A stretch of 64,000 nucleotides of DNA, taken from Actinoplanes sp. M2I2. GTDB taxonomy: Bacteria > Actinomycetota > Actinomycetes > Mycobacteriales > Micromonosporaceae. The notes under the pieces were generated by a model. It made no database searches, was not told the origin of the DNA, and saw only the letters and a program-made list of their open reading frames with translations. The position numbers and the translations under genes were made by a program. Numbering within the stretch: the stretch's first letter is position 1; each line of letters starts with the position of its first letter. The stretch is taken from positions 1 to 64,000 of the forward strand of contig NZ_JALPVJ010000002.1 in NCBI RefSeq assembly GCF_023544445.1, in the 5' to 3' direction. This document shows, in pieces, positions 1 through 64,000 of the stretch.

Positions 1-282
1 GATCAGCATGGCGTAGGAACCTTGATGATCTTCTGAACCGGTCATGCCCGTCTTGCTGCCGCCAACCGAGGCGCTTCTACCCTGATCGACCCAAGTCGGA
101 CATGATCACGACTTTGCCGGGGCCCTGGTGGGTCATCCGGTCCCGAGCCGGCTCGACGGCTCCACCAGCGATGCCGGCGGGCGACCCGGACCGGGGAAGT
201 GGGAACGTCCCTCGATGTCCGCGACGTGATCTCTGAAAGACTTGGCCGGTAAGCCGTCACCGACGTAGCGGAAAGGCGCACC
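1..282. other. Left-edge stretch without a supported gene; possible insertion-sequence end remnant
   Basis: No reading frame here has convincing protein content or a ribosome binding site. The block at about 95-135 (a palindromic CATGATCA followed by ACTTTGCCGGGGCCC) reminded me of sequence flanking actinobacterial insertion sequences. That is a recollection, not a comparison. No transposase fragment is readable. The last 40 bases hold the leader of the TetR gene, with GAAAGG as its probable ribosome binding site at 271-276. Confidence 0.25.
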
Positions 283-1041
283 GTGACCGAGCGGGACACA
301 CCCAGGGGCCGCGGGGCGTCCGCGGCCGTGCCGTTCACCGCGAGCACCGGCCGGAGCGCTCTCGACCAGCGTCGCATCATCGAGGCCGCCGTCCGCTTCA
401 TCGACGAGCACGGCCTGCGGATGCTCACCATGCAACGGCTCGGCGCGTACCTCGGTGTGGAGGGTATGGCGCTCTACCGGCACGTACCCGGCCGGGAAGC
501 CCTGCTCGACGGCGTCGTGGAATCGGTCGTGGACGAGTTGTTCTCCGACCCCGACGTGCACCTGCAGGCCCATGCCGGGTGGGTGGACTACCTGCAACGC
601 CTGGCTCACGGGCTGCGCCGGATCGCGCTGGCCCACCCCGAGGTCTTTCCCCTGGTGGCGACCCGCCCGCCCGCGGCGCCCTGGGTCCGGCCCCCGTTGC
701 GCAGCCTGCGCTGGATCGAGTCCCTGCTCGAGGTCATGATCGAGGCCGGCTTCTCGGACGAGAACGCCGCCGCCGTCTACCGGGCGTTCAGCAGCTTCCT
801 GCTGGGATACCTGCTGCTCGAGGTCTCCGCGCGCGGCGTCGAGACCGGGCCGGTGGAGGAACCCGACGTCACGCCGCTCGAGGATCTCTCCAGCTATCCG
901 ATCCTGCAGCGCCTGGAGCCGCACCTGTCGGTCGACGTCGCGGCCGAGGACTTCGAGGAAGCCCTCGAGGCGCTTCTCGACCGGGTCGCGCTGCTGTTGC
1001 CCCGTCGCCGGCGCCCGCCCCGGCTCACCGAGGGCAAGTGA
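283..1041 (+). CDS. TetR/AcrR family transcriptional regulator (TetR C-terminal type)
   Basis: This 252-aa DNA-binding repressor has a TetR N-terminal helix-turn-helix at about residues 27-75 (LTMQRLGAYLGVEGMALYRH is the recognition-helix region). A ligand-binding C-terminal region follows, of the kind found in TetR-type repressors with a C-terminal TetR_C domain. The start is GTG at 283, 7 nt after GAAAGG. The first 25 residues form a poorly conserved, probably disordered extension. The gene stands alone, and its target is not evident from its neighbours. The C-terminus is Arg/Pro-rich and probably unstructured. Family assignment is secure; ligand and regulon are unknown. Confidence 0.85.
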   Translation: MTERDTPRGRGASAAVPFTASTGRSALDQRRIIEAAVRFIDEHGLRMLTMQRLGAYLGVEGMALYRHVPGREALLDGVVESVVDELFSDPDVHLQAHAGWVDYLQRLAHGLRRIALAHPEVFPLVATRPPAAPWVRPPLRSLRWIESLLEVMIEAGFSDENAAAVYRAFSSFLLGYLLLEVSARGVETGPVEEPDVTPLEDLSSYPILQRLEPHLSVDVAAEDFEEALEALLDRVALLLPRRRRPPRLTEGK

Positions 1042-1054
1042 CCCGACCGGGTCA
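1039..1054 (+). terminator. Short hairpin overlapping the TetR stop codon
   Basis: Inverted repeat TGACCC-GACC-GGGTCA, a 6-bp stem with a 4-nt loop, begins at the stop codon itself. There is no T-tract. It may be a weak terminator or chance in GC-rich sequence. Confidence 0.3.
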
Positions 1055-1075
1055 GGGGGAAATTCCGGCGATGCT

Positions 1076-1090
1076 GTTTATCGCGTAAAC
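1076..1090. promoter_or_regulatory. Palindrome GTTTA-N5-TAAAC upstream of the PRC/DUF2382 gene
   Basis: GTTTA-TCGCG-TAAAC lies 123 bp before the start at 1213. A near-identical element, GTTTA-TGCGC-TAAAC, lies at 3416-3430 upstream of the oppositely oriented gene pair. The two copies bracket the whole small block, which suggests a shared operator. The regulator is unknown. Confidence 0.4.
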
Positions 1091-1212
1091 GCCGGGGCAC
1101 GTTTCAAGAGTCAGGGCAGGGCGTCACCCGGATCGAGCGATTTTCCGACTCGATTCCACGACGCTCTCCGCCCTCTTTTGTGGACGTTGTAAACCCCCCG
1201 GAAGGATGCACT

Positions 1213-1995
1213 GTGATCACGCAGAACGATCTCGCCCGCCTCGATGGCGCCGACGTGTACGGCACCGACGGTGACAAGATCGGCTCCGTCGGCCAGATCT
1301 ACCTCGACACCGACACCGGCGACCCCGAGTGGGTGGCCGTCCGCACCGGGCTGTTCGGCACCAAGGAGACCTTCGTCCCGCTGCAGGAGGCTCGTGTCTC
1401 GGACGACCGGATCACGGTCGCCTACGACAAGGCGACCGTCAAGGACGCTCCGCGGATCGACCCGGACGGCAACCTGAGCCACACCGAGGAGAACGAGCTC
1501 TACAGCTACTACAAGGTGGGTTCCACGAACACCGGGTCGGGCCGTGCGGACTACGGCACCGGCACGACCGGCGGCCACGCCCGGCAGGACGAGGAGCAGC
1601 ACCGCACCCGGTCGACGACGGGCGACGACGCCATGACGCGGTCGGAGGAACGTCTGGTCGCCGACACCCGTACCGAGGAGACCGGCAAGGCGCGGCTGCG
1701 CAAGTACGTCGTCACCGAGCAGCAGCAGGTCCGCGTGCCGGTTTCGCGGGAAGAGGTGCGGCTGGAGCGGGAACCGATCACCGACGCCAACCGCGGTGAC
1801 GCGTACGCCGGCGCAGAGATCACCGAGTCCGAGCACGAGGTGACCCTGCGCGCCGAGCGGCCCGTCGTCGAGACGGAGACCGTGCCGGTCGAGCGGGTGC
1901 GGCTCGACAAGGAAACCGTGCGGGACGAGGAGACGGTCAGCGGCGAGGTGCGCAAGGAGCAGATCGAGTTCGACGGCCCCGACGGCCGGCGCTGA
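1213..1995 (+). CDS. PRC-barrel and DUF2382 (YsnF/AvaK-type) protein
   Basis: A 260-aa cytoplasmic protein. A PRC-barrel domain occupies about residues 5-75 (DGDKIGSVGQIYLDTDTG, then WVAVRTGLFG). A glycine-rich linker follows, then a DUF2382 domain at about 140-255 with the repeated pattern RLRKYVVTE, REEVRLEREPI and ERPVVETETVPVERVRL. DUF2382 proteins are common in actinobacteria and are usually linked to general stress. The molecular role is unknown. An in-frame GTG exists at 1180, but GTG 1213 is preceded by GGAAGGA at 1200-1206 and gives the usual PRC start, so I chose it. A shorter DUF2382 paralogue lies 58 bp downstream. Confidence 0.85.
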   Translation: MITQNDLARLDGADVYGTDGDKIGSVGQIYLDTDTGDPEWVAVRTGLFGTKETFVPLQEARVSDDRITVAYDKATVKDAPRIDPDGNLSHTEENELYSYYKVGSTNTGSGRADYGTGTTGGHARQDEEQHRTRSTTGDDAMTRSEERLVADTRTEETGKARLRKYVVTEQQQVRVPVSREEVRLEREPITDANRGDAYAGAEITESEHEVTLRAERPVVETETVPVERVRLDKETVRDEETVSGEVRKEQIEFDGPDGRR

Positions 1996-2053
1996 CCGCC
2001 CGCCGGCCCAGCTTCACGGCACGAGAACCGAACTCGACGAAGGCGGAGGCGAC

Positions 2054-2503
2054 ATGAACCCGACGGAGCCGCCGGCGGTGCCCGGCAGCGACGATGCGAT
2101 GACCCGTTCCGAGCAACGCCTGGTCGCCGGCACCGAGGTCTTCGAGACCGGCCGGGCGCGACTGCGGAAGTACGTGGTCACCGAGGACGTGCAGATCACC
2201 GTGCAGATCCGTCGTGAGGAGCTCCGCCTGGAGCGCGAGCCGATCGGCGACCACCTTCGGACGCCGGTGGAGGATCCCGATGTCTTCGGCACCCTCGAGG
2301 AGTTCGGCGGCCCCGACGGTGGTGTGATCTTCGAGGTCGTCCTGCACGAGGAACGGCCGGTCATCACGACCGAGATCGTGCCGGTGGAACGTGTCCGCCT
2401 GGCCAAGCTGGTGCAGACCGAGCAGCACATCGCGACCGGCGACGTGCTCAAGGAACGGATCGAGGTCGACCTGCCCGGCCGGCCACCGACCACCCTCGGC
2501 TGA
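2054..2503 (+). CDS. DUF2382 domain protein
   Basis: This 149-aa protein is a single DUF2382 domain without the PRC barrel. It shares the block DAMTRSEQRLVAGTE / ETGRARLRKYVVTED / REELRLEREPI with the C-terminal half of the gene just upstream, so the pair probably arose by tandem duplication followed by loss of the PRC part. Start ATG 2054 follows GGCGGAGG. It is probably co-transcribed with the upstream gene and ends 21 bp before a strong hairpin terminator. No catalytic residues are recognisable. Confidence 0.8.
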   Translation: MNPTEPPAVPGSDDAMTRSEQRLVAGTEVFETGRARLRKYVVTEDVQITVQIRREELRLEREPIGDHLRTPVEDPDVFGTLEEFGGPDGGVIFEVVLHEERPVITTEIVPVERVRLAKLVQTEQHIATGDVLKERIEVDLPGRPPTTLG

Positions 2504-2524
2504 GGAGAACATCGGTCGAGACGA

Positions 2525-2560
2525 AGTGAGGGCCAAGCGACACGTCGCTTGGCCCTCACT
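2525..2560. terminator. Strong bidirectional terminator between convergent genes
   Basis: A perfect 16-bp stem (AGTGAGGGCCAAGCGA paired with its complement at 2545-2560) with a 4-nt CACG loop sits between the + strand DUF2382 gene (ends 2503) and the - strand gene (ends 2580). It is symmetric, so it can serve both transcripts. Confidence 0.85.
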
Positions 2561-2579
2561 GCACGCGTGCGCCCGAGCG

Positions 2580-2969
2580 TCAGGCCAGCGGGTCCACGAT
2601 CACGGTCGGCGCCGCCGCCGGAGGAGTGCTCTTGGTCGACCGGCGCGGTGGCCGCGGGACCGCGTTACCGGTCGGAACCGTCACCTCGAAGCTTTCCGGC
2701 GCCGGTTCGGTGGTCACGTCCGGCGACGTGGTCGGCGCCGCTTCGAGGGACGACTTCGGCGTTCCGGCGGGCTGCCCGTCCGTGGCCGAATCCGACGAGC
2801 CGGAATCGGCGCTCAGGAGCGTCTTGGCCTTCTCCTGCGCCTGCGTCACGGCGGGGTGGGACTGGGCTTTACGGGCCGCGGCGACGATCTGCTCGTACTT
2901 CTCCCGGCCCGCGCGACTGCCGAGCACGTATCCGACGGCGAGGCCGGCCGCGAATCTGATCACCTTCAT
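2580..2969 (-). CDS. Small membrane-anchored protein, YtxH-like N-terminus
   Basis: A 129-aa protein beginning with a short hydrophobic segment rich in glycine (about residues 4-18, IRFAAGLAVGYVLGSRAG). A charged helical stretch (REKYEQIVAAARKAQSHP) and a long low-complexity Ser/Pro/Thr tail follow. This resembles the small YtxH-like or general-stress membrane proteins of actinobacteria; no enzymatic function is visible. ATG 2969 follows GAGGACAAACCC. Its start overlaps the stop of the gene upstream by ATGA (2966-2969), so translation is probably coupled. Transcription ends at the hairpin at 2525-2560. Confidence 0.65.
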   Translation of the reverse strand: MKVIRFAAGLAVGYVLGSRAGREKYEQIVAAARKAQSHPAVTQAQEKAKTLLSADSGSSDSATDGQPAGTPKSSLEAAPTTSPDVTTEPAPESFEVTVPTGNAVPRPPRRSTKSTPPAAAPTVIVDPLA

Positions 2970-3133
2970 GGGTTTGTCCTCTCGTGTTGCTGCCTGTTGT
3001 CCCGGATCGAAGCGATGATCTCGGTCGCCGAGCTCTGCCGGGTCGGAGTCTCCCGCGCGGCGACGATCTGGCCGCGCGCGATGACGGCGAACTGGAGCTG
3101 TCCATGCTTGATCTTCTTCACCACGAGCCTCAT
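2966..3133 (-). CDS. Small DUF1508/YegP-like protein
   Basis: A 55-aa protein starting at ATG 3133, after GGAGGCAGGCG. The reading frame stays open upstream, but that part has no protein character. The sequence KKIKHGQLQFAVIARGQIVA, then an ETPTRQSSATEIIASIR helix, resembles one beta-beta-beta-alpha unit of the YegP/DUF1508 family (typical pattern F-x-L-x-A-x-NG-x-VIA-x-S-E-x-Y-x-x-K). Family members usually carry one or two such units, so a single unit is plausible. It overlaps the next gene by ATGA. The similarity is by eye, and the function is unknown. Confidence 0.5.
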   Translation of the reverse strand: MRLVVKKIKHGQLQFAVIARGQIVAARETPTRQSSATEIIASIRDNRQQHERTNP

Positions 3134-3519
3134 CGCCTGCCTCCCCGGTGCGGCGTCGTTTCGTCCGGTCATGCGGTGCTCGGCCCTTGTCCGCTGCCCT
3201 TCCCCGATGCTGTCGTCCGGCGGCCCTCGTGCTCGGGACCGAACCCGAGGGCTCGGAGTGGTGCCGGAAAGGCGTGCGCTTGCGACAGGGCCTGCCGCAG
3301 ACTCAAGAGTCCCCACCCGGGCATTGCTCAATCACGTCCGTACGCATTTTTTCGCTCACCAGGGCGTGGCTGCGCCCCGATCATCCGATCGGGACCGTGT
3401 GGCCGGCCCGGCGAGGTTTATGCGCTAAACAGGACGCGGCTGATTACGCCCGCATGTTTGTCGACAGGCCGGCGGAACAGGAGGCGGCAGTTCGCCGGGG
3501 CGTGGGCTCCCCGATCGCG
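3134..3519. other. Intergenic region (386 bp) upstream of the DUF1508-like pair
   Basis: No gene is supported here. It must hold the promoter of the - strand pair and the 3' flank of the acyl-CoA dehydrogenase gene. The one ordered element is the GTTTA-N5-TAAAC palindrome at 3416-3430. A T6 run at about 3348-3353 has no clear hairpin. Confidence 0.5.
3416..3430. promoter_or_regulatory. Second copy of palindrome GTTTA-N5-TAAAC
   Basis: GTTTA-TGCGC-TAAAC matches the arms and spacing of the element at 1076-1090. It lies about 280 bp upstream of the start at 3133 on the opposite strand. Possible common operator for the two convergent transcription units between them. Confidence 0.4.
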
Positions 3520-5106
3520 TCACGCCAGCAGCGGATCGGCCCGCCACTCCTCGCCGGGCCAGCGCCGCTGGCCGACATCCCCGATGACCTCGGCGTAGCC
3601 GGCCACGTGGTCCGCGAACTCGGCGCGGGTGGGCAGATCCCGGTGGAAACCCAGCTGCGCGTTGCGAAGTCTCTGCTGCAGCTGGTGCTCGGCCCACGAG
3701 GCGGTGTAGCCGTGCATCGCCGACCGATGGGCGGCGTCGCTCGTCACCATGGTGAGCAGCGTCCAGCACACCAGCTCGCCGACGACGGCCGCGTGGATGT
3801 GCCGGGCGGCGGCGTCGACCGGGCGATCGGCGGCGATGTCGGCGACCTGGTCGATGAGCTTGAGCACGTGCGCGGCCGGATTCGCCTGGTCGACGAGCCG
3901 GGTGAACTCGTCGGGAGCCCGGACCAGCGTGGTGCCGAGATACACCATGATCGCCTCGGTGGAGCCCTCGAAGATCCGGAACAACCGGTAGTCGCGGAAG
4001 TGCTGGCCGACGGTGTTGGTGTCGAGGAAGCCCCGGGCGCCCAGCACCTGCAGGGCCGTGTCGATGGCGCTCCAGCCCAGCTCACAACCCAGGATCTTGG
4101 CGCAGAAATACCAGGCGTCGGGCACCTCCCGGCCCGCGTCCCGCCACCTCGCGATCCGGGCGATCAGCGCCTCCACCGCCTGGACCGCGGCACCGGCCTC
4201 GGCGAGCATCTCCCGTACGCGGCCGTTCTCGGCCAGGGAGCCGGTGGCCACCTCCCGGCCCTTGGCGAATCTCTGGGCCAGCTCCAGCGACCGCATGGCC
4301 GCTCCCAGCGTCATCGCGGCGAGCACCACCCGGCCGCCCATGAAAGCCGCTTTGGCCGTGGCCAGACCGTCTCCCTCGACGCCCAGCAGCGCCGACGGGG
4401 GCACCCGCAGGTCGGTGAAGCTGAGGTCGTACTGGGGCACCGCGCGCAGGCCCAGCGTCAGCATCTCCGGACCGATGGCGAAACCGGGTGTGCGGCTGTC
4501 GACCAGGAAGCCGGTGATGCCCAGGGACCGGCCGTGTTCATCCCGGAGACCGGCGAAGACGTTCACATAGCGCGCGTCGCCGCCCAGGGAGATCCATTTC
4601 TTGGTGCCGTTGATCGTGTAAGAGCCGTCGGAGTTCCTCATCGCGCCGGTGGTCATGCCCCGGACGTGGGAGCCGATGCCCGGCTCGCTGATCGCGCTGG
4701 TCGTCAGCGCCTGTCCCTTGGCCAGGCGAGGCAGCACGCAGGCCTTGACCTCGTCGGTCGCGGACAACAGGATCGGGGCTATCCCGAGGGTGTTGTGCAC
4801 CGCGCAGAACACGGCGAGGTTGGCATCGATCGCTCCGAGCTGGGTGAACACCCGGTTCATGTCGGTGTGGGAGAGGTCCTGCCCCCCGTAGTGCCGGGGG
4901 ACCTGCAGACCGAGCAGGCCGACCTCGGCGAAATCCGCGATCATCGCCGGAGGCAGGGCGCGGCGCTCGTCCATCAATCGGGAGTTCAGGAAGTTCTGAG
5001 CGTATTCGCGCAGGAAATGAAGCATCCCCGTCGTCGATGACGGTTCCGGCCAGTCACTCGCAGCTGCTGGGAGAACGGCGTCCTGACTGAGGAATTCCGT
5101 GTCCAT
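3520..5106 (-). CDS. Acyl-CoA dehydrogenase family protein
   Basis: A 528-aa FAD-dependent acyl-CoA dehydrogenase that would introduce an alpha,beta double bond into an acyl thioester. The N-terminal helical domain includes MIADFAEVGLLGLQVPRHYGG. The middle beta domain carries the substrate/FAD signature TTSAISEPGIGSHVRGM and INGTKKWISLGG. The C-terminal helical domain contains FEGSTEAIM, whose Glu matches the usual catalytic-base position. The frame is open 63 codons further upstream, but ATG 5106 follows GAGGAGCGCACG and starts the natural N-terminus. The tail of about 100 residues after the catalytic Glu is longer than in the smallest members. The gene is monocistronic and 9 kb from the NRPS/PKS cluster, so a link to it is unproven. 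The substrate is unknown. Confidence 0.85.
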   Translation of the reverse strand: MDTEFLSQDAVLPAAASDWPEPSSTTGMLHFLREYAQNFLNSRLMDERRALPPAMIADFAEVGLLGLQVPRHYGGQDLSHTDMNRVFTQLGAIDANLAVFCAVHNTLGIAPILLSATDEVKACVLPRLAKGQALTTSAISEPGIGSHVRGMTTGAMRNSDGSYTINGTKKWISLGGDARYVNVFAGLRDEHGRSLGITGFLVDSRTPGFAIGPEMLTLGLRAVPQYDLSFTDLRVPPSALLGVEGDGLATAKAAFMGGRVVLAAMTLGAAMRSLELAQRFAKGREVATGSLAENGRVREMLAEAGAAVQAVEALIARIARWRDAGREVPDAWYFCAKILGCELGWSAIDTALQVLGARGFLDTNTVGQHFRDYRLFRIFEGSTEAIMVYLGTTLVRAPDEFTRLVDQANPAAHVLKLIDQVADIAADRPVDAAARHIHAAVVGELVCWTLLTMVTSDAAHRSAMHGYTASWAEHQLQQRLRNAQLGFHRDLPTRAEFADHVAGYAEVIGDVGQRRWPGEEWRADPLLA

Positions 5107-5501
5107 CGTGCGCTCCTCGGGGGGATTCTTACCAGAATGCCGCGGCCGGGGAATGGCCGGCGGTGCATTCCTTCTTGGTTTCAGGCGCGCGCACTCGTCC
5201 TGTGAATCCATGGAACTGAACCGGAGGGACCGTGGCCCCGGGGATGCCGCAATCGGTCGGGCAGGAATGCTGTCGCTGCTCCGACGGGCGGTCATGGCCG
5301 CGCGTGGGCGGCTGTCCGGTGTGGCGGCAGGTCGCCGCGAGTCCTGGGCGGCCCTACCGTCCAGGTGGTGGTCGAGATGCGCGAGGCGTGATCCGGCCGA
5401 TCTGAACCCTTCAATGTGAGTCGGTCTATTTCCGACCGAACTCTACAGCCGGACCCCCCGTTGCTCAATGGGGTCGCCTCGTCGCCCTCAGTGAAGTTTC
5501 G
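5107..5501. other. Intergenic region (395 bp) upstream of the acyl-CoA dehydrogenase
   Basis: No gene is supported. A small perfect palindrome ATTCT-TACC-AGAAT lies at 5125-5138, just upstream of the ribosome binding site of the acyl-CoA dehydrogenase gene. It could be an operator. A weak inverted repeat (GACCCC/GGGGTC, about 5453-5476) near the end of the conservon might act in termination. Confidence 0.4.
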
Positions 5502-6068
5502 CTACTTTCCTTCGCGGGCCTGGATCTGGGCGACCAGTTCGGTGGCGAGCGCCTTGATCGTTTCCAGCCCCGGCCGGCCCCAGGGGCGCGGCTCGATGTC
5601 GACCACGCAGACGGTGCCGAGCGCGACGCCGGTCCGATCGATCAGCGGCGCACCCAGGTAGGAGCGGATGCCGATCTCGTCGACCACCGGGTTGCCGGCG
5701 AACCGGGGATAGTCGCAGACGTCGTCGAGCACCAGAGCCTTGCGCCGGACGACGACGTGCGGGCAGTACCCGTGCTCGCGCGAGAACGTCCGGCCGCCCA
5801 GACCGACCTGGAGAGCCGTCGGGATGGACGAGCCGGTGTACAGGCCGCCCAGATACTGGCGGTCCTCCTGGATGAAGTTCACCATCGCCAGCGGCGCCCT
5901 GGTGATGTCGCCGACCCGGCGCGCGAACTCGTCCAGCTGCGCATCCGGGCCCTCGCCCAGGCCGAGCTCCCGCAGCCGGCTCAGGCGGGCCGGCACCTCC
6001 GGGTCGGCCGGGGTGAGGGGATGGTGTCCGGACAGGTCGTAGATCATGCCGGGGCTCCGTTCGGTCAT
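5502..6068 (-). CDS. GAF domain protein closing the conservon
   Basis: A 188-aa cytoplasmic sensor-type protein. After about 40 residues comes one GAF domain (about 45-180) with APLAMVNFIQEDRQYLGGLY, SREHGYCPHVV, RSYLGAPLIDRTGVALGTVC as landmarks. A cysteine in the HGYCPHVV segment and a conserved YLGAPL strand are typical of GAF proteins that bind small ligands or redox cofactors. ATG 6068 overlaps the stop of the GTPase gene (ATGA). A second in-frame ATG at 6047 has a better GGAG spacing and could be the real start. Conservon operons often end with an extra gene; a GAF protein in that place suggests signal input or output linked to the GTPase. Confidence 0.75.
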   Translation of the reverse strand: MTERSPGMIYDLSGHHPLTPADPEVPARLSRLRELGLGEGPDAQLDEFARRVGDITRAPLAMVNFIQEDRQYLGGLYTGSSIPTALQVGLGGRTFSREHGYCPHVVVRRKALVLDDVCDYPRFAGNPVVDEIGIRSYLGAPLIDRTGVALGTVCVVDIEPRPWGRPGLETIKALATELVAQIQAREGK

Positions 6069-6640
6069 CGACAGGCTTGCGAGGTGATGAGGTGGTGCAT
6101 CAGATTGACGAGCACGCCGGTCGCGGAGCGCTGGTTCCGCGCGTCGCAGAGCATGATCGGGATGTCCGGCTTCAGATCCAGAGCGCTGCGTACGTCGTCC
6201 GACTCGTACCGGTAGGTGCTGTCGAACTCGTTGACCGCGACCAGGAACCCGATGCCGCGCGACTCGAAGAAATCGACGGCCGGGAAGCAGTCCTCCAGCC
6301 GGCGGGTGTCGGCCAGCACGACCGCGCCCATCGCGCCGCTGGACAACTCGTCCCACATGAACCAGAAGCGCTCCTGCCCGGGGGTGCCGAACAGGTAGAG
6401 CACGTGGTCCTGGCTGATCGTGATCCGGCCGAAGTCCATCGCGACCGTGGTCGTCGACTTGCGTTCGACGCCGGTCAGCTTGTCCGTGCCCACGCTCGCG
6501 GTGGTGAGCAGTTCCTCGGTGTGCAGCGGCTCGATCTCGCTGACCGCACCGACGAACGTCGTCTTGCCCACGCCGAAGCCGCCCGCGATCAGGAGCTTGA
6601 GCGCGGACGGGAAGCCGTCAGAGCCGTCGTTCGAGAGCAT
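6065..6640 (-). CDS. Conservon small GTPase (CvnD-like ATP/GTP-binding protein)
   Basis: A 191-aa Ras/MglA-like GTPase, the D component of a conservon. The P-loop GGFGVGKTTF is at about residues 20-29. Further motifs are switch II FGTPGQERFWFMWDEL, an NEFD motif in the NKxD position and CDAR in the G5 position. In Streptomyces conservons this protein works with a membrane sensor-like ATPase, a roadblock protein and a DUF742 protein in a G-protein-like complex at the membrane. ATG 6640 lies 23 bp inside the preceding gene, so translation is coupled. All key nucleotide-binding residues look intact. Confidence in family and operon assignment is high; the signal is unknown. Confidence 0.9.
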   Translation of the reverse strand: MLSNDGSDGFPSALKLLIAGGFGVGKTTFVGAVSEIEPLHTEELLTTASVGTDKLTGVERKSTTTVAMDFGRITISQDHVLYLFGTPGQERFWFMWDELSSGAMGAVVLADTRRLEDCFPAVDFFESRGIGFLVAVNEFDSTYRYESDDVRSALDLKPDIPIMLCDARNQRSATGVLVNLMHHLITSQACR

Positions 6641-6995
6641 TGAGGATGGTCTCCAGTACCGCCAGGTTGGTCGAATCAGCCATCGGGTCGGGGGAGCGGG
6701 CGTCCACGGCGCCCCAGTCCACGAGATCGGAGAGCAGGATCTTGGTCACCACCGCGGGCAGTCTCAGCCGCGCCGCGACCTCGGCGACCGTGGTGACGCT
6801 GCCGCAGAGCCCGAGCACCTGGGCGTGGTCGGGGCCGAGCTGACCGTGCGGGCGGTGGCCGGTCGCGATCACCATCGACAGCAGCTCCATCCGGGTGGTC
6901 GGTTCGGTCCGGCCGTCGCTCACCGTGTAGGGCCGGATGAGCCGTCCCGCGGCGTCGTCGAACCAGTGCTCCTCGTCGGTCCCCAGCACAGTCAC
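6618..6995 (-). CDS. Conservon DUF742 protein (CvnC-like)
   Basis: A 125-aa DUF742 protein, the C component of the conservon. Typical family features are present: the RLIRPYTVSDGRTEPTTRME block near the N-terminus and a winged-helix-like region VAEVAARLRLPAVVTKILLSDLVDWG. Its start GTG 6995 overlaps the stop of the roadblock gene by GTGA, and its end overlaps the GTPase gene. Role by analogy: adaptor between the sensor ATPase/roadblock pair and the GTPase. Confidence 0.9.
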   Translation of the reverse strand: MTVLGTDEEHWFDDAAGRLIRPYTVSDGRTEPTTRMELLSMVIATGHRPHGQLGPDHAQVLGLCGSVTTVAEVAARLRLPAVVTKILLSDLVDWGAVDARSPDPMADSTNLAVLETILNALERRL

Positions 6996-7426
6996 CGTCC
7001 GCGCACGCCCGGGAAGTCAGGCTCCTGCCGGGCCGGCGTCGACAGGTACGGCCGGACGCTCTTGACCATCTGGGCCATCTCGTAGCCGAGCACGCCCGGG
7101 TCGGCCGCCTTCCCCGCGATGACGGCGAGCACGGCCCCGGAGCCGGCCGCCGAGACGAACAGCAACGCATCGTCCAGCTCGGCCACCACCTGCCGGACCC
7201 CGTCGCTGCCGCCGAACCGGGCGCCGGCGCTGCGGGCCAGCGAGAACAGACCCGAGGCGACCGCGGCCAGGTGGTCGGCGCCGTCGTCGTCGAGACCGTG
7301 GGCGGCCTTGCGCAGCCCGTCGGACGACAGGAGCAGGGCGCTCCTGGTGTCCGGGACGCGGTCGACCAGGCCGGACAACAACCAGACCAGGTCCTGCGAC
7401 GTACGGGCGGAATCGGTGCGCGACAT
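6992..7426 (-). CDS. Conservon roadblock/LC7 protein (CvnB-like)
   Basis: A 144-aa roadblock/LC7 domain protein, the B component, which likely acts as regulator or GAP-like partner of the small GTPase. The domain starts at QDLVWLLSGLVDRVPDTRSA and continues with LLLSSDGLRKAAHGLD. The frame allows a start at 7468, but ATG 7426 has GGAAGG upstream and matches the usual N-terminus SARTSQDLVWLL, so I chose it. It ends by GTGA overlap with the DUF742 gene. Confidence 0.88.
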   Translation of the reverse strand: MSRTDSARTSQDLVWLLSGLVDRVPDTRSALLLSSDGLRKAAHGLDDDGADHLAAVASGLFSLARSAGARFGGSDGVRQVVAELDDALLFVSAAGSGAVLAVIAGKAADPGVLGYEMAQMVKSVRPYLSTPARQEPDFPGVRGR

Positions 7427-7460
7427 GAGAGCCGGGCCTTCCTTGAGGACGGGGCGGGGA

Positions 7461-8909
7461 TCAGCCATGACTTCGGGGACCGGGCGGGTCGGCCTCGCCC
7501 TGGGAGACGCCGTTCATGAACGACGCCATCAGGCCCGGCTGATGGTCACCGGCGGGCTCCGTGGCCGGCCGCGGCGGGCCGAGCTGCAGCTGCGGGGCCA
7601 TGTGGGTCTGGCTGCGGCGGCGGGGCAGCGGCGGCCGCGACGGCGTGGGCTGGGTCGGCTGCTCGGAGGCGGTCGCGGTGGACACCTGCCGGGGCACGGC
7701 GGCCTGACCGGATCCGGCCGGTCCCGGCCCGGCCGGAGTCCGCCGGGCATGGGCCGGGGAAACGGTCGCCGCGGGATAGGGAGCCGGTCGGGGGCGAGCC
7801 GGCACGGTGGCCGGCCAGAGCGACTGCTGGATGGTCACGCCGGCGTCCTCGGCCGGGTTCAGCGGCCGTTCCCGCACCGGGAGCCGCTCCCGCCCCGGAA
7901 CACGCTTCTGCAGCGGCGGCCGCTCCTCCTGGATCGTGGGCTGCTCCTGCGCCGCGGGCAGGCTCCGGGGCCGCTGCGCCTCCGGCTCGGACTCGGGCGA
8001 CGAGCCGATCAGCAGCTGCGGCACGATGATCACGGCTTGCGTGCCGCCGTAGATGTTGGTCTGCAGCTGCACCACGATCCCGTGCTGCCGGGCGATCATC
8101 GAGACCACGTAGAGCCCGATCCGCCCGTCCCGGAGCAGGTCGTCGAGGTTGGTGTCCTCGGGGTTGACCAGCAGCTGGTTGACCCGGTCGAGGTCGGCCC
8201 GCTGCATGCCGAGCCCCCGGTCCTCGACCTCGATCGCCATCCCGGAGGTGACCTGCTGGGCGCGGAGCAGCACCTGGGTGTGCGGCGGCGCGAACATCGT
8301 CGCGTTCTCGATCAGCTCGGCGATCAGGTGGATGACGCTGGCCACGGCGTGCCCGGGCAGCGTGCCGTCGATCGGCGGCACCAGCTTCACCCGCGAGTAG
8401 TGCTCCACCTCGGCGATCGCGGAACGCAGCACCTCGGTCAGCGCGACCGGGCGGCTCCACTGCCGGCGCGACACCGACCCGCCGAGCACGGCCAGGTTCT
8501 CCGCGTGCCGCCGGATGCGGGTCGCCAGGTGGTCGACCTGGAAGAGGCCCTTCAGCAGGTCGGGGTCCTCGACCTCGTTCTCCAGCGCGTCGAGCAGCTT
8601 GATCTCCCGGTGCACCAGCGACTGCAGCCGCCGGGACAGGTTGACGAAGACCTCGACGTGCCGTCCGCCGGCGGATCCCGCCGGCCCGCAGGCGGCCTCC
8701 AGCGCCTGGGCCTGCGCCTGCCGGAGCCGCTCGGTGAGCCGGTCGACCTCGAAACGGGCCGCGGCCAGGTCCGACCGCGTCTCGGCGAGGGGGGACCGGT
8801 CCTCGACGGCCGGGGCAGCCGGTCCGCTCGACCGCCGGAAAGCCCAGACGGCGAAGACGACCGCGGCCAGCACCGCCAGGACGGCGATCAGATAAGGAGT
8901 GTCGGGCAT
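7461..8909 (-). CDS. Conservon sensor-like ATPase (CvnA-like), histidine-kinase-type
   Basis: A 482-aa membrane protein, first gene of the conservon. A single N-terminal transmembrane helix (about residues 5-24) is followed by a coiled region (about 40-75) and a helical DHp-like segment (FVNLSRRLQSLVHREIKLLD). A HATPase domain comes next (about 190-300) with ENATMFAPPHTQVLL (N box), EDRGLGM (G1) and GRIGLYVVSMIARQHG (G2). A Pro/Arg-rich disordered tail of about 180 residues ends the protein. It lacks the long extracellular nitrate/nitrite-type sensor domain seen in many CvnA proteins, so it is a short form. Two ATGs are possible. 8909 has AAGGA at suitable spacing, whereas 8915 is too close. 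The downstream roadblock gene is 35 bp further on. Confidence 0.85.
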   Translation of the reverse strand: MPDTPYLIAVLAVLAAVVFAVWAFRRSSGPAAPAVEDRSPLAETRSDLAAARFEVDRLTERLRQAQAQALEAACGPAGSAGGRHVEVFVNLSRRLQSLVHREIKLLDALENEVEDPDLLKGLFQVDHLATRIRRHAENLAVLGGSVSRRQWSRPVALTEVLRSAIAEVEHYSRVKLVPPIDGTLPGHAVASVIHLIAELIENATMFAPPHTQVLLRAQQVTSGMAIEVEDRGLGMQRADLDRVNQLLVNPEDTNLDDLLRDGRIGLYVVSMIARQHGIVVQLQTNIYGGTQAVIIVPQLLIGSSPESEPEAQRPRSLPAAQEQPTIQEERPPLQKRVPGRERLPVRERPLNPAEDAGVTIQQSLWPATVPARPRPAPYPAATVSPAHARRTPAGPGPAGSGQAAVPRQVSTATASEQPTQPTPSRPPLPRRRSQTHMAPQLQLGPPRPATEPAGDHQPGLMASFMNGVSQGEADPPGPRSHG

Positions 8910-9295
8910 GAGCATCCTTGTTCTTGGTGATGCGGCAATGTCCGTGTGAAGGCCCTTACTTTAATGGCCGGACGGTGCGCCACCAAGGCGGGAATGTCGC
9001 CCGGCATCAATCTGATGAATCGCTCGGACTCGATGCTGGGCCGTGTCATCTAATGGGGTGAACCGGCGGTGACAGAAGGCCCGGGCCCAGGTTATGGTCC
9101 TGCTGGCCACCGTCTGCGGACGATCCGGATCCCGGGCCGAGGAGGGTCGGCGCGGTCGTGCGGATCTATCGGATCGGTGATCGCCGAAAGCGCCGAGAGG
9201 GGACGGAAAATGCGGTCGGCCGCGCGCAAAAGCGAATGTGAATAGGGTGATCATTCGGCTTTGCGGGACGGGCGGCGGCGCTTTCCCTGGTGGGA
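8910..9295. other. Intergenic region (386 bp) before the conservon
   Basis: No gene is supported. A possible - strand promoter (TTGGTG, 17-bp spacer, TAAAGT, at about 8957-8985) would start the conservon transcript about 40 nt before its ATG. Both boxes are only partial matches. The rest holds nothing I can name. Confidence 0.35.
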
Positions 9296-10879
9296 TCAGG
9301 CGTCGAGTCGGAGGTCCGGGTGCCGGCCGGCGATCGTCCGCATCCGCCACCGGTGGGGGAACACGGCCAGGAGGGCGTCATCGCGTACGCGGGTCATGAC
9401 CTCGACGTTGACCTCGGAGCGCAGGATGTCGCGGCCGGCGGCGTCGGTGCGGGCCGCCACCTCGTACGGGAGATGGTCGAGTTGCACCTGCACGCCGAAC
9501 TCGGCCTCGAGGCGGTAGGTGGCCACCTCGAACTGCATCGGGCCCACGGCGGCCAGCACCGGGGCCTGGTCGCCCCGCTGCTCGGAGCGCAGCACCTGGA
9601 CCACGCCCTCGCCGTCGAGCTGCTCGATGCCACGACGGAAGCGCTTGAAGGCCGAGGTGTCGGAGGTGCGGACGACCGCGAAGTGCTCCGGCGGGAACGA
9701 CGGCAGCGGCGGGTACTGCACCGGGGTCCCGGCGTGCAGGGTGTCGCCGATGCCGAGCGCGGTGGCGTTGACCAGCCCGACCACGTCGCCGGGGTACGCC
9801 TCGTCGATCGTGTCGCGGTCCTTGCCGAAGATCTGCTGGGCGTACTTGGTCGTGAACGGTCGCCCGGTGGTCCCGTGGGTGACGATCATGCCGCGTTCGA
9901 AACGGCCGGAACAGACCCGCATGAACGCCACCTGGTCGCGGTGGGCCTTGTTCATGTTCGCCTGGATCTTGAACACGAACCCGGAGAACGGGCCGTCGAC
10001 CGGCTGATCAGAGCCGGCCACGGTGGGACGCGCCGCCGGCGGTGGGGCCAGCTCCACCAGCAGATTCAGCAGCTGCCGTACGCCCAGGTTGGCGACCGCC
10101 GCGCCGAACAGCACCGGCGTGCTCGTGGCGGCCAGGAACGAGGCCTGGTCGTGGTCGGCGCCGGTCATCGCCAGCAGTTCGAGCTCCTCGGTGGCGGCGG
10201 TCCAGTCCGCGCCGTACCGCTGAGCCGCCTCCTCCGCGCTCATCTCCTCCTCGATGGCCAGATCGGCGCCGCCGGGGGAGCGTTGCATCCGGGTGAACAC
10301 GCCGGTGCGACGGTCGATCACGCCCTGGAAGTGCCCGGCGACCCCGACCGGCCAGGTCAGCGGGGTGGGCTGCAGCCCGATCCGCTGTTCGATCTCGTCC
10401 ATCAGGGCCAGCGCGTCGTGGCCGGGCCGGTCCCACTTGTTGATGAACGTCATCACCGGGATGCTGCGCTGCCGGCAGACCTCGAACAGCTTGAGCGTCT
10501 GCGGTTCCAGCCCCTTGGCCGCGTCCAGCAGCATGACCGCGCTGTCCACCGCCGTGAGCACCCGGTAGGTGTCCTCGGAGAAGTCGGCGTGGCCCGGGGT
10601 GTCGAGCAGGTTGATCACGGTGTCGCGGTAGGAGAACTGCAGCGCGGCCGAGGTCACCGAGATGCCTCGCTGCTGCTCCATCGACATCCAGTCGGAGACC
10701 ACGCCCCGGCGGTCACCCTTGCCGTGCACCGCGCCGGCCTGCCCGATCACCCGCGCGTGCAGAGCCAGCGCCTCGGTCATCGTCGACTTGCCGGCATCCG
10801 GATGCGAGATCACCGCGAAGGTCCGCCTGCGCTTCGCCTCGACGGCGACCCCTGTACCCGACGCCAGCACCTGACTCAC
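9296..10879 (-). CDS. prfC: Peptide chain release factor 3
   Basis: A 527-aa GTPase that recycles RF1/RF2 from the ribosome after termination. G1 AVISHPDAGKSTMTEAL, switch region RGISVTSAALQF, G3 LLDTPGHADFSEDTYR and G4 INKWDRPG are all intact. The translation-factor beta-barrel and RF3 C-terminal domain follow (VGPMQFEVATYRLEAEFGV). The length equals E. coli RF3 (about 529 aa). The frame is open to 10960, but GTG 10879 follows GAGGAG with a 6-nt spacer and puts the G1 motif at the expected distance. Monocistronic housekeeping gene. Confidence 0.93.
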   Translation of the reverse strand: MSQVLASGTGVAVEAKRRRTFAVISHPDAGKSTMTEALALHARVIGQAGAVHGKGDRRGVVSDWMSMEQQRGISVTSAALQFSYRDTVINLLDTPGHADFSEDTYRVLTAVDSAVMLLDAAKGLEPQTLKLFEVCRQRSIPVMTFINKWDRPGHDALALMDEIEQRIGLQPTPLTWPVGVAGHFQGVIDRRTGVFTRMQRSPGGADLAIEEEMSAEEAAQRYGADWTAATEELELLAMTGADHDQASFLAATSTPVLFGAAVANLGVRQLLNLLVELAPPPAARPTVAGSDQPVDGPFSGFVFKIQANMNKAHRDQVAFMRVCSGRFERGMIVTHGTTGRPFTTKYAQQIFGKDRDTIDEAYPGDVVGLVNATALGIGDTLHAGTPVQYPPLPSFPPEHFAVVRTSDTSAFKRFRRGIEQLDGEGVVQVLRSEQRGDQAPVLAAVGPMQFEVATYRLEAEFGVQVQLDHLPYEVAARTDAAGRDILRSEVNVEVMTRVRDDALLAVFPHRWRMRTIAGRHPDLRLDA

Positions 10880-11039
10880 GAACCACTCCTCGACATCCAC
10901 AGTCTCGACGCGTCGAACGCGCATCCCGCCGCTCGATAGCGCCGGCCGGCCCGACAGCATGTCGTGCCCAGCCCTCCAACCTTACTCGCCGGGCGTGGAG
11001 CGCCCGCGAGCCGCTGTGCCGTGCCGCCGCTGAACCGTT

Positions 11040-11396
11040 TCAGGCGGCCTCGTCGCGCCGGTGGAGCCGCAGGGAGACGTGGTTGCCGGGGTGCCCGTCG
11101 AAGAGCGCGCAGTCCTCCTCGCCGCGGCTTTCCGCCTGGGTCGGGGTCTTCGCCGGGCACCAGGTGTAGGGGTTGATCTCGGACGCGCTGAGGGTCCACT
11201 GGATCCACCACGTCGTGGTGTCGACGTGATGGCCGAGCGCCGCGTGCGAACCGGGATGTCCCAGTTCGAGCTCGCAGCCGAGCTCGGACTGCACGCTGGG
11301 CGCGTCCGCCGGCAGCTCGTTGAAGAAGGCCAGCTGGGCGGCGTCGAGCGTGATCCGGGCCGGGCAGTTCCTCAAATCCTCGTTATCAATCGACAT
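11040..11396 (-). CDS. Hypothetical protein with two C-x6-GHPGxH units
   Basis: A 118-aa protein of unknown function. Two similar halves each contain a Cys followed by GHPG-(S/N)-H (CELELGHPGSH and CALFDGHPGNH), and an additional Cys sits in TWCPAK. The paired Cys/His pattern suggests a small metal-binding or disulfide-stabilised fold. It is rich in Trp and acidic residues. ATG 11396 has no clear ribosome binding site, so the start is uncertain. It lies convergent with nothing and divergent from the secreted-protein gene. I do not recognise the family. Confidence 0.5.
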   Translation of the reverse strand: MSIDNEDLRNCPARITLDAAQLAFFNELPADAPSVQSELGCELELGHPGSHAALGHHVDTTTWWIQWTLSASEINPYTWCPAKTPTQAESRGEEDCALFDGHPGNHVSLRLHRRDEAA

Positions 11397-11630
11397 GCAT
11401 CCATGGGTACCCGGACTGTCGCCGGTCTTAACCGGTTAATCACGTCCGCGTCCCACAGGGTTCGCCGGTGGCGACGACGCGGGCCGGTCAAGCCCCCGGA
11501 CCCCGGCCATTCGCGCGCGGCCGAAGTACATCTCGTGTTCACCCCGGCGTCGCCGTGCGGGACGGTGCCGCCGATGACGTTCATCGATGATCGGTCCTGG
11601 TCCCGACGATCCATTCCGGACAGGAGATCC

Positions 11631-12275
11631 ATGAAGAAGTCCTTCCCAGCCGGGCGGCGCCTCGCCTCGGCCGCCCTCGCCGGCCTGCTCACCCTCGTCG
11701 CCACGACGGTCGCGCTGATCGGCGGATCGCCGGCCTTCGCCGCGGCCGACGGCTGGTACATGCTGATGAACGACTACTACGACGGGGACGTGGGCGACGG
11801 GAAACGGCACTGCTTGAGCGCGAACGGGGACACTTCGCCCAGCGGCGCGGGAACGCACAAGGTCTACCTGGCGGTCTGCAACGCGGCCACGATCGGCCAG
11901 TGGTGGTACATCTACGCCGACTGGGCGTCCGTCTACGGGCGCACCACGACCATCACGAACCGCCAGACCTGGGACGGCTTCGAATGGGAGCTGAGCGGGA
12001 ACACGAGCACTCCCTCCGGCGGCGCGAGCGGCACCTACGGCGCCTACACGGCTGCCAACAACCCGATCTCCAGTCACCAGTGGGACATCAAATTCGAGTC
12101 CGGCACCAACCGTTTCCGCCTCGAGAACGATTCCAGCGGCTATCAGCTGAGCACCTCGGCGGCCGATCCGTACGCCGGCAACCTCTACCGCGTCTACACC
12201 TCGAGCTACAACTTCTCGTCGCCGGCGCCGGCCCAGGTGTGGCGGCTGTACGCGCCGAGCTCCCCGCCGAGCTGA
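11631..12275 (+). CDS. Secreted protein with QxW (ricin-type beta-trefoil-like) repeats
   Basis: A 214-aa exported protein. The signal peptide has a basic start (KKSFPAGRR), a hydrophobic core and cleavage after AFA (about residue 37). The mature part is rich in aromatic residues. Three Q-x-W units (QWW, QWD preceded by SH, QVW) lie about 80-100 residues apart, and a Cys pair sits at the start (HCLSANG ... AVCNAA). This spacing and composition suggest a ricin-type carbohydrate-binding beta-trefoil, though it is divergent. Start ATG 11631 follows CAGGAG with a 6-nt spacer. The longer open frame upstream is non-coding. A strong terminator follows the gene. Confidence 0.7.
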   Translation: MKKSFPAGRRLASAALAGLLTLVATTVALIGGSPAFAAADGWYMLMNDYYDGDVGDGKRHCLSANGDTSPSGAGTHKVYLAVCNAATIGQWWYIYADWASVYGRTTTITNRQTWDGFEWELSGNTSTPSGGASGTYGAYTAANNPISSHQWDIKFESGTNRFRLENDSSGYQLSTSAADPYAGNLYRVYTSSYNFSSPAPAQVWRLYAPSSPPS

Positions 12276-12288
12276 TCCACCAGCGGAG

Positions 12289-12328
12289 CCACCGGTCCGG
12301 CTTTCGGCGACGGAAGCCGGACCGGTGG
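12289..12328 (+). terminator. Hairpin terminator after the secreted QxW protein
   Basis: Perfect 15-bp stem CCACCGGTCCGGCTT (12289-12303) with its complement at 12314-12328 and a 10-nt loop, 13 bp after the stop codon. No T-tract, as is usual in high-GC actinobacteria. Confidence 0.75.
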
Positions 12329-12495
12329 GCGCCGGGCGCCCCCGGGCCGGGCCCGCACCCGGAGCGGGTCGTGCCCGCCGAAGCGCACGGCGCCGCCGGA
12401 CACCCGGACCTGCCCGCGCAGCAGCCGGTATCCCGGGCGGGCGGGGGTGGTCGCCAAGCATGGGCGTGCCTCCCGGATGGTGGCGTCGGCCGGCG

Positions 12496-12843
12496 TCAGT
12501 CGTGCAGCCGCGACTCCCAGTCGACCGGCACTGCGCCGGCCGGTCCCGGCACGGGTTGATCGGCCGGGTGGCTGGACGGCGGCGCCAGGGCGGGGCCCGA
12601 CCCGAATTGCCCGTCGCGGTAGTCGAAGAACCAGTCCTCGCCCGGTTCGAACGACTGGATCACCCGATGCCCGGTGGCCCGGTGATGAGCGGTCGCGTGC
12701 TGGGACGGCGAGTTGTCGCAACACCCGACGTGGCCGCACTCGGCGCATCGGCGCAGGTGGAGCCACCAGCTCCGGGTGGCGAGGCATTCGACGCAGCCTG
12801 TTCCCGACGGCGGCACATCGACATTGACAGAAGAATTCGACAC
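12496..12843 (-). CDS. UBP-type zinc finger protein
   Basis: A 115-aa (or 126-aa) protein with one ZnF-UBP domain. It has CVECLATRSWWLHLRRCAEC, then GHVGCCDNSPSQHATAHHRA and TGHRVIQSFEPGEDWFFDY. The Cys/His ligands are in canonical order, and the WFFDY ending is the standard bacterial form. The domain name comes from eukaryotic ubiquitin proteases. In bacteria the role of such stand-alone proteins is unknown, and no ubiquitin is expected. A disordered Pro-rich C-terminal tail follows. GTG 12843 and GTG 12876 are both possible starts and neither has a convincing ribosome binding site. Confidence 0.82.
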   Translation of the reverse strand: MSNSSVNVDVPPSGTGCVECLATRSWWLHLRRCAECGHVGCCDNSPSQHATAHHRATGHRVIQSFEPGEDWFFDYRDGQFGSGPALAPPSSHPADQPVPGPAGAVPVDWESRLHD

Positions 12844-12955
12844 GCTCGGAAAGCTACCTTGAAAGCGCGTCCGCACGCTAATAAAAGTGCCAATTCACTG
12901 ACAAATAAGAGGCCATTCAGTGCCTTCTGATAAATGTCGCCGGCCGGTGCGGCGT

Positions 12956-12992
12956 GCCCCTCGCGGCCGCCGGGTGCGACGGGGCGAGGGGC
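12956..12992 (-). terminator. Hairpin after the aldo/keto reductase gene
   Basis: A 9-bp stem GCCCCTCGC (12956-12964) pairs with GCGAGGGGC (12984-12992) around a 19-nt loop, 7 bp beyond the stop codon of the - strand gene. No T-tract. Confidence 0.5.
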
Positions 12993-12999
12993 GTCGCTC

Positions 13000-13854
13000 T
13001 CAGCTCCGCAGACCGCTGATCGCCGCGACCTCGGACGGGGTCAGGTGCACCTCGGCCGCTGCCACGTTCTCGTCCAGGTGGCCGATCGAACCGGTGCCGG
13101 GGATCGGCAGGATGTTCGGCGAGCGGGCCAGCAGCCAGGCCAGCACGATCTGGTGCGGCGTGGCGCCGTACTTCGCGGCGGCCTGCTGGACGGCGGAGTT
13201 GCTGTCCAGGTTCTGGATCGGCGCCCACGGCAGGAAGACCAGCTGCTCCTGCTCGCACAGGTCGACCAGCGACTCGGACTTGCGGTCGTCGACGTTGTAG
13301 CGGTTCTGCAGCGAGACGATCGGGGTCAACCGCTGAGCCGCGCGCAGCTGCTCCTCGGAGAAGTTGGAGACCCCGATGTGCCGGATCTTGCCCTGGTCCT
13401 TGAGCTCGACCAGCGCGCCGATCGAGTCCTCCAGCGGCACCCGGGGGTCGGGCCGGTGAAACTGGTAGAGCGGGATCTGCTCGAGCCGCAGCCGGCGCAG
13501 GCTGCCCTCGAGCGCCTCCCTCAGGTGTTCCGGGCGCCCGTCGGGCTGCCAGTTGCCCGGGCCGGGGCGCACCAGACCGCCCTTGGTCGCGATCACCAGG
13601 TCATCGGCGTACGGGTACAGGGCCTCGGCGATCAGCGTCTCGCTGACGTCAGGTCCGTACGAGTCGGCCGTGTCGATGAAGTTGACGCCCAGCTCGACCG
13701 CCCGGCGCAGAACGGCCTTGGCCTCGTCGCGGCTCTTCGGGTCGCCCCAGATGCCGTCCCCGGTGATCCGCATGGCGCCGTAGCCGAGACGGTTGACGGT
13801 CAAGTCGCCGCCGACGTCGATGGTGCCCGCTGCACCGGCTTGTGGTGTGCTCAC
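13000..13854 (-). CDS. Aldo/keto reductase
   Basis: A 284-aa NADPH-dependent oxidoreductase of the AKR superfamily with a TIM-barrel fold. The catalytic residues are readable. Asp and Tyr lie in NFIDTADSYGPDVSE, Lys in VIATKGGLVRPG and His in YQFHRPDP. The cofactor-binding C-terminal part includes PIPGTGSIGHLDENV. Length and motifs fit the large group of actinobacterial AKRs with unknown aldehyde or ketone substrates. GTG 13854 follows AAGGAG with a 5-nt spacer and is preferred over an upstream in-frame start at 13875. Monocistronic. Confidence 0.9.
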   Translation of the reverse strand: MSTPQAGAAGTIDVGGDLTVNRLGYGAMRITGDGIWGDPKSRDEAKAVLRRAVELGVNFIDTADSYGPDVSETLIAEALYPYADDLVIATKGGLVRPGPGNWQPDGRPEHLREALEGSLRRLRLEQIPLYQFHRPDPRVPLEDSIGALVELKDQGKIRHIGVSNFSEEQLRAAQRLTPIVSLQNRYNVDDRKSESLVDLCEQEQLVFLPWAPIQNLDSNSAVQQAAAKYGATPHQIVLAWLLARSPNILPIPGTGSIGHLDENVAAAEVHLTPSEVAAISGLRS

Positions 13855-13972
13855 CCTGACTCCTTCGCGCGTCACTACGTGTAGCTACCCACCCGACGCT
13901 AGTCCTGGTAGCGCTCGCGCGCCCGGGACCGTACCGAGACGTCCGTCTCCTCGTCGCGGGCGGCCGGGGCGG

Positions 13973-14365
13973 TCACCCTTGCAGCAATCCGAACAGGCCG
14001 AAGACGGTGAACACCGCGCCGAAAGCCAGCGGCAGACCGGCCAGCAACGCGTTGTGGGTGAGCGAGCTCAGCCGCGGGGCGTCCGGGCGCCCCGGCGGGT
14101 ACGTCACCGGGACCTCCTGCCCGACCTGGTGCATCCGCCGGCTGGAGCGCAGGGCCGGTGTGAACCGCCGCGCGGCGCCGTCCTCGTCGACGAACGCGAT
14201 CACCGGGGCATAGAGCGTGCCGTCGTCGTGGCTCTCGTCGTGGCCCACCACTGTGCCGACCGACGCGACGCTCGTCCGCCGCCGCTTACCGATTCGCCAG
14301 AATTGGACGATTCCGACGCAGTCCAGGACCACGCCCGTGACCAGAACGAGGACCCCCGAATCCAT
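13973..14365 (-). CDS. DUF3592 membrane protein
   Basis: A 130-aa protein with one N-terminal transmembrane helix (about residues 3-21) and one near the C-terminus (about 105-127). Between them lies a small beta-rich extracytoplasmic or cytoplasmic domain with the DUF3592 pattern: VGTVVGHDES, then YAPVIAFVDEDGAARRFTPA, then VPVTYPPGRPDAPRL. Function unknown. Start ATG 14365 is the first Met before the helix; its ribosome binding site is weak. It is divergent from the first PKS gene and is probably not part of the biosynthetic cluster. Confidence 0.75.
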   Translation of the reverse strand: MDSGVLVLVTGVVLDCVGIVQFWRIGKRRRTSVASVGTVVGHDESHDDGTLYAPVIAFVDEDGAARRFTPALRSSRRMHQVGQEVPVTYPPGRPDAPRLSSLTHNALLAGLPLAFGAVFTVFGLFGLLQG

Positions 14366-14558
14366 GACCGCATGATCCCACTCGCTCGTGTCGTGCGCAC
14401 CGGAGGCCGGGCCGGCGCCGGAGACCATCGCTCCCTATCTATACCGGCCGTGTCCACAGCGGATCAACGCCGCGTTCACCGGCCGCCGTGAGGCTTTCGC
14501 TGTCGAATCCACCGAACGACAGCGCCTCCACCGGGGCGCGGACGACTGTGAAGGAGAC

Positions 14559-17270
14559 ATGGCCGTTACCGCCGAAGCTGACGAGGACCTGCAGAACGCC
14601 GTGGCCGTCATCGGACTGGCCGCCCGGATACCCGGTGTCGCGGACCTCGACGAGTTCTGGGCCGCGCTCGTCGCCGGTCGTGACCTGACCACTCGTTCCG
14701 GCACCGGACGCCGGTACGGCCTGATCGCCGGCAGCGACCGGTTCGACGCCGCGTTCTTCGGGATCGCGCCGTCCGACGCGCAGGTGCTCGATCCGCAGAA
14801 CAGGGTGTTCCTCGAATGCGCCTGGGAAGCCCTGGAGCAGGCCGGCTACGACCCCGGCACCTACTCCGGCGCCATCGGCGTCTACGCCGGGAGCGGCGAG
14901 ACCGACCACTTCGCCGTGCTGCGGGCGCAACGCCACCGGTTCCCGGGCAAGTCGGAGGAGCAGTTGCGGCTGGCCGCCAGCCGTGACTTCCTGACCGGCC
15001 GGGTGGCATACCAGCTGAACCTCCGGGGCCCGGCCGTCACCGTGCACACCGGCTGTTCCACTTCGCTCGTCGCGGTCCATCTGGCCTGTCAGGCTCTGCT
15101 CGGCGGCGAGACCGACCTCGCTCTGGCCGGGGGAGTCACCCTGCGGGGCGCGGCCGGCGCCGAGGAGGCCGACGACCTCCTTTCGCCGGACGGCCATTGC
15201 CGGCCCTTCGACGCGGACGCCGACGGCATGGTCGGCGCGGACGGGGCGGGAGTCGTCGTGCTCAAGCGGCTTTCCGACGCGCTTGCCGACTCCGATCACA
15301 TCGACGCCGTGATCCTGGGATCGGGGCTCAGCAACGACGGCTCGGGCAAGGTGAGCTTCACCGCACCCAGCGTGTCCGGGCAGGTGGCCGCGGCCCGTTC
15401 GGCGTACCTGCTCGCGGGCGTGGAGCCGGACACCGTCGCCTACGTCGAGGCGCACGGCACCGGCACCGCGATCGGCGACACCATCGAGGTCCGCGCGCTT
15501 TCCGAGGCGTTCGGGCCGGGAACGCCGCAGCGGTGCCTGCTCGGGTCGGTCAAGTCGAACATCGGCCACGCCGACGCCGCGGCCGGCGTCCTCGGCCTGA
15601 TCAAGGTGGTGCTGTCGCTGCGCCACGGCGTTCTTCCGGGCACGGCGCACTTCCGGAGTCCGAATCCGCACCTCGATCTGCCGGCCACCCCGTTCCGGGT
15701 GACGAGCGACGCGACGCCGTGGCCCCGCAGTGAGCAGCCCCGCCGCGCCGGGATCAACTCCACCGGGATCGGCGGGACCAACGCTCACCTCGTGGTGGAG
15801 GAGGCGCCGGTCGGGCATCTGTCCTCCGGCGACGACCGCCACCACCTGCTGCCGCTGTCGGCGCGGACGGCCCGCGCCCTGGCCGAGTCGGCGGCGCGGT
15901 TGAGCGCCCGGCTGCGACGGGACCCGGTCGCCCTGGCTGATGTGGCGTGGACGCTGCAGTCCGGCCGTGCGGAGTTCGCCCACCGGGCCTTCGTGGTGTG
16001 CCGCGACCGCGACGAGGCGGTTCGGGCTCTGACCGAGCTGGCCGGACGACCGCAGGCGGCCGTGACCCCGGCGACGGACACCCCGCAGGTCGCGTTCCTC
16101 TTTCCGGGCCCGGACGGCCTGCCGGTGGGAGTGACCCGGGAGCTTTACCGGCAGGAGCCGGTCTTCCGTGCGGTCCTCGACGACTGCGCCGATCGGGCCG
16201 CCGCGGATCTCGGCCTCGACCTGCGAACGGTGCTCTGTCCGGAAGCCGGCCATGAGGCCGAGGCGCAGGCCCGGCTGGCCACGCCGGCCGTGGCCGAGCC
16301 CGCGCTGTTCGCCGTTCAGCGCGCCCTGGCCGAGCTGTGGGAGTCCCGGGGAGTCGGTCCGCACGCCGTTCTCGGGTACGGCTCCGGCGGGTACGCCGCC
16401 GCGGTCTCGGCCGGCGTGCTGACCGGGGCCGGCGCGCTGTCCCTGGTGCTCACGCGGGCCCGGATCCTGAGTCGTTCACCTCGGGCCGACGCACCCTTGT
16501 TCACCGGCGAGATGCTCGAGGAGTACGCCGAGGCGGTGGCGGCCGTGCGGTTGAGCCCGCCGCGAGTTCCCTGGGTCTGCGACCGGACCGGTGCGCCGGT
16601 CACGGCGCAGGAGGCGGGCGACCCGGCCTTCTGGGTGAGGCGTCTGCGGCAGCCCGTCCGGTTCTCCGACGCCTTGCGGACCCTGCTCGACAGCTCCGCC
16701 GGCATCTTGCTGGAGGTCGGCCCGGGGGACTCGCTGGGTCGCCTGGCCCGGCAGCATCCCGGGTACGGATCCGGCCGCACCACCCTGCGGAGCCTGCCGG
16801 ACGCCGCCGGGCATGCCGAGTCTCTCCGGAGCACCGGCGCGCTGTGGCAGGCCGGGCTCCCCGTGCGCTGGGCCGCGCTGCACAGCGGCCGGTCGCCCCG
16901 GCGGGTGCCGCTGCCGGCGTACCCGTTCCAGCGGGAGCGCTTCGCGGTGGACGAGCCCACGCCGGGGACACCCGCGTCGCCGGACGGGGCCGGCGCGTCG
17001 GACACGGACCCGCGTACCGCGACCGAGAAGACCATCGCCGAGGTGTGGTGCGAGGTGCTCCGCGTGCCCCGCGTGGGCGTCGACGACGACTTCTTCGAGA
17101 TCGGCGGGCACTCGTTGCAGGCGACCCGCGTCATCACCCGGCTCGGTTCCGCACTGGGACCGGACATCCCACCACTGACCATCATGGACCTCTTCGACCA
17201 CTCGACGATCCGCGAGCTGGCCGCGCTGGTGAGTGGTCCCGACGTGCCGACCTCGGAGGAAGCCCCGTGA
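14559..17270 (+). CDS. Type I PKS: ketosynthase, degenerate acyltransferase, carrier protein
   Basis: A 903-aa modular PKS protein. The KS (about 15-435) has Cys166 in VHTGCSTSLVAVH, His299 in EAHGTGTAIGD and His337 in KSNIGHADAAAG, so it looks competent for condensation. The AT-like region (about 545-800) starts FLFPGPDGL instead of the usual GQGxQ. It carries GYGSGG where GHSxGE is expected (Gly608 in place of the catalytic Ser). It also seems to have lost the small subdomain with the HAFHS-type motif. The carrier domain has DDFFEIGGHSLQA with Ser852. No KR, DH or ER is present. ATG 14559 follows AAGGAG closely. The gene is coupled (GTGA) to the cysteine NRPS, to which it probably hands its chain. 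Malonyl loading must come from elsewhere (inference). Confidence 0.9.
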   Translation: MAVTAEADEDLQNAVAVIGLAARIPGVADLDEFWAALVAGRDLTTRSGTGRRYGLIAGSDRFDAAFFGIAPSDAQVLDPQNRVFLECAWEALEQAGYDPGTYSGAIGVYAGSGETDHFAVLRAQRHRFPGKSEEQLRLAASRDFLTGRVAYQLNLRGPAVTVHTGCSTSLVAVHLACQALLGGETDLALAGGVTLRGAAGAEEADDLLSPDGHCRPFDADADGMVGADGAGVVVLKRLSDALADSDHIDAVILGSGLSNDGSGKVSFTAPSVSGQVAAARSAYLLAGVEPDTVAYVEAHGTGTAIGDTIEVRALSEAFGPGTPQRCLLGSVKSNIGHADAAAGVLGLIKVVLSLRHGVLPGTAHFRSPNPHLDLPATPFRVTSDATPWPRSEQPRRAGINSTGIGGTNAHLVVEEAPVGHLSSGDDRHHLLPLSARTARALAESAARLSARLRRDPVALADVAWTLQSGRAEFAHRAFVVCRDRDEAVRALTELAGRPQAAVTPATDTPQVAFLFPGPDGLPVGVTRELYRQEPVFRAVLDDCADRAAADLGLDLRTVLCPEAGHEAEAQARLATPAVAEPALFAVQRALAELWESRGVGPHAVLGYGSGGYAAAVSAGVLTGAGALSLVLTRARILSRSPRADAPLFTGEMLEEYAEAVAAVRLSPPRVPWVCDRTGAPVTAQEAGDPAFWVRRLRQPVRFSDALRTLLDSSAGILLEVGPGDSLGRLARQHPGYGSGRTTLRSLPDAAGHAESLRSTGALWQAGLPVRWAALHSGRSPRRVPLPAYPFQRERFAVDEPTPGTPASPDGAGASDTDPRTATEKTIAEVWCEVLRVPRVGVDDDFFEIGGHSLQATRVITRLGSALGPDIPPLTIMDLFDHSTIRELAALVSGPDVPTSEEAP

Positions 17271-20200
17271 ACGATCAGACCGAGCTGCCGGCGACCCCGG
17301 CGACGATCCCCGTCGCGCCCGACGGCGAACCGGTGATGTCGTTCGCCCAGGAACGCCTGTGGTTCATGGAGGCGTACGCGCCCGGCACGACGGCGTACAC
17401 GATCCCGGAGGCGTGGCGGCTGCGCGGCACGGTCGATCCGGCCGCACTCGCGGAAGCCCTGAACCGGGTCGCCGCGCGGCACGAACCGTTGCGGACCCGC
17501 TTCCCGGCCACCGTCGACGGCCGGCCCGTCGCGCTCATCGACGAAGACGGCGCGATCCCGCTCAGCACCGCGCAGGCCGGGTCCGGCGACGCCCTGGCCG
17601 CGCTCGTCGACGCCTTCCTGGCCGAACCGTTCGACCTCGCCGCCGGCCCCGTGGCCCGGGCCAAGTTGATCACGATCAGCCCGGACGAGCACGTGCTCGC
17701 CCTGGCGGTGCACCACATCGCGGCCGACGGCTGGTCCACCGAGCTCCTTCTCGACGAGGTGCTGACCGGCCTGGCCGGCGAGCCGCTGCCGGACCTGCCG
17801 GTGCGCTATCGCGACTTCGCCGCGTGGCAGCGCGCCCGGCCCGACACCGACCGCGACGTGGCCTACTGGCGGACGCAGCTCGCCGGCGTCGTGCCGCTCG
17901 AACTGCCGACCGACCGGCCCCGGCCCCCGGTGCCGACCCACACCGGCGCCGCGCACCACTTCTCGGTCGCGCCGGACGTGCTCGACGCAGTGTTCCGGCT
18001 CGGGCGCCGGCACCGGGCCACGCCGTACATGGTCCTGCTGGCGGCGTTCGCGATGCTGCTGGGCCGGCGGGCGCAGCAGGACGACGTGACGATCGGCTCG
18101 CCCACGGCCGGTCGGCCGGTGCCCGAGCTGGACGGGCTCATCGGCTGCTTCGTCAACATGCTGACGATGCGGGTCGACTCGTCGGGGGACCCGACGTTCG
18201 TCGAGCTGCTCCAGCGGGTCCGGACCACGGCCGCATACGCGTACGCCCATCAGGAGGTGCCGTTCGAGCGCCTGGTCACCGAACTCAACGTGCCGCGTGA
18301 GGTGTCACGGTCGCCGCTGTTCCAGGTCGTGTTGTCGCTGCAGAGCTATGACGATGCCCGGCCCAGCCACCCGTCGCTGACCGTCGCCGGCGACGTCGAC
18401 CTGCCGTACGTCGTGACCCGGTTCGACCTCGAGCTCCACACCGCCGGCGACGGCGAGTTCCTGATCACCTACAAGACCGAGCTGTTCACCGCCGAGTCCG
18501 TCGCGAGCCTGGGCGAGCACTTCCGCGTCCTGCTCGAGGGGATCGCCGCCGACCCGGACGCCCCCATCTCGAGCTACGAACTGCTGACGGCCGACGAGCG
18601 CCTTGCCCGTACACAGTGGAACGACACCGGCGCCGACCTCGGCGCCGACCAGTGCCTGCACACGCCGGTCGAGGAGCAGGCGCACCGGACCCCGGACCGC
18701 CCGGCGCTGATCCACCCCGGCGGTCAGCTCTCCCACGGCGAGGTCGACCGGCGGGCCGATCACCTGGCCGCGCAGCTGGTCGCCGCCGGGGTCGCCAAGG
18801 GTGACCTGGTGGCCGTCGTGATGGAACGGGGATGGGAGCAGGTTGTCGCGGTGCTGGCCATCAACAAGGCCGGCGCCGCCTATCTGCCCGTCGACTCCGA
18901 CCTGCCCGAGCGCCGCCGTCACGAGCTCATCGCCCGCGGCGGCTGCACCGTGGCGCTGACCCAGCCGGCGCTGAGCTCCCGGCTGACCTGGCCGGAGGGA
19001 CTGGTCGTACTGCCGGTCACCGAGCAGTCGGGCGGCACGCCGCCGGCCGGCCCGGCCGAGCCCGGCGACCTCGCGTACGTGATCTTCACGTCCGGCTCGA
19101 CCGGCACGCCGAAGGGCGTCATGATCGAGCACCGGGCCGCGCTCAACACCGTCCGCGACATCACCCGGCGGTTCCGGGTGGGACCCGGCGACCGCGTGTT
19201 CGCCTTGTCCGCGCTGAGTTTCGACCTGTCGGTCTACGACGTCTACGGCACGCTGGCCGCCGGCGCCACGCTGGTCCTGGGCCGGCCGGCCGAGGACAAG
19301 GACCCGGCCGCGTGGGCCCGGATCGTCGCCGATCAGCGGGTCACCGTGTGGAACTCGGTGCCGGCGCTGATGGAGCTGCTGGTCGAGCACGCCGAGCAGG
19401 AGGGAACCGACCTCAGCTCGTTGCGGCTGGTGATGATGTCGGGCGACTGGATCCCGCCGACGCTGCCCGACCGCATCCGTGCCCTCGCCCCGGACGTCGA
19501 GGTGATCAGCCTCGGCGGGGCGACCGAGGGTTCGATCTGGTCGATCTTCCATCCGATCGGGCCGGTCGACCCGTCGTGGACCTCGATCCCGTACGGCCGG
19601 CCGCTGACCAACCAGCAGTTCCACATCCTCGACCGCGGCCGGTGCGACGTCCCGGTCGGGGTGCCCGGCGACCTCTACATCGGTGGCGCCGGAGTGGCCA
19701 CCGGCTACTGGAAGGACCCGGAGCGCACCGCGGCGGCGTTCGTCACCCACCCGCGTACCGGCGAACGCCTCTACCGCACCGGTGACCTCGGCCGGTACCG
19801 GTCCGACGGCGTGATCGAGTTTCTCGGCCGGGCCGACGCCCAGGTCAAGATCCGCGGCTACCGGATCGAGCTGGGGGAGATCGAGGCCCACCTGAGCCGT
19901 CACCCCGAGGTGGCCGAGTGCCTGGTGACCACGTACGGGTCCGGCAGCGGAGCCCAGCTCGTGGCCTACGTCGTAGCCGAGCCCGGAGCCGCCCCCGACC
20001 CGACGCGGCTGCGGTCACACCTGGCCGAGGGGCTACCGGCGTACATGGTGCCCAGCTCTTTTGTCGTCCTGCCGAGGCTGCCGCTGACCGCGAACGGCAA
20101 GGTGGACCGCGGACGGTTGCCCGCGCCCGAGGCGCCCGCCGGGCGGGGGAGCGCGCCGACGTCGCCCGGCACCGACGTGGAGCGGGCGATCCACGGGGTG

Positions 20201-22582
20201 TGGGCGGACGTTCTCGGCCGCGACGACGTGGGGATCGACGACAACTTCTTCGACCTGGGCGGCCACTCGCTGCTCGCGATCAAGGTGGTGGAGCGGCTCC
20301 GGCGCGCGCTGCCGGACGTCGGAGAGATCGCCGTGATGGACCTGTTCACCCATCCGACGATCCACCGGCTCGCGGCCCGGCTCGACGCCGGTACGAGCAC
20401 CGAGAGTGCGCTGCTGCACCGGTTGACGCCGCACGCGACGGCCGGGCCCGTGCTCAGCTACGTCGCCGTCCCGTACGGCGGCGGCAGCGCGATGGCCTAC
20501 AAGGCACTGGCCGACGCGCTGCCGGCCACGCACGCGCTGTGGTCGGTCGCCATCCCCGGCCGCGACGTGGGCGTCGACGAGCAGCGCACGCCGATCGAGG
20601 ACGTCGCCGCGGAATGCGTCCGCGAGATCCAGGAGAAGGTCGCCGGGCCGATCGCGCTGTACGGGCACTGCGGTGTCGGCTCGGCGCTCATCGTGGAGAT
20701 CGCCCGGCAGCTGGAGGCGGCCGGGCGCGTCCCGGAAGCCGTCTACATCGGCGCCATCTTCCCGTTCGCCCGGCCCCGCCAGGGCCTGGTCGCCGCTCTG
20801 GGCCGGCTGGCCAACCCCGACGCCCTGCGCAGCGACCGCGCGTACGCGAACGGGCTGACCGGCCTCGGGCTCGACCTGAGCGACATCGACCCCGGCCGGG
20901 CCCGGCAGATCGTCCGCGACACCCGCAGCGACACCGAGGCGGCCGAGGACTACTTCACCCGGCTCTTCGGCACCTCGGTGACGCGCCTGCGGGCGCCGGT
21001 CATCAGCGTGGCCGGGGAGCACGACCCGGCCTCCGACCACTACCCGGAACGCTTCCGCGAGTGGCACTTCCTCAGCGACACCACCGCCATGGTGGTGCTC
21101 GACGAGGCCGGGCACTACTTCCAGCAGTACCGCGCGGCCGAACTGGCCGAGATCGTCACGACCACCCATCCGGCCGTCCGAGCCGGCGGGACGGCCGGTG
21201 GCGACGGGTGGCGCCTGGTCGACGTCTCGCAGGCGGACCCGCCCGACGTGGCCGGCGAACCCCGGCCCGCGGTGGGCCGATTCCTGGCGGCGGGAGCGGG
21301 ACAGCTCGGTTCGATCCTCGGTTCGGCGCTGACCGCGCTGGCCGTCCTGTTCTGGATCTACGAGTCCACCGGCTCGCTCGTGCAGTTCGCCGCGTCGGGC
21401 GTGGCCGCACTGGCGCCCGCGTTGCTGGTCGCGCCGCGGGCCGGAACGGTGGTGGACCGCGTCGACCGCCGTACCGTCCTGATCGCCGGCCAGGCCGGCG
21501 CGGGCGCGTTGCAGCTGCTGACAGGTCTCCTGGTCTGGACCGGCAACCTCCGGATCGGGTTCGTCTACCCGCTGCTGGCGTTGCTGTCGGTGGCGGTCGC
21601 CTTCCAGTGGCTCGCCTTCCACGCCGCCCTGCCGCACCTCGCCCCCAAGCGGTACCTCGGCCACGTCACCGGCGTCGTGGACGTGGCCCGGCAGGCGGGC
21701 CGGCTGATCGTGCCGGCCGCGGCGGCCGGGCTGACCGCCGCCGTGGGCCTGGCGGGCGCCCTGGTCGTCGCTGTGCTGGCCTCTGCGGTCGCGATCACCA
21801 TCACGGTCCTGGTCCGCTTCCCGCAGACCCGGGCGTGGCCGGGAGCGGGGACCATGACGGCCGACATCAAGGCCGGGTTCCGCTACTCGTGGGGGGACAC
21901 CCGGCTGCGCCGCATGCTGATCTTCTTCGCGGTGCTCAACCTCGTCGCGTCCCCGCTGTTCCTACTGATCGCGCCGCTGGTGCTCGCGACCGGCACACCG
22001 GCCGGCCTCGGCTGGGTCCTGCTCGGCTCGGGCCTGGCGGGCGCGCTGGGTGGAGCCGTCATGACGGTGTGGGGCGGACCGGCGCGGCACCGGATGCGCG
22101 CGGTGCTGCTGTGCACGCTCGGGGTGGCCGCCTCGGCCCTGGTGACGGGCCTGCAAACCGGGCTGGTGGCGATCGGCGCCGGGGTGTTCGGTCTCGCGCT
22201 GGCGATGACCGTGCTGAACGGCATCCACGCCGCCATCGTCGAGGTCAAGGTGCCGCAGCGGTACCTGGGCCCGGTGCTCGCGCTCGGCACGATGGTCGCG
22301 TGGTCGGCTCTGCCGGTCGGCTTCGGGCTGGTCGCGGTGTACGCAGCGGTACTGCCCGGGTCGCTGCCGGCCGCCGCCGGGCTGGTCGGCGCCGGTCCCG
22401 GGCGGGAGATCGCCCTGCTGTACGTGCTGCTCGCGGTGGCCGTCACGCTGCTGGCCGTGGCCGCGGTCCGGTCGCGGCTGCCCCACCTGGTCGACGACAG
22501 CCCCGACGCCACGCCCGACGACCTGATCGGGCTGCGCTCGCTGGGCCGCGACGAGCCGGCTCCCGTGTCATCACGAACGTGA
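17267..22582 (+). CDS. NRPS C-A(Cys)-PCP-TE fused to an MFS exporter
   Basis: A 1771-aa fusion. C domain (about 22-445): intact HHIAADG at His149-His150, so a normal condensation rather than a cyclisation domain. A domain (about 480-965): FTSGSTGTPKGV, YRTGDLGRYR and NGKVDR present. By alignment to GrsA I read the pocket code as D-L-Y-N-M-S-L-I-W-K, one change from the published cysteine code [26 protein letters not shown], Ser1001. TE (about 1070-1300): alpha/beta hydrolase with GHCGVG, Cys1135 replacing the usual Ser, a downstream Asp (GEHDPAS) and a His (EAGHYF). From about 1335 to 1735 follow MFS transporter helices. GTG 17267 overlaps the PKS stop (GTGA) and follows GGAGGAAGCCCC. The 3' end overlaps the convergent hydrolase gene by 12 bp. 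Confidence 0.92.
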   Translation: MNDQTELPATPATIPVAPDGEPVMSFAQERLWFMEAYAPGTTAYTIPEAWRLRGTVDPAALAEALNRVAARHEPLRTRFPATVDGRPVALIDEDGAIPLSTAQAGSGDALAALVDAFLAEPFDLAAGPVARAKLITISPDEHVLALAVHHIAADGWSTELLLDEVLTGLAGEPLPDLPVRYRDFAAWQRARPDTDRDVAYWRTQLAGVVPLELPTDRPRPPVPTHTGAAHHFSVAPDVLDAVFRLGRRHRATPYMVLLAAFAMLLGRRAQQDDVTIGSPTAGRPVPELDGLIGCFVNMLTMRVDSSGDPTFVELLQRVRTTAAYAYAHQEVPFERLVTELNVPREVSRSPLFQVVLSLQSYDDARPSHPSLTVAGDVDLPYVVTRFDLELHTAGDGEFLITYKTELFTAESVASLGEHFRVLLEGIAADPDAPISSYELLTADERLARTQWNDTGADLGADQCLHTPVEEQAHRTPDRPALIHPGGQLSHGEVDRRADHLAAQLVAAGVAKGDLVAVVMERGWEQVVAVLAINKAGAAYLPVDSDLPERRRHELIARGGCTVALTQPALSSRLTWPEGLVVLPVTEQSGGTPPAGPAEPGDLAYVIFTSGSTGTPKGVMIEHRAALNTVRDITRRFRVGPGDRVFALSALSFDLSVYDVYGTLAAGATLVLGRPAEDKDPAAWARIVADQRVTVWNSVPALMELLVEHAEQEGTDLSSLRLVMMSGDWIPPTLPDRIRALAPDVEVISLGGATEGSIWSIFHPIGPVDPSWTSIPYGRPLTNQQFHILDRGRCDVPVGVPGDLYIGGAGVATGYWKDPERTAAAFVTHPRTGERLYRTGDLGRYRSDGVIEFLGRADAQVKIRGYRIELGEIEAHLSRHPEVAECLVTTYGSGSGAQLVAYVVAEPGAAPDPTRLRSHLAEGLPAYMVPSSFVVLPRLPLTANGKVDRGRLPAPEAPAGRGSAPTSPGTDVERAIHGVWADVLGRDDVGIDDNFFDLGGHSLLAIKVVERLRRALPDVGEIAVMDLFTHPTIHRLAARLDAGTSTESALLHRLTPHATAGPVLSYVAVPYGGGSAMAYKALADALPATHALWSVAIPGRDVGVDEQRTPIEDVAAECVREIQEKVAGPIALYGHCGVGSALIVEIARQLEAAGRVPEAVYIGAIFPFARPRQGLVAALGRLANPDALRSDRAYANGLTGLGLDLSDIDPGRARQIVRDTRSDTEAAEDYFTRLFGTSVTRLRAPVISVAGEHDPASDHYPERFREWHFLSDTTAMVVLDEAGHYFQQYRAAELAEIVTTTHPAVRAGGTAGGDGWRLVDVSQADPPDVAGEPRPAVGRFLAAGAGQLGSILGSALTALAVLFWIYESTGSLVQFAASGVAALAPALLVAPRAGTVVDRVDRRTVLIAGQAGAGALQLLTGLLVWTGNLRIGFVYPLLALLSVAVAFQWLAFHAALPHLAPKRYLGHVTGVVDVARQAGRLIVPAAAAGLTAAVGLAGALVVAVLASAVAITITVLVRFPQTRAWPGAGTMTADIKAGFRYSWGDTRLRRMLIFFAVLNLVASPLFLLIAPLVLATGTPAGLGWVLLGSGLAGALGGAVMTVWGGPARHRMRAVLLCTLGVAASALVTGLQTGLVAIGAGVFGLALAMTVLNGIHAAIVEVKVPQRYLGPVLALGTMVAWSALPVGFGLVAVYAAVLPGSLPAAAGLVGAGPGREIALLYVLLAVAVTLLAVAAVRSRLPHLVDDSPDATPDDLIGLRSLGRDEPAPVSSRT

Positions 22583-23467
22583 AGGCGAGGCGCCCTCAGG
22601 GGAAGCCGGTGGCGTCAAGAAGTCGATCAGCGCAGCGCTGAGAGCTGCCGGGTTCTCCTCAGCCAGGTGGTGCCCGGATGGGATCGGCGTGCCGCGAAGA
22701 TCGTTCGTCCACCCTCGCCAGATGCTCAACGGGTCGCCGTAAAGGTCTTCCATGTCGTCTTCGGTCGACCACGCGAACAGCGTCGGGCACGAGATGGTCC
22801 GCCCGGCACGTCGGTCGGCTTGCTCGTGCTCGACGTCCATGGTGAGACCCGCCCGGTAGTCCTCCAGCATCGCTCCGACCGTCGCCGGATCCCGAATGGC
22901 TTCGCGGTACTCCTGGTAGTTCTCCGCGCCCATGGTGTCCGGATGACCGCCGTACCAGGCCTCCGGGTCAGCGAGGATCGCCTGCTCGGGCTTGTCCGGT
23001 TGAGCGTAGAAGAACCAGTGATACCAATCCCGGGCGAACTTGGCGTCGCACCTTGCCAAGGCCTCGCTGATCGGCACTCCGTCCATCACCACCAGCCTGC
23101 TCACCACGGCGGGGTGATCCAACGCCAGTCGCAGGGCCACGTAACAGCCGCGGTCATGCCCGACCACGGCGAACGTCGCATGACCCAGTCTCTGCATCAG
23201 CCGGACCAGGTCGAGGGCCACCGCGCGCTTGGACTGTTGTGAGTGATCGCTCCGCACGACGGCCTTGTCGGACCGGCCATAGCCGCGCATGTCCGGGCAC
23301 ACGACAGCGAAACCCCGCGCCAGCAGTCGCGGGGCGACGGCGTGCCAGGTGGAGCCGGTCCGGGGATGGCCATGGATCAGGAGAACGGGCGGCCCCTCGC
23401 CGGCGTGTCTGACCCGTAAGGCCACCTCACCCACATCGACCTGCTCGTCTGCGAAATCTTCGAACAC
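22571..23467 (-). CDS. Alpha/beta hydrolase, haloacetate dehalogenase-like
   Basis: A 298-aa alpha/beta hydrolase. Oxyanion-hole region LIHGHPRTGSTWH, PDMRGYGRSDK as in fluoroacetate dehalogenases, nucleophile Asp in VVGHDRGCYVA and late His in SGHHLAEENP. The aspartate nucleophile in place of Ser points to the dehalogenase/epoxide-hydrolase branch. Whether it acts on a haloacid or an epoxide cannot be told. GTG 23467 follows GAGAGC. Its last 12 bases overlap the end of the NRPS-MFS gene on the other strand. It starts the block that sits between the two halves of the cluster. A tailoring role is possible but nothing shows it. Confidence 0.8.
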   Translation of the reverse strand: MFEDFADEQVDVGEVALRVRHAGEGPPVLLIHGHPRTGSTWHAVAPRLLARGFAVVCPDMRGYGRSDKAVVRSDHSQQSKRAVALDLVRLMQRLGHATFAVVGHDRGCYVALRLALDHPAVVSRLVVMDGVPISEALARCDAKFARDWYHWFFYAQPDKPEQAILADPEAWYGGHPDTMGAENYQEYREAIRDPATVGAMLEDYRAGLTMDVEHEQADRRAGRTISCPTLFAWSTEDDMEDLYGDPLSIWRGWTNDLRGTPIPSGHHLAEENPAALSAALIDFLTPPASPEGASPSRS

Positions 23468-23476
23468 AAGTGCTCT

Positions 23477-23727
23477 CTACCCCGCGAGCCTGGTGGCACG
23501 CACCCGGCGGCCCGGAGCGTCGGCGAGCGGGGGAGTCCGATCATCGAGTCGACTGTCCCGGTCGGGGAACGTGACGTCGATGTCGATGCCCCCGGCGGGC
23601 CGGGGCCGACGGTGATGGTCGCGCCGTGCGCTTCGGCTACCGCGCGCACAATCGCCAGGCCGAGTCCGTAACCGTGGCCATCAGCGTGTCGGGTGCGGCG
23701 GTTGCCGACCTGCCGGAAGGGCTCCGA
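23477..23727 (-). pseudogene. Histidine-kinase C-terminal fragment (HATPase remnant), frameshifted
   Basis: Read on the - strand from about 23727, the sequence encodes EPFRQVGNRRTRHADGHGYG, then GLGLAIVRAVAEAHGATITV. This is the F/G2 box of a sensor kinase ATPase domain. After a run of five G (23589-23593 on the + strand these are C) the frame must shift by one base to continue as GIDIDVTFPDRDS and reach the stop at 23477. Everything upstream (sensor, DHp, N and G1 boxes) is missing. It is a truncated and frame-broken relic that marks a rearrangement next to the cluster. Confidence 0.75.
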
Positions 23728-23872
23728 TCAGGAGGACCAGGGCTTCGACTGTCGTATCCGGGCTGAGCAGATGGGGTCGAGCCATGGGTGGACGGTCCTG
23801 CGGATCATGGATTCGTCTTCGGTGGTATGTAGGTCTGGTGTGTTCGGCCCTTGGAGAACTTAGGATCGCCCG

Positions 23873-25381
23873 ATGGTCGGACGATGGCGGCAGGCGTTCT
23901 CGGACAAACAGTTGCGGCAAGCTGGACGGCTGATCGACGAGGCGACCCGGCTGTCCATCGCGGGCCGCCGGGACGAGGCGGCCGAGACTGGCGAACGCGG
24001 GCTTCGGATGGTGCGCGACGTCGCCCGGCGGGCCCCGGGGCAAGCGTTGCCCCTGCTCGCTCGAGCCACGGCCGACCAGTCGTGGTATCTGGCCGGGATC
24101 GGGCGGCACAGGGCCGCGCTCGAGCTCGCCGAGGAGGCACTGAGCCTGGCACGCACTGCCCACGACGTCCCGTTGCTGGCCAGGGCGTTGATTATCGCGG
24201 CCGACAGGCTGCTCGAATCGGGCCGAGCGCAGGAGGCCCTGGCCCGCAGCCGGGAGCTGATCGAGCTGCCCCGCCTGCGATCCGACACCGGGCTGGCCGA
24301 CAGCCTGGCGACTCTGTCGGCGTCACTTGCCGAGACCGGGCAACCTGAAGAGGCGTACCAGATCAGCGAGCGGGCCTTGCGCATGTGGCAGACGCTCGCC
24401 GCGGAGCAGCCGTCCCTGGCGGTTCACGCCGTGTCCGGGCGGATTCTGCTCAACCACGCCAATCGGCTCTACGCGATCGGCCGCTGGACGGAGGCGGCGA
24501 AGACCGCCACCCGGGCGGTCGCCTTCCATCGCGAGATTCCGGGCGTGGACCGCTTGGTCCGGCTGCAGAAGCTGGCCATGGCGTTGAGCAACTGTTCGAT
24601 CGTCCTGTCCCGGATCCGGCGCCATGACGAGGCGTCGGCGATGACCGCGGAGGCGGTCGCGATCAGCCGCATCCTGGTGGCGGCCCAGTCCGGGCACCGA
24701 GCGCAGCTCGCCTCGGCGTTACGGTCGCATGGCGGCCGGCTTGCTGCCCTCGGCCAGGCCGAACAATCGGTGGAAATGGTCGCGGAGGCTGTGGCCATCT
24801 ACCGGGAACTGGCCGCCGAAGAGCGGAGCAGCTACCTGCCCAGGCTCGCTGAGGCGGTCAGCGACCTGGCGGCTGTTTCCGACACCGAGAACGCCACAGC
24901 GCTCGTGGAAGAAGCGGTCGATCTGCGTCGGGAGTTGGTCGCCGACAACCGAGCCGTGCACCTGCCGGGTCTGGCGCTGTCGCTGTCGATCCTGGCGGAC
25001 AAGCAGGGCGCGGCCGGCCGGCCGGCTGCTGCGCTGGAGACCGGTGACGAGTCCGTACGCCTGATCCGCGAGGCCGCCGAAGCCAACCGGGCCGGCGTGC
25101 TGCCGCGGTACGCGTACCTGGTGCAGGAGCAGACCGAGCGGCTGGATCGGGCAGGCCGGGCGGCCGAAGCCTTGGCCCTCGGGGAGGAGGCCGTCGGGGT
25201 CGCTCGGCAAGCGCTCGGCACGCATCGGGCAGCCGGACTCGGAGGCCTGGCCGACGCGCTGCTCGCGCAGGCCCGGCGATTGGCCGCTGGGCCGGGCCGG
25301 AACAAGGCGAACAAACGGCGGGCGAGCGAGCTGAGGCACCAAGCGGACAGCCTCCGGACCGAACTCGACGCCATGGACTGA
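23873..25381 (+). CDS. TPR-repeat protein
   Basis: A 502-aa protein made almost entirely of helical tetratricopeptide-like repeats of about 40-45 residues. They recur as EEALSLARTAHD, SERALRMWQTLAAEQ, TRAVAFHREIPG, EAVAIYRELAAEERSSYLP, EAVDLRRELVADNRAVHLP and EEAVGVARQALG. Such actinobacterial TPR proteins usually serve as protein-interaction scaffolds; no catalytic or DNA-binding domain is seen. There is no signal peptide. ATG 23873 follows AGGATCGCCCG. It lies in the accessory block that separates the two convergent halves of the biosynthetic cluster. Partner unknown. Confidence 0.75.
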   Translation: MVGRWRQAFSDKQLRQAGRLIDEATRLSIAGRRDEAAETGERGLRMVRDVARRAPGQALPLLARATADQSWYLAGIGRHRAALELAEEALSLARTAHDVPLLARALIIAADRLLESGRAQEALARSRELIELPRLRSDTGLADSLATLSASLAETGQPEEAYQISERALRMWQTLAAEQPSLAVHAVSGRILLNHANRLYAIGRWTEAAKTATRAVAFHREIPGVDRLVRLQKLAMALSNCSIVLSRIRRHDEASAMTAEAVAISRILVAAQSGHRAQLASALRSHGGRLAALGQAEQSVEMVAEAVAIYRELAAEERSSYLPRLAEAVSDLAAVSDTENATALVEEAVDLRRELVADNRAVHLPGLALSLSILADKQGAAGRPAAALETGDESVRLIREAAEANRAGVLPRYAYLVQEQTERLDRAGRAAEALALGEEAVGVARQALGTHRAAGLGGLADALLAQARRLAAGPGRNKANKRRASELRHQADSLRTELDAMD

Positions 25382-25471
25382 CCCGGGCCTACCACCCACA
25401 GCGACTCGGGTTCGTGGATATGCCGATGAGCGATCACGCGATCACCGTCATCGCGGCAGAGGCGGCATGCT

Positions 25472-26224
25472 GTGTCGATGCGACAAGTCACGGTGCTCGG
25501 AAGCTGCGGCGCCTACCCGGAGCCGGGTAGGGCCTGCAGCGGTTTCTTGGTGGAATGGGACGGCTTTCGCCTCGTGCTCGACCTCGGCTACGCCACCCTG
25601 CCGCGGTTGCTGAATCACTGTCCCGACGGCGCCGTGGACGCCGTTGTCATCACTCATGAACACCCCGACCACTGCATCGACCTTCACGGGTTGTTCCGGA
25701 TGCGCCTCTACGGTGCAGGAGACGGTTCCAGACTGCCGTTGTACTGCACACCAGGCGTGTTGAGTCGTCTCAGCGGGCTGGAACCCGAGGCCGACCTGCG
25801 TACCGTCTTCGACGTCCATGAGTTGCCCGGAGCGTATCCAGTCGGTCCGTTCGAGCTCGGCGGCGTCCTGCTTCCGCACCATGTGGCCAATGCCGGTGTC
25901 CGTCTGCGGAATGACCAGGTCGTGCTGGCGTACACCGGTGACACCGGCCCCGACCCGCTGCTGGCTGAACTCGGCCGAGACAGCGACCTGTACATCATGG
26001 AAGCCACCGACCGGAAAGGCGAACTGCGAGAGCCCCACCGCAACCTGCTCACCGCCGAGGAAGCAGGGCACTGGGCCACCCGGGCCGGCACACGCAGACT
26101 GATGCTCACCCACTTCTGGCCGGGTAACGATCGGGCCGTCTCCGTGGCCGCGGCCCGATCGGCCTTTGACGGCGAAATCCTCATCGCCGATGAAGACCTC
26201 GTTGTCCCGCTCGACCCGGCTTGA
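25472..26224 (+). CDS. MBL-fold metal-dependent hydrolase (RNase Z-like)
   Basis: A 250-aa metallo-beta-lactamase-fold protein. The metal site motif THEHPDHCIDL (HxHxDH), a later His in LLPHHVANAG, Asp in LAYTGDTGPD and a final His in MLTHFWPG are all present. The opening VTVLGSCGAYPEPGRACSGF and DLGYATLPRL match the RNase Z/ElaC-like family that is widespread in actinobacteria. Substrate unknown; quorum-signal or thiol ester hydrolysis cannot be ruled out. GTG 25472 has GAGG 9 nt upstream; ATG 25478 is an alternative. It converges on the carrier-protein gene at 26277. Confidence 0.85.
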   Translation: MSMRQVTVLGSCGAYPEPGRACSGFLVEWDGFRLVLDLGYATLPRLLNHCPDGAVDAVVITHEHPDHCIDLHGLFRMRLYGAGDGSRLPLYCTPGVLSRLSGLEPEADLRTVFDVHELPGAYPVGPFELGGVLLPHHVANAGVRLRNDQVVLAYTGDTGPDPLLAELGRDSDLYIMEATDRKGELREPHRNLLTAEEAGHWATRAGTRRLMLTHFWPGNDRAVSVAAARSAFDGEILIADEDLVVPLDPA

Positions 26225-26234
26225 CTCCCGATCC

Positions 26235-26262
26235 CTTGCCGCGACGGAGATGGAACGGCAAG
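26235..26262. terminator. Possible bidirectional terminator between the MBL gene and the PCP gene
   Basis: CTTGCCG (26235-26241) and CGGCAAG (26256-26262) form a 7-bp stem with a 14-nt loop in the 52-bp gap between convergent genes. No T-tract. Position supports it more than strength does. Confidence 0.45.
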
Positions 26263-26276
26263 CTGCGCTCGATCCG

Positions 26277-26573
26277 TCAAGCGGTGGAGGCGCCGGGCGC
26301 ACCCGGGGCAGTGGTCGCCTCGATGGCCTCGGCCAGCCGCTGGGCCAGGCCGTCCACCGTCGGGTTCTCCAGGATCGTACGGACCGGCACCCGCAGCCCC
26401 AGCTCGGCCCGCAACCGCGACGCCATGCGGACCGCGACCATCGAATGCCCGCCCAGGGCGAAGAAGTCGTCGCCGGGCTCGACCCGTGCCACCCCGAAGA
26501 GCTCGCACCAGACCGCGGTGACGGCGGCGGTGGTCGTGGCTCGGAGGTCGTCGGATCGCTGTTCGAGGCTCAT
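26277..26573 (-). CDS. Free-standing peptidyl carrier protein
   Basis: A 98-aa carrier protein, last gene of the - strand biosynthetic operon. The phosphopantetheine site is in [20 protein letters not shown]. Flanking helices [12 protein letters not shown] and [17 protein letters not shown] are typical. It starts at ATG 26573, overlapping the stop of the C-PCP gene (ATGA). With a stand-alone A domain and two other discrete carriers in the operon, it could hold an activated amino acid that is transferred in trans. The cognate loading enzyme cannot be assigned. Confidence 0.88.
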
Positions 26574-28306
26574 CGGTCTGCTCCCGGTCGTCGTTGCTGC
26601 AAACGGTTCCGGCGTTCGCGCAGCCGGGCCGCACGCGCGGGCCCGGCCGGCTCGGGCGCCGCTGGCTCGGTCCGGGGCTCGCCGCTCAGGTGCCGCGCGA
26701 GCGCGGCGATCGTCGGGAACTCCAGCAACGACACCAGCGAGGTGCGGGCTCCGGTGCGGGCGCCGATCAGGGTGTGCACGGTGACCAGGGCGAAGGACGT
26801 GCCGCCGAGGTCGAAGAAGTTGTCGTCGAGCCCGATGTCGGCCCGGTCCAGCACCTCCCGCCAGATCCCGGCGAGCTGCTGTTCCAGCCCGGCGTGGGAC
26901 GACGCCGGCAGGTCGAGGCGTAGCTGCGGCGGCGCCGCCACGGACCTCGTGCGGGGTACGGCCGGAGCGGGCAACGAGCCGATCGCGGCCTTCGGTTCCG
27001 CGACGGCCGCGACGAGCAGCCGCTGGAAGTCGTCGGCCATCCGCGCGACCGTGTCCGCCTCGAACAGATCGGTGCGGTAGGTGAGAGTCAGGTCGAAGTC
27101 GTCGCCACTCGCGGCCGCGCGGAAGATCTGCATGTCGAGGTCGACCTTCGCCCCGGCCGGCGGCAGGTCGACCGCCGTGGCCTCGAGGCCGGCCAGGCGC
27201 GGGCTCACGACCGGCTCCGGCTCGAACGAGAAGAAGGTCTGGACCAGCGGGGCGTGCCCGGGGTCACGCTCGGGCGCGAGCTCCTGCGCGAGCTGCTCCA
27301 TCGTCACGTCGCTGTGGCTCAGCACATCCAGCAGCTCGTCCTGCACCGACCGGCACAGGTCGGCGAAGCTCCGGTCGGCGGGCGCCTCGACCAGCACCGG
27401 CAGGGTGGTGGCGAAGAACCCGATCAGGCTTTCCAGCTCGACGCGGTCGCGGGCGCTGACCGGCACGCCGACCAGGACCTGACGGACCCCGGCGAGGCGG
27501 GACAGGAAGGTCGCGTACGCGGTCAGCATGAGCACGAAAGGCGTGACGCGCAGCTGCCGCGCGAGCGTCAGCGCCGGCGTCATCACCTCGGCCGGCAGGG
27601 TCCGGCGGTGGGTGCCGCCGTGCGGGCCGGCGACCGCCGGGCGCGGCTTGTCGGCCGGCAGCCGCAGCACCGTCGGGACGCCGTCGAGGCGCTCGCGCCA
27701 CCAGCCGAGCTGCTCGGCGTCGACCGGGCGGGCCCGTTGCCAGGCGGCGTAGTCGGCGAACTGCACATCCAGCGGGCGCGCGCCGGGCTCACCGGCATAG
27801 GCCCGCGCCAGGTCGTCGAAGAAGACCTGCAGCGACGGGCCGTCCGAGACGAGCTGGTGCATGGTGACGACGAACAGGTGCCGCCCGGGAGCGGTCTTCA
27901 GCAGCCGGGTGCGCAGCAGCGGCCCGCGCGCCAGGTCGAACGGTTCGTCCGCCCAGGTCTGGGCCCGCTGGAGCGCCGCGGCGTCCCCGTCGCTGTCGAG
28001 CTCGGCGACGGGCAGGTCCACGCCGAGGTCGCCGACCCGCTGAACCGGCTCGAACGGCGGGTCGGCACTGGGCACAAAAGTCGTCCGGAGCGCCTCGTGC
28101 CGGGCGACGACGTGCGCGACGGCCCCCCGCAGCCGCGGAACGTCGAGCGGCCCGGCCAGCCGCACCGCCACCGTGATGTTGTACATCGGGGTGCCCGGGT
28201 GCAGCAGCTCGACCAGATACAGCGCCCGCTGGGCGCCCGACATCGGCAACGGCCCGGCCGTCCGGTCCAGCGCCGGGATCTCCGGCTCGGCGGTGACCCG
28301 GTCCAT
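26570..28306 (-). CDS. NRPS condensation domain with His-to-Gln active site, plus PCP
   Basis: A 578-aa protein. The C domain (about 18-440) keeps the fold markers ([58 protein letters not shown]). Its active-site motif reads HQLVSDG where HHxxxDG is expected. The second His, the catalytic one, is therefore Gln (about residue 176). The PCP at the end has [15 protein letters not shown] with Thr-Ser at the attachment site, followed by a Pro/Arg-rich tail. It starts at ATG 28306 with a TGATG overlap to the A-domain gene, so A and C-PCP are made together as a split module. Condensation activity is doubtful; it may only bind or dock partners (inference). Confidence 0.88.
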
Positions 28307-29904
28307 CACGCTGCTCCTCCGCTCGTGGCCGGCGCCGTGTCTCGAGTGGCCAGGGACAGCCGGTCGACCTTCCCGCTGGGGGTCCGTGGCAACGAGGCGA
28401 CGACCTCGGCCCCGACCGGCACCATGTACGCGGGCAACCGCTCGCGCAGGCCGGCCAGGAGACCGGCGGTCCAGGCCGGGGCGTCCGCCGGCGCCGCCTT
28501 CGGCACCAGGAAAGCGCGGAGGTGACGTTCCTCGGCCGCGGAGCCGCTGACCACCACCACCGCCTGGGCGACGGAGGGGTCGGAGCACAGCACGCTCTCG
28601 ATCTCCCCGAGCTCGATCCGGAAACCGCGCACCTTGACCTGCGTGTCCCGCCGGCCGAGGAACTCCAGGCGGCCGTCCGGCCCGACCCGGCCGAGGTCGC
28701 CGCTGAGGTACGCGGGCACGTCCGGGTCCAGCGGATCGGTGCGGTAGCTGCGCGCGGTGCGCTCGGGCAGGCCGAGGTAGCCCGGTCCGACGGCGGCACC
28801 GGTGATCCACAGCTCGCCCACCTCGCCGTCCGGCACCGGCCGGCCGTCCGGGTCACACACCCGTACGCCGGTGCCGGTGATCGGCGTGCCGATCGAGGGC
28901 AGGTCGACCCAGCCGGACACGTCCGCGGGCAGCTGGTACCAGGTGGCTACGTGGGTCTCGGTCGTGCCCCACTGGTTCACCAGGCGGCAGTCCGGCAGCC
29001 GGGTGAACATCGCCCGGATCGCCGCCGTGCACTGCATCTGTTCCCCGGAGGTGAGGATCTCGCGCAGCGGGTGGGTCGCCGGGGTCGTGTCGTCGGCGAA
29101 CAGGGCCAGCGACTGGATCATCACGAACGGCACGAACAGCCGGTTGACCCGCTCCCGTTCGATGAGGTCCCAGAGCAGCTGCGGGTCCAGCCGCTCGTCC
29201 TCGTCGCAGCAGACCACCGTGCCGCCCTCGCCCAGCGTGGGCAGGATCTCCTGGTACGTGACGTCGAACGAGGCCGGGGCGAACTGCAGGGTCCGGTCGC
29301 CCACGCCGCACACGCCGGCGCCGGCCTGCCAAGCCACGAGGTTGGCCAGGTTGTGGTGGGCGTAGCGCACGCCTTTCGGGCGGCCGGTGGAGCCGGAGGT
29401 GTAGACGACGTACGCGACGTCCTCGCCGGCCACCTCGGGGGCCTCGAACGCCGGGACGGAGTCCGGTAGGGACCGTGCCGGCCCCGCCGTGGCGTAGACG
29501 AGGGCCCGGTCGGTCACGACGGTGGTGAAGCCGCCCAGCCGGTCGAGCGGATCGTGATGGCCGACGACCAGGCGTACCCCGGCGTCGGCGCACATGAACC
29601 GCAGCCGCTCGGCCGGGTAGCCGACGTCCAGCGGCACCGCGACACAGCCGGAGCGCAGCAGCCCCACCAGCGTCACCACCAGATCCACCGACCGTTCCAG
29701 GTGGACGCCGACGGCCGTACCGGGGGTGGCCCCGAGTTGGGCCAGCCGGGCCGCGACCCGCGCGGACCGCTCCCACAGGGTGCGGTAGTCGACCGCCTCG
29801 CGCGCGGAGCGGACCGCCTCGGCGTCCGGCGACCGCCGTACGCGCTCGGCCACGGCCCGCAGCGCCGGGACGGTCGTGGTCACGGGGTCGGGATAGGGAT
29901 TCAT
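28306..29904 (-). CDS. Stand-alone NRPS adenylation domain
   Basis: A 532-aa A domain that would activate an amino acid as adenylate and load a carrier in trans, most likely the coupled C-PCP downstream. All core motifs are intact: YTSGSTGRPKGV, NQWGTTETHV, YLSGDLGRVG, GRRDTQVKVRGFRIELGE and PRTPSGKVDR with the catalytic Lys. By eye against GrsA the pocket code is D-V-Q-F-L-S-Q-V-A-K. The first four positions recall some proline-type pockets (DVQ...), but the rest do not, so I leave the substrate open. ATG 29904 overlaps the ligase stop (ATGA). Confidence 0.88.
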   Translation of the reverse strand: MNPYPDPVTTTVPALRAVAERVRRSPDAEAVRSAREAVDYRTLWERSARVAARLAQLGATPGTAVGVHLERSVDLVVTLVGLLRSGCVAVPLDVGYPAERLRFMCADAGVRLVVGHHDPLDRLGGFTTVVTDRALVYATAGPARSLPDSVPAFEAPEVAGEDVAYVVYTSGSTGRPKGVRYAHHNLANLVAWQAGAGVCGVGDRTLQFAPASFDVTYQEILPTLGEGGTVVCCDEDERLDPQLLWDLIERERVNRLFVPFVMIQSLALFADDTTPATHPLREILTSGEQMQCTAAIRAMFTRLPDCRLVNQWGTTETHVATWYQLPADVSGWVDLPSIGTPITGTGVRVCDPDGRPVPDGEVGELWITGAAVGPGYLGLPERTARSYRTDPLDPDVPAYLSGDLGRVGPDGRLEFLGRRDTQVKVRGFRIELGEIESVLCSDPSVAQAVVVVSGSAAEERHLRAFLVPKAAPADAPAWTAGLLAGLRERLPAYMVPVGAEVVASLPRTPSGKVDRLSLATRDTAPATSGGAA

Positions 29905-31289
29905 TTACGCCACTCCTCGGTCGTCGCCCGGCACAGGGTGATCCGGTGCGGTCGCTCGGCGCGCAGCAGGACGCGGTTGAGCGCCCGCTCGATCTCGGCC
30001 GCCAGCCGCGGCCCGGGTTCGTCCACGGCGACGTCCAGGCTGTAGCGCAGCTCGTCGCGTTCGTCCCGGAAGACGGTGGTGCTGGCGTGCCGGACCCCGG
30101 GCAGCTGGGTGGCCAGCCGGCGCACCGAGGGCAGCCAGACCTTCTCCCCGCCCACGACGACCGAGTCGCCGGAGCGCCCGCGGAAATAGTGGTAGCCGTC
30201 GGCGTCGAGGTCGAACCGGTCGCCGGTGGCGACGGCGCCCGCGACGGTCGGGGCGCCTCCGGGGAGTCGCCGGCGCAGCACCGTGTCGGACTCGACGACC
30301 AGTTCCCCGCCCGGTCCGTCGTCCGGGGAGTCGCGCAGGTACGTCCGTACCCCCGGCAGCGCGACCCCGACCGAGCCCCACCGATGCTCCGGCTCCCGGT
30401 GCGCGGCCAGCGTCGTCACCCGCGGGCCGGCCTCGGTGAGGCCGTAGGTGAGGTACAGCTCCCGCTGGGGATCACCCGCCAGCAGCGAACGGACGTGGGC
30501 CGGCTCCAGCGCGTCGCCGCCGACGGTGAGCACCCGCAGCGCGGCTGTCCCGGCCGGTGGGTCGGCGGCCAGCAGAGCCGCCGCGCTGGGCGTCAGCGAG
30601 GACACCGTGGCGTCATGGCGGCGGATCGTGTCCAGGAACGACCGGGGGGTGAACGGCGGGCCGGAGACGACCAGCCGCGAGCCCCGGACGAACGCGGCCA
30701 GCGCCTGGGCGACCAGACCGTAGGAGTAGTACAGGGGCAGGGACACCAGAACCGTGTCGTCGGGGCGCTGGCCGATGGCGGTGGCGTGCCGGCCGGCGTT
30801 GCGCAGCAGCGCGTCGAGGCCGTGCAGGCAGCCGCTGGCGATCCCGGAGGTGCCCGAGGTCATCAGCACGACCTCGCCCGGCTGATATCGCCGGCGCGCC
30901 GGGTCGTCCAGCAGCGCCGCCTCGCAGCGGCCGCCGATCGGGCGCACCGTCGCCGCGCCGTACCGGGCCGCGTCGATCCGGGGCGCGATCAGCGCCGCCC
31001 CGCCCAGCCGCCGGCCGATCTCGGTGATCCGGGCCGCTCCGGCCGCGGGCGGCAGCAGTATCGGAACCGCCCCGGCCAGCAACGCTCCGAAGAAGACGGC
31101 CAGGGTAGTCGTCCCGTTCGGCACGGCGATCAGCACGGGGGAGCCGGGTGGCAGGCCGAGACCGGCGACGTCGTCGATGACGGCGGCCGCGCCGGCCCGG
31201 GCCGGCGCGGTGCCGCCGGGACCGGGGCCGGCGTCCACCGCCGAGTCCAGGAAGGTCAGCACCGCCGAGCGTCGCAGGCCGGCCGTCAC
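29901..31289 (-). CDS. Acyl-AMP ligase-like (ANL superfamily) protein with unusual core motifs
   Basis: A 462-aa member of the adenylate-forming family, probably loading a carboxylic acid onto CoA or a carrier. It has LMTSGTSGIASGC as the phosphate loop, without the Lys normally found in PKG. It also has YLTYGLTEAG (A5), TGDRFDLDADGYHYFRGRSG (A7) and GGEKVWLPSVRR. The protein ends EEWRK where other ligases have the NGK loop, so the catalytic Lys could be the very last residue. GTG 31289 overlaps the preceding stop (GTGA). The neighbours (KS, KS-like protein, FabZ-like protein, ACP) suggest it primes or recovers acyl chains of that subset. Confidence 0.8.
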   Translation of the reverse strand: MTAGLRRSAVLTFLDSAVDAGPGPGGTAPARAGAAAVIDDVAGLGLPPGSPVLIAVPNGTTTLAVFFGALLAGAVPILLPPAAGAARITEIGRRLGGAALIAPRIDAARYGAATVRPIGGRCEAALLDDPARRRYQPGEVVLMTSGTSGIASGCLHGLDALLRNAGRHATAIGQRPDDTVLVSLPLYYSYGLVAQALAAFVRGSRLVVSGPPFTPRSFLDTIRRHDATVSSLTPSAAALLAADPPAGTAALRVLTVGGDALEPAHVRSLLAGDPQRELYLTYGLTEAGPRVTTLAAHREPEHRWGSVGVALPGVRTYLRDSPDDGPGGELVVESDTVLRRRLPGGAPTVAGAVATGDRFDLDADGYHYFRGRSGDSVVVGGEKVWLPSVRRLATQLPGVRHASTTVFRDERDELRYSLDVAVDEPGPRLAAEIERALNRVLLRAERPHRITLCRATTEEWRK

Positions 31290-31810
31290 GGCTGAGCCCC
31301 GAGCACGACGCAGCGGACCTGGTGCCCGTGCGGGTCGTGCTGGTGCAGACCGGCCACCACGTGACCGGCGGCGCCCGTCCGCAGCCAGTGCCGGGCCACC
31401 GTGAGGGCGGCCGGGTGGCCCTCGTCCGGCTCGGCGGTGATCACGAGCGTCGGCCCGCGGAAGCCGTGCACCAGGCACACGAGACTGACCGGGCCACCGG
31501 CGCTCGCACCGGCGAAGCGCAACGGGGACAGCCGCCCGCCCGGCACCGCGCGGGCGATCGCCGTCATGGTCGCCGTGGTGCCGTGGGCGCTGACCAGGAC
31601 CATCCCCGTGGCCTCGGGGGCGGCCCGCACCCCGGCCGGGCACCGGGCCCACGCCTCGTCGACGGCCGCCAGGACGCTCCAGGAGGTCGGGTCCGCGTAC
31701 AGGGAGGGGATTCGCCGGGACGGCGGCGTCGTGGACGGCCGGGTCAGCGCGGCCTCGGCCAACCGGACCAGGCCGTCGCCGCTCAGCTCCGGCATCCGGT
31801 GGCCGGTCAC
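31286..31810 (-). CDS. Truncated ketosynthase-like partner (KS N-terminal-like domain)
   Basis: A 174-aa protein related to the short ketosynthase-like proteins (Ketoacyl-synt_2 type) found beside FabF-like KS genes in polyene-type clusters. The recognisable part is GMVLVSAHGTTATMTAIARA, LSPLRFAGASAGGPVSLVCL and GFRGPTLVITAEPDEGHPAA. It has no active-site Cys and lacks the C-terminal half of a KS. It is therefore expected to act as a structural or chain-length partner of the KS encoded just upstream, to which it is coupled (GTGA at 31807-31810). The assignment is by motif order and context. Confidence 0.65.
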   Translation of the reverse strand: MTGHRMPELSGDGLVRLAEAALTRPSTTPPSRRIPSLYADPTSWSVLAAVDEAWARCPAGVRAAPEATGMVLVSAHGTTATMTAIARAVPGGRLSPLRFAGASAGGPVSLVCLVHGFRGPTLVITAEPDEGHPAALTVARHWLRTGAAGHVVAGLHQHDPHGHQVRCVVLGAQP

Positions 31811-32943
31811 GCGGCTGTCTCCAGGACCAGGCAGGTGGTGAACCCGCCGAACCCGAGGGTGACGCTGACCCCGACCTCGCCGGTGAACGGCAGCGCCAGG
31901 CCACCGCCGGGCAGGGGCAGCGGGAACCCCGGCATCACGTTCTTCAGCCCGCACACCGGCGGCACCTGCTGATCCCGCAGGGCCAGCAGGACGGCCACCG
32001 CCTCCAGCGCCCCGGTGGCGCCCAGGGTGTGGCCGAACGCGCCCTTGGTCGCGAACACCACCGGGCCCGACGGACCGGCGAACAGGCTCGTGAAGGCCCG
32101 GCACTCGACGGCGTCGTTGACCGGGGTGCCGGTGGCGTGCGCGTTGACGACGCCGACCTCGCCGGCGCCGCGGCCGGCCGCGGTCAGCGCGGCGCGTACC
32201 GCCTGGACGACGGTGTCGCCGCTGAGGTCCGGGGCGGTCGGACCGGCCGCGTCGTTCGCCGAGCCGGCGCCGGAGAGCCGGCCCCGGACGCGCGCCCCGC
32301 GCGCCCGGGCCGAGCTGTCCCGCTCGAGCACCAGGAACCCCGCGCCCTCACCGAGAACGGTGCCGTCGTGGCTCTCGTCGAAGGCCCGCAGCGCCGTGGG
32401 GGACATGGTGCCCAGCGCCGAGTGCCCCAGCCGCTTGGCCTGGGTCAGCACGTCCACGCCGCCGACGACGCAGATTTCCTCCGCCCCCTCGGCGATCAGG
32501 GCGGCGCCGAGAAGGATCGCGTCCGAGCCGGCCGAGCAGGCGGTGCTCACCGTGATCGGGCGCCGGGCCAGGCCCACCCCTTCGGCGAGGGCGTCGCCCC
32601 ACCGGTCCAGCCCTTCGGGTACGACATCCAGATGCGGCCCGTAGCTCGTGCCGGCGATCAGCCTCAGCCTCGGGTCGGTGACCTCCAGCCCGGCGTCGGT
32701 CACCGCGGCCCGCAGGGTTCGCGCGCCCAGCTCGTACTGGCGCCGCCCGGGATCGAGGTCCATCGGCAGGCCGGCCACGACCGCCGCCCGCTCGTTGCGC
32801 ACGGGGTGCGGGCTGGGCACGGTCACCACCCCGCTCGTCCCCGACAGCAGCGCCAGCCAGACCTCGTCGAGGTCCGAGCCCAGCGCTGTGTCCCAGCCCA
32901 TCCCGGTGACCAGCGCGCCCCGGTGCCCGCCCGGCTCGCTCAC
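31807..32943 (-). CDS. FabF-like beta-ketoacyl-ACP synthase
   Basis: A 378-aa discrete ketosynthase. The catalytic triad is complete: Cys in TVSTACSAGSDAI, His in NAHATGTPVND and His in KGAFGHTLGATGALE. The closing motif TLGFGGFTTCLVL replaces the usual NSFGFGGxN. It resembles the KS subunits of highly reducing type II PKS and aryl-polyene systems. The start is at the third of three consecutive GTG codons (32943), because it gives the GTGA overlap used throughout this operon. GTGs at 32946 and 32949 are alternatives. The partner proteins downstream and upstream (KS-like, FabZ-like, ACP) fit such a system, but no ketoreductase is present nearby. Confidence 0.87.
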   Translation of the reverse strand: MSEPGGHRGALVTGMGWDTALGSDLDEVWLALLSGTSGVVTVPSPHPVRNERAAVVAGLPMDLDPGRRQYELGARTLRAAVTDAGLEVTDPRLRLIAGTSYGPHLDVVPEGLDRWGDALAEGVGLARRPITVSTACSAGSDAILLGAALIAEGAEEICVVGGVDVLTQAKRLGHSALGTMSPTALRAFDESHDGTVLGEGAGFLVLERDSSARARGARVRGRLSGAGSANDAAGPTAPDLSGDTVVQAVRAALTAAGRGAGEVGVVNAHATGTPVNDAVECRAFTSLFAGPSGPVVFATKGAFGHTLGATGALEAVAVLLALRDQQVPPVCGLKNVMPGFPLPLPGGGLALPFTGEVGVSVTLGFGGFTTCLVLETAA

Positions 32944-33455
32944 CACCACTGGGGCTCCATGTCCGCGGCCTTGCGCCGGACCAGGTTGGCGCGGAAGGCG
33001 GCGACGGTCGTCGAACCCACCACGGCCCGGCCCGAGAAGAAGAACGTGGGACCCAGCAGGCGGTCGACCGACACGGTGAAGGTCACCGTGTCGCCGGGGG
33101 CGACGATCCGGAAGAACCGTGAGTTCATGGCGCCGACCAGCGTCAGCTCGTCCTCGGCGAGACGCGTGGTGCTCAGCTGGAACAGGATGATCCCGGACTG
33201 CGCGAACGCCTGACTCAGGTGGCTGGCCGGGAAGATCGCGCGCTCCGGGAAGTGTCCCGCGATCGCGTCCATCTGGGCCGACACCGAGAGCCGGCTGACC
33301 AGCCGGACACCGGGCTCGTAGTCGAGCACGCGGTCCAGGTAGAGCATCGGGTGCCGGTGACGCAGCCAGGTCTTGATCTCGGTGAAGCCCATCGTCCGGC
33401 TCGGCCCGGAGGACGGGTCCTGCTCGGTCGCGACGGCGGATTCAGCGGTGGACAT
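32940..33455 (-). CDS. FabZ-like hotdog protein with altered active site
   Basis: A 171-aa protein of the FabZ/FabA dehydratase family. The motif RHRHPMLYLDRVLDYEPG matches the FabZ segment with the catalytic His (HRYPFLLVDRV in FabZ). GHFPERAIFPASHLSQAFAQ matches [20 protein letters not shown]. In the latter the catalytic Glu position is Gln. It also lacks the PGV turn. It may thus be an inactive or repurposed subunit (inference). The protein starts at ATG 33455, overlaps the thioesterase gene by 14 bp and is coupled to the KS gene by GTGA. The first 40 residues are disordered. Confidence 0.8.
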   Translation of the reverse strand: MSTAESAVATEQDPSSGPSRTMGFTEIKTWLRHRHPMLYLDRVLDYEPGVRLVSRLSVSAQMDAIAGHFPERAIFPASHLSQAFAQSGIILFQLSTTRLAEDELTLVGAMNSRFFRIVAPGDTVTFTVSVDRLLGPTFFFSGRAVVGSTTVAAFRANLVRRKAADMEPQWW

Positions 33456-33894
33456 CGGAGCGGCTCTCCTCGAGGACGGCGTGCAGGACGGGAAGCAGCG
33501 CGCACGGTGCGCCGGTGGCACGGTCGGTCAGGGCCACGACCAGGGATCCGGTGGCGAGTTCGGCGCCGTCGGTGGTCCGCCGTACGGTCGTGTCGATCCG
33601 GGCCCGGGCCACGCTCAAGCGCCCGACGACGGGTTCCAGGTTCAGCTCGTCGGGGTAGCGGGCCGGCGCGAGGTACCGGGTCGTCGCCTCGGTGACGACC
33701 AGGTCGAAGCCCGCGCTCGCGAGCACGCCGAGCCCGACGCCGAGCCGTTCGAGGTTGGCCAGCAGGGCGGTCTCCTGCAGGGCCGGGTACCGGGCGAAGT
33801 GCACGACGCCGGACGCGTCGGTGTCGGCGTGCTCGACGCTGCGGCGGACCGGCAGCAGACGCGCCCGCTGGGCGGCGGCCGGGACGACCGTCAC
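33442..33894 (-). CDS. 4HBT-type hotdog acyl thioesterase
   Basis: A 150-aa hotdog thioesterase, similar to YbgC/4-hydroxybenzoyl-CoA thioesterases. The motif VEHADTDASGVVHFARYPAL carries the catalytic Asp in the D-x-S-G-V-V-H context. It probably hydrolyses an acyl-carrier or acyl-CoA thioester, either releasing the product of the discrete KS set or proofreading. GTG 33894 overlaps the aminotransferase stop (GTGA). It is the second releasing enzyme in the cluster beside the fused TE of the cysteine NRPS. Confidence 0.85.
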   Translation of the reverse strand: MTVVPAAAQRARLLPVRRSVEHADTDASGVVHFARYPALQETALLANLERLGVGLGVLASAGFDLVVTEATTRYLAPARYPDELNLEPVVGRLSVARARIDTTVRRTTDGAELATGSLVVALTDRATGAPCALLPVLHAVLEESRSDVHR

Positions 33895-35267
33895 GGCGCC
33901 GCCTCGCGCAGAGCTCGCGAGCCCGCGACCAGCCGGGCGACGATCGCCTCGACGTCGTCCGCGGTGGCCACCAGCGGCGGGGCGACCCGCATCGTCGGGT
34001 GGACGTAGCGCAGGTTGTGCGAGCGCCGCCCGGCGCCGGACATGAACTCCACGTAGACGCCGCTGCGGATCATGGCGGTCCGCAGGTCGCCGACCCGGTT
34101 CGCGGCCGCCTCGGTCAGCTCGACCCCGTACAGCAGGCCCACCCCGCGCGCCTCCCGGTACAGGTCGGGGAACTCGGCCACCACCCGGTCGCGCAGCAGC
34201 CGGCCCAGCCCGGCCCCCAGCTCGGCCGAGCGTTCGACCAGGCCCTCGGCCACGACGTGGTCGAGACCGGCGCGGATCACCGCACAGGTGAGCGGGCGCA
34301 GGTCGGACGTCGCCACCGTGCCGGTCGGGCGGACCCCGAGCTCGCGGCGGGCGATGACCATCGAGGTCGACAGGGCGCCCATGCCGAGGCTCTTGCCGAT
34401 CACGGTGATGTCGGTGGGAACGGGACCTTCGTCGTCCGACATCGCGAAGAACCGGCCGGTCTTGGCGAACGTGAGGACCTCGTCGGCCACCAGCAGGCCG
34501 CCGCTGTGCTCGGTGAGCGCGGCCAGCCGGCGCAGGTAGCCCGGTTCCGGTACGAGGATTCCCGCGTCGCCCTGGACGGGTTCCACCACCACCGCCAGCA
34601 GCCGGTCGCCGTTGCGGCTGAACCACTGCTCCGCCGCTTCGACGTCGCCGAACGGGAGGTGCTCGGTGCGGAAGCCGAACTGCTCGGGGTCGACCGTCGG
34701 GAGGCCGACGCGATAGTGCCGGCGGTTGAGCAGCGGAAGCAGCCCGCCCGACCAGCCGTGCCACGCCCCCTGGAACCCGAGCACGATGTCCCGGCGCTCG
34801 GCCCCGGCGACGGCGCGCAGGCGCCGCCGGTCGAAGCGCGACTCGAGGACGAGACGCAGCGCGAGCTCCATGCCCTCGGAGCCCGAGTTGCGTCCGCTGA
34901 CCCGGTAGTCGGCCGCCGGGAACCGGTCGGCGAACAGTCCGCCCGCGCCGAACAGCCGTTCCAGGAGCAGCGAACGTTCCGACGAGGCGATCTCGTCGGT
35001 CACGTAGCCCGCTTGCCGGACCGCGGTGGCCATGGCCGAGGCGATGACCTCCGAGCCGGCGCCCAGGCAGGCGGACCCGTACCCGCCGCTGGCGTCGAGC
35101 ACGTCGAAGGTACGTCCCTGGTCCTGACCGCTCAGCTCGACGAAGTGCTGGACGAGCCCGGTCGCCCCGGTGCACCCGAAGGGCAGCGGCTCTCCCCCGT
35201 AATGGTCGAACTGGACGTCGCGGTCGAACCACGACCCGGCCGAGCGGAGCACGCCGGCAGGTGACAT
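33891..35267 (-). CDS. Class III PLP-dependent aminotransferase (GSA-aminotransferase-like)
   Basis: A 458-aa fold-type I aminotransferase that would convert an aldehyde or ketone into an amine. PLP-binding Asp lies in LLVADEVLTFAKTGRFF and the Schiff-base Lys in ITVIGKSLGMGALSTS. SGRNSGSEGMELALRLV and FQGAWHGWSGG resemble glutamate-1-semialdehyde aminotransferases. Placed between an ACP and a thioesterase, it probably aminates a chain aldehyde or beta-keto carbon or makes an amino-acid building block. No reductase that would give an aldehyde is seen. ATG 35267 has GAGGACACCTCC ahead. A 41-bp gap separates it from the ACP, the only real gap in the operon. Confidence 0.88.
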   Translation of the reverse strand: MSPAGVLRSAGSWFDRDVQFDHYGGEPLPFGCTGATGLVQHFVELSGQDQGRTFDVLDASGGYGSACLGAGSEVIASAMATAVRQAGYVTDEIASSERSLLLERLFGAGGLFADRFPAADYRVSGRNSGSEGMELALRLVLESRFDRRRLRAVAGAERRDIVLGFQGAWHGWSGGLLPLLNRRHYRVGLPTVDPEQFGFRTEHLPFGDVEAAEQWFSRNGDRLLAVVVEPVQGDAGILVPEPGYLRRLAALTEHSGGLLVADEVLTFAKTGRFFAMSDDEGPVPTDITVIGKSLGMGALSTSMVIARRELGVRPTGTVATSDLRPLTCAVIRAGLDHVVAEGLVERSAELGAGLGRLLRDRVVAEFPDLYREARGVGLLYGVELTEAAANRVGDLRTAMIRSGVYVEFMSGAGRRSHNLRYVHPTMRVAPPLVATADDVEAIVARLVAGSRALREAAP

Positions 35268-35308
35268 GGAGGTGTCCTCTCGGGTGGTGGTGGTCGGAGT
35301 CGTGGACG

Positions 35309-35578
35309 TCAATCCGCACTGACCTTGGGACGGCCCTGCAGGGTGCCGACGAGGGCGGCCACGCTGCGGATGCTGGTGAAGTTCTCGGGCGTGAACTCGG
35401 CGTCCGAGATGGTGATCCCGAACGTGTTTTCGCACTGGACCCGCAGCTCGACGAAGCCCAGGGAGTCCAGCCCGAAGTGGTCCCGGAGCCGGTCCTCGGG
35501 GTTCATCCGGTCCTCCGGGATCTCCACGAACAGATCCGTGACCAGCATGGATCCGATGGCTCGCTCGATGTCGTTCAC
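35309..35578 (-). CDS. Acyl carrier protein
   Basis: An 89-aa discrete ACP with attachment serine in DHFGLDSLGFVELRVQCEN and typical helices around it (ERAIGSMLVTDLFVEIPEDR, TPENFTSIRSVAALVGTL). GTG 35578 overlaps the PKS stop (GTGA) and follows AAGGAG. It probably serves both the KS-(AT0) protein upstream, which lacks its own carrier, and the discrete KS set downstream. Confidence 0.9.
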   Translation of the reverse strand: MNDIERAIGSMLVTDLFVEIPEDRMNPEDRLRDHFGLDSLGFVELRVQCENTFGITISDAEFTPENFTSIRSVAALVGTLQGRPKVSAD

Positions 35579-37842
35579 TGAAGTCGCTCTCCTTGCGTCA
35601 GGTGGGGGGTGGGGTGGGGCACGAGGTAGGGACGGCGCTCGAACGGGTAGGTCGGCAGGTGCAGGCGGCGCCGGCGCTCGCCCGTGTGCAGGGCGGCGAA
35701 GTCGACAGTCGCCCCGGCGGCCCAGAGCCGGCCGGCCGCGGTGAGCGCGGCGCGCAGACCGGCCGGTGACCGGGTGGATCCGTCCAGGACGTCGACCGGC
35801 ACCGGCTCGAAATCGCCGGCGGCCGCGGCCCCCGGTTGCCGTCCGATCCGCACGACGAGCTGCCCCGGCGGGCTGTCCAGGGCCGCTGCGACGTCGCACA
35901 GCATCGGACCGCCCGGCACCGGCGCGCCGGCGGTCCCCGTGACGAGCAGAAGGGCTGTTTCGGCCGGGCTCAGCTCGGCGGCCAGGGCCATCGCGCAGCG
36001 GGCGCCGAGCCCGTGCCCGGCCACGGCGTCGGGAAGCACCCCCCAGGACATCAGCAGCCTCGCCGTCGCGTACTGCACAGCAAGGTGCGCGGCCGGACCC
36101 GTCGACGCGCCCGGTGCCGGGGTCTCGAGCAGCTCCCGGCGCAGGTCGTGGCCGAGCTGTGGTCGCGCGGCCTCGGCGATCGCGTCCAGCTGGGCGCGGA
36201 AGACCTCCTCGGCGCCATGGAGTGCCGCAAGCGCCGCGACCGAGCCCGCGGGGTCGCCGCCGGGCTCCGCGAACAGGAACACGGTGCGTCCCCGGCCGGG
36301 GCGACCCTCGCCGCCGTCGCCCGGTCGGCTGCCGCGCAGGGCGGCGACCGCCTCGAGGGCGTTCGAGGCGACCACGAAGTGACGCCGGGAGTGCCCGGCC
36401 CGGCCCGTCTGCAACGTCCAGGCGACGTCGGCCAGGTCGGCGTCCGGATGGCGTTCGAGGTGGTCGGCCAGCGACAGGGCCATGGTGTGCAGGGCCGGCC
36501 CGGTCCGGGCCGAGAGCACCAGCAGCTGGTCCGGTCGGGCGGACGTCGTCGGCAGTCCGGCCGGCGGCTCGGCCACCACCGCGTGGGCGTTGGTGCCGCC
36601 GAAGGCGATCACGTTCGTGGCGCCGATCCGGGTCCGCCCTCCGGATTCCCACGGGATCGTCCGGTCGTTGACGACGAAGGGCGAGGACGCGAAGTCGATC
36701 GCCGGGTTCGGCGCGCTGAAGTTCAGGCTGGCGGGGAGCACGCCGCGCTCCACGCAGAGCACCGTCTTGATCAGTCCGACGATGCCGGCCGCCGCGTCGG
36801 CGTGGCCGATGTTGGCCTTGACCGAGCCGATCCGGCAGTAGCCCGTCCGGTCGGTGCTCTGGCGGAACGCCTTGGTCAGGCCGGCCACCTCGACCGGGTC
36901 GCCGAGCGCGGTGCCGGTGCCGTGCGCCTCGACGTAGCCGATGTCGCCGGCGTCGACCCCGGCCACCAGGTGGGCGGTGCGCGCGGCGCCGGCCGGCCCG
37001 GCCACGCTCGGGACGTGGAAGCCCATCTTGCGCCGGCCGTCGTTGTTCACCGCGGTGCCCCGGATGACCGCGTGCACGGGATCGCCGTCCTCCAGCGCCT
37101 CGGCGAGCGGCCGGAGGACCACCAGGCCCACCGCGCCGGCCCGCACGGTGCCGCGGCCGTGCGCGTCGAACGGACGGGTCCGCCCGTCGTCGGCGAAGAT
37201 GTCCTCCGGATCGTGCACCAGCTCCGGGATCGCGGCCAGCACCGAGGCGCCACCGGCCACGGCCATGGCGCAGTCACCGGCGAGCAGCGAGCCGATGGCG
37301 ACGTGCACCGCCACCAACGACGAGGAACAGGCCGACTGCACCGCCAGGGCCGGTCCGGTCAGGCCCAGCTTGTACGCGATCCGGGTGGCCAGGAAGTCGA
37401 CGTCGTTGCCCTGCTGAACGCGGGAGTCCGACACCGGGACACCCCGGGCGCGGCCCCAGGCCCGGACCAGTGCGCCGTGGTCGGTGATCGACCCCCCGAC
37501 GAACACCCCGGTCGGCAGGCGTTCCGCACCGCCGTGCCCGGCGCGTTCGAGAGCCTCGTGGGCGCACTCCAGCAACAGCCGGTGCTGAGGATCGGTGACC
37601 AGAGCGTCCTCGGAGGTGTAGTCGAAGTAGTCGGCGTCGAAGAATTCCGGGTCCGTCAACCGGCCGTAGGACGGCACGTATCCGTCGGTGGCCGCCGGGA
37701 GCTGGTCGGACAGCACGGAGACCGATTCCCGGCCGGCACAGAGGTTGTCCCAGAAGGCCTCGATGTCCTCGGCCCCGGGGAACCGGCCCGCCATGGCCGT
37801 GACGGCGACAAAACCGCTGTCGGCGACGTCTTCGGTGCTCAT
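35575..37842 (-). CDS. Type I PKS: ketosynthase with inactive acyltransferase, no carrier
   Basis: A 755-aa protein opening the eleven-gene operon. The KS (about 10-430) has Cys172 in VQSACSSSLVAVH, His in EAHGTGTALGDPVEV and His in KANIGHADAAAG. The AT-like part (about 520-700) carries GHGLGARCAMA where GHSxGE is expected, so Gly replaces the nucleophilic Ser, and FLFAEPGGD replaces the GQGxQ motif. There is no carrier domain. The separate ACP follows immediately. ATG 37842 follows GAGGTAT; the frame is open further upstream but lacks homology. Same decay pattern as in the other PKS at 14.6 kb, pointing to a common ancestor or a common need for an AT supplied from outside. Confidence 0.9.
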   Translation of the reverse strand: MSTEDVADSGFVAVTAMAGRFPGAEDIEAFWDNLCAGRESVSVLSDQLPAATDGYVPSYGRLTDPEFFDADYFDYTSEDALVTDPQHRLLLECAHEALERAGHGGAERLPTGVFVGGSITDHGALVRAWGRARGVPVSDSRVQQGNDVDFLATRIAYKLGLTGPALAVQSACSSSLVAVHVAIGSLLAGDCAMAVAGGASVLAAIPELVHDPEDIFADDGRTRPFDAHGRGTVRAGAVGLVVLRPLAEALEDGDPVHAVIRGTAVNNDGRRKMGFHVPSVAGPAGAARTAHLVAGVDAGDIGYVEAHGTGTALGDPVEVAGLTKAFRQSTDRTGYCRIGSVKANIGHADAAAGIVGLIKTVLCVERGVLPASLNFSAPNPAIDFASSPFVVNDRTIPWESGGRTRIGATNVIAFGGTNAHAVVAEPPAGLPTTSARPDQLLVLSARTGPALHTMALSLADHLERHPDADLADVAWTLQTGRAGHSRRHFVVASNALEAVAALRGSRPGDGGEGRPGRGRTVFLFAEPGGDPAGSVAALAALHGAEEVFRAQLDAIAEAARPQLGHDLRRELLETPAPGASTGPAAHLAVQYATARLLMSWGVLPDAVAGHGLGARCAMALAAELSPAETALLLVTGTAGAPVPGGPMLCDVAAALDSPPGQLVVRIGRQPGAAAAGDFEPVPVDVLDGSTRSPAGLRAALTAAGRLWAAGATVDFAALHTGERRRRLHLPTYPFERRPYLVPHPTPHLTQGERLQ

Positions 37843-37978
37843 ATACCTCGTTCTCCGGTCGGAATCGATCGGGACGCCGGCCCGACGGCAGTGACGTCGA
37901 ACGGGCAATCGCCTGGGGAACTGGGAGGGCAGCGTCCATGGGAGCGTAGTCAGAGACCCCTGTCGAAACAGGGAATAA

Positions 37979-38031
37979 GCAGGTGAAGATCCGGCAAATT
38001 CGATCGACAGCTGGCAATGCTATCGAATACC
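37979..38031 (+). promoter_or_regulatory. Repeat copy A with + strand promoter-like boxes
   Basis: CAGGTGAAGATC (from 37980) is followed by AATT-CGATCGACA. The part TCGACA (38004-38009), then a 16-bp spacer and AATACC (38026-38031), resembles a sigma-70-type promoter reading towards the exporter. Copy B at 38183-38236 has the same arrangement with AATACT. The shared block contains the palindrome TCGATCGA, a likely regulator contact. Confidence 0.5.
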
Positions 38032-38052
38032 TCAGCCGTTTACATCTGTCAA
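38024..38052 (-). promoter_or_regulatory. Promoter candidate for the eleven-gene operon
   Basis: On the - strand TTGACA (38052-38047, perfect -35) is followed after 17 bp by TATTCG (38029-38024, weak -10). Transcription would start near 38017 and give a leader of about 175 nt before ATG 37842. It overlaps the + oriented boxes of repeat copy A, so the two directions may exclude each other. Confidence 0.5.
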
Positions 38053-38093
38053 CGTCGACGCCGCATGCTGACGGTTGATCGCGCGTGAGAAGG

Positions 38094-38117
38094 AAAAACG
38101 CCCCTCGGTCGGGCGTT
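38094..38117 (-). terminator. Intrinsic terminator with U-tract, - strand
   Basis: Read on the - strand: AACGCCC, 7-nt loop, GGGCGTT, running into TTTTT (38098-38094). It is one of the few hairpins in this window with a real T-tract. No gene ends here. It either shields the operon promoter from upstream - strand transcription or acts as an attenuator in a longer leader. Confidence 0.65.
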
Positions 38118-38182
38118 CGTGACCGTTGCGGGACAGGTTTGGTGGCAACACGATCGGACACTCGGACGTCCACAACGGATGA

Positions 38183-38236
38183 TCAGGTGAAGATCAGGGG
38201 AATTTCGATCGACATGCGGTGAATCGCGTTAATACT
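38183..38236 (+). promoter_or_regulatory. Repeat copy B with + strand promoter-like boxes
   Basis: Near-copy of 37979-38031, 205 bp further on, starting CAGGTGAAGATC. TCGACA (38209-38214), a 16-bp spacer and AATACT (38231-38236) would start a transcript about 190 nt before the exporter ATG at 38428. The two copies differ at only a few positions over the first 31 bases, including one inserted T. Confidence 0.55.
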
Positions 38237-38427
38237 GTGCGGGTCGCCGCCCATTGCCGTTGCTGCTTGACAAAGGTGGCACGGCTGGATCTACTAATGG
38301 CTCGCCGACCATTCGACCGCCATTCGTTTCACCATTGACGGTGACCTGATATCCCGTGACGTGCGTGAAGCCTGGAGTCGGCAATCTTTCCCGTTGTTGA
38401 CCGGCGTGATGTGGACGGAGACGTGGA

Positions 38428-39711
38428 ATGACCGGGTGGCGATCGGGCCTGCGCCGGAGCCTGTGGGGCGCCGCGGACTACCGCAACCTCTGGCTGTCCC
38501 AGACGACCAGCCTGTTCGGCACCGGCATCACCCTTCTGGCCCTTCCCCTGGTGGCGCTGTTCCTCCTCGACGCGTCGCCGTTCGAGGTCGGCCTGCTCTG
38601 GGCGGTCGAATACCTGCCGATTCTGCTGATCGGTCTCCCGGCCGGCGTCTGGGTGGACCGGTTGCCGTTGCGCGCCGTGATGGTCGGGGCCGACGTGATG
38701 CGGGCGGTGGCTCTGCTCGCCGTACCGATCGCGCTGGGCCTCGGCGTTCTGAGCATGCCCTTGCTGTACGTCGTGACGTTCCTCATCGGCCTGGGCACGC
38801 TGTTCTACGACGTCGCGCAGTTGTCGATCCTGCCCGCGCTGGTCGCCGACGACCGCCTGGTCGACGCCAACGGGAAGCTCGAACTGTCCCGGTCGGTGGC
38901 GCAGGTCGGCAGCCCGGCCGTCGGCGGTCTGATGGTGCAGGTGCTCACCGCCCCGCTCGCGGTGCTCGCCGACGCGGTGACCTATCTGTCGTCGGCCTAC
39001 TACGTGCTGCGCATCCGCAAGCCGCCACCGGTGACCCGGCCGGCCGAGCCGGCCAGTCTCCGCCAGGACATCCGCGAGGGCCTCCGGTTCGTCTTCGGTC
39101 ATCCCCTGATGCGGCCGCTGTTGTGGTGCGCCACGCTGGCCGAGCTGGCCTCCGCGATCATCCTCGCGCTGCAGGTGGTCTACGCCGCCGAGGTCCTGCT
39201 CCTGAGCCCGGTGGTTATCGGTGTCGCGTTGGCCGTCGGCAACGGCGGCGGTGTGGTCGGATCGCTCCTCGCGGAACCCTTCGCACGCCGTTTCGGGACC
39301 GGGACCGCCTTCCTGGTCTCGATCGTGCTGTTCACCGCCGGCTCGGCCATCCTGCCGATCTCCACCGGGCCGGTGACGTTCGCGCTGGGCATGTTCATCG
39401 CCTACCTCGGCGCCTTCACGTTCAACGTCCTGCAGGTCAGCCTCTGCCAGGCCGTGACGCCACCGCACCTGCTCGGGCGGATGAACTCGGTCTTCCGGTT
39501 CGCCACCTGGGGCGTCATCCCGCTGGGGGCGGCCGGCGGCGGGCTCCTGGTCGATGCGATCGGCCTGCGCGGCGTGTTCTGGCTGGCCGCCGCGCTGAAC
39601 GCCCTCTCCTTCATCCCGCCGTGGCTGTCGAAGATCCACCGGCTTCGCGAGGTCGTCCACCACAGTGCCGAGGAGCCGGCCGTGGAAACCGGAAAGTCCA
39701 CAGCTCGGTGA
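38428..39711 (+). CDS. MFS transporter (enterobactin exporter-like, MFS_3)
   Basis: A 427-aa inner-membrane transporter with about 12 hydrophobic segments. Motif A-like loop GVWVDRLPLRAVMVGADVMRA lies between helices 2 and 3. LRQDIREGLRFVFGHPLMRP is typical of the central loop of MFS_3 exporters. It resembles the transporter half of the NRPS fusion at 22 kb. It is divergent from the biosynthetic operon and shares its control region, so export of the product or self-resistance is the likely role. ATG 38428 follows GGAGACGTGGA. Confidence 0.88.
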   Translation: MTGWRSGLRRSLWGAADYRNLWLSQTTSLFGTGITLLALPLVALFLLDASPFEVGLLWAVEYLPILLIGLPAGVWVDRLPLRAVMVGADVMRAVALLAVPIALGLGVLSMPLLYVVTFLIGLGTLFYDVAQLSILPALVADDRLVDANGKLELSRSVAQVGSPAVGGLMVQVLTAPLAVLADAVTYLSSAYYVLRIRKPPPVTRPAEPASLRQDIREGLRFVFGHPLMRPLLWCATLAELASAIILALQVVYAAEVLLLSPVVIGVALAVGNGGGVVGSLLAEPFARRFGTGTAFLVSIVLFTAGSAILPISTGPVTFALGMFIAYLGAFTFNVLQVSLCQAVTPPHLLGRMNSVFRFATWGVIPLGAAGGGLLVDAIGLRGVFWLAAALNALSFIPPWLSKIHRLREVVHHSAEEPAVETGKSTAR

Positions 39712-40050
39712 CCTCGTCGATGACGGCCGGCGCGGCCGCCGGGTCGCCGTGGTCCAGCCGGACCGTGCCGGCTCGGACGACCGCTTCGTCGGGAAGCCTC
39801 TCCCTTTCGTCAGGGCCCAGTCGTCAGTGGAGGGTGGTGGACGCCTTGTGACGCGGCGTCTTTGCGTACCCGTGAGTCACCAGCAGACCGTCGCCCAGGG
39901 GCGGATGCGGATGCCGTCGGGATCACGTCCTCGTCGGCGCGAGCGTCACTTCAGCGCAGGCGTCATCCGAATGGCCGGGAAAGCCGGATGCTCGCATGAT
40001 CACGCCGCTCTTCGCCATCACTAGTCTCCGGCGGGGGAGGCGCGGAGACG
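39712..40050. other. Intergenic region (339 bp), no feature recognised
   Basis: No gene, hairpin or promoter with clear support. The 3' flank of the exporter gene could contain the eroded end of a - strand gene (39712-39800 reads without stops), but no family is recognisable. The ribosome binding site GGGGGAGG of the next gene is at 40033-40040. Confidence 0.4.
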
Positions 40051-40833
40051 GTGTTGTTCACGGCTAAATGCCCGGTTGCTGCCGATGAGCAGGAGTGGAT
40101 CGACGGCCGCATGGCCCGGTTCCTCGAGCGGTTCGGCACCAGCTGGCTCGGCTCGCCTGTCATCTTGCCCACCGCGGAGTTCTTCCCGGGCGCCTATACC
40201 GGCACCGAGCAAGACATGCGTCGGGCGGTCGTCGCCGTTTGCGGATTCATGGGCGTCGACGACTCGCGCATCTTCGTCAAGTTCCCCGAGGCCATCTCGA
40301 GGGAGGCCGGGACGGCGAGGCGATGGACCAGGGTCGCCGGCACGAGCAGCATGTCGCCCGCAGCGACGTCCGCCGACACGTATACCCGGTCGGACGCTCC
40401 TAGCAGCTACCGCAGGATCGGCAGGAACGCACGTATCTCGCTCGACCCGACGCTCGGCCGGCACCCGCTGCTGCTGCTGGCCACGATCGCGCGCGAGTTG
40501 GCGTACGACCGGCTCCTCACCGGGAAGGGCAGGCTCGTCAACAGAGAATTGCAGCCCGTATCCGAGCTGTTGACGGTGTTCCTCGGTTTCGGGGTCATCA
40601 CGGCGAACGCAGCGTTCGAGTTCTCCCACACCACGGATCAGGACAGCCGTCGCGGCCAGTGGTCGGCAAGCCGCCTTGGCCTGCTCACCGAGCCGATGTA
40701 CGGCTACGCGCTTGCCCGCTACGCCATGATGCGCGGCGAGCCGCGTCCGGATTGGGCTCGCTTCGTCGACAGTAATCCGCGCGCCTACCTGAGGAAGGGC
40801 GTGCGTTTCATCAGGCGGCTGGAACGCAGCTGA
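40051..40833 (+). CDS. Hypothetical protein with a degenerate HExxH-like site
   Basis: A 260-aa protein without a signal peptide or membrane helix. The core LLLLATIARELAYDRLL sits where, as I remember related actinobacterial proteins, a zinc-protease-like HELxHxxLL motif stands. Here the His residues are Arg and Tyr/Asp. ELLTVFLGFGVITANAAFEF and LLTEPMYGYALARYAMMRGE follow, then a basic C-terminus. If the comparison is right, this is a metal-free relative. GTG 40051 is preceded by GGGGGAGG and GGAG. It lies between the exporter and the C-A-PCP NRPS, convergent with the latter. No role in biosynthesis can be inferred. Confidence 0.55.
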   Translation: MLFTAKCPVAADEQEWIDGRMARFLERFGTSWLGSPVILPTAEFFPGAYTGTEQDMRRAVVAVCGFMGVDDSRIFVKFPEAISREAGTARRWTRVAGTSSMSPAATSADTYTRSDAPSSYRRIGRNARISLDPTLGRHPLLLLATIARELAYDRLLTGKGRLVNRELQPVSELLTVFLGFGVITANAAFEFSHTTDQDSRRGQWSASRLGLLTEPMYGYALARYAMMRGEPRPDWARFVDSNPRAYLRKGVRFIRRLERS

Positions 40834-40894
40834 GCGCCGACGCAACTGCCCCGGGCCCTCGGCCGGCCGTGCCGTCGCCGCCCCGATTCCCCGC

Positions 40895-43800
40895 TCAGCT
40901 GGTGCCGGAGTCGCCGGTGGTCGTCGGCTCGGCTGTGCGCAGGGCGGCCCGGCGCCGGTCCAGGCGGGCCCGTCCGGCGCCTCGTCGCGCCGCCGCGCCG
41001 GACTCGTCGTCCTGGCCCACGACCACGTGCCGATCGTCCAGGAACTTGGCCAGGTCGTGGATCGTCGTGTACTCGAAGAACATCACGATCGACAGGGCGT
41101 GGCCCCGGCCGGCCAGCTCGCGTTGCACCGCGGCCAGCAGCAGCGAGTGTCCGCCGAGGTCGAAGAAGTTGTCGTCGAGACCCACCCGTTCCAGCCGCAG
41201 CACCCGGCACCAGATATCGGCCAGCAGTCGTTGCGTACCGGTGCCGGGCGCCCGGAAACCGGGGTCGGGTTCGGCCGGTCCGGGGGCCGGCAGGGCACGC
41301 TCGTCCACCTTGCCGTTCCGGTTGATCGGCAACGAGTCCAGCACGACGAAGTCGGTCGGCATCATGTATCGCGGCAGGCGCACGACGAGGTGCTCACGCA
41401 CCTCCTGCCGCAGGGCCGGTCGGTTCTCCGCCTCGACATAGGCGACGAGACGTTTGTCCCCGCGCTCGTCGGTCACCGCCAGCACCACCGCGTCGGTGAC
41501 GGCGGGGTGCGCGCGCAGCGCCTCGACGATCTCGGCCGGTTCGATGCGGTAGCCCCGCAACTTGATCTGGCGGTCCCGCCGGCCGATGAAGTCGATCCGT
41601 CCGTCCGGCAGGTGCCGGGCGAGGTCGCCGGTGCGATACATCCGTCCGCCGGGGACGCCGGAGAAGGGGTCGGGGACGAAACGTTGCGCGGTGAGCCCGG
41701 GTGCGCCGTGGTAGCCGCGGGCGACCCCGACGCCACCGATCCAGAGCTCACCGGTCACCCCGGGCGGCACCGGCTGCCGCCACCCGTCCAGGATGTACGC
41801 GCTGACGCCGGTGATGGGGCGGCCGATGTCGGGTGGCCCGGCCGGCGGGCCGGCCGGTTCGATCTCCCCGGCCGTCGCGGTCGCCGTGGTCTCGGTCGGG
41901 CCGTACTCGTTGAGCACCCGGAACGGCAGTCCGGCGCTCGGCCGGATCCGGAGCCGGTCCCCTCCGATGATCAGGATCCGCAGGGCCGCTCCGGCCGGCC
42001 AGTTCAGCGTCAGCACCCGCTCGGCCAGGGCGGTCGGCAGTTCGGTGACGGTGATGCCCTCGTCGGCCAGCCACGACCCCAGGCGCTCCGGATCGAGCTT
42101 GGTGTCCTGGTCGGGCACGCACAGGGTGGCGCCGGCGACCAGGGTGGGCCAGATGTCGGTCACGGACGGATCGAAACCGGGCGAGGCGATCTGGGCGACC
42201 CGGTCAGCCGGCCCGAGGTCGCAGCGTCGTCGCCGCCACGTCACCACGTTGGACAGCGACCGATGTTCGACCGTCACGATCTTGGGCTGGCCCGTCGAGC
42301 CGGACGTCGCGATGAGGTACGCCAGATCGTTGTGCTGCACCGGATCCGGCGGACCGGCGGCACCCACGTCGGCCCGGTCCGGGAGCCGGTCGAGCAGCAG
42401 GTGGGCGATGTCACGGGGGAGCCGGTTCGCGACCGCGCCGTTGGTCACGATCAGGACGGCCCCGGCGGCGGTGTACTGGCCGGCCAGGCGAGCCGGCGGA
42501 TTGTCGGGATCCAGCGGGAGGTAGGCGGCCCCGGCGCACAGCACGGCGAGCTCGGTGATCACCAGGTCGGCGCCGCGCGGCAGGCACACACCCACCACCG
42601 TCCGGGGTGCGACACCGTTCCGGCGAAGGACGTCGGCCAGCGCGTCGGCCCGGCGCACCAGCTCGGCGTACCCGATCTCGCGGGCGCCGTCGCGGATGGC
42701 CGGAGCGTCCGGTGTCCGGTGCGCCTGGGCCCGGACCGCCTCGTGCACCGGCGGGGCGTCGGCCGGGGGATGGCGGTCGGCATTGACCTCGTCCAGCACC
42801 AGGGCGCGGTCCCACGGGCTGAGCAGGGCCAGCTCGAACAGCCGCGCCGCCGGCCGGGCGACCGCGTCGGCCAGCAGCCGCAGGTAGCTGTCCGCCATCC
42901 GCCGGACAGTCCCGTCGTCGAACAGATCGGCGGCGTACTCCCACAGCATGGTGATCCGGCCGTCCGGCAGTGCGGCGACACCGCTTCGGCTTTCCGTCCG
43001 AGGGAGGACGACGACGTTCAGGTCGGTCCGCGCCGAGCTGTTGCCGCGCTCGAGAACCGTCCCGGTCGCTCCGGCCAGATCGAGGCTCGGACGAGCGGAT
43101 TCGTCGGCGCTGAACAAGATGTCGGTCAACGGGTTGCGGCCCGGTTCCCGGGTGGGATTGAGCACCCGGACCAGTTCCGGGAACGGCAGCAGCTCGTTCT
43201 CCGCCGCCTCCCGTACGACGTTGTGCGCCTGTCCGGCGAGGCTCGCGAAGTCCTGCGTGGGATCGACATCGCACCGCAGCAGCACCGTGTTGGCGTACAT
43301 CCCGATCGCGTCTGCTGTGCCGGGCCGCCGGCCGGCGAAGGACGAACCGACACAGAGGTCCCGCTGACCGGTGTAACGGTGGAGAAACGCCGAGAAGGCC
43401 GCCAGCATGGTGCCGAACATCGTCAGCTTCCGGTCGCGGCAGAAGGAGCTCAGCGCGGCCACCAGGTCGGGCGGCAGGTCGACCCGCAGTGTCTCGCCGC
43501 GAAAGGTCTGCGTCGTGGGCCTGGGCCGGTCCGCCGGCAGATCGAGGCGAGGCGGGGCGTCGCCGAGCCGGTCCTTCCAGTAGGCCAGTTGCGACCGCAT
43601 CGGCGCGGTTTCCAGCGCGGAGCGTTGCCACCGCGCGAAGTCCCGGTAGCGGACGGCCGGCTCGGCCCGGGGCGGCTCCACTCCCTCGGCCGACGCGTTG
43701 TACAGGGTCTCCACCTCACGGATCAGCAGCGCGGTGGTCCGCTCGTCGTGCAGCAGGTGGTGCTCCACCAGGACGATCTCGTGCTCGTCCTCGGCCAGCC

Positions 43801-44215
43801 GCACCGCGGTCCAGCGGATCAGCGGCGGAACCGCCACCGCGAAGGGAGTGTGCATCTCCCGGGTGAGGACCTGGTCGAGCAGTTCCTGCTGTCCGTCGCG
43901 CACCTCGCCGAGGTCGATCCGTCTCGCCCGGACCGGTCGCGGCGGGTGGACGGTCTGCGCCGGTTCACCGTCGATCTCCGCATAGGTCGTACGCAATGTC
44001 TCGTGCCGCCGGTCGATTTCCGTGATGACCCGGTCGAACCGGTCGAGATCGAAGGCGCCCACGACCCGGATCGTCGTCTGCGCGTTGTGGGCGACGCTGT
44101 CCGGTGCGAACTTGTGCCGGAACCAGACCTGTTCCTGTTGCCGGGAAAGCGGCCCGGTGCCGATGGCGGAGTCGGAAAAGCCCGGCCGGAATTGCGGATT
44201 TCCTGCGTTGTTCAC
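40895..44215 (-). CDS. NRPS module C-A-PCP
   Basis: A 1106-aa monomodular NRPS. The C domain (about 20-440) has VEHHLLHDERTTALL, that is HHxxxD with Glu instead of Gly at the last position of the motif. A domain (about 480-930): ATSGSTGQPKIV (Ile for the usual Gly), NEYGPTETTA, YRTGDLARHL, GRRDRQIKLRGYRIE, NRNGKVDE. By eye the pocket code is D-P-T-E-I-G-E-A-T-K, which matches no code I know. The two Glu residues could suit a basic side chain. [18 protein letters not shown]. There is no TE. The frame is open to 44302, but GTG 44215 follows AGGATCACG and was chosen. It has its own promoter upstream and is apart from the main operon. Confidence 0.9.
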   Translation of the reverse strand: MNNAGNPQFRPGFSDSAIGTGPLSRQQEQVWFRHKFAPDSVAHNAQTTIRVVGAFDLDRFDRVITEIDRRHETLRTTYAEIDGEPAQTVHPPRPVRARRIDLGEVRDGQQELLDQVLTREMHTPFAVAVPPLIRWTAVRLAEDEHEIVLVEHHLLHDERTTALLIREVETLYNASAEGVEPPRAEPAVRYRDFARWQRSALETAPMRSQLAYWKDRLGDAPPRLDLPADRPRPTTQTFRGETLRVDLPPDLVAALSSFCRDRKLTMFGTMLAAFSAFLHRYTGQRDLCVGSSFAGRRPGTADAIGMYANTVLLRCDVDPTQDFASLAGQAHNVVREAAENELLPFPELVRVLNPTREPGRNPLTDILFSADESARPSLDLAGATGTVLERGNSSARTDLNVVVLPRTESRSGVAALPDGRITMLWEYAADLFDDGTVRRMADSYLRLLADAVARPAARLFELALLSPWDRALVLDEVNADRHPPADAPPVHEAVRAQAHRTPDAPAIRDGAREIGYAELVRRADALADVLRRNGVAPRTVVGVCLPRGADLVITELAVLCAGAAYLPLDPDNPPARLAGQYTAAGAVLIVTNGAVANRLPRDIAHLLLDRLPDRADVGAAGPPDPVQHNDLAYLIATSGSTGQPKIVTVEHRSLSNVVTWRRRRCDLGPADRVAQIASPGFDPSVTDIWPTLVAGATLCVPDQDTKLDPERLGSWLADEGITVTELPTALAERVLTLNWPAGAALRILIIGGDRLRIRPSAGLPFRVLNEYGPTETTATATAGEIEPAGPPAGPPDIGRPITGVSAYILDGWRQPVPPGVTGELWIGGVGVARGYHGAPGLTAQRFVPDPFSGVPGGRMYRTGDLARHLPDGRIDFIGRRDRQIKLRGYRIEPAEIVEALRAHPAVTDAVVLAVTDERGDKRLVAYVEAENRPALRQEVREHLVVRLPRYMMPTDFVVLDSLPINRNGKVDERALPAPGPAEPDPGFRAPGTGTQRLLADIWCRVLRLERVGLDDNFFDLGGHSLLLAAVQRELAGRGHALSIVMFFEYTTIHDLAKFLDDRHVVVGQDDESGAAARRGAGRARLDRRRAALRTAEPTTTGDSGTS

Positions 44216-44301
44216 CGTGATCCTGTCGTGGTGGCAGTTGACGGTTCTGTCCGGCATCGACGTGGCGACAATGGTCGAGGACGTGATCGGCAAGAGATTC
44301 A

Positions 44302-44331
44302 AATTTATGCGGGTGGATCAATTCATGTCAA
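44302..44331 (-). promoter_or_regulatory. Promoter candidate for the C-A-PCP NRPS
   Basis: Perfect -35 TTGACA (44331-44326, - strand) with two overlapping -10 candidates: CATAAA after 16 bp (44309-44304) or TAAATT after 18 bp (44307-44302). The transcript would begin near 44297 and give a leader of about 80 nt. Confidence 0.6.
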
Positions 44332-44374
44332 CCGATGGTGATGCGCGCGGACCTGAACGAAAAAAGGCGTCGAT

Positions 44375-44421
44375 GTGAACGATGGTTCACGCATTTATGA
44401 TGTTCATGGATCTTGAAGATC
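44375..44421. promoter_or_regulatory. Two palindromes, candidate operators
   Basis: GTGAAC-GATG-GTTCAC (44375-44390) is a perfect inverted repeat. GATCTT-G-AAGATC (44409-44421) is a 13-bp palindrome. Both lie upstream of the NRPS promoter and before the metallophosphoesterase start, so a dimeric regulator could control both directions. No regulator gene is adjacent. Confidence 0.4.
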
Positions 44422-44570
44422 TGTCGGCCAGGTGGTGCAATGGTGCGGGCGCACAGGAAATGCCGGACGGGCTCAAGAATGCGCTGGTGAGAGGTTGCTT
44501 TCGATGGCCATTCGGTCGGACGGTGGAGCCGCCGGTGCTCGCGGGTCACGACGTGAATAGAGTCGACGAC

Positions 44571-45398
44571 GTGTCCGAGGGAAACCTGTTCGCGGTCAGC
44601 GACCTGCACGTGTCCTACGCGGAGAACCGCCGGGTCGTCGACGCCCTGACGCCGGAGTCGGAGGACGACTGGTTGATCGTGGCCGGCGACGTCGGTGACA
44701 CCTTCGGCGACATCGAGAAGACGTTGCGGCTGCTGCGCGAGCGCTACGCCACGGTCATCTGGGCGCCCGGCAACCATGAACTGTGGACGCTCCCCGACGA
44801 CCCGGTGCGGCTGCGCGGGGCCGAGCGTTACGACGCCCTCGTGCGGATGTGCCGGGACAACGGCGTCCTGACCCCGGAGGACGAGTTCGCCGTCTGGGCC
44901 GGTGCGGGCGGGCCGGTCACCGTAGCGCCGCTCTTCCAGCTGTACGACTACTCGTGGCTGGCGCCCGGGACGACCGGGAAGAAGGAGTCCCTGGAGTACG
45001 CGTACTCGACCGGGGTCGTGTGCACCGACGAGATGCTGCTGCACCCGGATCCGTACCCCGATCGGGAGTCCTGGTCCGCGGCCCGCATCGACGAGAGTGA
45101 GCGGCGGCTCTCCGCGCTCGCGCCCGGCACCCGTACGGTGCTGGTCAGTCACTGGCCGCTGGTCCGGCAGCCCACGGACGTGCTGTGGTATCCCGAGTTC
45201 GCCCAATGGTGCGGTACGAACCGGACGGCGGACTGGCACACCCGGTTCGGCGCTGTCGTGGCGGTCTACGGCCACCTGCACATACCGCGGACGACCCACT
45301 ACGACGGCGTGCGCTTCGAGGAGGTGTCGCTCGGCTACCCCCGGGAGTGGCGGAGCCGGGCCGACGCGCCGCAGCTGCCGAAGAGGGTGTTCCCGTGA
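44571..45398 (+). CDS. Metallophosphoesterase coupled to the PPTase
   Basis: A 275-aa calcineurin-like phosphoesterase. All metal-site motifs are present: FAVSDLHVSYAEN (DxH), VAGDVGDTF (GD), WAPGNHELW (GNHE), LVSHWPL and YGHLHIPR (GHxH). Genes of this type often precede Sfp-type PPTase genes in actinobacteria; the reason is unproven. A role in recycling 3',5'-ADP or phosphopantetheine is only a guess. Start GTG 44571 gives the usual N-terminus. GTG 44553 is possible; ribosome binding sites are weak for both. The stop overlaps the PPTase start (GTGA). Confidence 0.85.
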   Translation: MSEGNLFAVSDLHVSYAENRRVVDALTPESEDDWLIVAGDVGDTFGDIEKTLRLLRERYATVIWAPGNHELWTLPDDPVRLRGAERYDALVRMCRDNGVLTPEDEFAVWAGAGGPVTVAPLFQLYDYSWLAPGTTGKKESLEYAYSTGVVCTDEMLLHPDPYPDRESWSAARIDESERRLSALAPGTRTVLVSHWPLVRQPTDVLWYPEFAQWCGTNRTADWHTRFGAVVAVYGHLHIPRTTHYDGVRFEEVSLGYPREWRSRADAPQLPKRVFP

Positions 45399-46048
45399 TC
45401 GGCACCTTGCTCCCGCCGGGTGTGGTGAGCGTCGAGGCGTTCGACGACCTTCCCGGCGAGGCCCCCTTCCCGGGCGAGGAGGACCTCGTCGCGACCGCGG
45501 TCGAGGGTCGCCGCCGGGAATTCGTCACGGCGCGGCGGTGTGCCCGCGAGGCCCTGGCCGTCCTCGGCCACCCACCGGCTCCGATCCGGTCCGGCGCCCG
45601 GCGGGAGCCGCTGTGGCCGCCCGGGGTGGTCGGCAGCATCACGCACTGCCGCGGCTATCGCGCCGCGGCTGTCGCTCCCCGGACGCTGCTGACCGGTATC
45701 GGCATCGACGCCGAACCGCACGGCCCGCTGCCTGACGGTGTACACGATGCCGTGACGGTGCCCGGTGAGCCTGAGATGCTGGCCGCCCTGACGGCGACGG
45801 ACCCGCTGATCCACTGGGATCGCCTGCTGTTCAGCGCCAAGGAGTCCGTCTACAAGGCGTGGTATCCGCTCACCGGCCGCTGGCTCGGCTTCGACGAGGC
45901 CCGGCTGAGCATCGATCCCGCGGCCGGCGCCTTCGGGGCGCGCCTGCTCGTCGACGGCACCCGCACCGACGGCGGCCCGTCGCTGACCCGGCTGACGGGA
46001 AGGTTCGCCGTGGCCGGTGGTCTGGTGGTCACCGCGGTCACGCTGTGA
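45395..46048 (+). CDS. 4'-phosphopantetheinyl transferase (EntD/Sfp family)
   Basis: A 217-aa enzyme that transfers phosphopantetheine from CoA to the serine of carrier domains. GSITHCRGYRAAAV, the Mg-binding GIGIDAEPHGPL and FSAKESVYKAWYPL are the standard motifs; length fits the EntD branch. GTG 45395 overlaps the upstream stop by GTGA after a purine-rich AAGAGGGTGTTCCC. It is placed at the edge of the cluster, so it probably activates the carriers of the PKS/NRPS proteins here. It could also serve the whole cell. Confidence 0.92.
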   Translation: MIGTLLPPGVVSVEAFDDLPGEAPFPGEEDLVATAVEGRRREFVTARRCAREALAVLGHPPAPIRSGARREPLWPPGVVGSITHCRGYRAAAVAPRTLLTGIGIDAEPHGPLPDGVHDAVTVPGEPEMLAALTATDPLIHWDRLLFSAKESVYKAWYPLTGRWLGFDEARLSIDPAAGAFGARLLVDGTRTDGGPSLTRLTGRFAVAGGLVVTAVTL

Positions 46049-46069
46049 CAGCCGAAGGCGGTGCGCCGG

Positions 46070-47008
46070 CTACCGGGCCGGATCGACCTGGGAGAGCAGG
46101 AACTCCGTCACGGCCGGGGCGAAATCCGGTCCGAGCTGGGGCACGTGGGTGCCGCCGTTGATCGTCCACGACTGCACGCTCGACCCGCCGGCGCAGCCCT
46201 GCGTGTAGGCGCGGACCGACGTCTCGTCACCCGGCAGGGTGGCGACCAGATCGCGAGCGGAAGCCTCGCTGCCGGCGCCGGCGCACCCGTTGTGGTCGCG
46301 CCAGCGGGCGACGGTGGTGGCCGCCGACGGGTAGGTGGCGCTGCCGTTAACCCCGCCGCCGAACGCGACGGTCTCGTCGGCGGTGCTGTGCACGGCCAGC
46401 ACGCCCACCGGTTCGGACGGGCGGCATCGGGTCGCGTCGTTCCAGGTCGCGGCATTCAGGGAGACGATCGCGGTGATCTGCTCGGCGTGGTCGCAGGCCA
46501 TTCGGTGCGCCATGAAGCCGCCGTTCGAGTGGCCGATCAGATAGACGCGGGCCGGGTCGATCCGATACGTGTCCTGGATCGTGGAGATGAGCTCGCTGAG
46601 GTGACGGGAGTCGTCGGGCACCGCGCTGGTGAAGACGCAACACGCGTCGGTGGCGTTCCAGAAACGGTCGCCCCGGTCGTCGGTTGCTCCTTCCGGGTAG
46701 GCGTAGACGAATCCCCGCCGTTCGGATTCGGGGGTGAGCCTCAGGTAGGACTCCAGCTCGTCCGGGTTGGACCCGAAGCCGTGCAGCGCGATGACCAGCG
46801 GCGCGGGCCGGGCCGGATCGGACGAGGCCGGGACGTGCACGGTGACCGGCCGTCCACCGAACTCCACCGTGCCGGTGCCACTCGCCGGCAGGGCCGTGGG
46901 GGAGGAGGGCGGCGGGCTCGCATCGTCTGTCGAGCCGCAAGCGACCGCGACCATGACTGCCGCCGCGGCGGTCATGATCCGGGCTGTTCGCCGACCGTAT
47001 CCGGCCAT
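46070..47008 (-). CDS. Secreted lipoprotein esterase (PHB depolymerase/LpqC-like)
   Basis: A 312-aa exported esterase. Signal peptide with lipobox VACGS (Cys about residue 24), so probably a lipoprotein. The alpha/beta hydrolase domain starts at VTVHVPASSDPARPAPLVIA with LHGFGSNPDE. The nucleophile Ser is in LIGHSNGGFMAHRMA, Asp in HSTADETV and His in GGTHVPQLG. It resembles the poly(3-hydroxybutyrate) depolymerase/feruloyl esterase group; its substrate outside the cell is unknown. ATG 47008 follows GGAGGTGCG, the strongest ribosome binding site in the area. It converges with the PPTase gene. Confidence 0.88.
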   Translation of the reverse strand: MAGYGRRTARIMTAAAAVMVAVACGSTDDASPPPSSPTALPASGTGTVEFGGRPVTVHVPASSDPARPAPLVIALHGFGSNPDELESYLRLTPESERRGFVYAYPEGATDDRGDRFWNATDACCVFTSAVPDDSRHLSELISTIQDTYRIDPARVYLIGHSNGGFMAHRMACDHAEQITAIVSLNAATWNDATRCRPSEPVGVLAVHSTADETVAFGGGVNGSATYPSAATTVARWRDHNGCAGAGSEASARDLVATLPGDETSVRAYTQGCAGGSSVQSWTINGGTHVPQLGPDFAPAVTEFLLSQVDPAR

Positions 47009-47074
47009 CGCACCTCCAGAGCCGGGATGCGAACCACAGAGTACGCCGTCGGCGAGCCCGCGGGCGGGTCGCTT

Positions 47075-48097
47075 TTACTCCTCGCCGCCCGGGGTAGGGG
47101 ACCGGTGAGGCGCTCCCCTCACCGGCTCGGGACTGTCGCCGGGAGGATGGTAGGCGACCATCGCGGCAACCGCGGCGATCGACAATCCGATCAGAAGCGT
47201 CCGCAGGCCCGGCATGATGCTGTCCGGGAACACGGTCGCGTCGCGGAACGGCCACGGCATCCAGGCGAGCGCCTGGTGCACCGGGGCACCGACGTCGTCG
47301 TTCTCGCGGAGGAAGAGAACCAGGCCCTGGTACAGGCGAGCGGTCGGCGCAACGAGAACGGCCAGGCCCACCGCGGCCAGCACCGCGGCCGGCACCCGAT
47401 GGGGGGAGGCCGCCAGCCGATGGGCCGTCGCGGCGCCCGCCAGCCAGCCGGCCACCAGTCCCGCCAGCAGGCCGAGCAGGACCAGCGGCAGGTACGTCGC
47501 GGGGCGTACCGGATGACCGAGGACCTCGACGGAGCCGGTGGGCCCGGCGTTGCCCACGACCGAGACCCGCAGGCCGCCCGACCGGGCCGAGAAGCTCCAC
47601 TGGTCGGAGCTGCGATAGCGCTCGACCGCGGTGACGTCCCAGCCGGCCGTGGCCAGCCGCTCGTGGATCTCCCGTACCCGCTGCTCGGCCGGGGCGCCGC
47701 CGGCCGCCGGGCTCAAGGGGGCCGTGAACGACAGCTCGGAGCCCTCGCGCCGGAGCCGCTCCGGCTGAACCTCGGGACCGAGGATCTGCGTGGCCAGGGG
47801 AGCCACCGCGGGCATCGACGGATAGGTCCGCGCGCCGGCCAGCGAGCCGGCGGCCAGGCCGACCGCCCCGCCGATCAGGGTCGCCAGCGTGGCCGTCACC
47901 AGCGCGAGCGCGCCCCACGGCCGTCCGGCCGGCAGCCGGAACCGCTCGCGCAGCCCGTCGGCGACCAGCCGCAGGCGATCGGCGCGGGTCGGGCGGCCGT
48001 CGGTCATCTCGGCCAGGGTCGAGATCAGTTCGCCGCCGTGGCGGCGGCGGAGGTGGGCCGGGTACGAGGCCAGCAGGAGACGGTGCCGCATGGTCAC
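47075..48097 (-). CDS. Multi-pass membrane protein under PadR control
   Basis: A 340-aa protein of unknown function. The N-terminal 60 residues (HRLLLASYPAHLRRRHGGEL) match the opening of permease-like proteins that follow PadR genes. Five or so hydrophobic segments are seen (about 65-85, 200-225, 235-255, 300-320), and a soluble domain lies between the first and second. It begins at GTG 48097, which overlaps the PadR stop (GTGA), so the regulator and this protein are translated together. In such pairs the membrane protein is usually the regulated partner. No catalytic motif. Confidence 0.65.
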   Translation of the reverse strand: MTMRHRLLLASYPAHLRRRHGGELISTLAEMTDGRPTRADRLRLVADGLRERFRLPAGRPWGALALVTATLATLIGGAVGLAAGSLAGARTYPSMPAVAPLATQILGPEVQPERLRREGSELSFTAPLSPAAGGAPAEQRVREIHERLATAGWDVTAVERYRSSDQWSFSARSGGLRVSVVGNAGPTGSVEVLGHPVRPATYLPLVLLGLLAGLVAGWLAGAATAHRLAASPHRVPAAVLAAVGLAVLVAPTARLYQGLVLFLRENDDVGAPVHQALAWMPWPFRDATVFPDSIMPGLRTLLIGLSIAAVAAMVAYHPPGDSPEPVRGAPHRSPTPGGEE

Positions 48098-48423
48098 GCG
48101 GCACCGCCCGTGAGCCCGGGGCGGCGTCCCAGCTGGGCCTCGGCCGCCGCTGTCCGCCGGCGCCATCGCTCGGCCTCCTGGGCGAGGAGGTCGGTGCCGG
48201 TGTCGGTGAGCCGGTAGTAGCGACGCAGTCGCCCGTCGACGGCCTCCTCGTGGTCGACCGCGATCAGGCCCTGCCCGGCGAGCCGGTCGAGCGCGCCGTA
48301 CAGGGTGCCCGGCCGCAGTTTCACGTCGCCGTCGGAGAGCGCCTCGACCGACTGGATGATCCCGTAACCGTGCCGCGGTTGAGCCGCGAGCGCCGTGAGG
48401 ATGAGGAAGGTGGCTTCTTGCAT
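48094..48423 (-). CDS. PadR family transcriptional regulator
   Basis: A 109-aa PadR repressor, winged helix: EATFLILTALAAQPRHGYGI, then LRPGTLYGALDRLAGQGLI and RRYYRLTDTGTDLL. Short C-terminal helix for dimerisation. ATG 48423 is the natural start; it has no ribosome binding site. A well-formed promoter places the transcription start at or next to this ATG, so the mRNA is likely leaderless. An open frame upstream to 48480 has no homology. Confidence 0.9.
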   Translation of the reverse strand: MQEATFLILTALAAQPRHGYGIIQSVEALSDGDVKLRPGTLYGALDRLAGQGLIAVDHEEAVDGRLRRYYRLTDTGTDLLAQEAERWRRRTAAAEAQLGRRPGLTGGAA

Positions 48424-48430
48424 GGCGACG

Positions 48431-48459
48431 ATGATAAGTGTGACGAGATATAACGTCAA
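48431..48459 (-). promoter_or_regulatory. Promoter of the PadR operon, leaderless transcript
   Basis: On the - strand TTGACG (48459-48454), a 17-bp spacer and TATCAT (48436-48431). Seven bases separate the -10 box from the PadR ATG, so transcription should start at the ATG. The AT-rich spacer (TTATATC) is a probable PadR binding site, giving autoregulation. Confidence 0.7.
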
Positions 48460-48483
48460 ACGTAGTATGAGGAACCACAACCC

Positions 48484-48536
48484 TTGACCGCGTCGAGTCC
48501 GGCGACTAGCTTGGCTTTCAACCAGTCAGTTGAAAG
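48484..48536 (+). promoter_or_regulatory. Promoter and palindromic operator of the ArsR operon
   Basis: TTGACC (48484-48489), a 17-bp spacer and TAGCTT (48507-48512) form a promoter with a weak -10. Directly downstream lies a perfect inverted repeat CTTTCAAC-CAGTCA-GTTGAAAG (48515-48536) just before the ribosome binding site. An operator at this place would block initiation. Its TCAACC...GTTGA core is what I would expect for an ArsR regulator paired with an SRPBCC gene. Confidence 0.65.
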
Positions 48537-48546
48537 GCGGATCAGG

Positions 48547-48885
48547 ATGCCGGCCGACACCCTGTCGCGGACGTTCGCGGCGCTGGCCGACCCCACCCGG
48601 CGCGACATGGTGGCTCGCCTGTCGGTGGCCGACGCCACCGTCGCCGAGCTCGCCGAGCCGTACGCGATGAGCCTGCAGGCCGTCTACAAGCACCTGCGGG
48701 TGCTGGAGGAGGCGGGCGTGGTCAACCGCCCACCGGGACCTCAGCCCCGGCCGGTGCGCCTCGAGGTCGGCTCGCTCGACCTGATGGACGAGTGGATCGA
48801 GCAGTACCGTCGCCGGGCCGAGGAGCGCTACCAGCGTCTCGATCGGGTGCTGGGCGCGATGGAGGACGAGGAGACCGGATCATGA
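48547..48885 (+). CDS. ArsR family transcriptional regulator
   Basis: A 112-aa winged-helix repressor: FAALADPTRRDMVARLSVAD, then ELAEPYAMSLQAVYKHLRVL and EEAGVVNRPPGPQPRPVRL. It lacks the CxC metal site of ArsR/SmtB, as is normal for the subgroup coupled to SRPBCC genes. ATG 48547 lies 10 bp after the palindromic operator; the purine-rich AAAGGCGGATCAGG is the ribosome binding region. Its stop overlaps the next gene by ATGA. It probably represses its own operon. Confidence 0.9.
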   Translation: MPADTLSRTFAALADPTRRDMVARLSVADATVAELAEPYAMSLQAVYKHLRVLEEAGVVNRPPGPQPRPVRLEVGSLDLMDEWIEQYRRRAEERYQRLDRVLGAMEDEETGS

Positions 48886-49349
48886 CCCACATCGAGGCGG
48901 ACCCGAAGCTGCCGATCATCCGGGTCGTCCGCGAGTTCCGGGCCTCCCCGGCGCGGTTGCTGCGGGCGCACACCGATCCCGATCTGTTCGCCCGGTGGAT
49001 CGGCCCCGACAGCATGCTGACCCGGATCGACCACTGGGACGCGCGGAGCGGGGGAAGCTTCCGTTACGTCTCCGTCCGGGGCGCCGAGGAATACGCTTTC
49101 CACGGCTGTTTCCACGAGATCCGGCCGGACCGTCTGGTGCAGACCTTCACGTACGAGGGTGACCCGGACGGGGTGGCGCTCAACACGTCCTGGTTCGACG
49201 ATCTCGGCGACGGCCGGACCAGGCTTCGTACGCAGTCGCTGGTGGAGAGTTTCGAGACCCGCGACGGCTGGTTGCGCAGCGGGATGGAGATCGGCCTGCG
49301 GGACGGTCACCACAAACTGGAGAGGATGCTGAGCGATGATGCTGGCTGA
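48882..49349 (+). CDS. SRPBCC (AHSA1-like) domain protein
   Basis: A 155-aa single-domain helix-grip protein that binds a hydrophobic ligand in its cavity. Landmarks are IRVVREFRASPARLLRAHTD, RWIGPDSMLTRIDHWDARSG and ESFETRDGWLRSGMEIGL. It is the standard partner of the ArsR gene with which it overlaps (ATGA). Ligand or process unknown. Its 3' end overlaps the next gene by 14 bp. Confidence 0.88.
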   Translation: MTHIEADPKLPIIRVVREFRASPARLLRAHTDPDLFARWIGPDSMLTRIDHWDARSGGSFRYVSVRGAEEYAFHGCFHEIRPDRLVQTFTYEGDPDGVALNTSWFDDLGDGRTRLRTQSLVESFETRDGWLRSGMEIGLRDGHHKLERMLSDDAG

Positions 49350-49908
49350 GCTGACCGCCGCCGAACGGCACCGGGTCGTGGCGGGCACGTTCACCGACCG
49401 GGTCCGCGCCGCCCGGGCCTGGGACGCCGCCGCGCCGGTGCCCGGCTGGACGGCCCGCGACGTGGTGGGCCACCTCGTGGAGTGGTTCCCCGGGTTCCTC
49501 GCCGGTGGGGCCGGCCTCGAGCTGCCCCGCGGGCCGGGCGTGGCCGAGGACCCGGTCGCCGCCTGGCAGACCCAGGCCGACGCGGTGCAGGCGGTGCTGG
49601 ACGATCCGGCGACGCCGGGACGGGCGTTCACCAACCCGCACATCGGCGAGCTGCCGCTGGACCAGGCAGTCGACCGCTTCTACACCACCGACGTCTTCAT
49701 GCACACCTGGGACCTGGCCCGCGCCACCGGCCAGGACGACCGGCTCGACGCCGGCTACGCGGCGCTGCTGGTGACCGGGATGGAGCCGATGGAGGAGCTG
49801 ATGCGCGCCTCCGGCCAGTACGGTCCGCGCGTACCCGTGCCGGCCGGCGCCGACGCGCAGACCCGGCTGCTGGGCTTCATCGGCCGCGACCCGTCCTGGA
49901 CCGCGTGA
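49336..49908 (+). CDS. TIGR03086-type metal-binding protein (DinB/mycothiol-dependent maleylpyruvate isomerase N-terminal fold)
   Basis: A 190-aa four-helix-bundle protein. WTARDVVGHLVEWFPGFLAG and TTDVFMHTWDLARATGQDDR hold the His residues that bind metal in this family. The second motif, VFMHTWDLARA, is highly typical. Members are thought to be mycothiol-dependent enzymes in actinobacteria, but the reaction is not known. Two adjacent ATGs (49336, 49339) can start it. It is the third gene of the ArsR operon. Confidence 0.85.
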   Translation: MMLAELTAAERHRVVAGTFTDRVRAARAWDAAAPVPGWTARDVVGHLVEWFPGFLAGGAGLELPRGPGVAEDPVAAWQTQADAVQAVLDDPATPGRAFTNPHIGELPLDQAVDRFYTTDVFMHTWDLARATGQDDRLDAGYAALLVTGMEPMEELMRASGQYGPRVPVPAGADAQTRLLGFIGRDPSWTA

Positions 49909-50067
49909 GGGGTGGCGGTGTAGGGCGACGCCGGCCGGGTAAGGAAACCTCATACCGTTCTACTCGTGTGCTCAGCCATCGGACCTGCTGAGCAACAGTG
50001 TGAGGATCCGCGACATGACAACCACCATCACCGCCGAGAGGTCCGCAGTGCTCGCGTCGACCGCACC

Positions 50068-51057
50068 ATGACCATGCCATCGGTGCGGGAACACGGCTCG
50101 GATCTCGCGCACACCGCGATCGTCGGCTCGGCGGCCGACCTGCCGGCGGTGCTCGTTCCGGAGCTGCGCCGTTCGGCCGGCCGGTACGACGAGGTCCTGC
50201 TGGTGGTCGGTCACGACACCCGTGCGGCCCTGCAGGGGCAGGTCGGCGAGCTCGACGGCAACGTCCGCTGGAGCGACCCACGAGGGTTCTACCAGCGGCT
50301 CGGGTTCGCCTACGAGTCGTTCCGCCGCTATCTGGCCGGCCAGGCCGAGGCCGGCCGCCGCGTCCACGTGATCGCCGAGCCTGATCTGACCGGTGGCGCC
50401 GACCCCGGCCTGCGCGCCTCCGCATATCTGTCCTACGAGGCGATGTGCAACGAGACCTACGCCCCGTACGGCTGCGCCGTGACCTGCGTCTGGGGCGAGC
50501 AGCACCATTCACCCGCCGTTCTCGAGGGGGCCCGCGCCACGCACCCGCACCTGCTCACCGCGACCGGGCCCGTCCGGTCCGGCTCCTACCAGGATGCGGA
50601 GCGTTACCTCGCCGGCCGGAGGGATCCCTGGCCGCCGGCGCCGGCCGAGGTCGACGAGGAGGTGATCCTGGCCGGCGTGGCCGACCTTCGCCGGCTGCGC
50701 TCGGTGGTGCACACCTGGGCGGCCGACCGGGATTTCGCCGACGAACCGATCGACGACGTCGTCGTCGCGGTGGTCGAGGTCGCCGCGAACGGCCTGCGGC
50801 ACGGCGCCGCTCCGGTCCGCGTCCGCGCCTGGCACGACCAGGACACCCTCGTCGTCCAGTGCGACGACAGCGCGGGCCGTCCCCTTCCGGTCACGGCCGG
50901 CTATCGGCGGCCCGGACGCGCCGACGCGGCGCCCGATGGCCGCGGGTTGTGGCTGGCCCGTCAGCTCGCCGACGTGGTGATCATCGGCCGCGAGCCGGGA
51001 CGCACCTCGGTCCGGCTGCATTTCCCGCACGAGATCATGCACCGCGGCGCGGCGTGA
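50068..51057 (+). CDS. MEDS sensor domain with HATPase (anti-sigma/serine-kinase-like)
   Basis: A 329-aa cytoplasmic protein. Residues about 12-175 form a MEDS (DcmR-like) sensor domain: HTAIVGSAADLPAVLVPELR, DEVLLVVGHDTRAAL, FYQRLGFAYESFRRYLAGQ. Residues about 205-325 form a RsbW-type HATPase: DDVVVAVVEVAANGLRHGAA, then RGLWLARQLADVVI. Such proteins act in partner-switch signalling as anti-sigma or anti-anti-sigma kinases. The PP2C phosphatase gene that follows fits as opposing activity. ATG 50068 is taken as start; ATG 50074 is possible and no ribosome binding site is clear. Confidence 0.85.
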   Translation: MTMPSVREHGSDLAHTAIVGSAADLPAVLVPELRRSAGRYDEVLLVVGHDTRAALQGQVGELDGNVRWSDPRGFYQRLGFAYESFRRYLAGQAEAGRRVHVIAEPDLTGGADPGLRASAYLSYEAMCNETYAPYGCAVTCVWGEQHHSPAVLEGARATHPHLLTATGPVRSGSYQDAERYLAGRRDPWPPAPAEVDEEVILAGVADLRRLRSVVHTWAADRDFADEPIDDVVVAVVEVAANGLRHGAAPVRVRAWHDQDTLVVQCDDSAGRPLPVTAGYRRPGRADAAPDGRGLWLARQLADVVIIGREPGRTSVRLHFPHEIMHRGAA

Positions 51058-51101
51058 CGGCGATGCCTCCCGATATGGGCCGGTAACCGCCTCAGTACGC
51101 T

Positions 51102-52322
51102 GTGAGCGTGACTTTCGGCGGCGGAATGCGCGACGACGAGCGGTTGCGCCGTCTCGAGGCGGTCACCGACGCGGCGTTGTCCCGGCTCGACGTCGTCGAC
51201 CTGCTCGACGAGCTGCTCGAGCGGGTCCGCGAGCTGCTCGACGCCGACACCGCGGCGATCATGCTGGTGGACCCGCACGCCCGGCAGCTGATCCCGACCG
51301 CGGCCAAGGGGCTGGAGCAGGAGATCCGGCGCGGCATCCGGGTGCCGCTGGGCGAGGGGTTCTCGGGGCACGTCGCGCAGGTCCGTGAGCCGGTCGTGCT
51401 GTCCGAGGTGACCGCCGCCGACGTGGTGAGTCCCGTCCTGATCGAGCAGGGCGTCCGTTCCCTGCTCGGGGTGCCGATCTTTGCCGCCGGGGAGGTCGTG
51501 GGCGTTCTGCACATCGGCAGCTGCCGGCCCCGGCAGTTCAGCGACGACGACGTACGCCTGCTGCAGCTGGCCGCCGACCGGGCCGGCGTGGCCGGGCAGA
51601 TCCGTTCCCGCAAGCTCGAGCAGACCGCGGCCCTGGCGCTGCAGCGCAGCCTGCTCCCGGCCCGGTTGCCGGCCGTCGACGGTCTGGAGCTGGCCTCAAG
51701 GTACGTTCCCGGCCACGAGTTCGGCATCGGTGGGGACTGGTACGACGTGTTCACGCTGCCGTCCGGCCGGCTCGGGCTGGTGATCGGCGACGTCTCCGGG
51801 CACGGCCTGGCCTCGGCGGTGGTGATGGGCCGCATCCGCAGCGCCCTGCGCGCGTACACGCTGGTCACCGATGACCCGGCCGAGGTGCTGACGCTGCTCG
51901 ACCGCAAGATCCGCCACTTCGAGGCCGGCAACCTGACCACCGCGTTGTACGCCACCATCGCCCCCGACCAGCGGACCGTGCGGCTGTCGTCGGCCGGTCA
52001 CCTGCGCCCGGTGCTGACGGCGCCGGGGCGGCCGGCCGAGCTGATCGACATGCCGATCGATGTCCCGCTGGGCACCGGCAGCACCCGGGCCAGGCGGACG
52101 ACGCCGGTCGACCTGCCCGCCGAGGCCCTGATGCTGTGCTACACCGACGGCCTCGTCGAGCGCCGGGGCCGCGTCATCGACGAAGGCATCGCCGCGCTGG
52201 TCGGCGCCGTGCACGCCGGGCCGCCCGACGAGGTCTGCGCCACGGTCATGGCGCGGATCGGCAGCGACCAGCCGACCGACGACATCGCCGTGCTGGCCGT
52301 CCGCCGCGGCCGCTCCGCTTGA
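51102..52322 (+). CDS. GAF domain and SpoIIE/PP2C-type serine phosphatase
   Basis: A 406-aa cytoplasmic phosphatase. GAF domain at about 20-170 (DTAAIMLVDPHARQLIPTAA, GEGFSGHVAQVREPVVLSEV). The PP2C/SpoIIE domain runs from about 185 to 400 with LQRSLLPARLPAVDGLELAS, GGDWYDVF, GDVSGHGLASAVVMGRIRSA, SSAGHLRPVL and CYTDGLVERRG. The metal-binding Asp residues are present. It probably dephosphorylates an anti-sigma antagonist in a partner-switch cascade with the MEDS-HATPase protein 44 bp upstream. GTG 51102, GTG 51108 or ATG 51126 could be the start. Confidence 0.88.
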   Translation: MSVTFGGGMRDDERLRRLEAVTDAALSRLDVVDLLDELLERVRELLDADTAAIMLVDPHARQLIPTAAKGLEQEIRRGIRVPLGEGFSGHVAQVREPVVLSEVTAADVVSPVLIEQGVRSLLGVPIFAAGEVVGVLHIGSCRPRQFSDDDVRLLQLAADRAGVAGQIRSRKLEQTAALALQRSLLPARLPAVDGLELASRYVPGHEFGIGGDWYDVFTLPSGRLGLVIGDVSGHGLASAVVMGRIRSALRAYTLVTDDPAEVLTLLDRKIRHFEAGNLTTALYATIAPDQRTVRLSSAGHLRPVLTAPGRPAELIDMPIDVPLGTGSTRARRTTPVDLPAEALMLCYTDGLVERRGRVIDEGIAALVGAVHAGPPDEVCATVMARIGSDQPTDDIAVLAVRRGRSA

Positions 52323-52351
52323 GGGCCCGGCTCCGGCATGACCGGAGTGGC

Positions 52352-53299
52352 TCACAGGGCCTCGGTGTCGCGCAAGGGCACGTACGGCTCCTGCCCGGGC
52401 GGGAGCCCGGCGGCGATGGCCCGGCTGCGGTGCAGTTCGGCGTCGAGCTCGGCCCCCAGCAGGATCGCGATGTTCGAGATCCACAGCCACACCAGGAAGA
52501 TGGCGACCCCACCCAGGGTGCCGTACGTCTTGTTGTAGGACCCGAAGTGGGCGGCGTAGACGGCGAACCCGACCGAGGCGGCCACCCAGAGCAGCACGGC
52601 CACGACGCCGCCCGGACTGATCCAGCGCAGCCCGGCCTGGCGTGCGTTGGGCGCGGCCCAGTAGAGCAGGCCGAACACGACACTGATCAACACCAGCAGC
52701 ACCGGCCATTTGACGATCGACCACACGGTGACGGCGGTGGGGCCCGCGCCGATGAGACGGCCGAGCCACTCCGCCAGCTCACCGGTGAAAACGACGATCA
52801 GGGCGCCGGCCGCGAGCATCGCGCCGACCACGACGGTGACGGCCAGGCGGATCGGCAACGTCTTCCAGATCGGGCGGCCCTCGGGTACGTCGTAGATCGC
52901 GTTCGAGGCCCGCATGAACGCGCCGACGTACCCGGAAGCCGACCACAGCGAGCCGGCCAGGCCGATGATCGCCAGCGAGCCGGCGGTCTGCTGGTTCTCG
53001 CCCAGGTTGGTCAGGCTGCTGGTGAGGATCTCCTCGACCGGGCCGGGCGCCACCGCCCCGAGGCTGTCGACCAGCGGTCCGATGGCGGACTGGCCGAGCA
53101 GGCCGAGCACCGACGCGAGCAGGATCAGTCCCGGGAACACGGACAGCACGCCGTAGTAGGTCAGCGCCGCGGCCCAGTCGGCCAGACCGTCGTCGTCGAA
53201 CTCCTTGACGGTGCGCTTGAGCGTCGCCCACCACGCGCCCCGGGGCAGGGCGGTGGGACTCTCCGGCGGCCGCCGCGGCAGTCGTGGTCCCTCGCTCAC
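52352..53299 (-). CDS. YihY/BrkB family membrane protein
   Basis: A 315-aa inner-membrane protein with about six hydrophobic segments. The family signature ADWAAALTYYGVLSVFPGLI opens the membrane part. LWSASGYVGAFMRASNAIYD and WISPGGVVAVLLWVAASVGF are further conserved blocks. The YihY family was once called ribonuclease BN in error; its role is unknown. The tail PPGQEPYVPLRDTEAL is common in actinobacterial members. GTG 53299 is the start. It is divergent from no gene and convergent with the phosphatase gene. Confidence 0.9.
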   Translation of the reverse strand: MSEGPRLPRRPPESPTALPRGAWWATLKRTVKEFDDDGLADWAAALTYYGVLSVFPGLILLASVLGLLGQSAIGPLVDSLGAVAPGPVEEILTSSLTNLGENQQTAGSLAIIGLAGSLWSASGYVGAFMRASNAIYDVPEGRPIWKTLPIRLAVTVVVGAMLAAGALIVVFTGELAEWLGRLIGAGPTAVTVWSIVKWPVLLVLISVVFGLLYWAAPNARQAGLRWISPGGVVAVLLWVAASVGFAVYAAHFGSYNKTYGTLGGVAIFLVWLWISNIAILLGAELDAELHRSRAIAAGLPPGQEPYVPLRDTEAL

Positions 53300-53399
53300 G
53301 GCCGGCCCTTCGGGCGCCGGGTGCGGACGTCAGGCATGCCGCGTTGATTCCCAGCCGTACGAGAACTATCCGTCGCCCGATCGGTGCCGGCTACGGACC

Positions 53400-55883
53400 T
53401 CAGGTGGGCGGGTGGGTGCCGCTGAGGGTCAGCGCGGTCGCGTCGCTCCCGGGGTGGGCGGCCAGCCAGGCCAGGAAGTCGGCCGCGAACAGGGGCCGCG
53501 ACACGTAGTAGCCCTGCACCGAGTCGCAGCCGAGGTCGCGTACGTGGTCGAACTCGGCCCGGGTCTCGACCCCCTCGGCCACGACGTGCAGGCCGAGCGC
53601 GTGGCCGAGCTGCTGGGCGGCCGCGATGACCGCCTGCCGGTCGCGGTGGTGGGTGATGTCCTCGACGAAGCTCTTGTCGATCTTGAGTTCCTGCACGGGC
53701 AGCTCGGTGAGCCGGCTCAGCGACGACTGGCCGGTCCCGAAGTCGTCCACCGACAGTGTGACGCCTAGGTTCCGCAGTGCCTGCAGGACGCGTACGGCGT
53801 TGGCCGGGTCGGCGATGAGCCCGGTCTCGGTGATCTCCAGGGTGAGCGCGTGAGCGGGCACGTCGTGGTTGCTCAGGGCCCGCTCCACCACGTCCTGGAC
53901 CACGGTGCGGCCGGTGAGCATCTGGGGTGGCAGGTTGACCGCGACCGACAGCTGATGCCCGGCCCGGCGCCAGGACGCGCACGCGGCCAGGGCGGTGTCG
54001 AGGATGTGCTCGGTGAGGGGCGCGATGAGGCCGGAGCGTTCGGCCAGCGGGATGAACTCGTCGGGGCGGACGGGACCGTCGGCGCGCGACCATCGCGCGA
54101 GCGCCTCGGCGCCGATCACCCGGCCGGTCGCCGGGTCGACCTTGGGCTGGAAGGCGACCCGGACCGCGCCCTGCTCGACGGCGCTGCGCAGATCGGTCAG
54201 CAGCCCCAGCCGGCGTGGCGTGTCCTGATCGTCCTCGGCTTGATACACGTGCACGCCGGTACGAGCCTGCTTGGCGACGTACATCGCGACGTCGGCCCGC
54301 TGCAGCAGCCGGTCCGGGTCGCTGCCGTGCCGGGGGGACAGGCACACGCCGATGCTGGCCTGAGTGGTCAGGGTGAGACCCGACACCGCTGTGGGCTCCC
54401 CGAGCGTCTCGTGCAGCTCGGCCGCGAGGGCCAGCACGTCGGCCTCCGAGGCGGCCCGGGCGATCAGGCCGAACTCGTCGCCGCCGAGCCGGGCCACGCT
54501 CGCCCGGTCGCCCAGCCGGGCCTGGAGCCGGTGACCGACCTGGCGCAGGACCTCGTCGCCGATCGTGTGCCCGAGGGCGTCGTTGATGTCCTTGAACCGG
54601 TCCAGGTCGAGCAGGATCACCCCCACCCGCACGGCGGGGTCCCGCCCGTCGCCGACCGCCTCGCCGAGGTCGGCCAGCAGCTTGCGGCGGTTGGGCAGGC
54701 CGGTCAGGGCGTCGTGCTGGGCGCTGTGGCTCAGCTGCTGCACGAGCCGGGCGTTGGTCAGCGCGACGCCGGCGTGCGCGGCGAGCGCCTCCAGCAGCCG
54801 CAGGTGGTCGCGGTCGAACGTCTCGATGTCGGGCAGGCTCTGCGTGACGGCCAGCACGGCGACGGTGCCGCCCAGCGTCACCGGCGCCGCCATCGCGTCG
54901 CGTGGACCGGACACCATGAGCGGCTCACCGCGACCGGCCGCGGACCACCAGGCGTCGTCGTCCGGCGCGTCGGTGTGCACCTGGAACGTCCGCTGATCGG
55001 TCAGCGCCATGCGCGTGCTGTCCGGGTCGCCGGGCAGGATCAGCTCCGCCGTCTCGGCGCGCACCAGATCGCGGACCTGGCTCAGCACCTCGTGGGCCAC
55101 CGCGGTGGCGTCGTTCGAGCCGCTGACCGCCCGGGTGAAGCGATAGAGCGCCTCGACCTGGGCGTGTCCCTGGGTCTGCCGGGCGTACTGGTGGAAGACC
55201 AGGTAGACGGCGAAGGCCAGGATGCCCAGCAGCACCGCGGCGGCGACCTGGTCGCGGACCACGATCGCGGTGATCAGGCCGAGTGTCGTGGTGACGACCA
55301 CCAGGGGCAGCTGCAGGATGTCGCGCAGATCGGCGGTCAGCAGCCGCCGCCACTCCTCGGTGTCGTCGTGCAGGGCGATCACCGCGCTGATCAGGACGAC
55401 CGAGATCAGGTCGGCCACCAGGGTCGCCACGAAACAGCTGAGCCAGCCGCGCGGCCCCAGCGGGTCGGCCGGGCCGACGAGCACGTGGAACAGCAGGGCC
55501 GCCGCGGCCGCCTGGGTGCCGTACAGGGCGGTGTTGAAGGCCAGCTTGGTGCCGCCCTGACGGCTCAGCAGCGTCAGGCCGGCCACCCCACCGATCACCC
55601 GCACCAGCACCAGCGCCGCCGGAGCCATGGTGACCAGGCCGAGCACCAGCGGGATCTCGCTCAGGCTGATCGTGTGCGACCCGCGCCGCACCGGGAAGGT
55701 GACGGTGAAGCGCTCGGTGACAGCGAACAACACCGCGACGACGACCAGCAGCGCCGGGCTCGCCCCGTACGACAGCGGTTCCTGCCACAACAGGTACGCC
55801 ACCAGGCCCAGGGTGAGAAGCGTGAGGGCAGCCGTGAGTACGCCGGTGCGGCCGGCCGCGGATAGCCGCCGCACTGCCTTCAT
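53400..55883 (-). CDS. Membrane-bound GAF-GGDEF-EAL protein (cyclic di-GMP turnover)
   Basis: An 827-aa signalling protein. About eight hydrophobic segments fill residues 12-235. A GAF domain (about 245-385) follows. The GGDEF domain (about 390-550) keeps RLGGDEFGLI near residue 468, and DRFKDINDALGHTIGDE. The EAL domain (about 565-815) keeps EALARWSRADG, LTLEITET, VDDFGTGQSSL, ELKIDKSFV and AEGVET. Both catalytic sites look intact, so it may make and degrade cyclic di-GMP, which in actinomycetes controls development. ATG 55883 follows AAGGAG. Monocistronic. Confidence 0.92.
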   Translation of the reverse strand: MKAVRRLSAAGRTGVLTAALTLLTLGLVAYLLWQEPLSYGASPALLVVVAVLFAVTERFTVTFPVRRGSHTISLSEIPLVLGLVTMAPAALVLVRVIGGVAGLTLLSRQGGTKLAFNTALYGTQAAAAALLFHVLVGPADPLGPRGWLSCFVATLVADLISVVLISAVIALHDDTEEWRRLLTADLRDILQLPLVVVTTTLGLITAIVVRDQVAAAVLLGILAFAVYLVFHQYARQTQGHAQVEALYRFTRAVSGSNDATAVAHEVLSQVRDLVRAETAELILPGDPDSTRMALTDQRTFQVHTDAPDDDAWWSAAGRGEPLMVSGPRDAMAAPVTLGGTVAVLAVTQSLPDIETFDRDHLRLLEALAAHAGVALTNARLVQQLSHSAQHDALTGLPNRRKLLADLGEAVGDGRDPAVRVGVILLDLDRFKDINDALGHTIGDEVLRQVGHRLQARLGDRASVARLGGDEFGLIARAASEADVLALAAELHETLGEPTAVSGLTLTTQASIGVCLSPRHGSDPDRLLQRADVAMYVAKQARTGVHVYQAEDDQDTPRRLGLLTDLRSAVEQGAVRVAFQPKVDPATGRVIGAEALARWSRADGPVRPDEFIPLAERSGLIAPLTEHILDTALAACASWRRAGHQLSVAVNLPPQMLTGRTVVQDVVERALSNHDVPAHALTLEITETGLIADPANAVRVLQALRNLGVTLSVDDFGTGQSSLSRLTELPVQELKIDKSFVEDITHHRDRQAVIAAAQQLGHALGLHVVAEGVETRAEFDHVRDLGCDSVQGYYVSRPLFAADFLAWLAAHPGSDATALTLSGTHPPT

Positions 55884-55967
55884 CGGCAGATCTCCTTGTC
55901 GTCGCCCGCTTTCTCCCCATCGGCAGCAGCCGGGCCGGGATGAGCATCCCGGCCCGGGCAGCCCGCC

Positions 55968-57482
55968 TCAGCTCCAGGAAGCCGACGACCAGTCGTCGCT
56001 CGACCAGGAGCGGCCCGACCACGACCCGGCCGTCCACGACCGGCCGGTCCACCGCCGGCCGGCCCAGGACGGGTCGCTCCACGCGGCCTTGGCGCTCCAC
56101 GGCGTGCTGTCCGACCAGACGGCCGGGGCCCAGGTCCGCGACGCCCAGGACGCGCCGGTCCAGTCGTCGCCGGCCAGCCGGTTGCCCATCCACACACCGC
56201 CGGTCCAGGCGGTGCCGGCGGCGCTGCGGGCCGCCCAGGTGGTGGTCGGCAGGTTGCCCCAGACGCTGCGCTGACCCGCGAGCGGCGTGTTGTCCATCAT
56301 GACCCGGCTGTCGCCGCGGGAGTTGTCGAGCGTGCCGCTGCCGTTGGACTTCATCCAGGACTGGGCCGTGGTCGTGGTCGTGAGGGTGGAGCGCGCGAGG
56401 GCCCCGTTCACGCTGATCTCCTGCAGGCCGAGAATGGCGGCGATGCCGTTGGGTACCCGGACCGAGCCCTTGACCAGCCAGTTCTTGATCTGATCGGGAG
56501 TGGCCGACGGGCGCGCCTGCACGAGCAGGGCCGCGGCGGCCGAGGTGACCGCGGCGGCCTGCGAGGTGCCGCTGCCGCGGAACAGCGTGTCGCCCGAGCG
56601 CGCGCCCGGGTAGGTGGCGTCGATGTAGGAGCCGGGGTCGCGCAGCGACAGGACGGAGGCGCCGGGGGCGAGCACGTTGATCTGCTTGCCGCCGTTGCCC
56701 AGGTTGGTGAACGACGTCAGCTGGTCGTCGCTGGTGCTCACGGTGCCCTTGGTGTCGGTGGCGCCCACCGTCAGGATGTAGTCGTCCGACGCCGGGTTGG
56801 CCAGCGAACCGGCGCTGTTGCCGTCGTTGCCGGCCGCGGCGACCACCACGATGCCGGCCTGCCACGCCTTCTCGACGGCGAAACCCAGGGGGTCGTTCCA
56901 GGTGTTGGGCGTGCCGCCGGAGCCGTAGGACAGGTTGATCACCCGGATCGGGTTGGCGGCGTCGTCGTTGCGGTGCTTGACGACCCAGTCCACGGCCGCG
57001 ATGACCTGGGTGACGTCCACGGTCCCGTTGGCCGTGCCGACCTTGACCGAGGTGAGCTTGACGCCCGGCGCCAGCCCCTTGGTGCCGGTCGCGGTGTCGT
57101 TGCCGACGATGATGCCGGCCATGTGGGTGCCGTGCCCGAAGGTGTCGAGGTAGCGCAGGTCGGGCGCCTGGGACTCCATGGACAGGTCGGGGCCGTTGAC
57201 GATCTGCGCAGCCGGGAGACCGCTGACCGGCGCCACCCCGGTGTCGATCAGGGCGACGCCCACGCCCTTGCCGGTCAGCGTGGCAGCCGCGCCGGTGTCG
57301 GCCCCGATGACCGTACGAATCTGTTTGAGCGTCGTTCCCTGCACTATGCCGGCCGACCCCAGCCAACTGGCCCAGTGTGTCGCCGGTTCCGCCGCGGCGG
57401 CGGGAGCTGCTCCACCACCCAGCGCTCCGGCGCCCAACGCTACCGCCGCCGTGAAGGCGCTGACTTTTCTCAACCGGCCCAT
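55968..57482 (-). CDS. Secreted subtilisin-like serine protease (S8) with Trp-rich repeat tail
   Basis: A 504-aa exported protease. Signal peptide (RLRKVSAFTAAVALGAGALG, cleavage after AAAA near residue 32). The S8 domain has Asp in GVALIDTGVAP, His in DTFGHGTHMAGII, Asn in AAAGNDGNS and Ser in FRGSGTSQAAAV. From about residue 415 to the end a low-complexity tail contains some 17 Trp in short units of the type W-(T/S/A)-G-x-(S/R)-W and S-x-x-W. ATG 57482 follows GGGGTGGCC; an upstream ATG at 57548 is less likely. The tail may bind cell wall or sugars, but this is a guess. Confidence 0.9.
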   Translation of the reverse strand: MGRLRKVSAFTAAVALGAGALGGGAAPAAAAEPATHWASWLGSAGIVQGTTLKQIRTVIGADTGAAATLTGKGVGVALIDTGVAPVSGLPAAQIVNGPDLSMESQAPDLRYLDTFGHGTHMAGIIVGNDTATGTKGLAPGVKLTSVKVGTANGTVDVTQVIAAVDWVVKHRNDDAANPIRVINLSYGSGGTPNTWNDPLGFAVEKAWQAGIVVVAAAGNDGNSAGSLANPASDDYILTVGATDTKGTVSTSDDQLTSFTNLGNGGKQINVLAPGASVLSLRDPGSYIDATYPGARSGDTLFRGSGTSQAAAVTSAAAALLVQARPSATPDQIKNWLVKGSVRVPNGIAAILGLQEISVNGALARSTLTTTTTAQSWMKSNGSGTLDNSRGDSRVMMDNTPLAGQRSVWGNLPTTTWAARSAAGTAWTGGVWMGNRLAGDDWTGASWASRTWAPAVWSDSTPWSAKAAWSDPSWAGRRWTGRSWTAGSWSGRSWSSDDWSSASWS

Positions 57483-57640
57483 GGCCACCCCGCTGTCTCT
57501 CGATGCTGAGCGTCTCCATCGGCCGGGCGCCGGCGACCTGAAGGTCAATCAGTAAAGAACTTTCCCGGTACGCGTCCGGCCGGCCGCGGGCGTGCGGGTC
57601 CGAGTGCGTCGCGGCGCACTGTCGAGCCGGGCAGGTCTGC

Positions 57641-58302
57641 TCAGCGAGGCGGCGGGGTGGCGGTCCGCTCCTCCGCGGTCAGGTCCTGGTGGCCGATCAC
57701 GCGGAGGAGCTCGAGCTGACCCGCCGCCTCCGTGCCGGCCCGGGGGCTCAGGATGACCAGGCGCTGGTCCTGGTGCTGGGTGGCCAGGACCTCGCAGTCC
57801 AGGTCGATGACGCCGACCAGAGGGTGGACGATGCGTTTGCGGTCCGCGCGGCGCACCGCGACGTCGTGACGGTCCCACAGCTCGGCGAAGTGCCCGCTGG
57901 CCGCTCGCAGGGTGCGGACCATCGTGGTGGCTTCCGGGTCCTCCGGGCGCCGGGCGATGGCGGCCCGCAGATCGGCGACCAGGATGCGGGCCTGGTCGGC
58001 CTGGTCCTCGACCGGGTACTGACCGCGGGTGGCGGGGTCGGTGAAGAAGCGGTGGATGAAGCTTCGCGCGGGACCGCTGAACGCCGAGACCTGGTCACCG
58101 ATCAGGGCGACGGCCAGGCGGTTCTGGGCCAGGGTGACCCCGAGGTCGGTGCCGACCTGGGCCGGCATGGTGGTGAGGGCGTCCAGCAGGCGGAGCAGGC
58201 TCGGGCTGACGTGTTCCCCGGCGCCGCCGGCCGGGGGCGCGTGGTGCCCGGCCAGGTGGTAGAGATGGTCGCGTTCGTCCGTGGTGAGACGTTGACCAAG
58301 GC
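57641..58302 (-). pseudogene. XRE-family regulator fragment: MmyB-like ligand domain without the DNA-binding part
   Basis: About 220 residues match the C-terminal MmyB-like domain of XRE regulators: GQRLTTDERDHLYHLAG, then EHVSPSLLRLLDAL, FHRFFTDPATRG-type region (RSFIHRFFTDPATRGQYPVE), HFAELWDRHDVAVRRADRKR and HPLVGVIDLDCEVL. The N-terminal helix-turn-helix that always precedes QRLTTDERDHL is missing. Upstream of about 58302 the frame runs antisense through a reductase-like gene. The fragment therefore has no proper start and should not function. Confidence 0.75.
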
Positions 58303-58774
58303 CGGGGTCCGGTCGGCCTTTCTCCGGGCGGCCGGGTTCGACTACAACATCGTGCCGTGGGTGGCCGCCGCCCGGGACGACGTCGTACGCCTGCCGTCTC
58401 CGGACATGCGGACGCCGTTCGTGGATCCGGCGGACATCGCAGCGGCGGCGGTCGCCCTCCTGACCGCTGCGCATCCGGTGCCCGGGGCGTACTCGATCAC
58501 CGGTCCCGAGAGCGGATCCCTGCGGGAGCAGGTCGCCGAGATCAACGCGGCGCTGGGCCGCTCGTACGTCGTCGAGGAGCTCGGCGAGACCGATACCGGG
58601 GTGGGCTTCCTGGACGACATGCCGGACTTCATGCGCACCTCGTTCCTCGAGGTCTTCGCGGGCGCCGGAGGGCTGGCCCCGAGCAACGACGTGGAGGTGC
58701 TGACCGGCACACCCGCCCGTCCTTTCCGGGCCTGGCTGGCCGACAACCACCGAGCGTTCGCCGGGCAGCCCTGA
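58303..58774 (+). pseudogene. NmrA-like NAD(P)-binding protein fragment, 5' truncated
   Basis: The C-terminal part of an NmrA/NAD(P)H-binding reductase-like protein: FLRAAGFDYNIVPWV, RTPFVDPADIAAAAVALLTA, GAYSITGPESGSLREQVAEI and FLEVFAGAGGLAPSNDVEVL. The N-terminal Rossmann motif GxxGxxG is absent. The reading frame continues upstream only as antisense of the XRE fragment. The two broken genes meet head to head near 58302, as expected after one deletion that removed both 5' ends. Confidence 0.7.
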
Positions 58775-58845
58775 TCCGGGGGCGGCGCTCAGCCTGGGTG
58801 CACTTCGCCCTGGATGGCGACCGTCCGTCCGGTGAGGGTTGAGGC

Positions 58846-59562
58846 ATGACTGACGCCAAGACCATTCTCATCACCGGCGCGAGCAGCGGCATCGGGGCGG
58901 CCACGGCGCGGCTTCTCGCGGACCAGGGCCACACCCTCGTCCTCGGCGCGCGGCGTACCGACCGGCTCGAGGCCATCCGTGACGCCGGCGGCGACGTGCA
59001 CGTCGACCGGCTCGACGTCACCGACCGCGCGGACGTGACCCGGTTCGTCGACGCCGCCGTCCGGAATCACGGCCGCGTCGATGTGCTCATCAACAACGCC
59101 GGGGTGATGCCGCTGTCCCGGCTCGACGCCCTGCTCGTCGACGAGTGGGACCGCATGATCGATGTCAACGTGCGCGGCCTGCTGCACGGCATCGCGGCCG
59201 CGCTGCCGCACTTCCAGCGGCAGGGCTCGGGCCACTTCGTCACGGTCGCGTCGATCGGGGCCCACGAGGTGTCCCCGACGGCCGCGGTCTACTGCGGCAC
59301 CAAGTACGCGGCCTGGGCGATCACCGAGGGCCTGCGCCAGGAGGTCGATCCGTCGATCCGGGTGACCACCATCTCGCCCGGGGTCGTCGAGTCCGAGCTG
59401 GCCGAGTCGATCAGCGACCCGGTGGCCCGGGGGGAGATGCGGGTCTACCGGGCGAACTCCATCCCGGGCGACGCCATCGCGCGCGCCGTCTCGTACGCGA
59501 TCGGGGAACCGGACGGCGTCGACGTCAACGAGGTCGTCGTCCGGCCCACGCGGCAGCGCTGA
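58846..59562 (+). CDS. Short-chain dehydrogenase/reductase
   Basis: A 238-aa classical SDR with cofactor motif TGASSGIGAATARLL, NNAGVM, catalytic Ser in VASIGAHE and YCGTK (Tyr-x3-Lys). The Arg in GARRTDRLEAI favours NADP. It belongs to the general YdfG-like oxidoreductases; the substrate is unknown. ATG 58846 follows GAGGGTTGAGG. It lies next to the deletion scar at 58.3 kb. Confidence 0.9.
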   Translation: MTDAKTILITGASSGIGAATARLLADQGHTLVLGARRTDRLEAIRDAGGDVHVDRLDVTDRADVTRFVDAAVRNHGRVDVLINNAGVMPLSRLDALLVDEWDRMIDVNVRGLLHGIAAALPHFQRQGSGHFVTVASIGAHEVSPTAAVYCGTKYAAWAITEGLRQEVDPSIRVTTISPGVVESELAESISDPVARGEMRVYRANSIPGDAIARAVSYAIGEPDGVDVNEVVVRPTRQR

Positions 59563-59650
59563 CCGATCACGGCACCTGGGTGGTCGTCGGCGGTGCTGTG
59601 AAGCCCGTCTCTTGCCTTGTTCACCGGTGTCGCGATGCCGCTCGGGTGCT

Positions 59651-59693
59651 ATCTTCATATGGACAGCTTGTTCATATACGGCTTGTTCAGATA
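59651..59693 (+). promoter_or_regulatory. AT-rich repeated element before the second SDR
   Basis: GCTTGTTCATATA (59666-59678) recurs as GCTTGTTCAGATA (59681-59693), 15 bp apart. A further TTCATAT lies at 59654-59660. They form an AT-rich island 14 bp before ATG 59707, covering the promoter and ending at the ribosome binding site. A TetR-type or other repressor site is likely; no regulator gene is adjacent. Confidence 0.5.
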
Positions 59694-59706
59694 AGGGAGT
59701 GTCGTC

Positions 59707-60441
59707 ATGGCGAAGCAGGAGCGGGTGGCCATCGTGACCGGGGCGTCCGGTGGCATCGGGCGGGCGGCGGCGGTGCGGCTGGCCCGCGACGGGATGGCGG
59801 TCGTCGTGCACTTCGGCGGCAACCGGGACCGGGCCGACGAGACGCTGGCCCTGATCGCCGAGGCCGGCGGGCGCGCGGTCGCCGCCGGTGGGGACGTGGC
59901 CGACGAGGAGGCGATGGCCGCGGTGTTCGCCACCGCCACCGAGGCTTTCGGCGGCGTCGACGTGGTGGTCAACGCGGCGGGCTCGATGCCGCTGGGCCCC
60001 GTCGCCCAGATGGATCTGGCGACGTTCGACCGCATCATCCGGACGAACCTGCGCGGGACGTTCGTCGTCAGCCAGCTGGCGGCGCGGCAGGTCCGTTCCG
60101 GCGGCGCGATCGTCAACTTCTCGTCGACCGTGACCCGGTTGCAGTACCCGGCCTACGCGGCCTACGCGGCCGCGAAGGGCGGGGTCGAGGCGATGACGCT
60201 GATCCTGGCCCGCGAGCTGCGCGGGCGCGACATCACCGTCAACACGGTCGCGCCCGGCCCGGTGGAGACGCCGCTGTTCCTGGACGGCAAGACCGACGAG
60301 CAGGTGGCGACGGCGGCCAAGGCCAACCCGATGGAGCGGCTGGGCCGGCCCGAGGACATCGCCCAGGTGGTGGCCGACCTGGCCGGCCCGTCGCGGTGGA
60401 TCAACGGCCAGGTGCTGTTCGTCAACGGCGGCGCGGCGTGA
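59707..60441 (+). CDS. Short-chain dehydrogenase/reductase, FabG-like
   Basis: A 244-aa SDR: IVTGASGGIGRAAAVRLARD, NAAGSMPLGPVAQMD, Ser in NFSSTVTRLQ and Tyr-x3-Lys in YAAYAAAKGGVEAM. The ending PSRWINGQVLFVNGGAA is typical of FabG-like enzymes. It could be a ketoreductase for a small ketone or quinone. Distance (14 kb) and orientation give no link to the PKS cluster, which lacks a ketoreductase. ATG 59707 follows GGGAG. The repeated AT-rich element upstream suggests induction by a ligand. Confidence 0.9.
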   Translation: MAKQERVAIVTGASGGIGRAAAVRLARDGMAVVVHFGGNRDRADETLALIAEAGGRAVAAGGDVADEEAMAAVFATATEAFGGVDVVVNAAGSMPLGPVAQMDLATFDRIIRTNLRGTFVVSQLAARQVRSGGAIVNFSSTVTRLQYPAYAAYAAAKGGVEAMTLILARELRGRDITVNTVAPGPVETPLFLDGKTDEQVATAAKANPMERLGRPEDIAQVVADLAGPSRWINGQVLFVNGGAA

Positions 60442-60489
60442 GGTTCGAGCAGGCCCAGGCGGCGCCGTCGTCGTTCGGGCCCGACGCGA

Positions 60490-60714
60490 TCAGCGGGCGG
60501 CGTCCGGATGGCCCGGCATGCTGGAGCCGCCACCGCTGCTTCCCGAGGCGCCGCCGGCTGTGCCCGAGCCGTCCGGCTCGGTGACGATGTCGCTGTCCGG
60601 CATGCCGGCCGGCCGGCGGTCGGTCTCGACCTGGGTGAGCGGGGCGCCCTCTTCCGGCTTGGCCTGCGGGTCGATGGGCAGCTCGCCGTTCCGGTTTCCC
60701 TCATCCGTCGTCAT
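60490..60714 (-). CDS. Small disordered hypothetical protein
   Basis: A 74-aa, low-complexity, acidic protein (DEGNRNGELPIDPQAKPEEG, then a Gly/Ser-rich tail). There is no domain and no clear ribosome binding site at ATG 60714. Composition differs from random GC-rich shadow frames (few Arg, many Asp/Glu), so I think it is real. Confidence 0.45.
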   Translation of the reverse strand: MTTDEGNRNGELPIDPQAKPEEGAPLTQVETDRRPAGMPDSDIVTEPDGSGTAGGASGSSGGGSSMPGHPDAAR

Positions 60715-60768
60715 GCCGGGCGCGTACCCGGGGTGTGACTGTTCATGCGACGGGGTCGCTGCCGGGGC

Positions 60769-60918
60769 TCAGTCAGGGGGTTCGGTCGCCCCGGCCTCGG
60801 GCTCGTCGGACCGGTCGGGGCCGACCCGGACGTCGTCGCCGGCCGGCAGTGTCGGCGCGTCGGCCTCGTCGGTCGCGGCGTTGTCGTCGGTGGCCGGTTC
60901 CTGCGGTTGTGACGTCAT
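60769..60918 (-). CDS. Very small acidic hypothetical protein
   Basis: A 49-aa acidic peptide starting at ATG 60918 (TSQPQEPATDDNAATDEADA and onward). The frame is open upstream but turns Arg-rich there. No domain, no firm ribosome binding site. It resembles its neighbour in composition and might be coding. Confidence 0.3.
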   Translation of the reverse strand: MTSQPQEPATDDNAATDEADAPTLPAGDDVRVGPDRSDEPEAGATEPPD

Positions 60919-61049
60919 GACTATGGCGTACCCGTCAGATCGGAAACGACGCTTCGCGAGCCGGCGACGAACGCGGCGCCACCGCCCTGGCATACCGCGG
61001 GAGCGCTGGGGTATGCGTCACGGCCCGGCGAGCGAAGGAGGGCAGGCCG

Positions 61050-62333
61050 ATGGCACGGTACGGCGACGAGGTGGCCGCTCTGGCCGCGCCGCTCACGGAC
61101 CCCGGTGATCTCGACGTGCTGCTCGACCGGGTCGGTGACGCCCGGGTCGTGATGCTGGGCGAGGCCAGCCACGGCACGCACGAGTTCTACACCTGGCGGG
61201 CGGCGATCAGCCGGCGCCTGATCGAGGAGAAGGGTTTCTCGTTCGTCGCTGTCGAGGGGGACTGGCCGGACTGCGAACGGGTGGATCGCAGCGTCCGGTG
61301 CCGGCCGGACGCGCCGGTCGATCCCCGGGAGGCGCTGCTGGCGTTCGACCGGTGGCCGACGTGGATGTGGGCCAACGAGGAGATCGTCGACTTCACCCGG
61401 TGGCTGCGCGACCACAACAGCACCCGGGAGGCGGGCGCCCGGGCCGGATTCCACGGCCTGGACGTCTATTCGCTGTGGGAGTCGCTGCGCGAGATCCTGA
61501 CCTTTCTGCGGGAGCACGACCCCGAGCAGGTGCCGGCGGCGCTGGCCGCTTATCGCTGTTTCGAACCGTACGGCGAAGACCCCCAGGAGTACGCCTGGGC
61601 CACCCGCCTGGTCCCCACCCACTGCGAGGACGAGGTGATCCGCCTGCTGGTCGACCTCCGGCGCCGGGCGGCCGAGGAGCCGAGCCGCTTCGAGGCGTGG
61701 CAGAACGCCGAGGTGGTCGCCGGCGCGGAGCGGTACTACCGGGCGATGGCGCGTGGCGGGCGCGAGTCGTGGAACGTCCGGGACCGGCACATGGACGAGA
61801 CGCTGGACCGGCTGCTGGGGCACTACGGGGCCGGCGCGAAGGCGATCGTCTGGGCGCACAACACCCACGTCGGTGACGCCCGGGCCACCGACATGGCCGA
61901 CGCGGGCCACGTGAACATCGGTCAACTGGCCCGCGAGCGGTACGGCGCCGATCAGGTCGTGCTGGTCGGCTTGGGCACGTACCGGGGGACCGTCATCGCC
62001 GGGGACGCCTGGGGCGCGCCGATGGAGGTCATGCGGGTGCCGCCGGCGCGCCGGCACTCCCTGGAGGAGGTGCTGCGGGCGACCGCGCCCGATCAGGCGC
62101 TCTTCGTCTTCCCGTCCGGCGACCGGCCGGGCGTGCTGACCGAAGAGCTGGACCACCGCGCGATCGGCGTGGTCTACCACCCGGACCGGGAGAGGCACGG
62201 CAACTACGTGCCGACCGTGCTGGGTGACCGCTACGACGCCTTCTGCTGGATCGCGGAGTCGCAGGCCGTACGGCCGCTGCACCTGCCGGTCACGGACGCG
62301 CGCGAGCCCGAGACCTTCCCCTCCGGCGTCTGA
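61050..62333 (+). CDS. Erythromycin esterase-like family protein
   Basis: A 427-aa member of the erythromycin esterase (EreA/EreB-like) superfamily. Motifs: VVMLGEASHGTHEFYTWRAA (catalytic His and Glu region), VAVEGDWPDCERVDR, GFHGLDVYSLWESL, VWAHNTHVGDARATDMA. Close relatives in soil bacteria usually do not open macrolides, so resistance should not be assumed. Some are linked to succinoglycan or unknown esters. ATG 61050 follows GAAGGAGGGCAGGCCG. Monocistronic. Confidence 0.88.
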   Translation: MARYGDEVAALAAPLTDPGDLDVLLDRVGDARVVMLGEASHGTHEFYTWRAAISRRLIEEKGFSFVAVEGDWPDCERVDRSVRCRPDAPVDPREALLAFDRWPTWMWANEEIVDFTRWLRDHNSTREAGARAGFHGLDVYSLWESLREILTFLREHDPEQVPAALAAYRCFEPYGEDPQEYAWATRLVPTHCEDEVIRLLVDLRRRAAEEPSRFEAWQNAEVVAGAERYYRAMARGGRESWNVRDRHMDETLDRLLGHYGAGAKAIVWAHNTHVGDARATDMADAGHVNIGQLARERYGADQVVLVGLGTYRGTVIAGDAWGAPMEVMRVPPARRHSLEEVLRATAPDQALFVFPSGDRPGVLTEELDHRAIGVVYHPDRERHGNYVPTVLGDRYDAFCWIAESQAVRPLHLPVTDAREPETFPSGV

Positions 62334-62356
62334 TCCGGCGGGGGAGCACCGACCGG

Positions 62357-64000
62357 TCAGGCGACGTCACCGACGGCGGCCCGCAACTGAAGGCGACTGG
62401 TGATTCCCAGCTTCGGATAGATGTCGTACAGGTAGTTCGCGACGGTGCGATGCGAGGCGTCGATGCGCGCTCCGATCTCCCGGTTGGTCAACCCTTCGGC
62501 GGCCAGCAGGGCGACCCGCAACTCCTGCGGCGACAACACGTCGGCACCGGATCTCGGGACTCCACTGCCGCTCGCGGTGACGCCGGCGGCCCGGAGTTCG
62601 GCGGTGGCCAGCTCGGCCCAGGGCGCGGCCCCCGCGTTGCCGAAGAGGAACCGGGCCTCGCCCAGGTGCTCGCGAGCCGCCACGATCTGCCCGGTCCGGC
62701 GCAGCCAGGCGCCATAGGCCAGCAGGGTCCGGGCGAGCTCCAGCGGTACGCCGCCCCGGCGGCCGGCCGCCGCGGACTCCTGGAAATGTCGCTCGGCCCC
62801 GGTGTCGTCGAGGACCGCGGCGCCCCGCAGGGCGACGGCGCGCAGATGGTCGGAGTCCAGGACGTCGGCGGCCTGCCGGACCACGTCGACCTGCCGGCGG
62901 GCGAGCGTGATCAGTTCCGGGTCACCGCTGCCCGCGGCCGCCTCGGCCAGGTCGCCGACCGCGTTCCAGGCGATGGTCCGGTGCGGGCCGAGCGAGGTGA
63001 GCTCGTTCCCGGCCTCACCGAACCGCTTCTCCCGCAACGCCGCCAGCCCGTTCGCCCACCCGGCCATGGCCGTGACCAGGGCGGAGTGCGTCCGCGGCGG
63101 GAACGAACGGGTGCGGCGGATCTCACCCGCGGCCGCCGGGCCGGCAGCCGTCCAGGCCAGCGCGAGGGCTCGGGTGGCCGCGGCCAGATCACCCAGCAGC
63201 GGCAACCCCAGCTCCGCGCTGAGCTCGCCGGCCCAGGCCGCGTCGGCCCCGGCGTCGGCGGGCCGTCCCGACAGGATCCGGGTCAGTCCCCGCTCGGTGA
63301 GCTGGCGGACGTGGTCGCCGGCTGCTCCCCGGGTCACGGTGAGGGCGTCGGCGGCCAGGTTCCAGCTCTGGACGGACAGGTCGACGTCGTGCAGCGACTC
63401 GGCGGTGCGGGCGGCCGCGATCAGCAGGTGGCTGGTGTCGCGCGGCGGCGGCGCGCCGGTCAGGAGCCGGTCCCGCAGGGCCGCGATCAACGGTGGCAGC
63501 CGGCGACGGACCGTCGCGGCGTCACCGAGCGGATCGTTCCAGGACCGGGCGATGGTCAGCAGCGTCGCCGTCGTCGGTTCGGCCGCAGCCAGTTCGGTGA
63601 GCCCGGCCCTACGCTCGGAGCCGGCCGTCCCGGCGCCGGCGATCGCCGTCACCGCATCGTCCATGGCCTTGATCAACGCGGCTCTCGTCGGTGCCGGGAG
63701 GTCGTGGTACCAGGCGAGGGACCCGGCGGCGATCATGGCAGCGGCCCAGGTCTCGTGGTCCCACCGGCCGTCATCGGCATGCGACGACGCCTCCCGGGCC
63801 ACGGCGTCGACAGCCTCGGCGGCCGACCGCCCGTCCAGACCCTCGGTCAGCGAGAGGGCGGCGCGGGTGACGAGCAACCGCCCGATCACCTGAGGGCCGG
63901 GCGACAACGCCATCGCCTCGTGGATCAGCTCGTGCGCCTCGGCGCCGTGCCCCGCCTGGCGGGCGAGTTCGGCGGCGATCGCCAGCCGCCGCGACCGCTC
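62357..64000 (-). CDS. LuxR family transcriptional regulator, partial (runs off the right edge)
   Basis: The C-terminal 547 residues are visible. The frame is still open at base 64000, and the first in-window Met (63913) lies inside the helical region, so the N-terminus, where LuxR regulators of this size carry an AAA/NTPase domain, lies outside. The visible part is a long helical-repeat region (MalT-like) and a C-terminal LuxR helix-turn-helix. The latter reads VLSPQELRVALLAAEGLTNR, then EIGARIDASHRTVANYLYDI and YPKLGITSRLQLRAAV. It is likely an activator of unknown target genes. Confidence 0.85.
   Translation of the reverse strand, partial: ERSRRLAIAAELARQAGHGAEAHELIHEAMALSPGPQVIGRLLVTRAALSLTEGLDGRSAAEAVDAVAREASSHADDGRWDHETWAAAMIAAGSLAWYHDLPAPTRAALIKAMDDAVTAIAGAGTAGSERRAGLTELAAAEPTTATLLTIARSWNDPLGDAATVRRRLPPLIAALRDRLLTGAPPPRDTSHLLIAAARTAESLHDVDLSVQSWNLAADALTVTRGAAGDHVRQLTERGLTRILSGRPADAGADAAWAGELSAELGLPLLGDLAAATRALALAWTAAGPAAAGEIRRTRSFPPRTHSALVTAMAGWANGLAALREKRFGEAGNELTSLGPHRTIAWNAVGDLAEAAAGSGDPELITLARRQVDVVRQAADVLDSDHLRAVALRGAAVLDDTGAERHFQESAAAGRRGGVPLELARTLLAYGAWLRRTGQIVAAREHLGEARFLFGNAGAAPWAELATAELRAAGVTASGSGVPRSGADVLSPQELRVALLAAEGLTNREIGARIDASHRTVANYLYDIYPKLGITSRLQLRAAVGDVA

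Follow-up and report, generated by a model that had tools for sequence, protein, structure and literature searches.

What purpose is served by a short element that occurs twice between a biosynthetic operon and the gene of an exporter? The two copies, A and B, lie in a stretch of 64,000 nucleotides (the window; 71.8% G+C) that forms the start of contig C15 (764,572 bases) in the 9.58 Mb genome (9,583,080 bases) of Actinoplanes sp. M2I2. A 585-bp gap separates the start of a ketosynthase gene (37842, minus strand; this start codon was picked by alignment to orthologues) from the start of an MFS exporter gene (38428, plus strand), and A and B sit in it, between a divergent cispentacin-type biosynthetic operon on the minus strand and the exporter gene on the plus strand. 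Downstream of the first ketosynthase gene the operon encodes an ACP, an AmcC-type aminotransferase, a 4HBT thioesterase, an AmcE-type FabA-like protein, an AmcF-type ketosynthase, the product of an unmatched gene (31161-31823) and an AmcH-type ligase; NRPS parts come after these minus-strand operon genes. Four of the operon proteins are named AmcC, AmcE, AmcF and AmcH by NCBIfam, all above the curated cut-offs, and in the available sections of PMC10698177 these are families of the cispentacin pathway. The coordinates are collected in Table 1.

Table 1. Features of the locus, with positions counted from the first base of the window.
Feature	Position	Strand	Basis or remark
Copy A as first described, CAGGTGAAGATC..TCGATCGACA	37980..38009	+	30 bases; direct reading, repeat search
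Copy B as first described	38184..38214	+	31 bases; direct reading, repeat search
Operator copy A, predicted	37970..37998	-	Alignment with five orthologue sites; self-similarity; PWM 41.2
Operator copy B, predicted	38174..38202	-	PWM 30.9; repeat scores 1, 4, 4 of 4
Operon -10 box TACGCT (predicted role)	37943..37948	-	All six genomes have TAnnnT at a distance of 52 bp from the site
Weak -35 position CTGTTT (predicted)	37966..37971	-	17 bp from the -10 box; read from the sequences
Exporter promoter TTGACA-17-TCTACT (predicted role)	38267..38295	+	Conserved in relatives
Ketosynthase with partial acyltransferase region, first operon gene	35575..37842	-	Pfam; 76-79% identity in five orthologues
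Downstream operon genes	29901..35578	-	Pfam, NCBIfam
Divergent MFS exporter	38428..39711	+	Pfam MFS_1; 82-86% identity in five orthologues
Putative terminator-like hairpin with T run, facing the operon, between B and A	38096..38118	-	One found, 0.5 expected in shuffles

The original prediction described two 31-base copies 205 bp apart. The duplication itself was borne out; the lengths were not, as A and B differ by a one-base indel (30 and 31 bases), and the distance of 205 bp applies end-to-end, compared to 204 bp start-to-start. The boxes AATACC (38026-38031) and AATACT (38231-38236) are both present 16 bases after the copies, as claimed. When the two intergenic halves are aligned locally, the stretches 37968-38030 and 38172-38235 give a score of 26, which is reached by none of 1000 dinucleotide shuffles (mean 13.3, sd 1.9, maximum 22).

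The proposed search of the genome for further copies was run. With a middle gap of 7-10 bases the full pattern occurs only twice in 9,583,080 bases, so that the element taken as a whole is no common repeat, and a dispersed genomic repeat was rejected. A pattern with fixed gap and up to three mismatches matched A alone genome-wide, and missed B because B is one base longer. The 12-mer CAGGTGAAGATC alone has 6 occurrences in the genome, and eight further looser matches (two for a reversed-pattern control) score between -14.6 and 5.4 with the PWM. The window holds more near-matches to AGGTGAAGATC (up to two mismatches) than shuffles do, 28 compared to a mean of 7.66, and the repeat search gave a 61% third copy at 38421-38453, which is without support from the site profile. 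A mobile or repeated insert was rejected as well, the 586-bp region having no other match in its own genome; among 66 other genomes of the genus three were matched, only by pieces of 26-29 bases (E 2e-4 to 4e-4). No known RNA element was found in Rfam for positions 37700-38500 at E up to 1, and the fold z-score of 0.06 between B and A gives no sign of a structured RNA. The putative hairpin listed in Table 1 sits in a stretch that is absent from the orthologues. Readings of the element as a palindrome, an AdpA-like or a GlnR-like site were considered by eye only, against consensus sequences.

For comparison we collected orthologous clusters. A protein search led to 19 loci, three of which show the ketosynthase/exporter layout, namely those of Pseudonocardia xinjiangensis (L013), Nonomuraea candida (L014) and Kibdelosporangium philippinense (L015); some of the remaining 16 end early at contig ends. 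Among 300 genomes of the family eight were matched, the window's own counted. The two closest of them, G113 and G160, show the layout in their larger regions, and the five other family matches are 60-65% identical, the first ketosynthase gene being unmatched in their loci, each some 4.3 kb long. A wider search for orthologues, with E of at most 1e-200, matched three of 354 family genomes, including the window's own, and one of 394 class genomes, which is the window's own; plasmids gave no match.

The five orthologues (L013, L014, L015, G113, G160) contain one site each, located at the position of copy A, and redefine the site as three 11-bp direct repeats, each composed of a 7-base unit and a 4-base spacer. 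On the plus strand A reads AGGGAAT-aagc-AGGTGAA-gatc-CGGCAAA, corresponding to TTTGCC..TTCACC..TTCCC on the strand of the operon. B possesses two good repeats, AGGTGAA-gatc-AGGGGAA, and a degenerate third one (AACGGAT), likewise with 4-base spacers. The conserved part is the half GGTGAAGATC(N)GG(N)AAATT together with its 5' neighbour; the TCGATCGACA half is not conserved, and the two-half element as first described was not found at the orthologous places with up to five mismatches allowed. The self-similarity of the six-site profile peaks at a shift of 11 (-0.35, compared to -1.18 or lower for the other twelve shifts from 5 to 17). If the PWM is built from the five orthologue sites only, with the window left out, A reaches 41.2 and B 30.9; the next value in the 64 kb is 9.6, and the best value in 2 Mb of Markov sequence is 18.4. 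Apart from A and B the profile gives no operator-like site in this stretch. The second-best matches within the five orthologues score 0.6, 0.2, 2.3, 3.3 and 6.5, compared to 46.8 or more for the sites themselves. In the 16 more distant loci L016-L031 (L036-L040 left out) no match exceeded 10.6 with a PWM that included A. The repeats are imperfect: scored as triplets of NGGNNAA, those of L014 and L015 stand out only weakly, 4 and 55 of 200 shuffles being as good. A pattern search for a wider regulon, run on three genomes, gave 20 places. Besides A and B these comprise 18, which score at most 8.4 with the PWM and none of which has TAnnnT at the right place. As this pattern fixes the letters of the spacer it is not a fair regulon search.

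A and B are probably duplicate docking sites of a regulatory protein. The predicted operator is conserved and belongs to a known kind; among the six clusters only that of the window holds two copies. A plus-strand open frame (35836-37986), antisense to the ketosynthase gene and reaching into copy A, was taken as spurious, and so was the flag of a pattern-match scan that placed A inside a coding-like frame.

Copy A had been assigned to the minus-strand promoter of the operon, and in agreement with this it abuts the promoter that conservation across six genomes now defines. The TAnnnT box reads TACGCT in the window, L014 and G113, TACTCT in L013, TAGCCT in L015 and TAGGCT in G160, and the last repeat ends 21 bp before it in all six genomes. 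At the -35 position four of the five orthologues have CTGTGA and G160 has CTGGGA; in the window this weak position is overlapped by two bases by the promoter-proximal repeat of A. On the exporter side, five of the six genomes have TTGACA followed after 17-18 bp by a box resembling TCTACT; in G160 this promoter is degraded. A consensus scan of 37800-38480 found neither of these conserved promoters, its sole sigma-70-like match being TCGACA-16-AATACT at B (0.1 expected). B has CGTGTT where a minus-strand -10 box would stand at the ancestral spacing, and because such a box is missing, B is better read as a copied operator than as a second operon promoter.

With moderate confidence we propose a duplicated operator for a regulator of the OmpR fold, that is a SARP or a response regulator of the OmpR class, for instance PhoP. 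A winged-helix regulator of this fold, SARP-type or PhoP, is the protein most likely to bind the predicted site. In the available parts of PMC10936776, PMC3367932 and PMC5930380, 11-bp direct repeats are the rule for SARPs; repeats 11 or 22 bp apart are expected, and the six-site profile fits best at a shift of 11. PHO boxes (PMC4415409) follow the 11-bp rule too, and both kinds of site are recognised by domains of the OmpR fold. According to the same parts of PMC10936776 the 3' repeat of a SARP site ends 8 bp from the -10 box, whereas the distance is 21 bp here. Since the rule for the repeats holds and the 8-bp rule does not, we speak of an OmpR-type tandem operator and name no single protein. 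Such a regulator would bind the three head-to-tail 7-base units at 11-bp spacing, at A just upstream of the weak -35 position of the operon promoter and touching it, and would most likely activate the operon. In the relatives the one site between operon and exporter may serve both. An event of about 205 bp in the lineage of the window could then have duplicated the site and pushed the two promoters apart, with A kept at the ancestral distance from the operon promoter, and B where most relatives have their site relative to the exporter promoter, which would give one copy per promoter and a presumptive role for B at the exporter promoter. More tentatively, the operator may thereby have been split into a triplet for the operon and a doublet for the exporter, so that a single regulator, with its gene outside the cluster, could tune the two separately.

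The cluster itself does not offer an obvious candidate for this regulator. The Pfam scan covered 39 proteins of the window; BTAD has 32 matches in the genome and none in the window, and Trans_reg_C has none in the window among the matches listed, the nearest on C15 among these being Trans_reg_C at 104925 and BTAD at 146456. No recognised regulator is present among the mechanically predicted frames common to the clusters, and the TetR, PadR and ArsR-type regulators at 283-1041, 48094-48480 and 48484-48885 lie outside the common genes. The common gene 31161-31823 could conceivably encode an unrecognised regulator, as it is without a family match. A limited literature search on the regulation of cispentacin clusters found no paper, and the word 'regulator' is absent from the main text of PMC10698177 as far as it was available.

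Within the OmpR-fold reading, A and B could more specifically be PHO boxes, by which phosphorylated PhoP ties operon and exporter to the phosphate supply. The motif published for Streptomyces coelicolor consists of 11-nt units with GTTCACC (PMC4415409, available in part), and on the operon strand the middle repeat of each of the seven site copies agrees with GTTCACC in 6 or 7 of 7 positions. Loci L049 and L050 also hold PHO-like pairs upstream of pstS, GTTCACT/GTTCATT in the window's genome and GTTCACC/GTTCACT in G113. However, the outer two repeats diverge strongly from this motif, matching in only 2-5 of 7 positions, compared to 5-7 of 7 in both units of the pstS pairs, and around pstS of G160 (L051, approximately 1.5 kb on each side) no PHO-like pair was found. 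We regard PHO boxes as possible but not probable.

In the relatives the site lies 63 (L013), 46 (L014), 115 (L015), 63 (G113) and 62 bp (G160) from the exporter -35 box, and in the window the distance is 64 bp for B and 268 bp for A. Thus A keeps the position of the relatives relative to the operon, and B the position relative to the exporter seen in three of the five. The distance to the exporter promoter is not strictly fixed, ranging from 46 to 115 bp. A and B have letters in common that are absent from the five orthologues, the gATC spacer and TCGATCGACA, and because of these shared letters B appears to have arisen in the lineage of the window. This suggests a lineage-specific extra copy; as the related clusters examined have one copy each, the strain has probably duplicated a control site that is ordinary in other respects. 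The observed layout is what one would expect of a tandem duplication of some 205 bp, yet the flanks give no clear sign of it: for the comparison of B with A, 941 of 1000 shuffles were as good on the left and 62 of 1000 on the right. A short copied insert may account for B as well, since the flanks do not clearly show a tandem duplication.

B might accordingly be no more than a decaying, functionless leftover of the duplication, with A alone at work, which we consider doubtful. In favour of this, B has lost its third repeat and lacks a minus-strand -10 box at the ancestral spacing. Against this, two adjacent repeats of B are intact even though its flanks have lost clear similarity, and the survival of the site under these circumstances suggests selection. 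B also keeps the exporter spacing of three of the five orthologues; this spacing follows automatically from a tandem duplication and does not independently prove a function.

Least probable of all is a reading close to that of the original prediction, in which TCGACA-16-AATACC/T at A and B are duplicated plus-strand promoters that raise transcription of the exporter: the single hit of the consensus scan falls on B, A has the same spacing and L015 has AACACC at the matching place, but TCGACA occurs there in none of the five orthologues, an AATACC-like box only in L015, the AATACC of A fails the -10 rule of the scan for want of a final T, and five of the six genomes share another plus-strand promoter, TTGACA-17/18-TCTACT. 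A plus-strand promoter pair present at both copies and conserved in the relatives was thus not found, and we set this promoter aside because the relatives lack TCGACA. Of the two options originally given for the duplicated unit, a whole promoter or a protein site, the second probably stands in the form of a regulatory site, and the whole promoter with AATACC/AATACT was dropped.

The duplicated operator that we prefer can be compared to known systems, as described in the available parts of the cited papers. PimR, a SARP-LAL regulator of Streptomyces natalensis, likewise acts in a divergent intergenic region, between pimM and pimR (PMC3367932, PMC5930380). Its main operator comprises three 7-base direct repeats with 4-nt spacers and is accompanied by a secondary operator of two repeats; the main operator is located 55 nt upstream of the -35 box, compared to 62-64 bp from the exporter -35 box for B and three of the five orthologues. 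The 4-nt spacers are present here too, but the repeats of window and orthologues match the PimR heptamer CGGCAAG in only 1-6 of 7 positions each. Unlike in the PimR system, no SARP gene adjoins the operator, the second site is a duplicate that five relatives lack, and it is the distance to the opposite promoter that stays constant between genomes. The afs box of AfsR at afsS (PMC10936776) also has 11-bp direct repeats near a weak -35 box, although there are two of them, centred at -29.5, and three here. The cispentacin cassette of amipurimycin (PMC10698177) shares the AmcC, AmcE, AmcF and AmcH families with the operon of the window, which in contrast is part of a larger NRPS/PKS cluster.

The repeats, the -10 box and their exact spacing provide a candidate control switch for a cispentacin-type NRPS/PKS cluster without a recognised regulator gene, and an example of an operator between divergent promoters that was duplicated with both spacings kept. 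The kind of operator is already known, and the duplication supports no claim of a new mechanism.

We further report some observations on neighbouring genes. The operon gene 31161-31823, which adjoins the AmcF-type ketosynthase gene and has no Pfam or NCBIfam match, is 43-60% identical in four of the five orthologues and unmatched in G160. An open frame of 260 amino acids (40051-40833) between the exporter and the NRPS gene has no Pfam or NCBIfam match and no match in L013-L031, G113 or G160. Genes for a hydrolase, a TPR protein and a metallo-hydrolase separate the PKS/NRPS part of the window from the ketosynthase operon, and have no match in 80 kb of G113 or G160. In G113 and G160 a PKS and a large NRPS/MFS gene are found downstream of the ketosynthase operon on the same strand; in the window they occupy 14388-22582 and are inverted relative to this arrangement.
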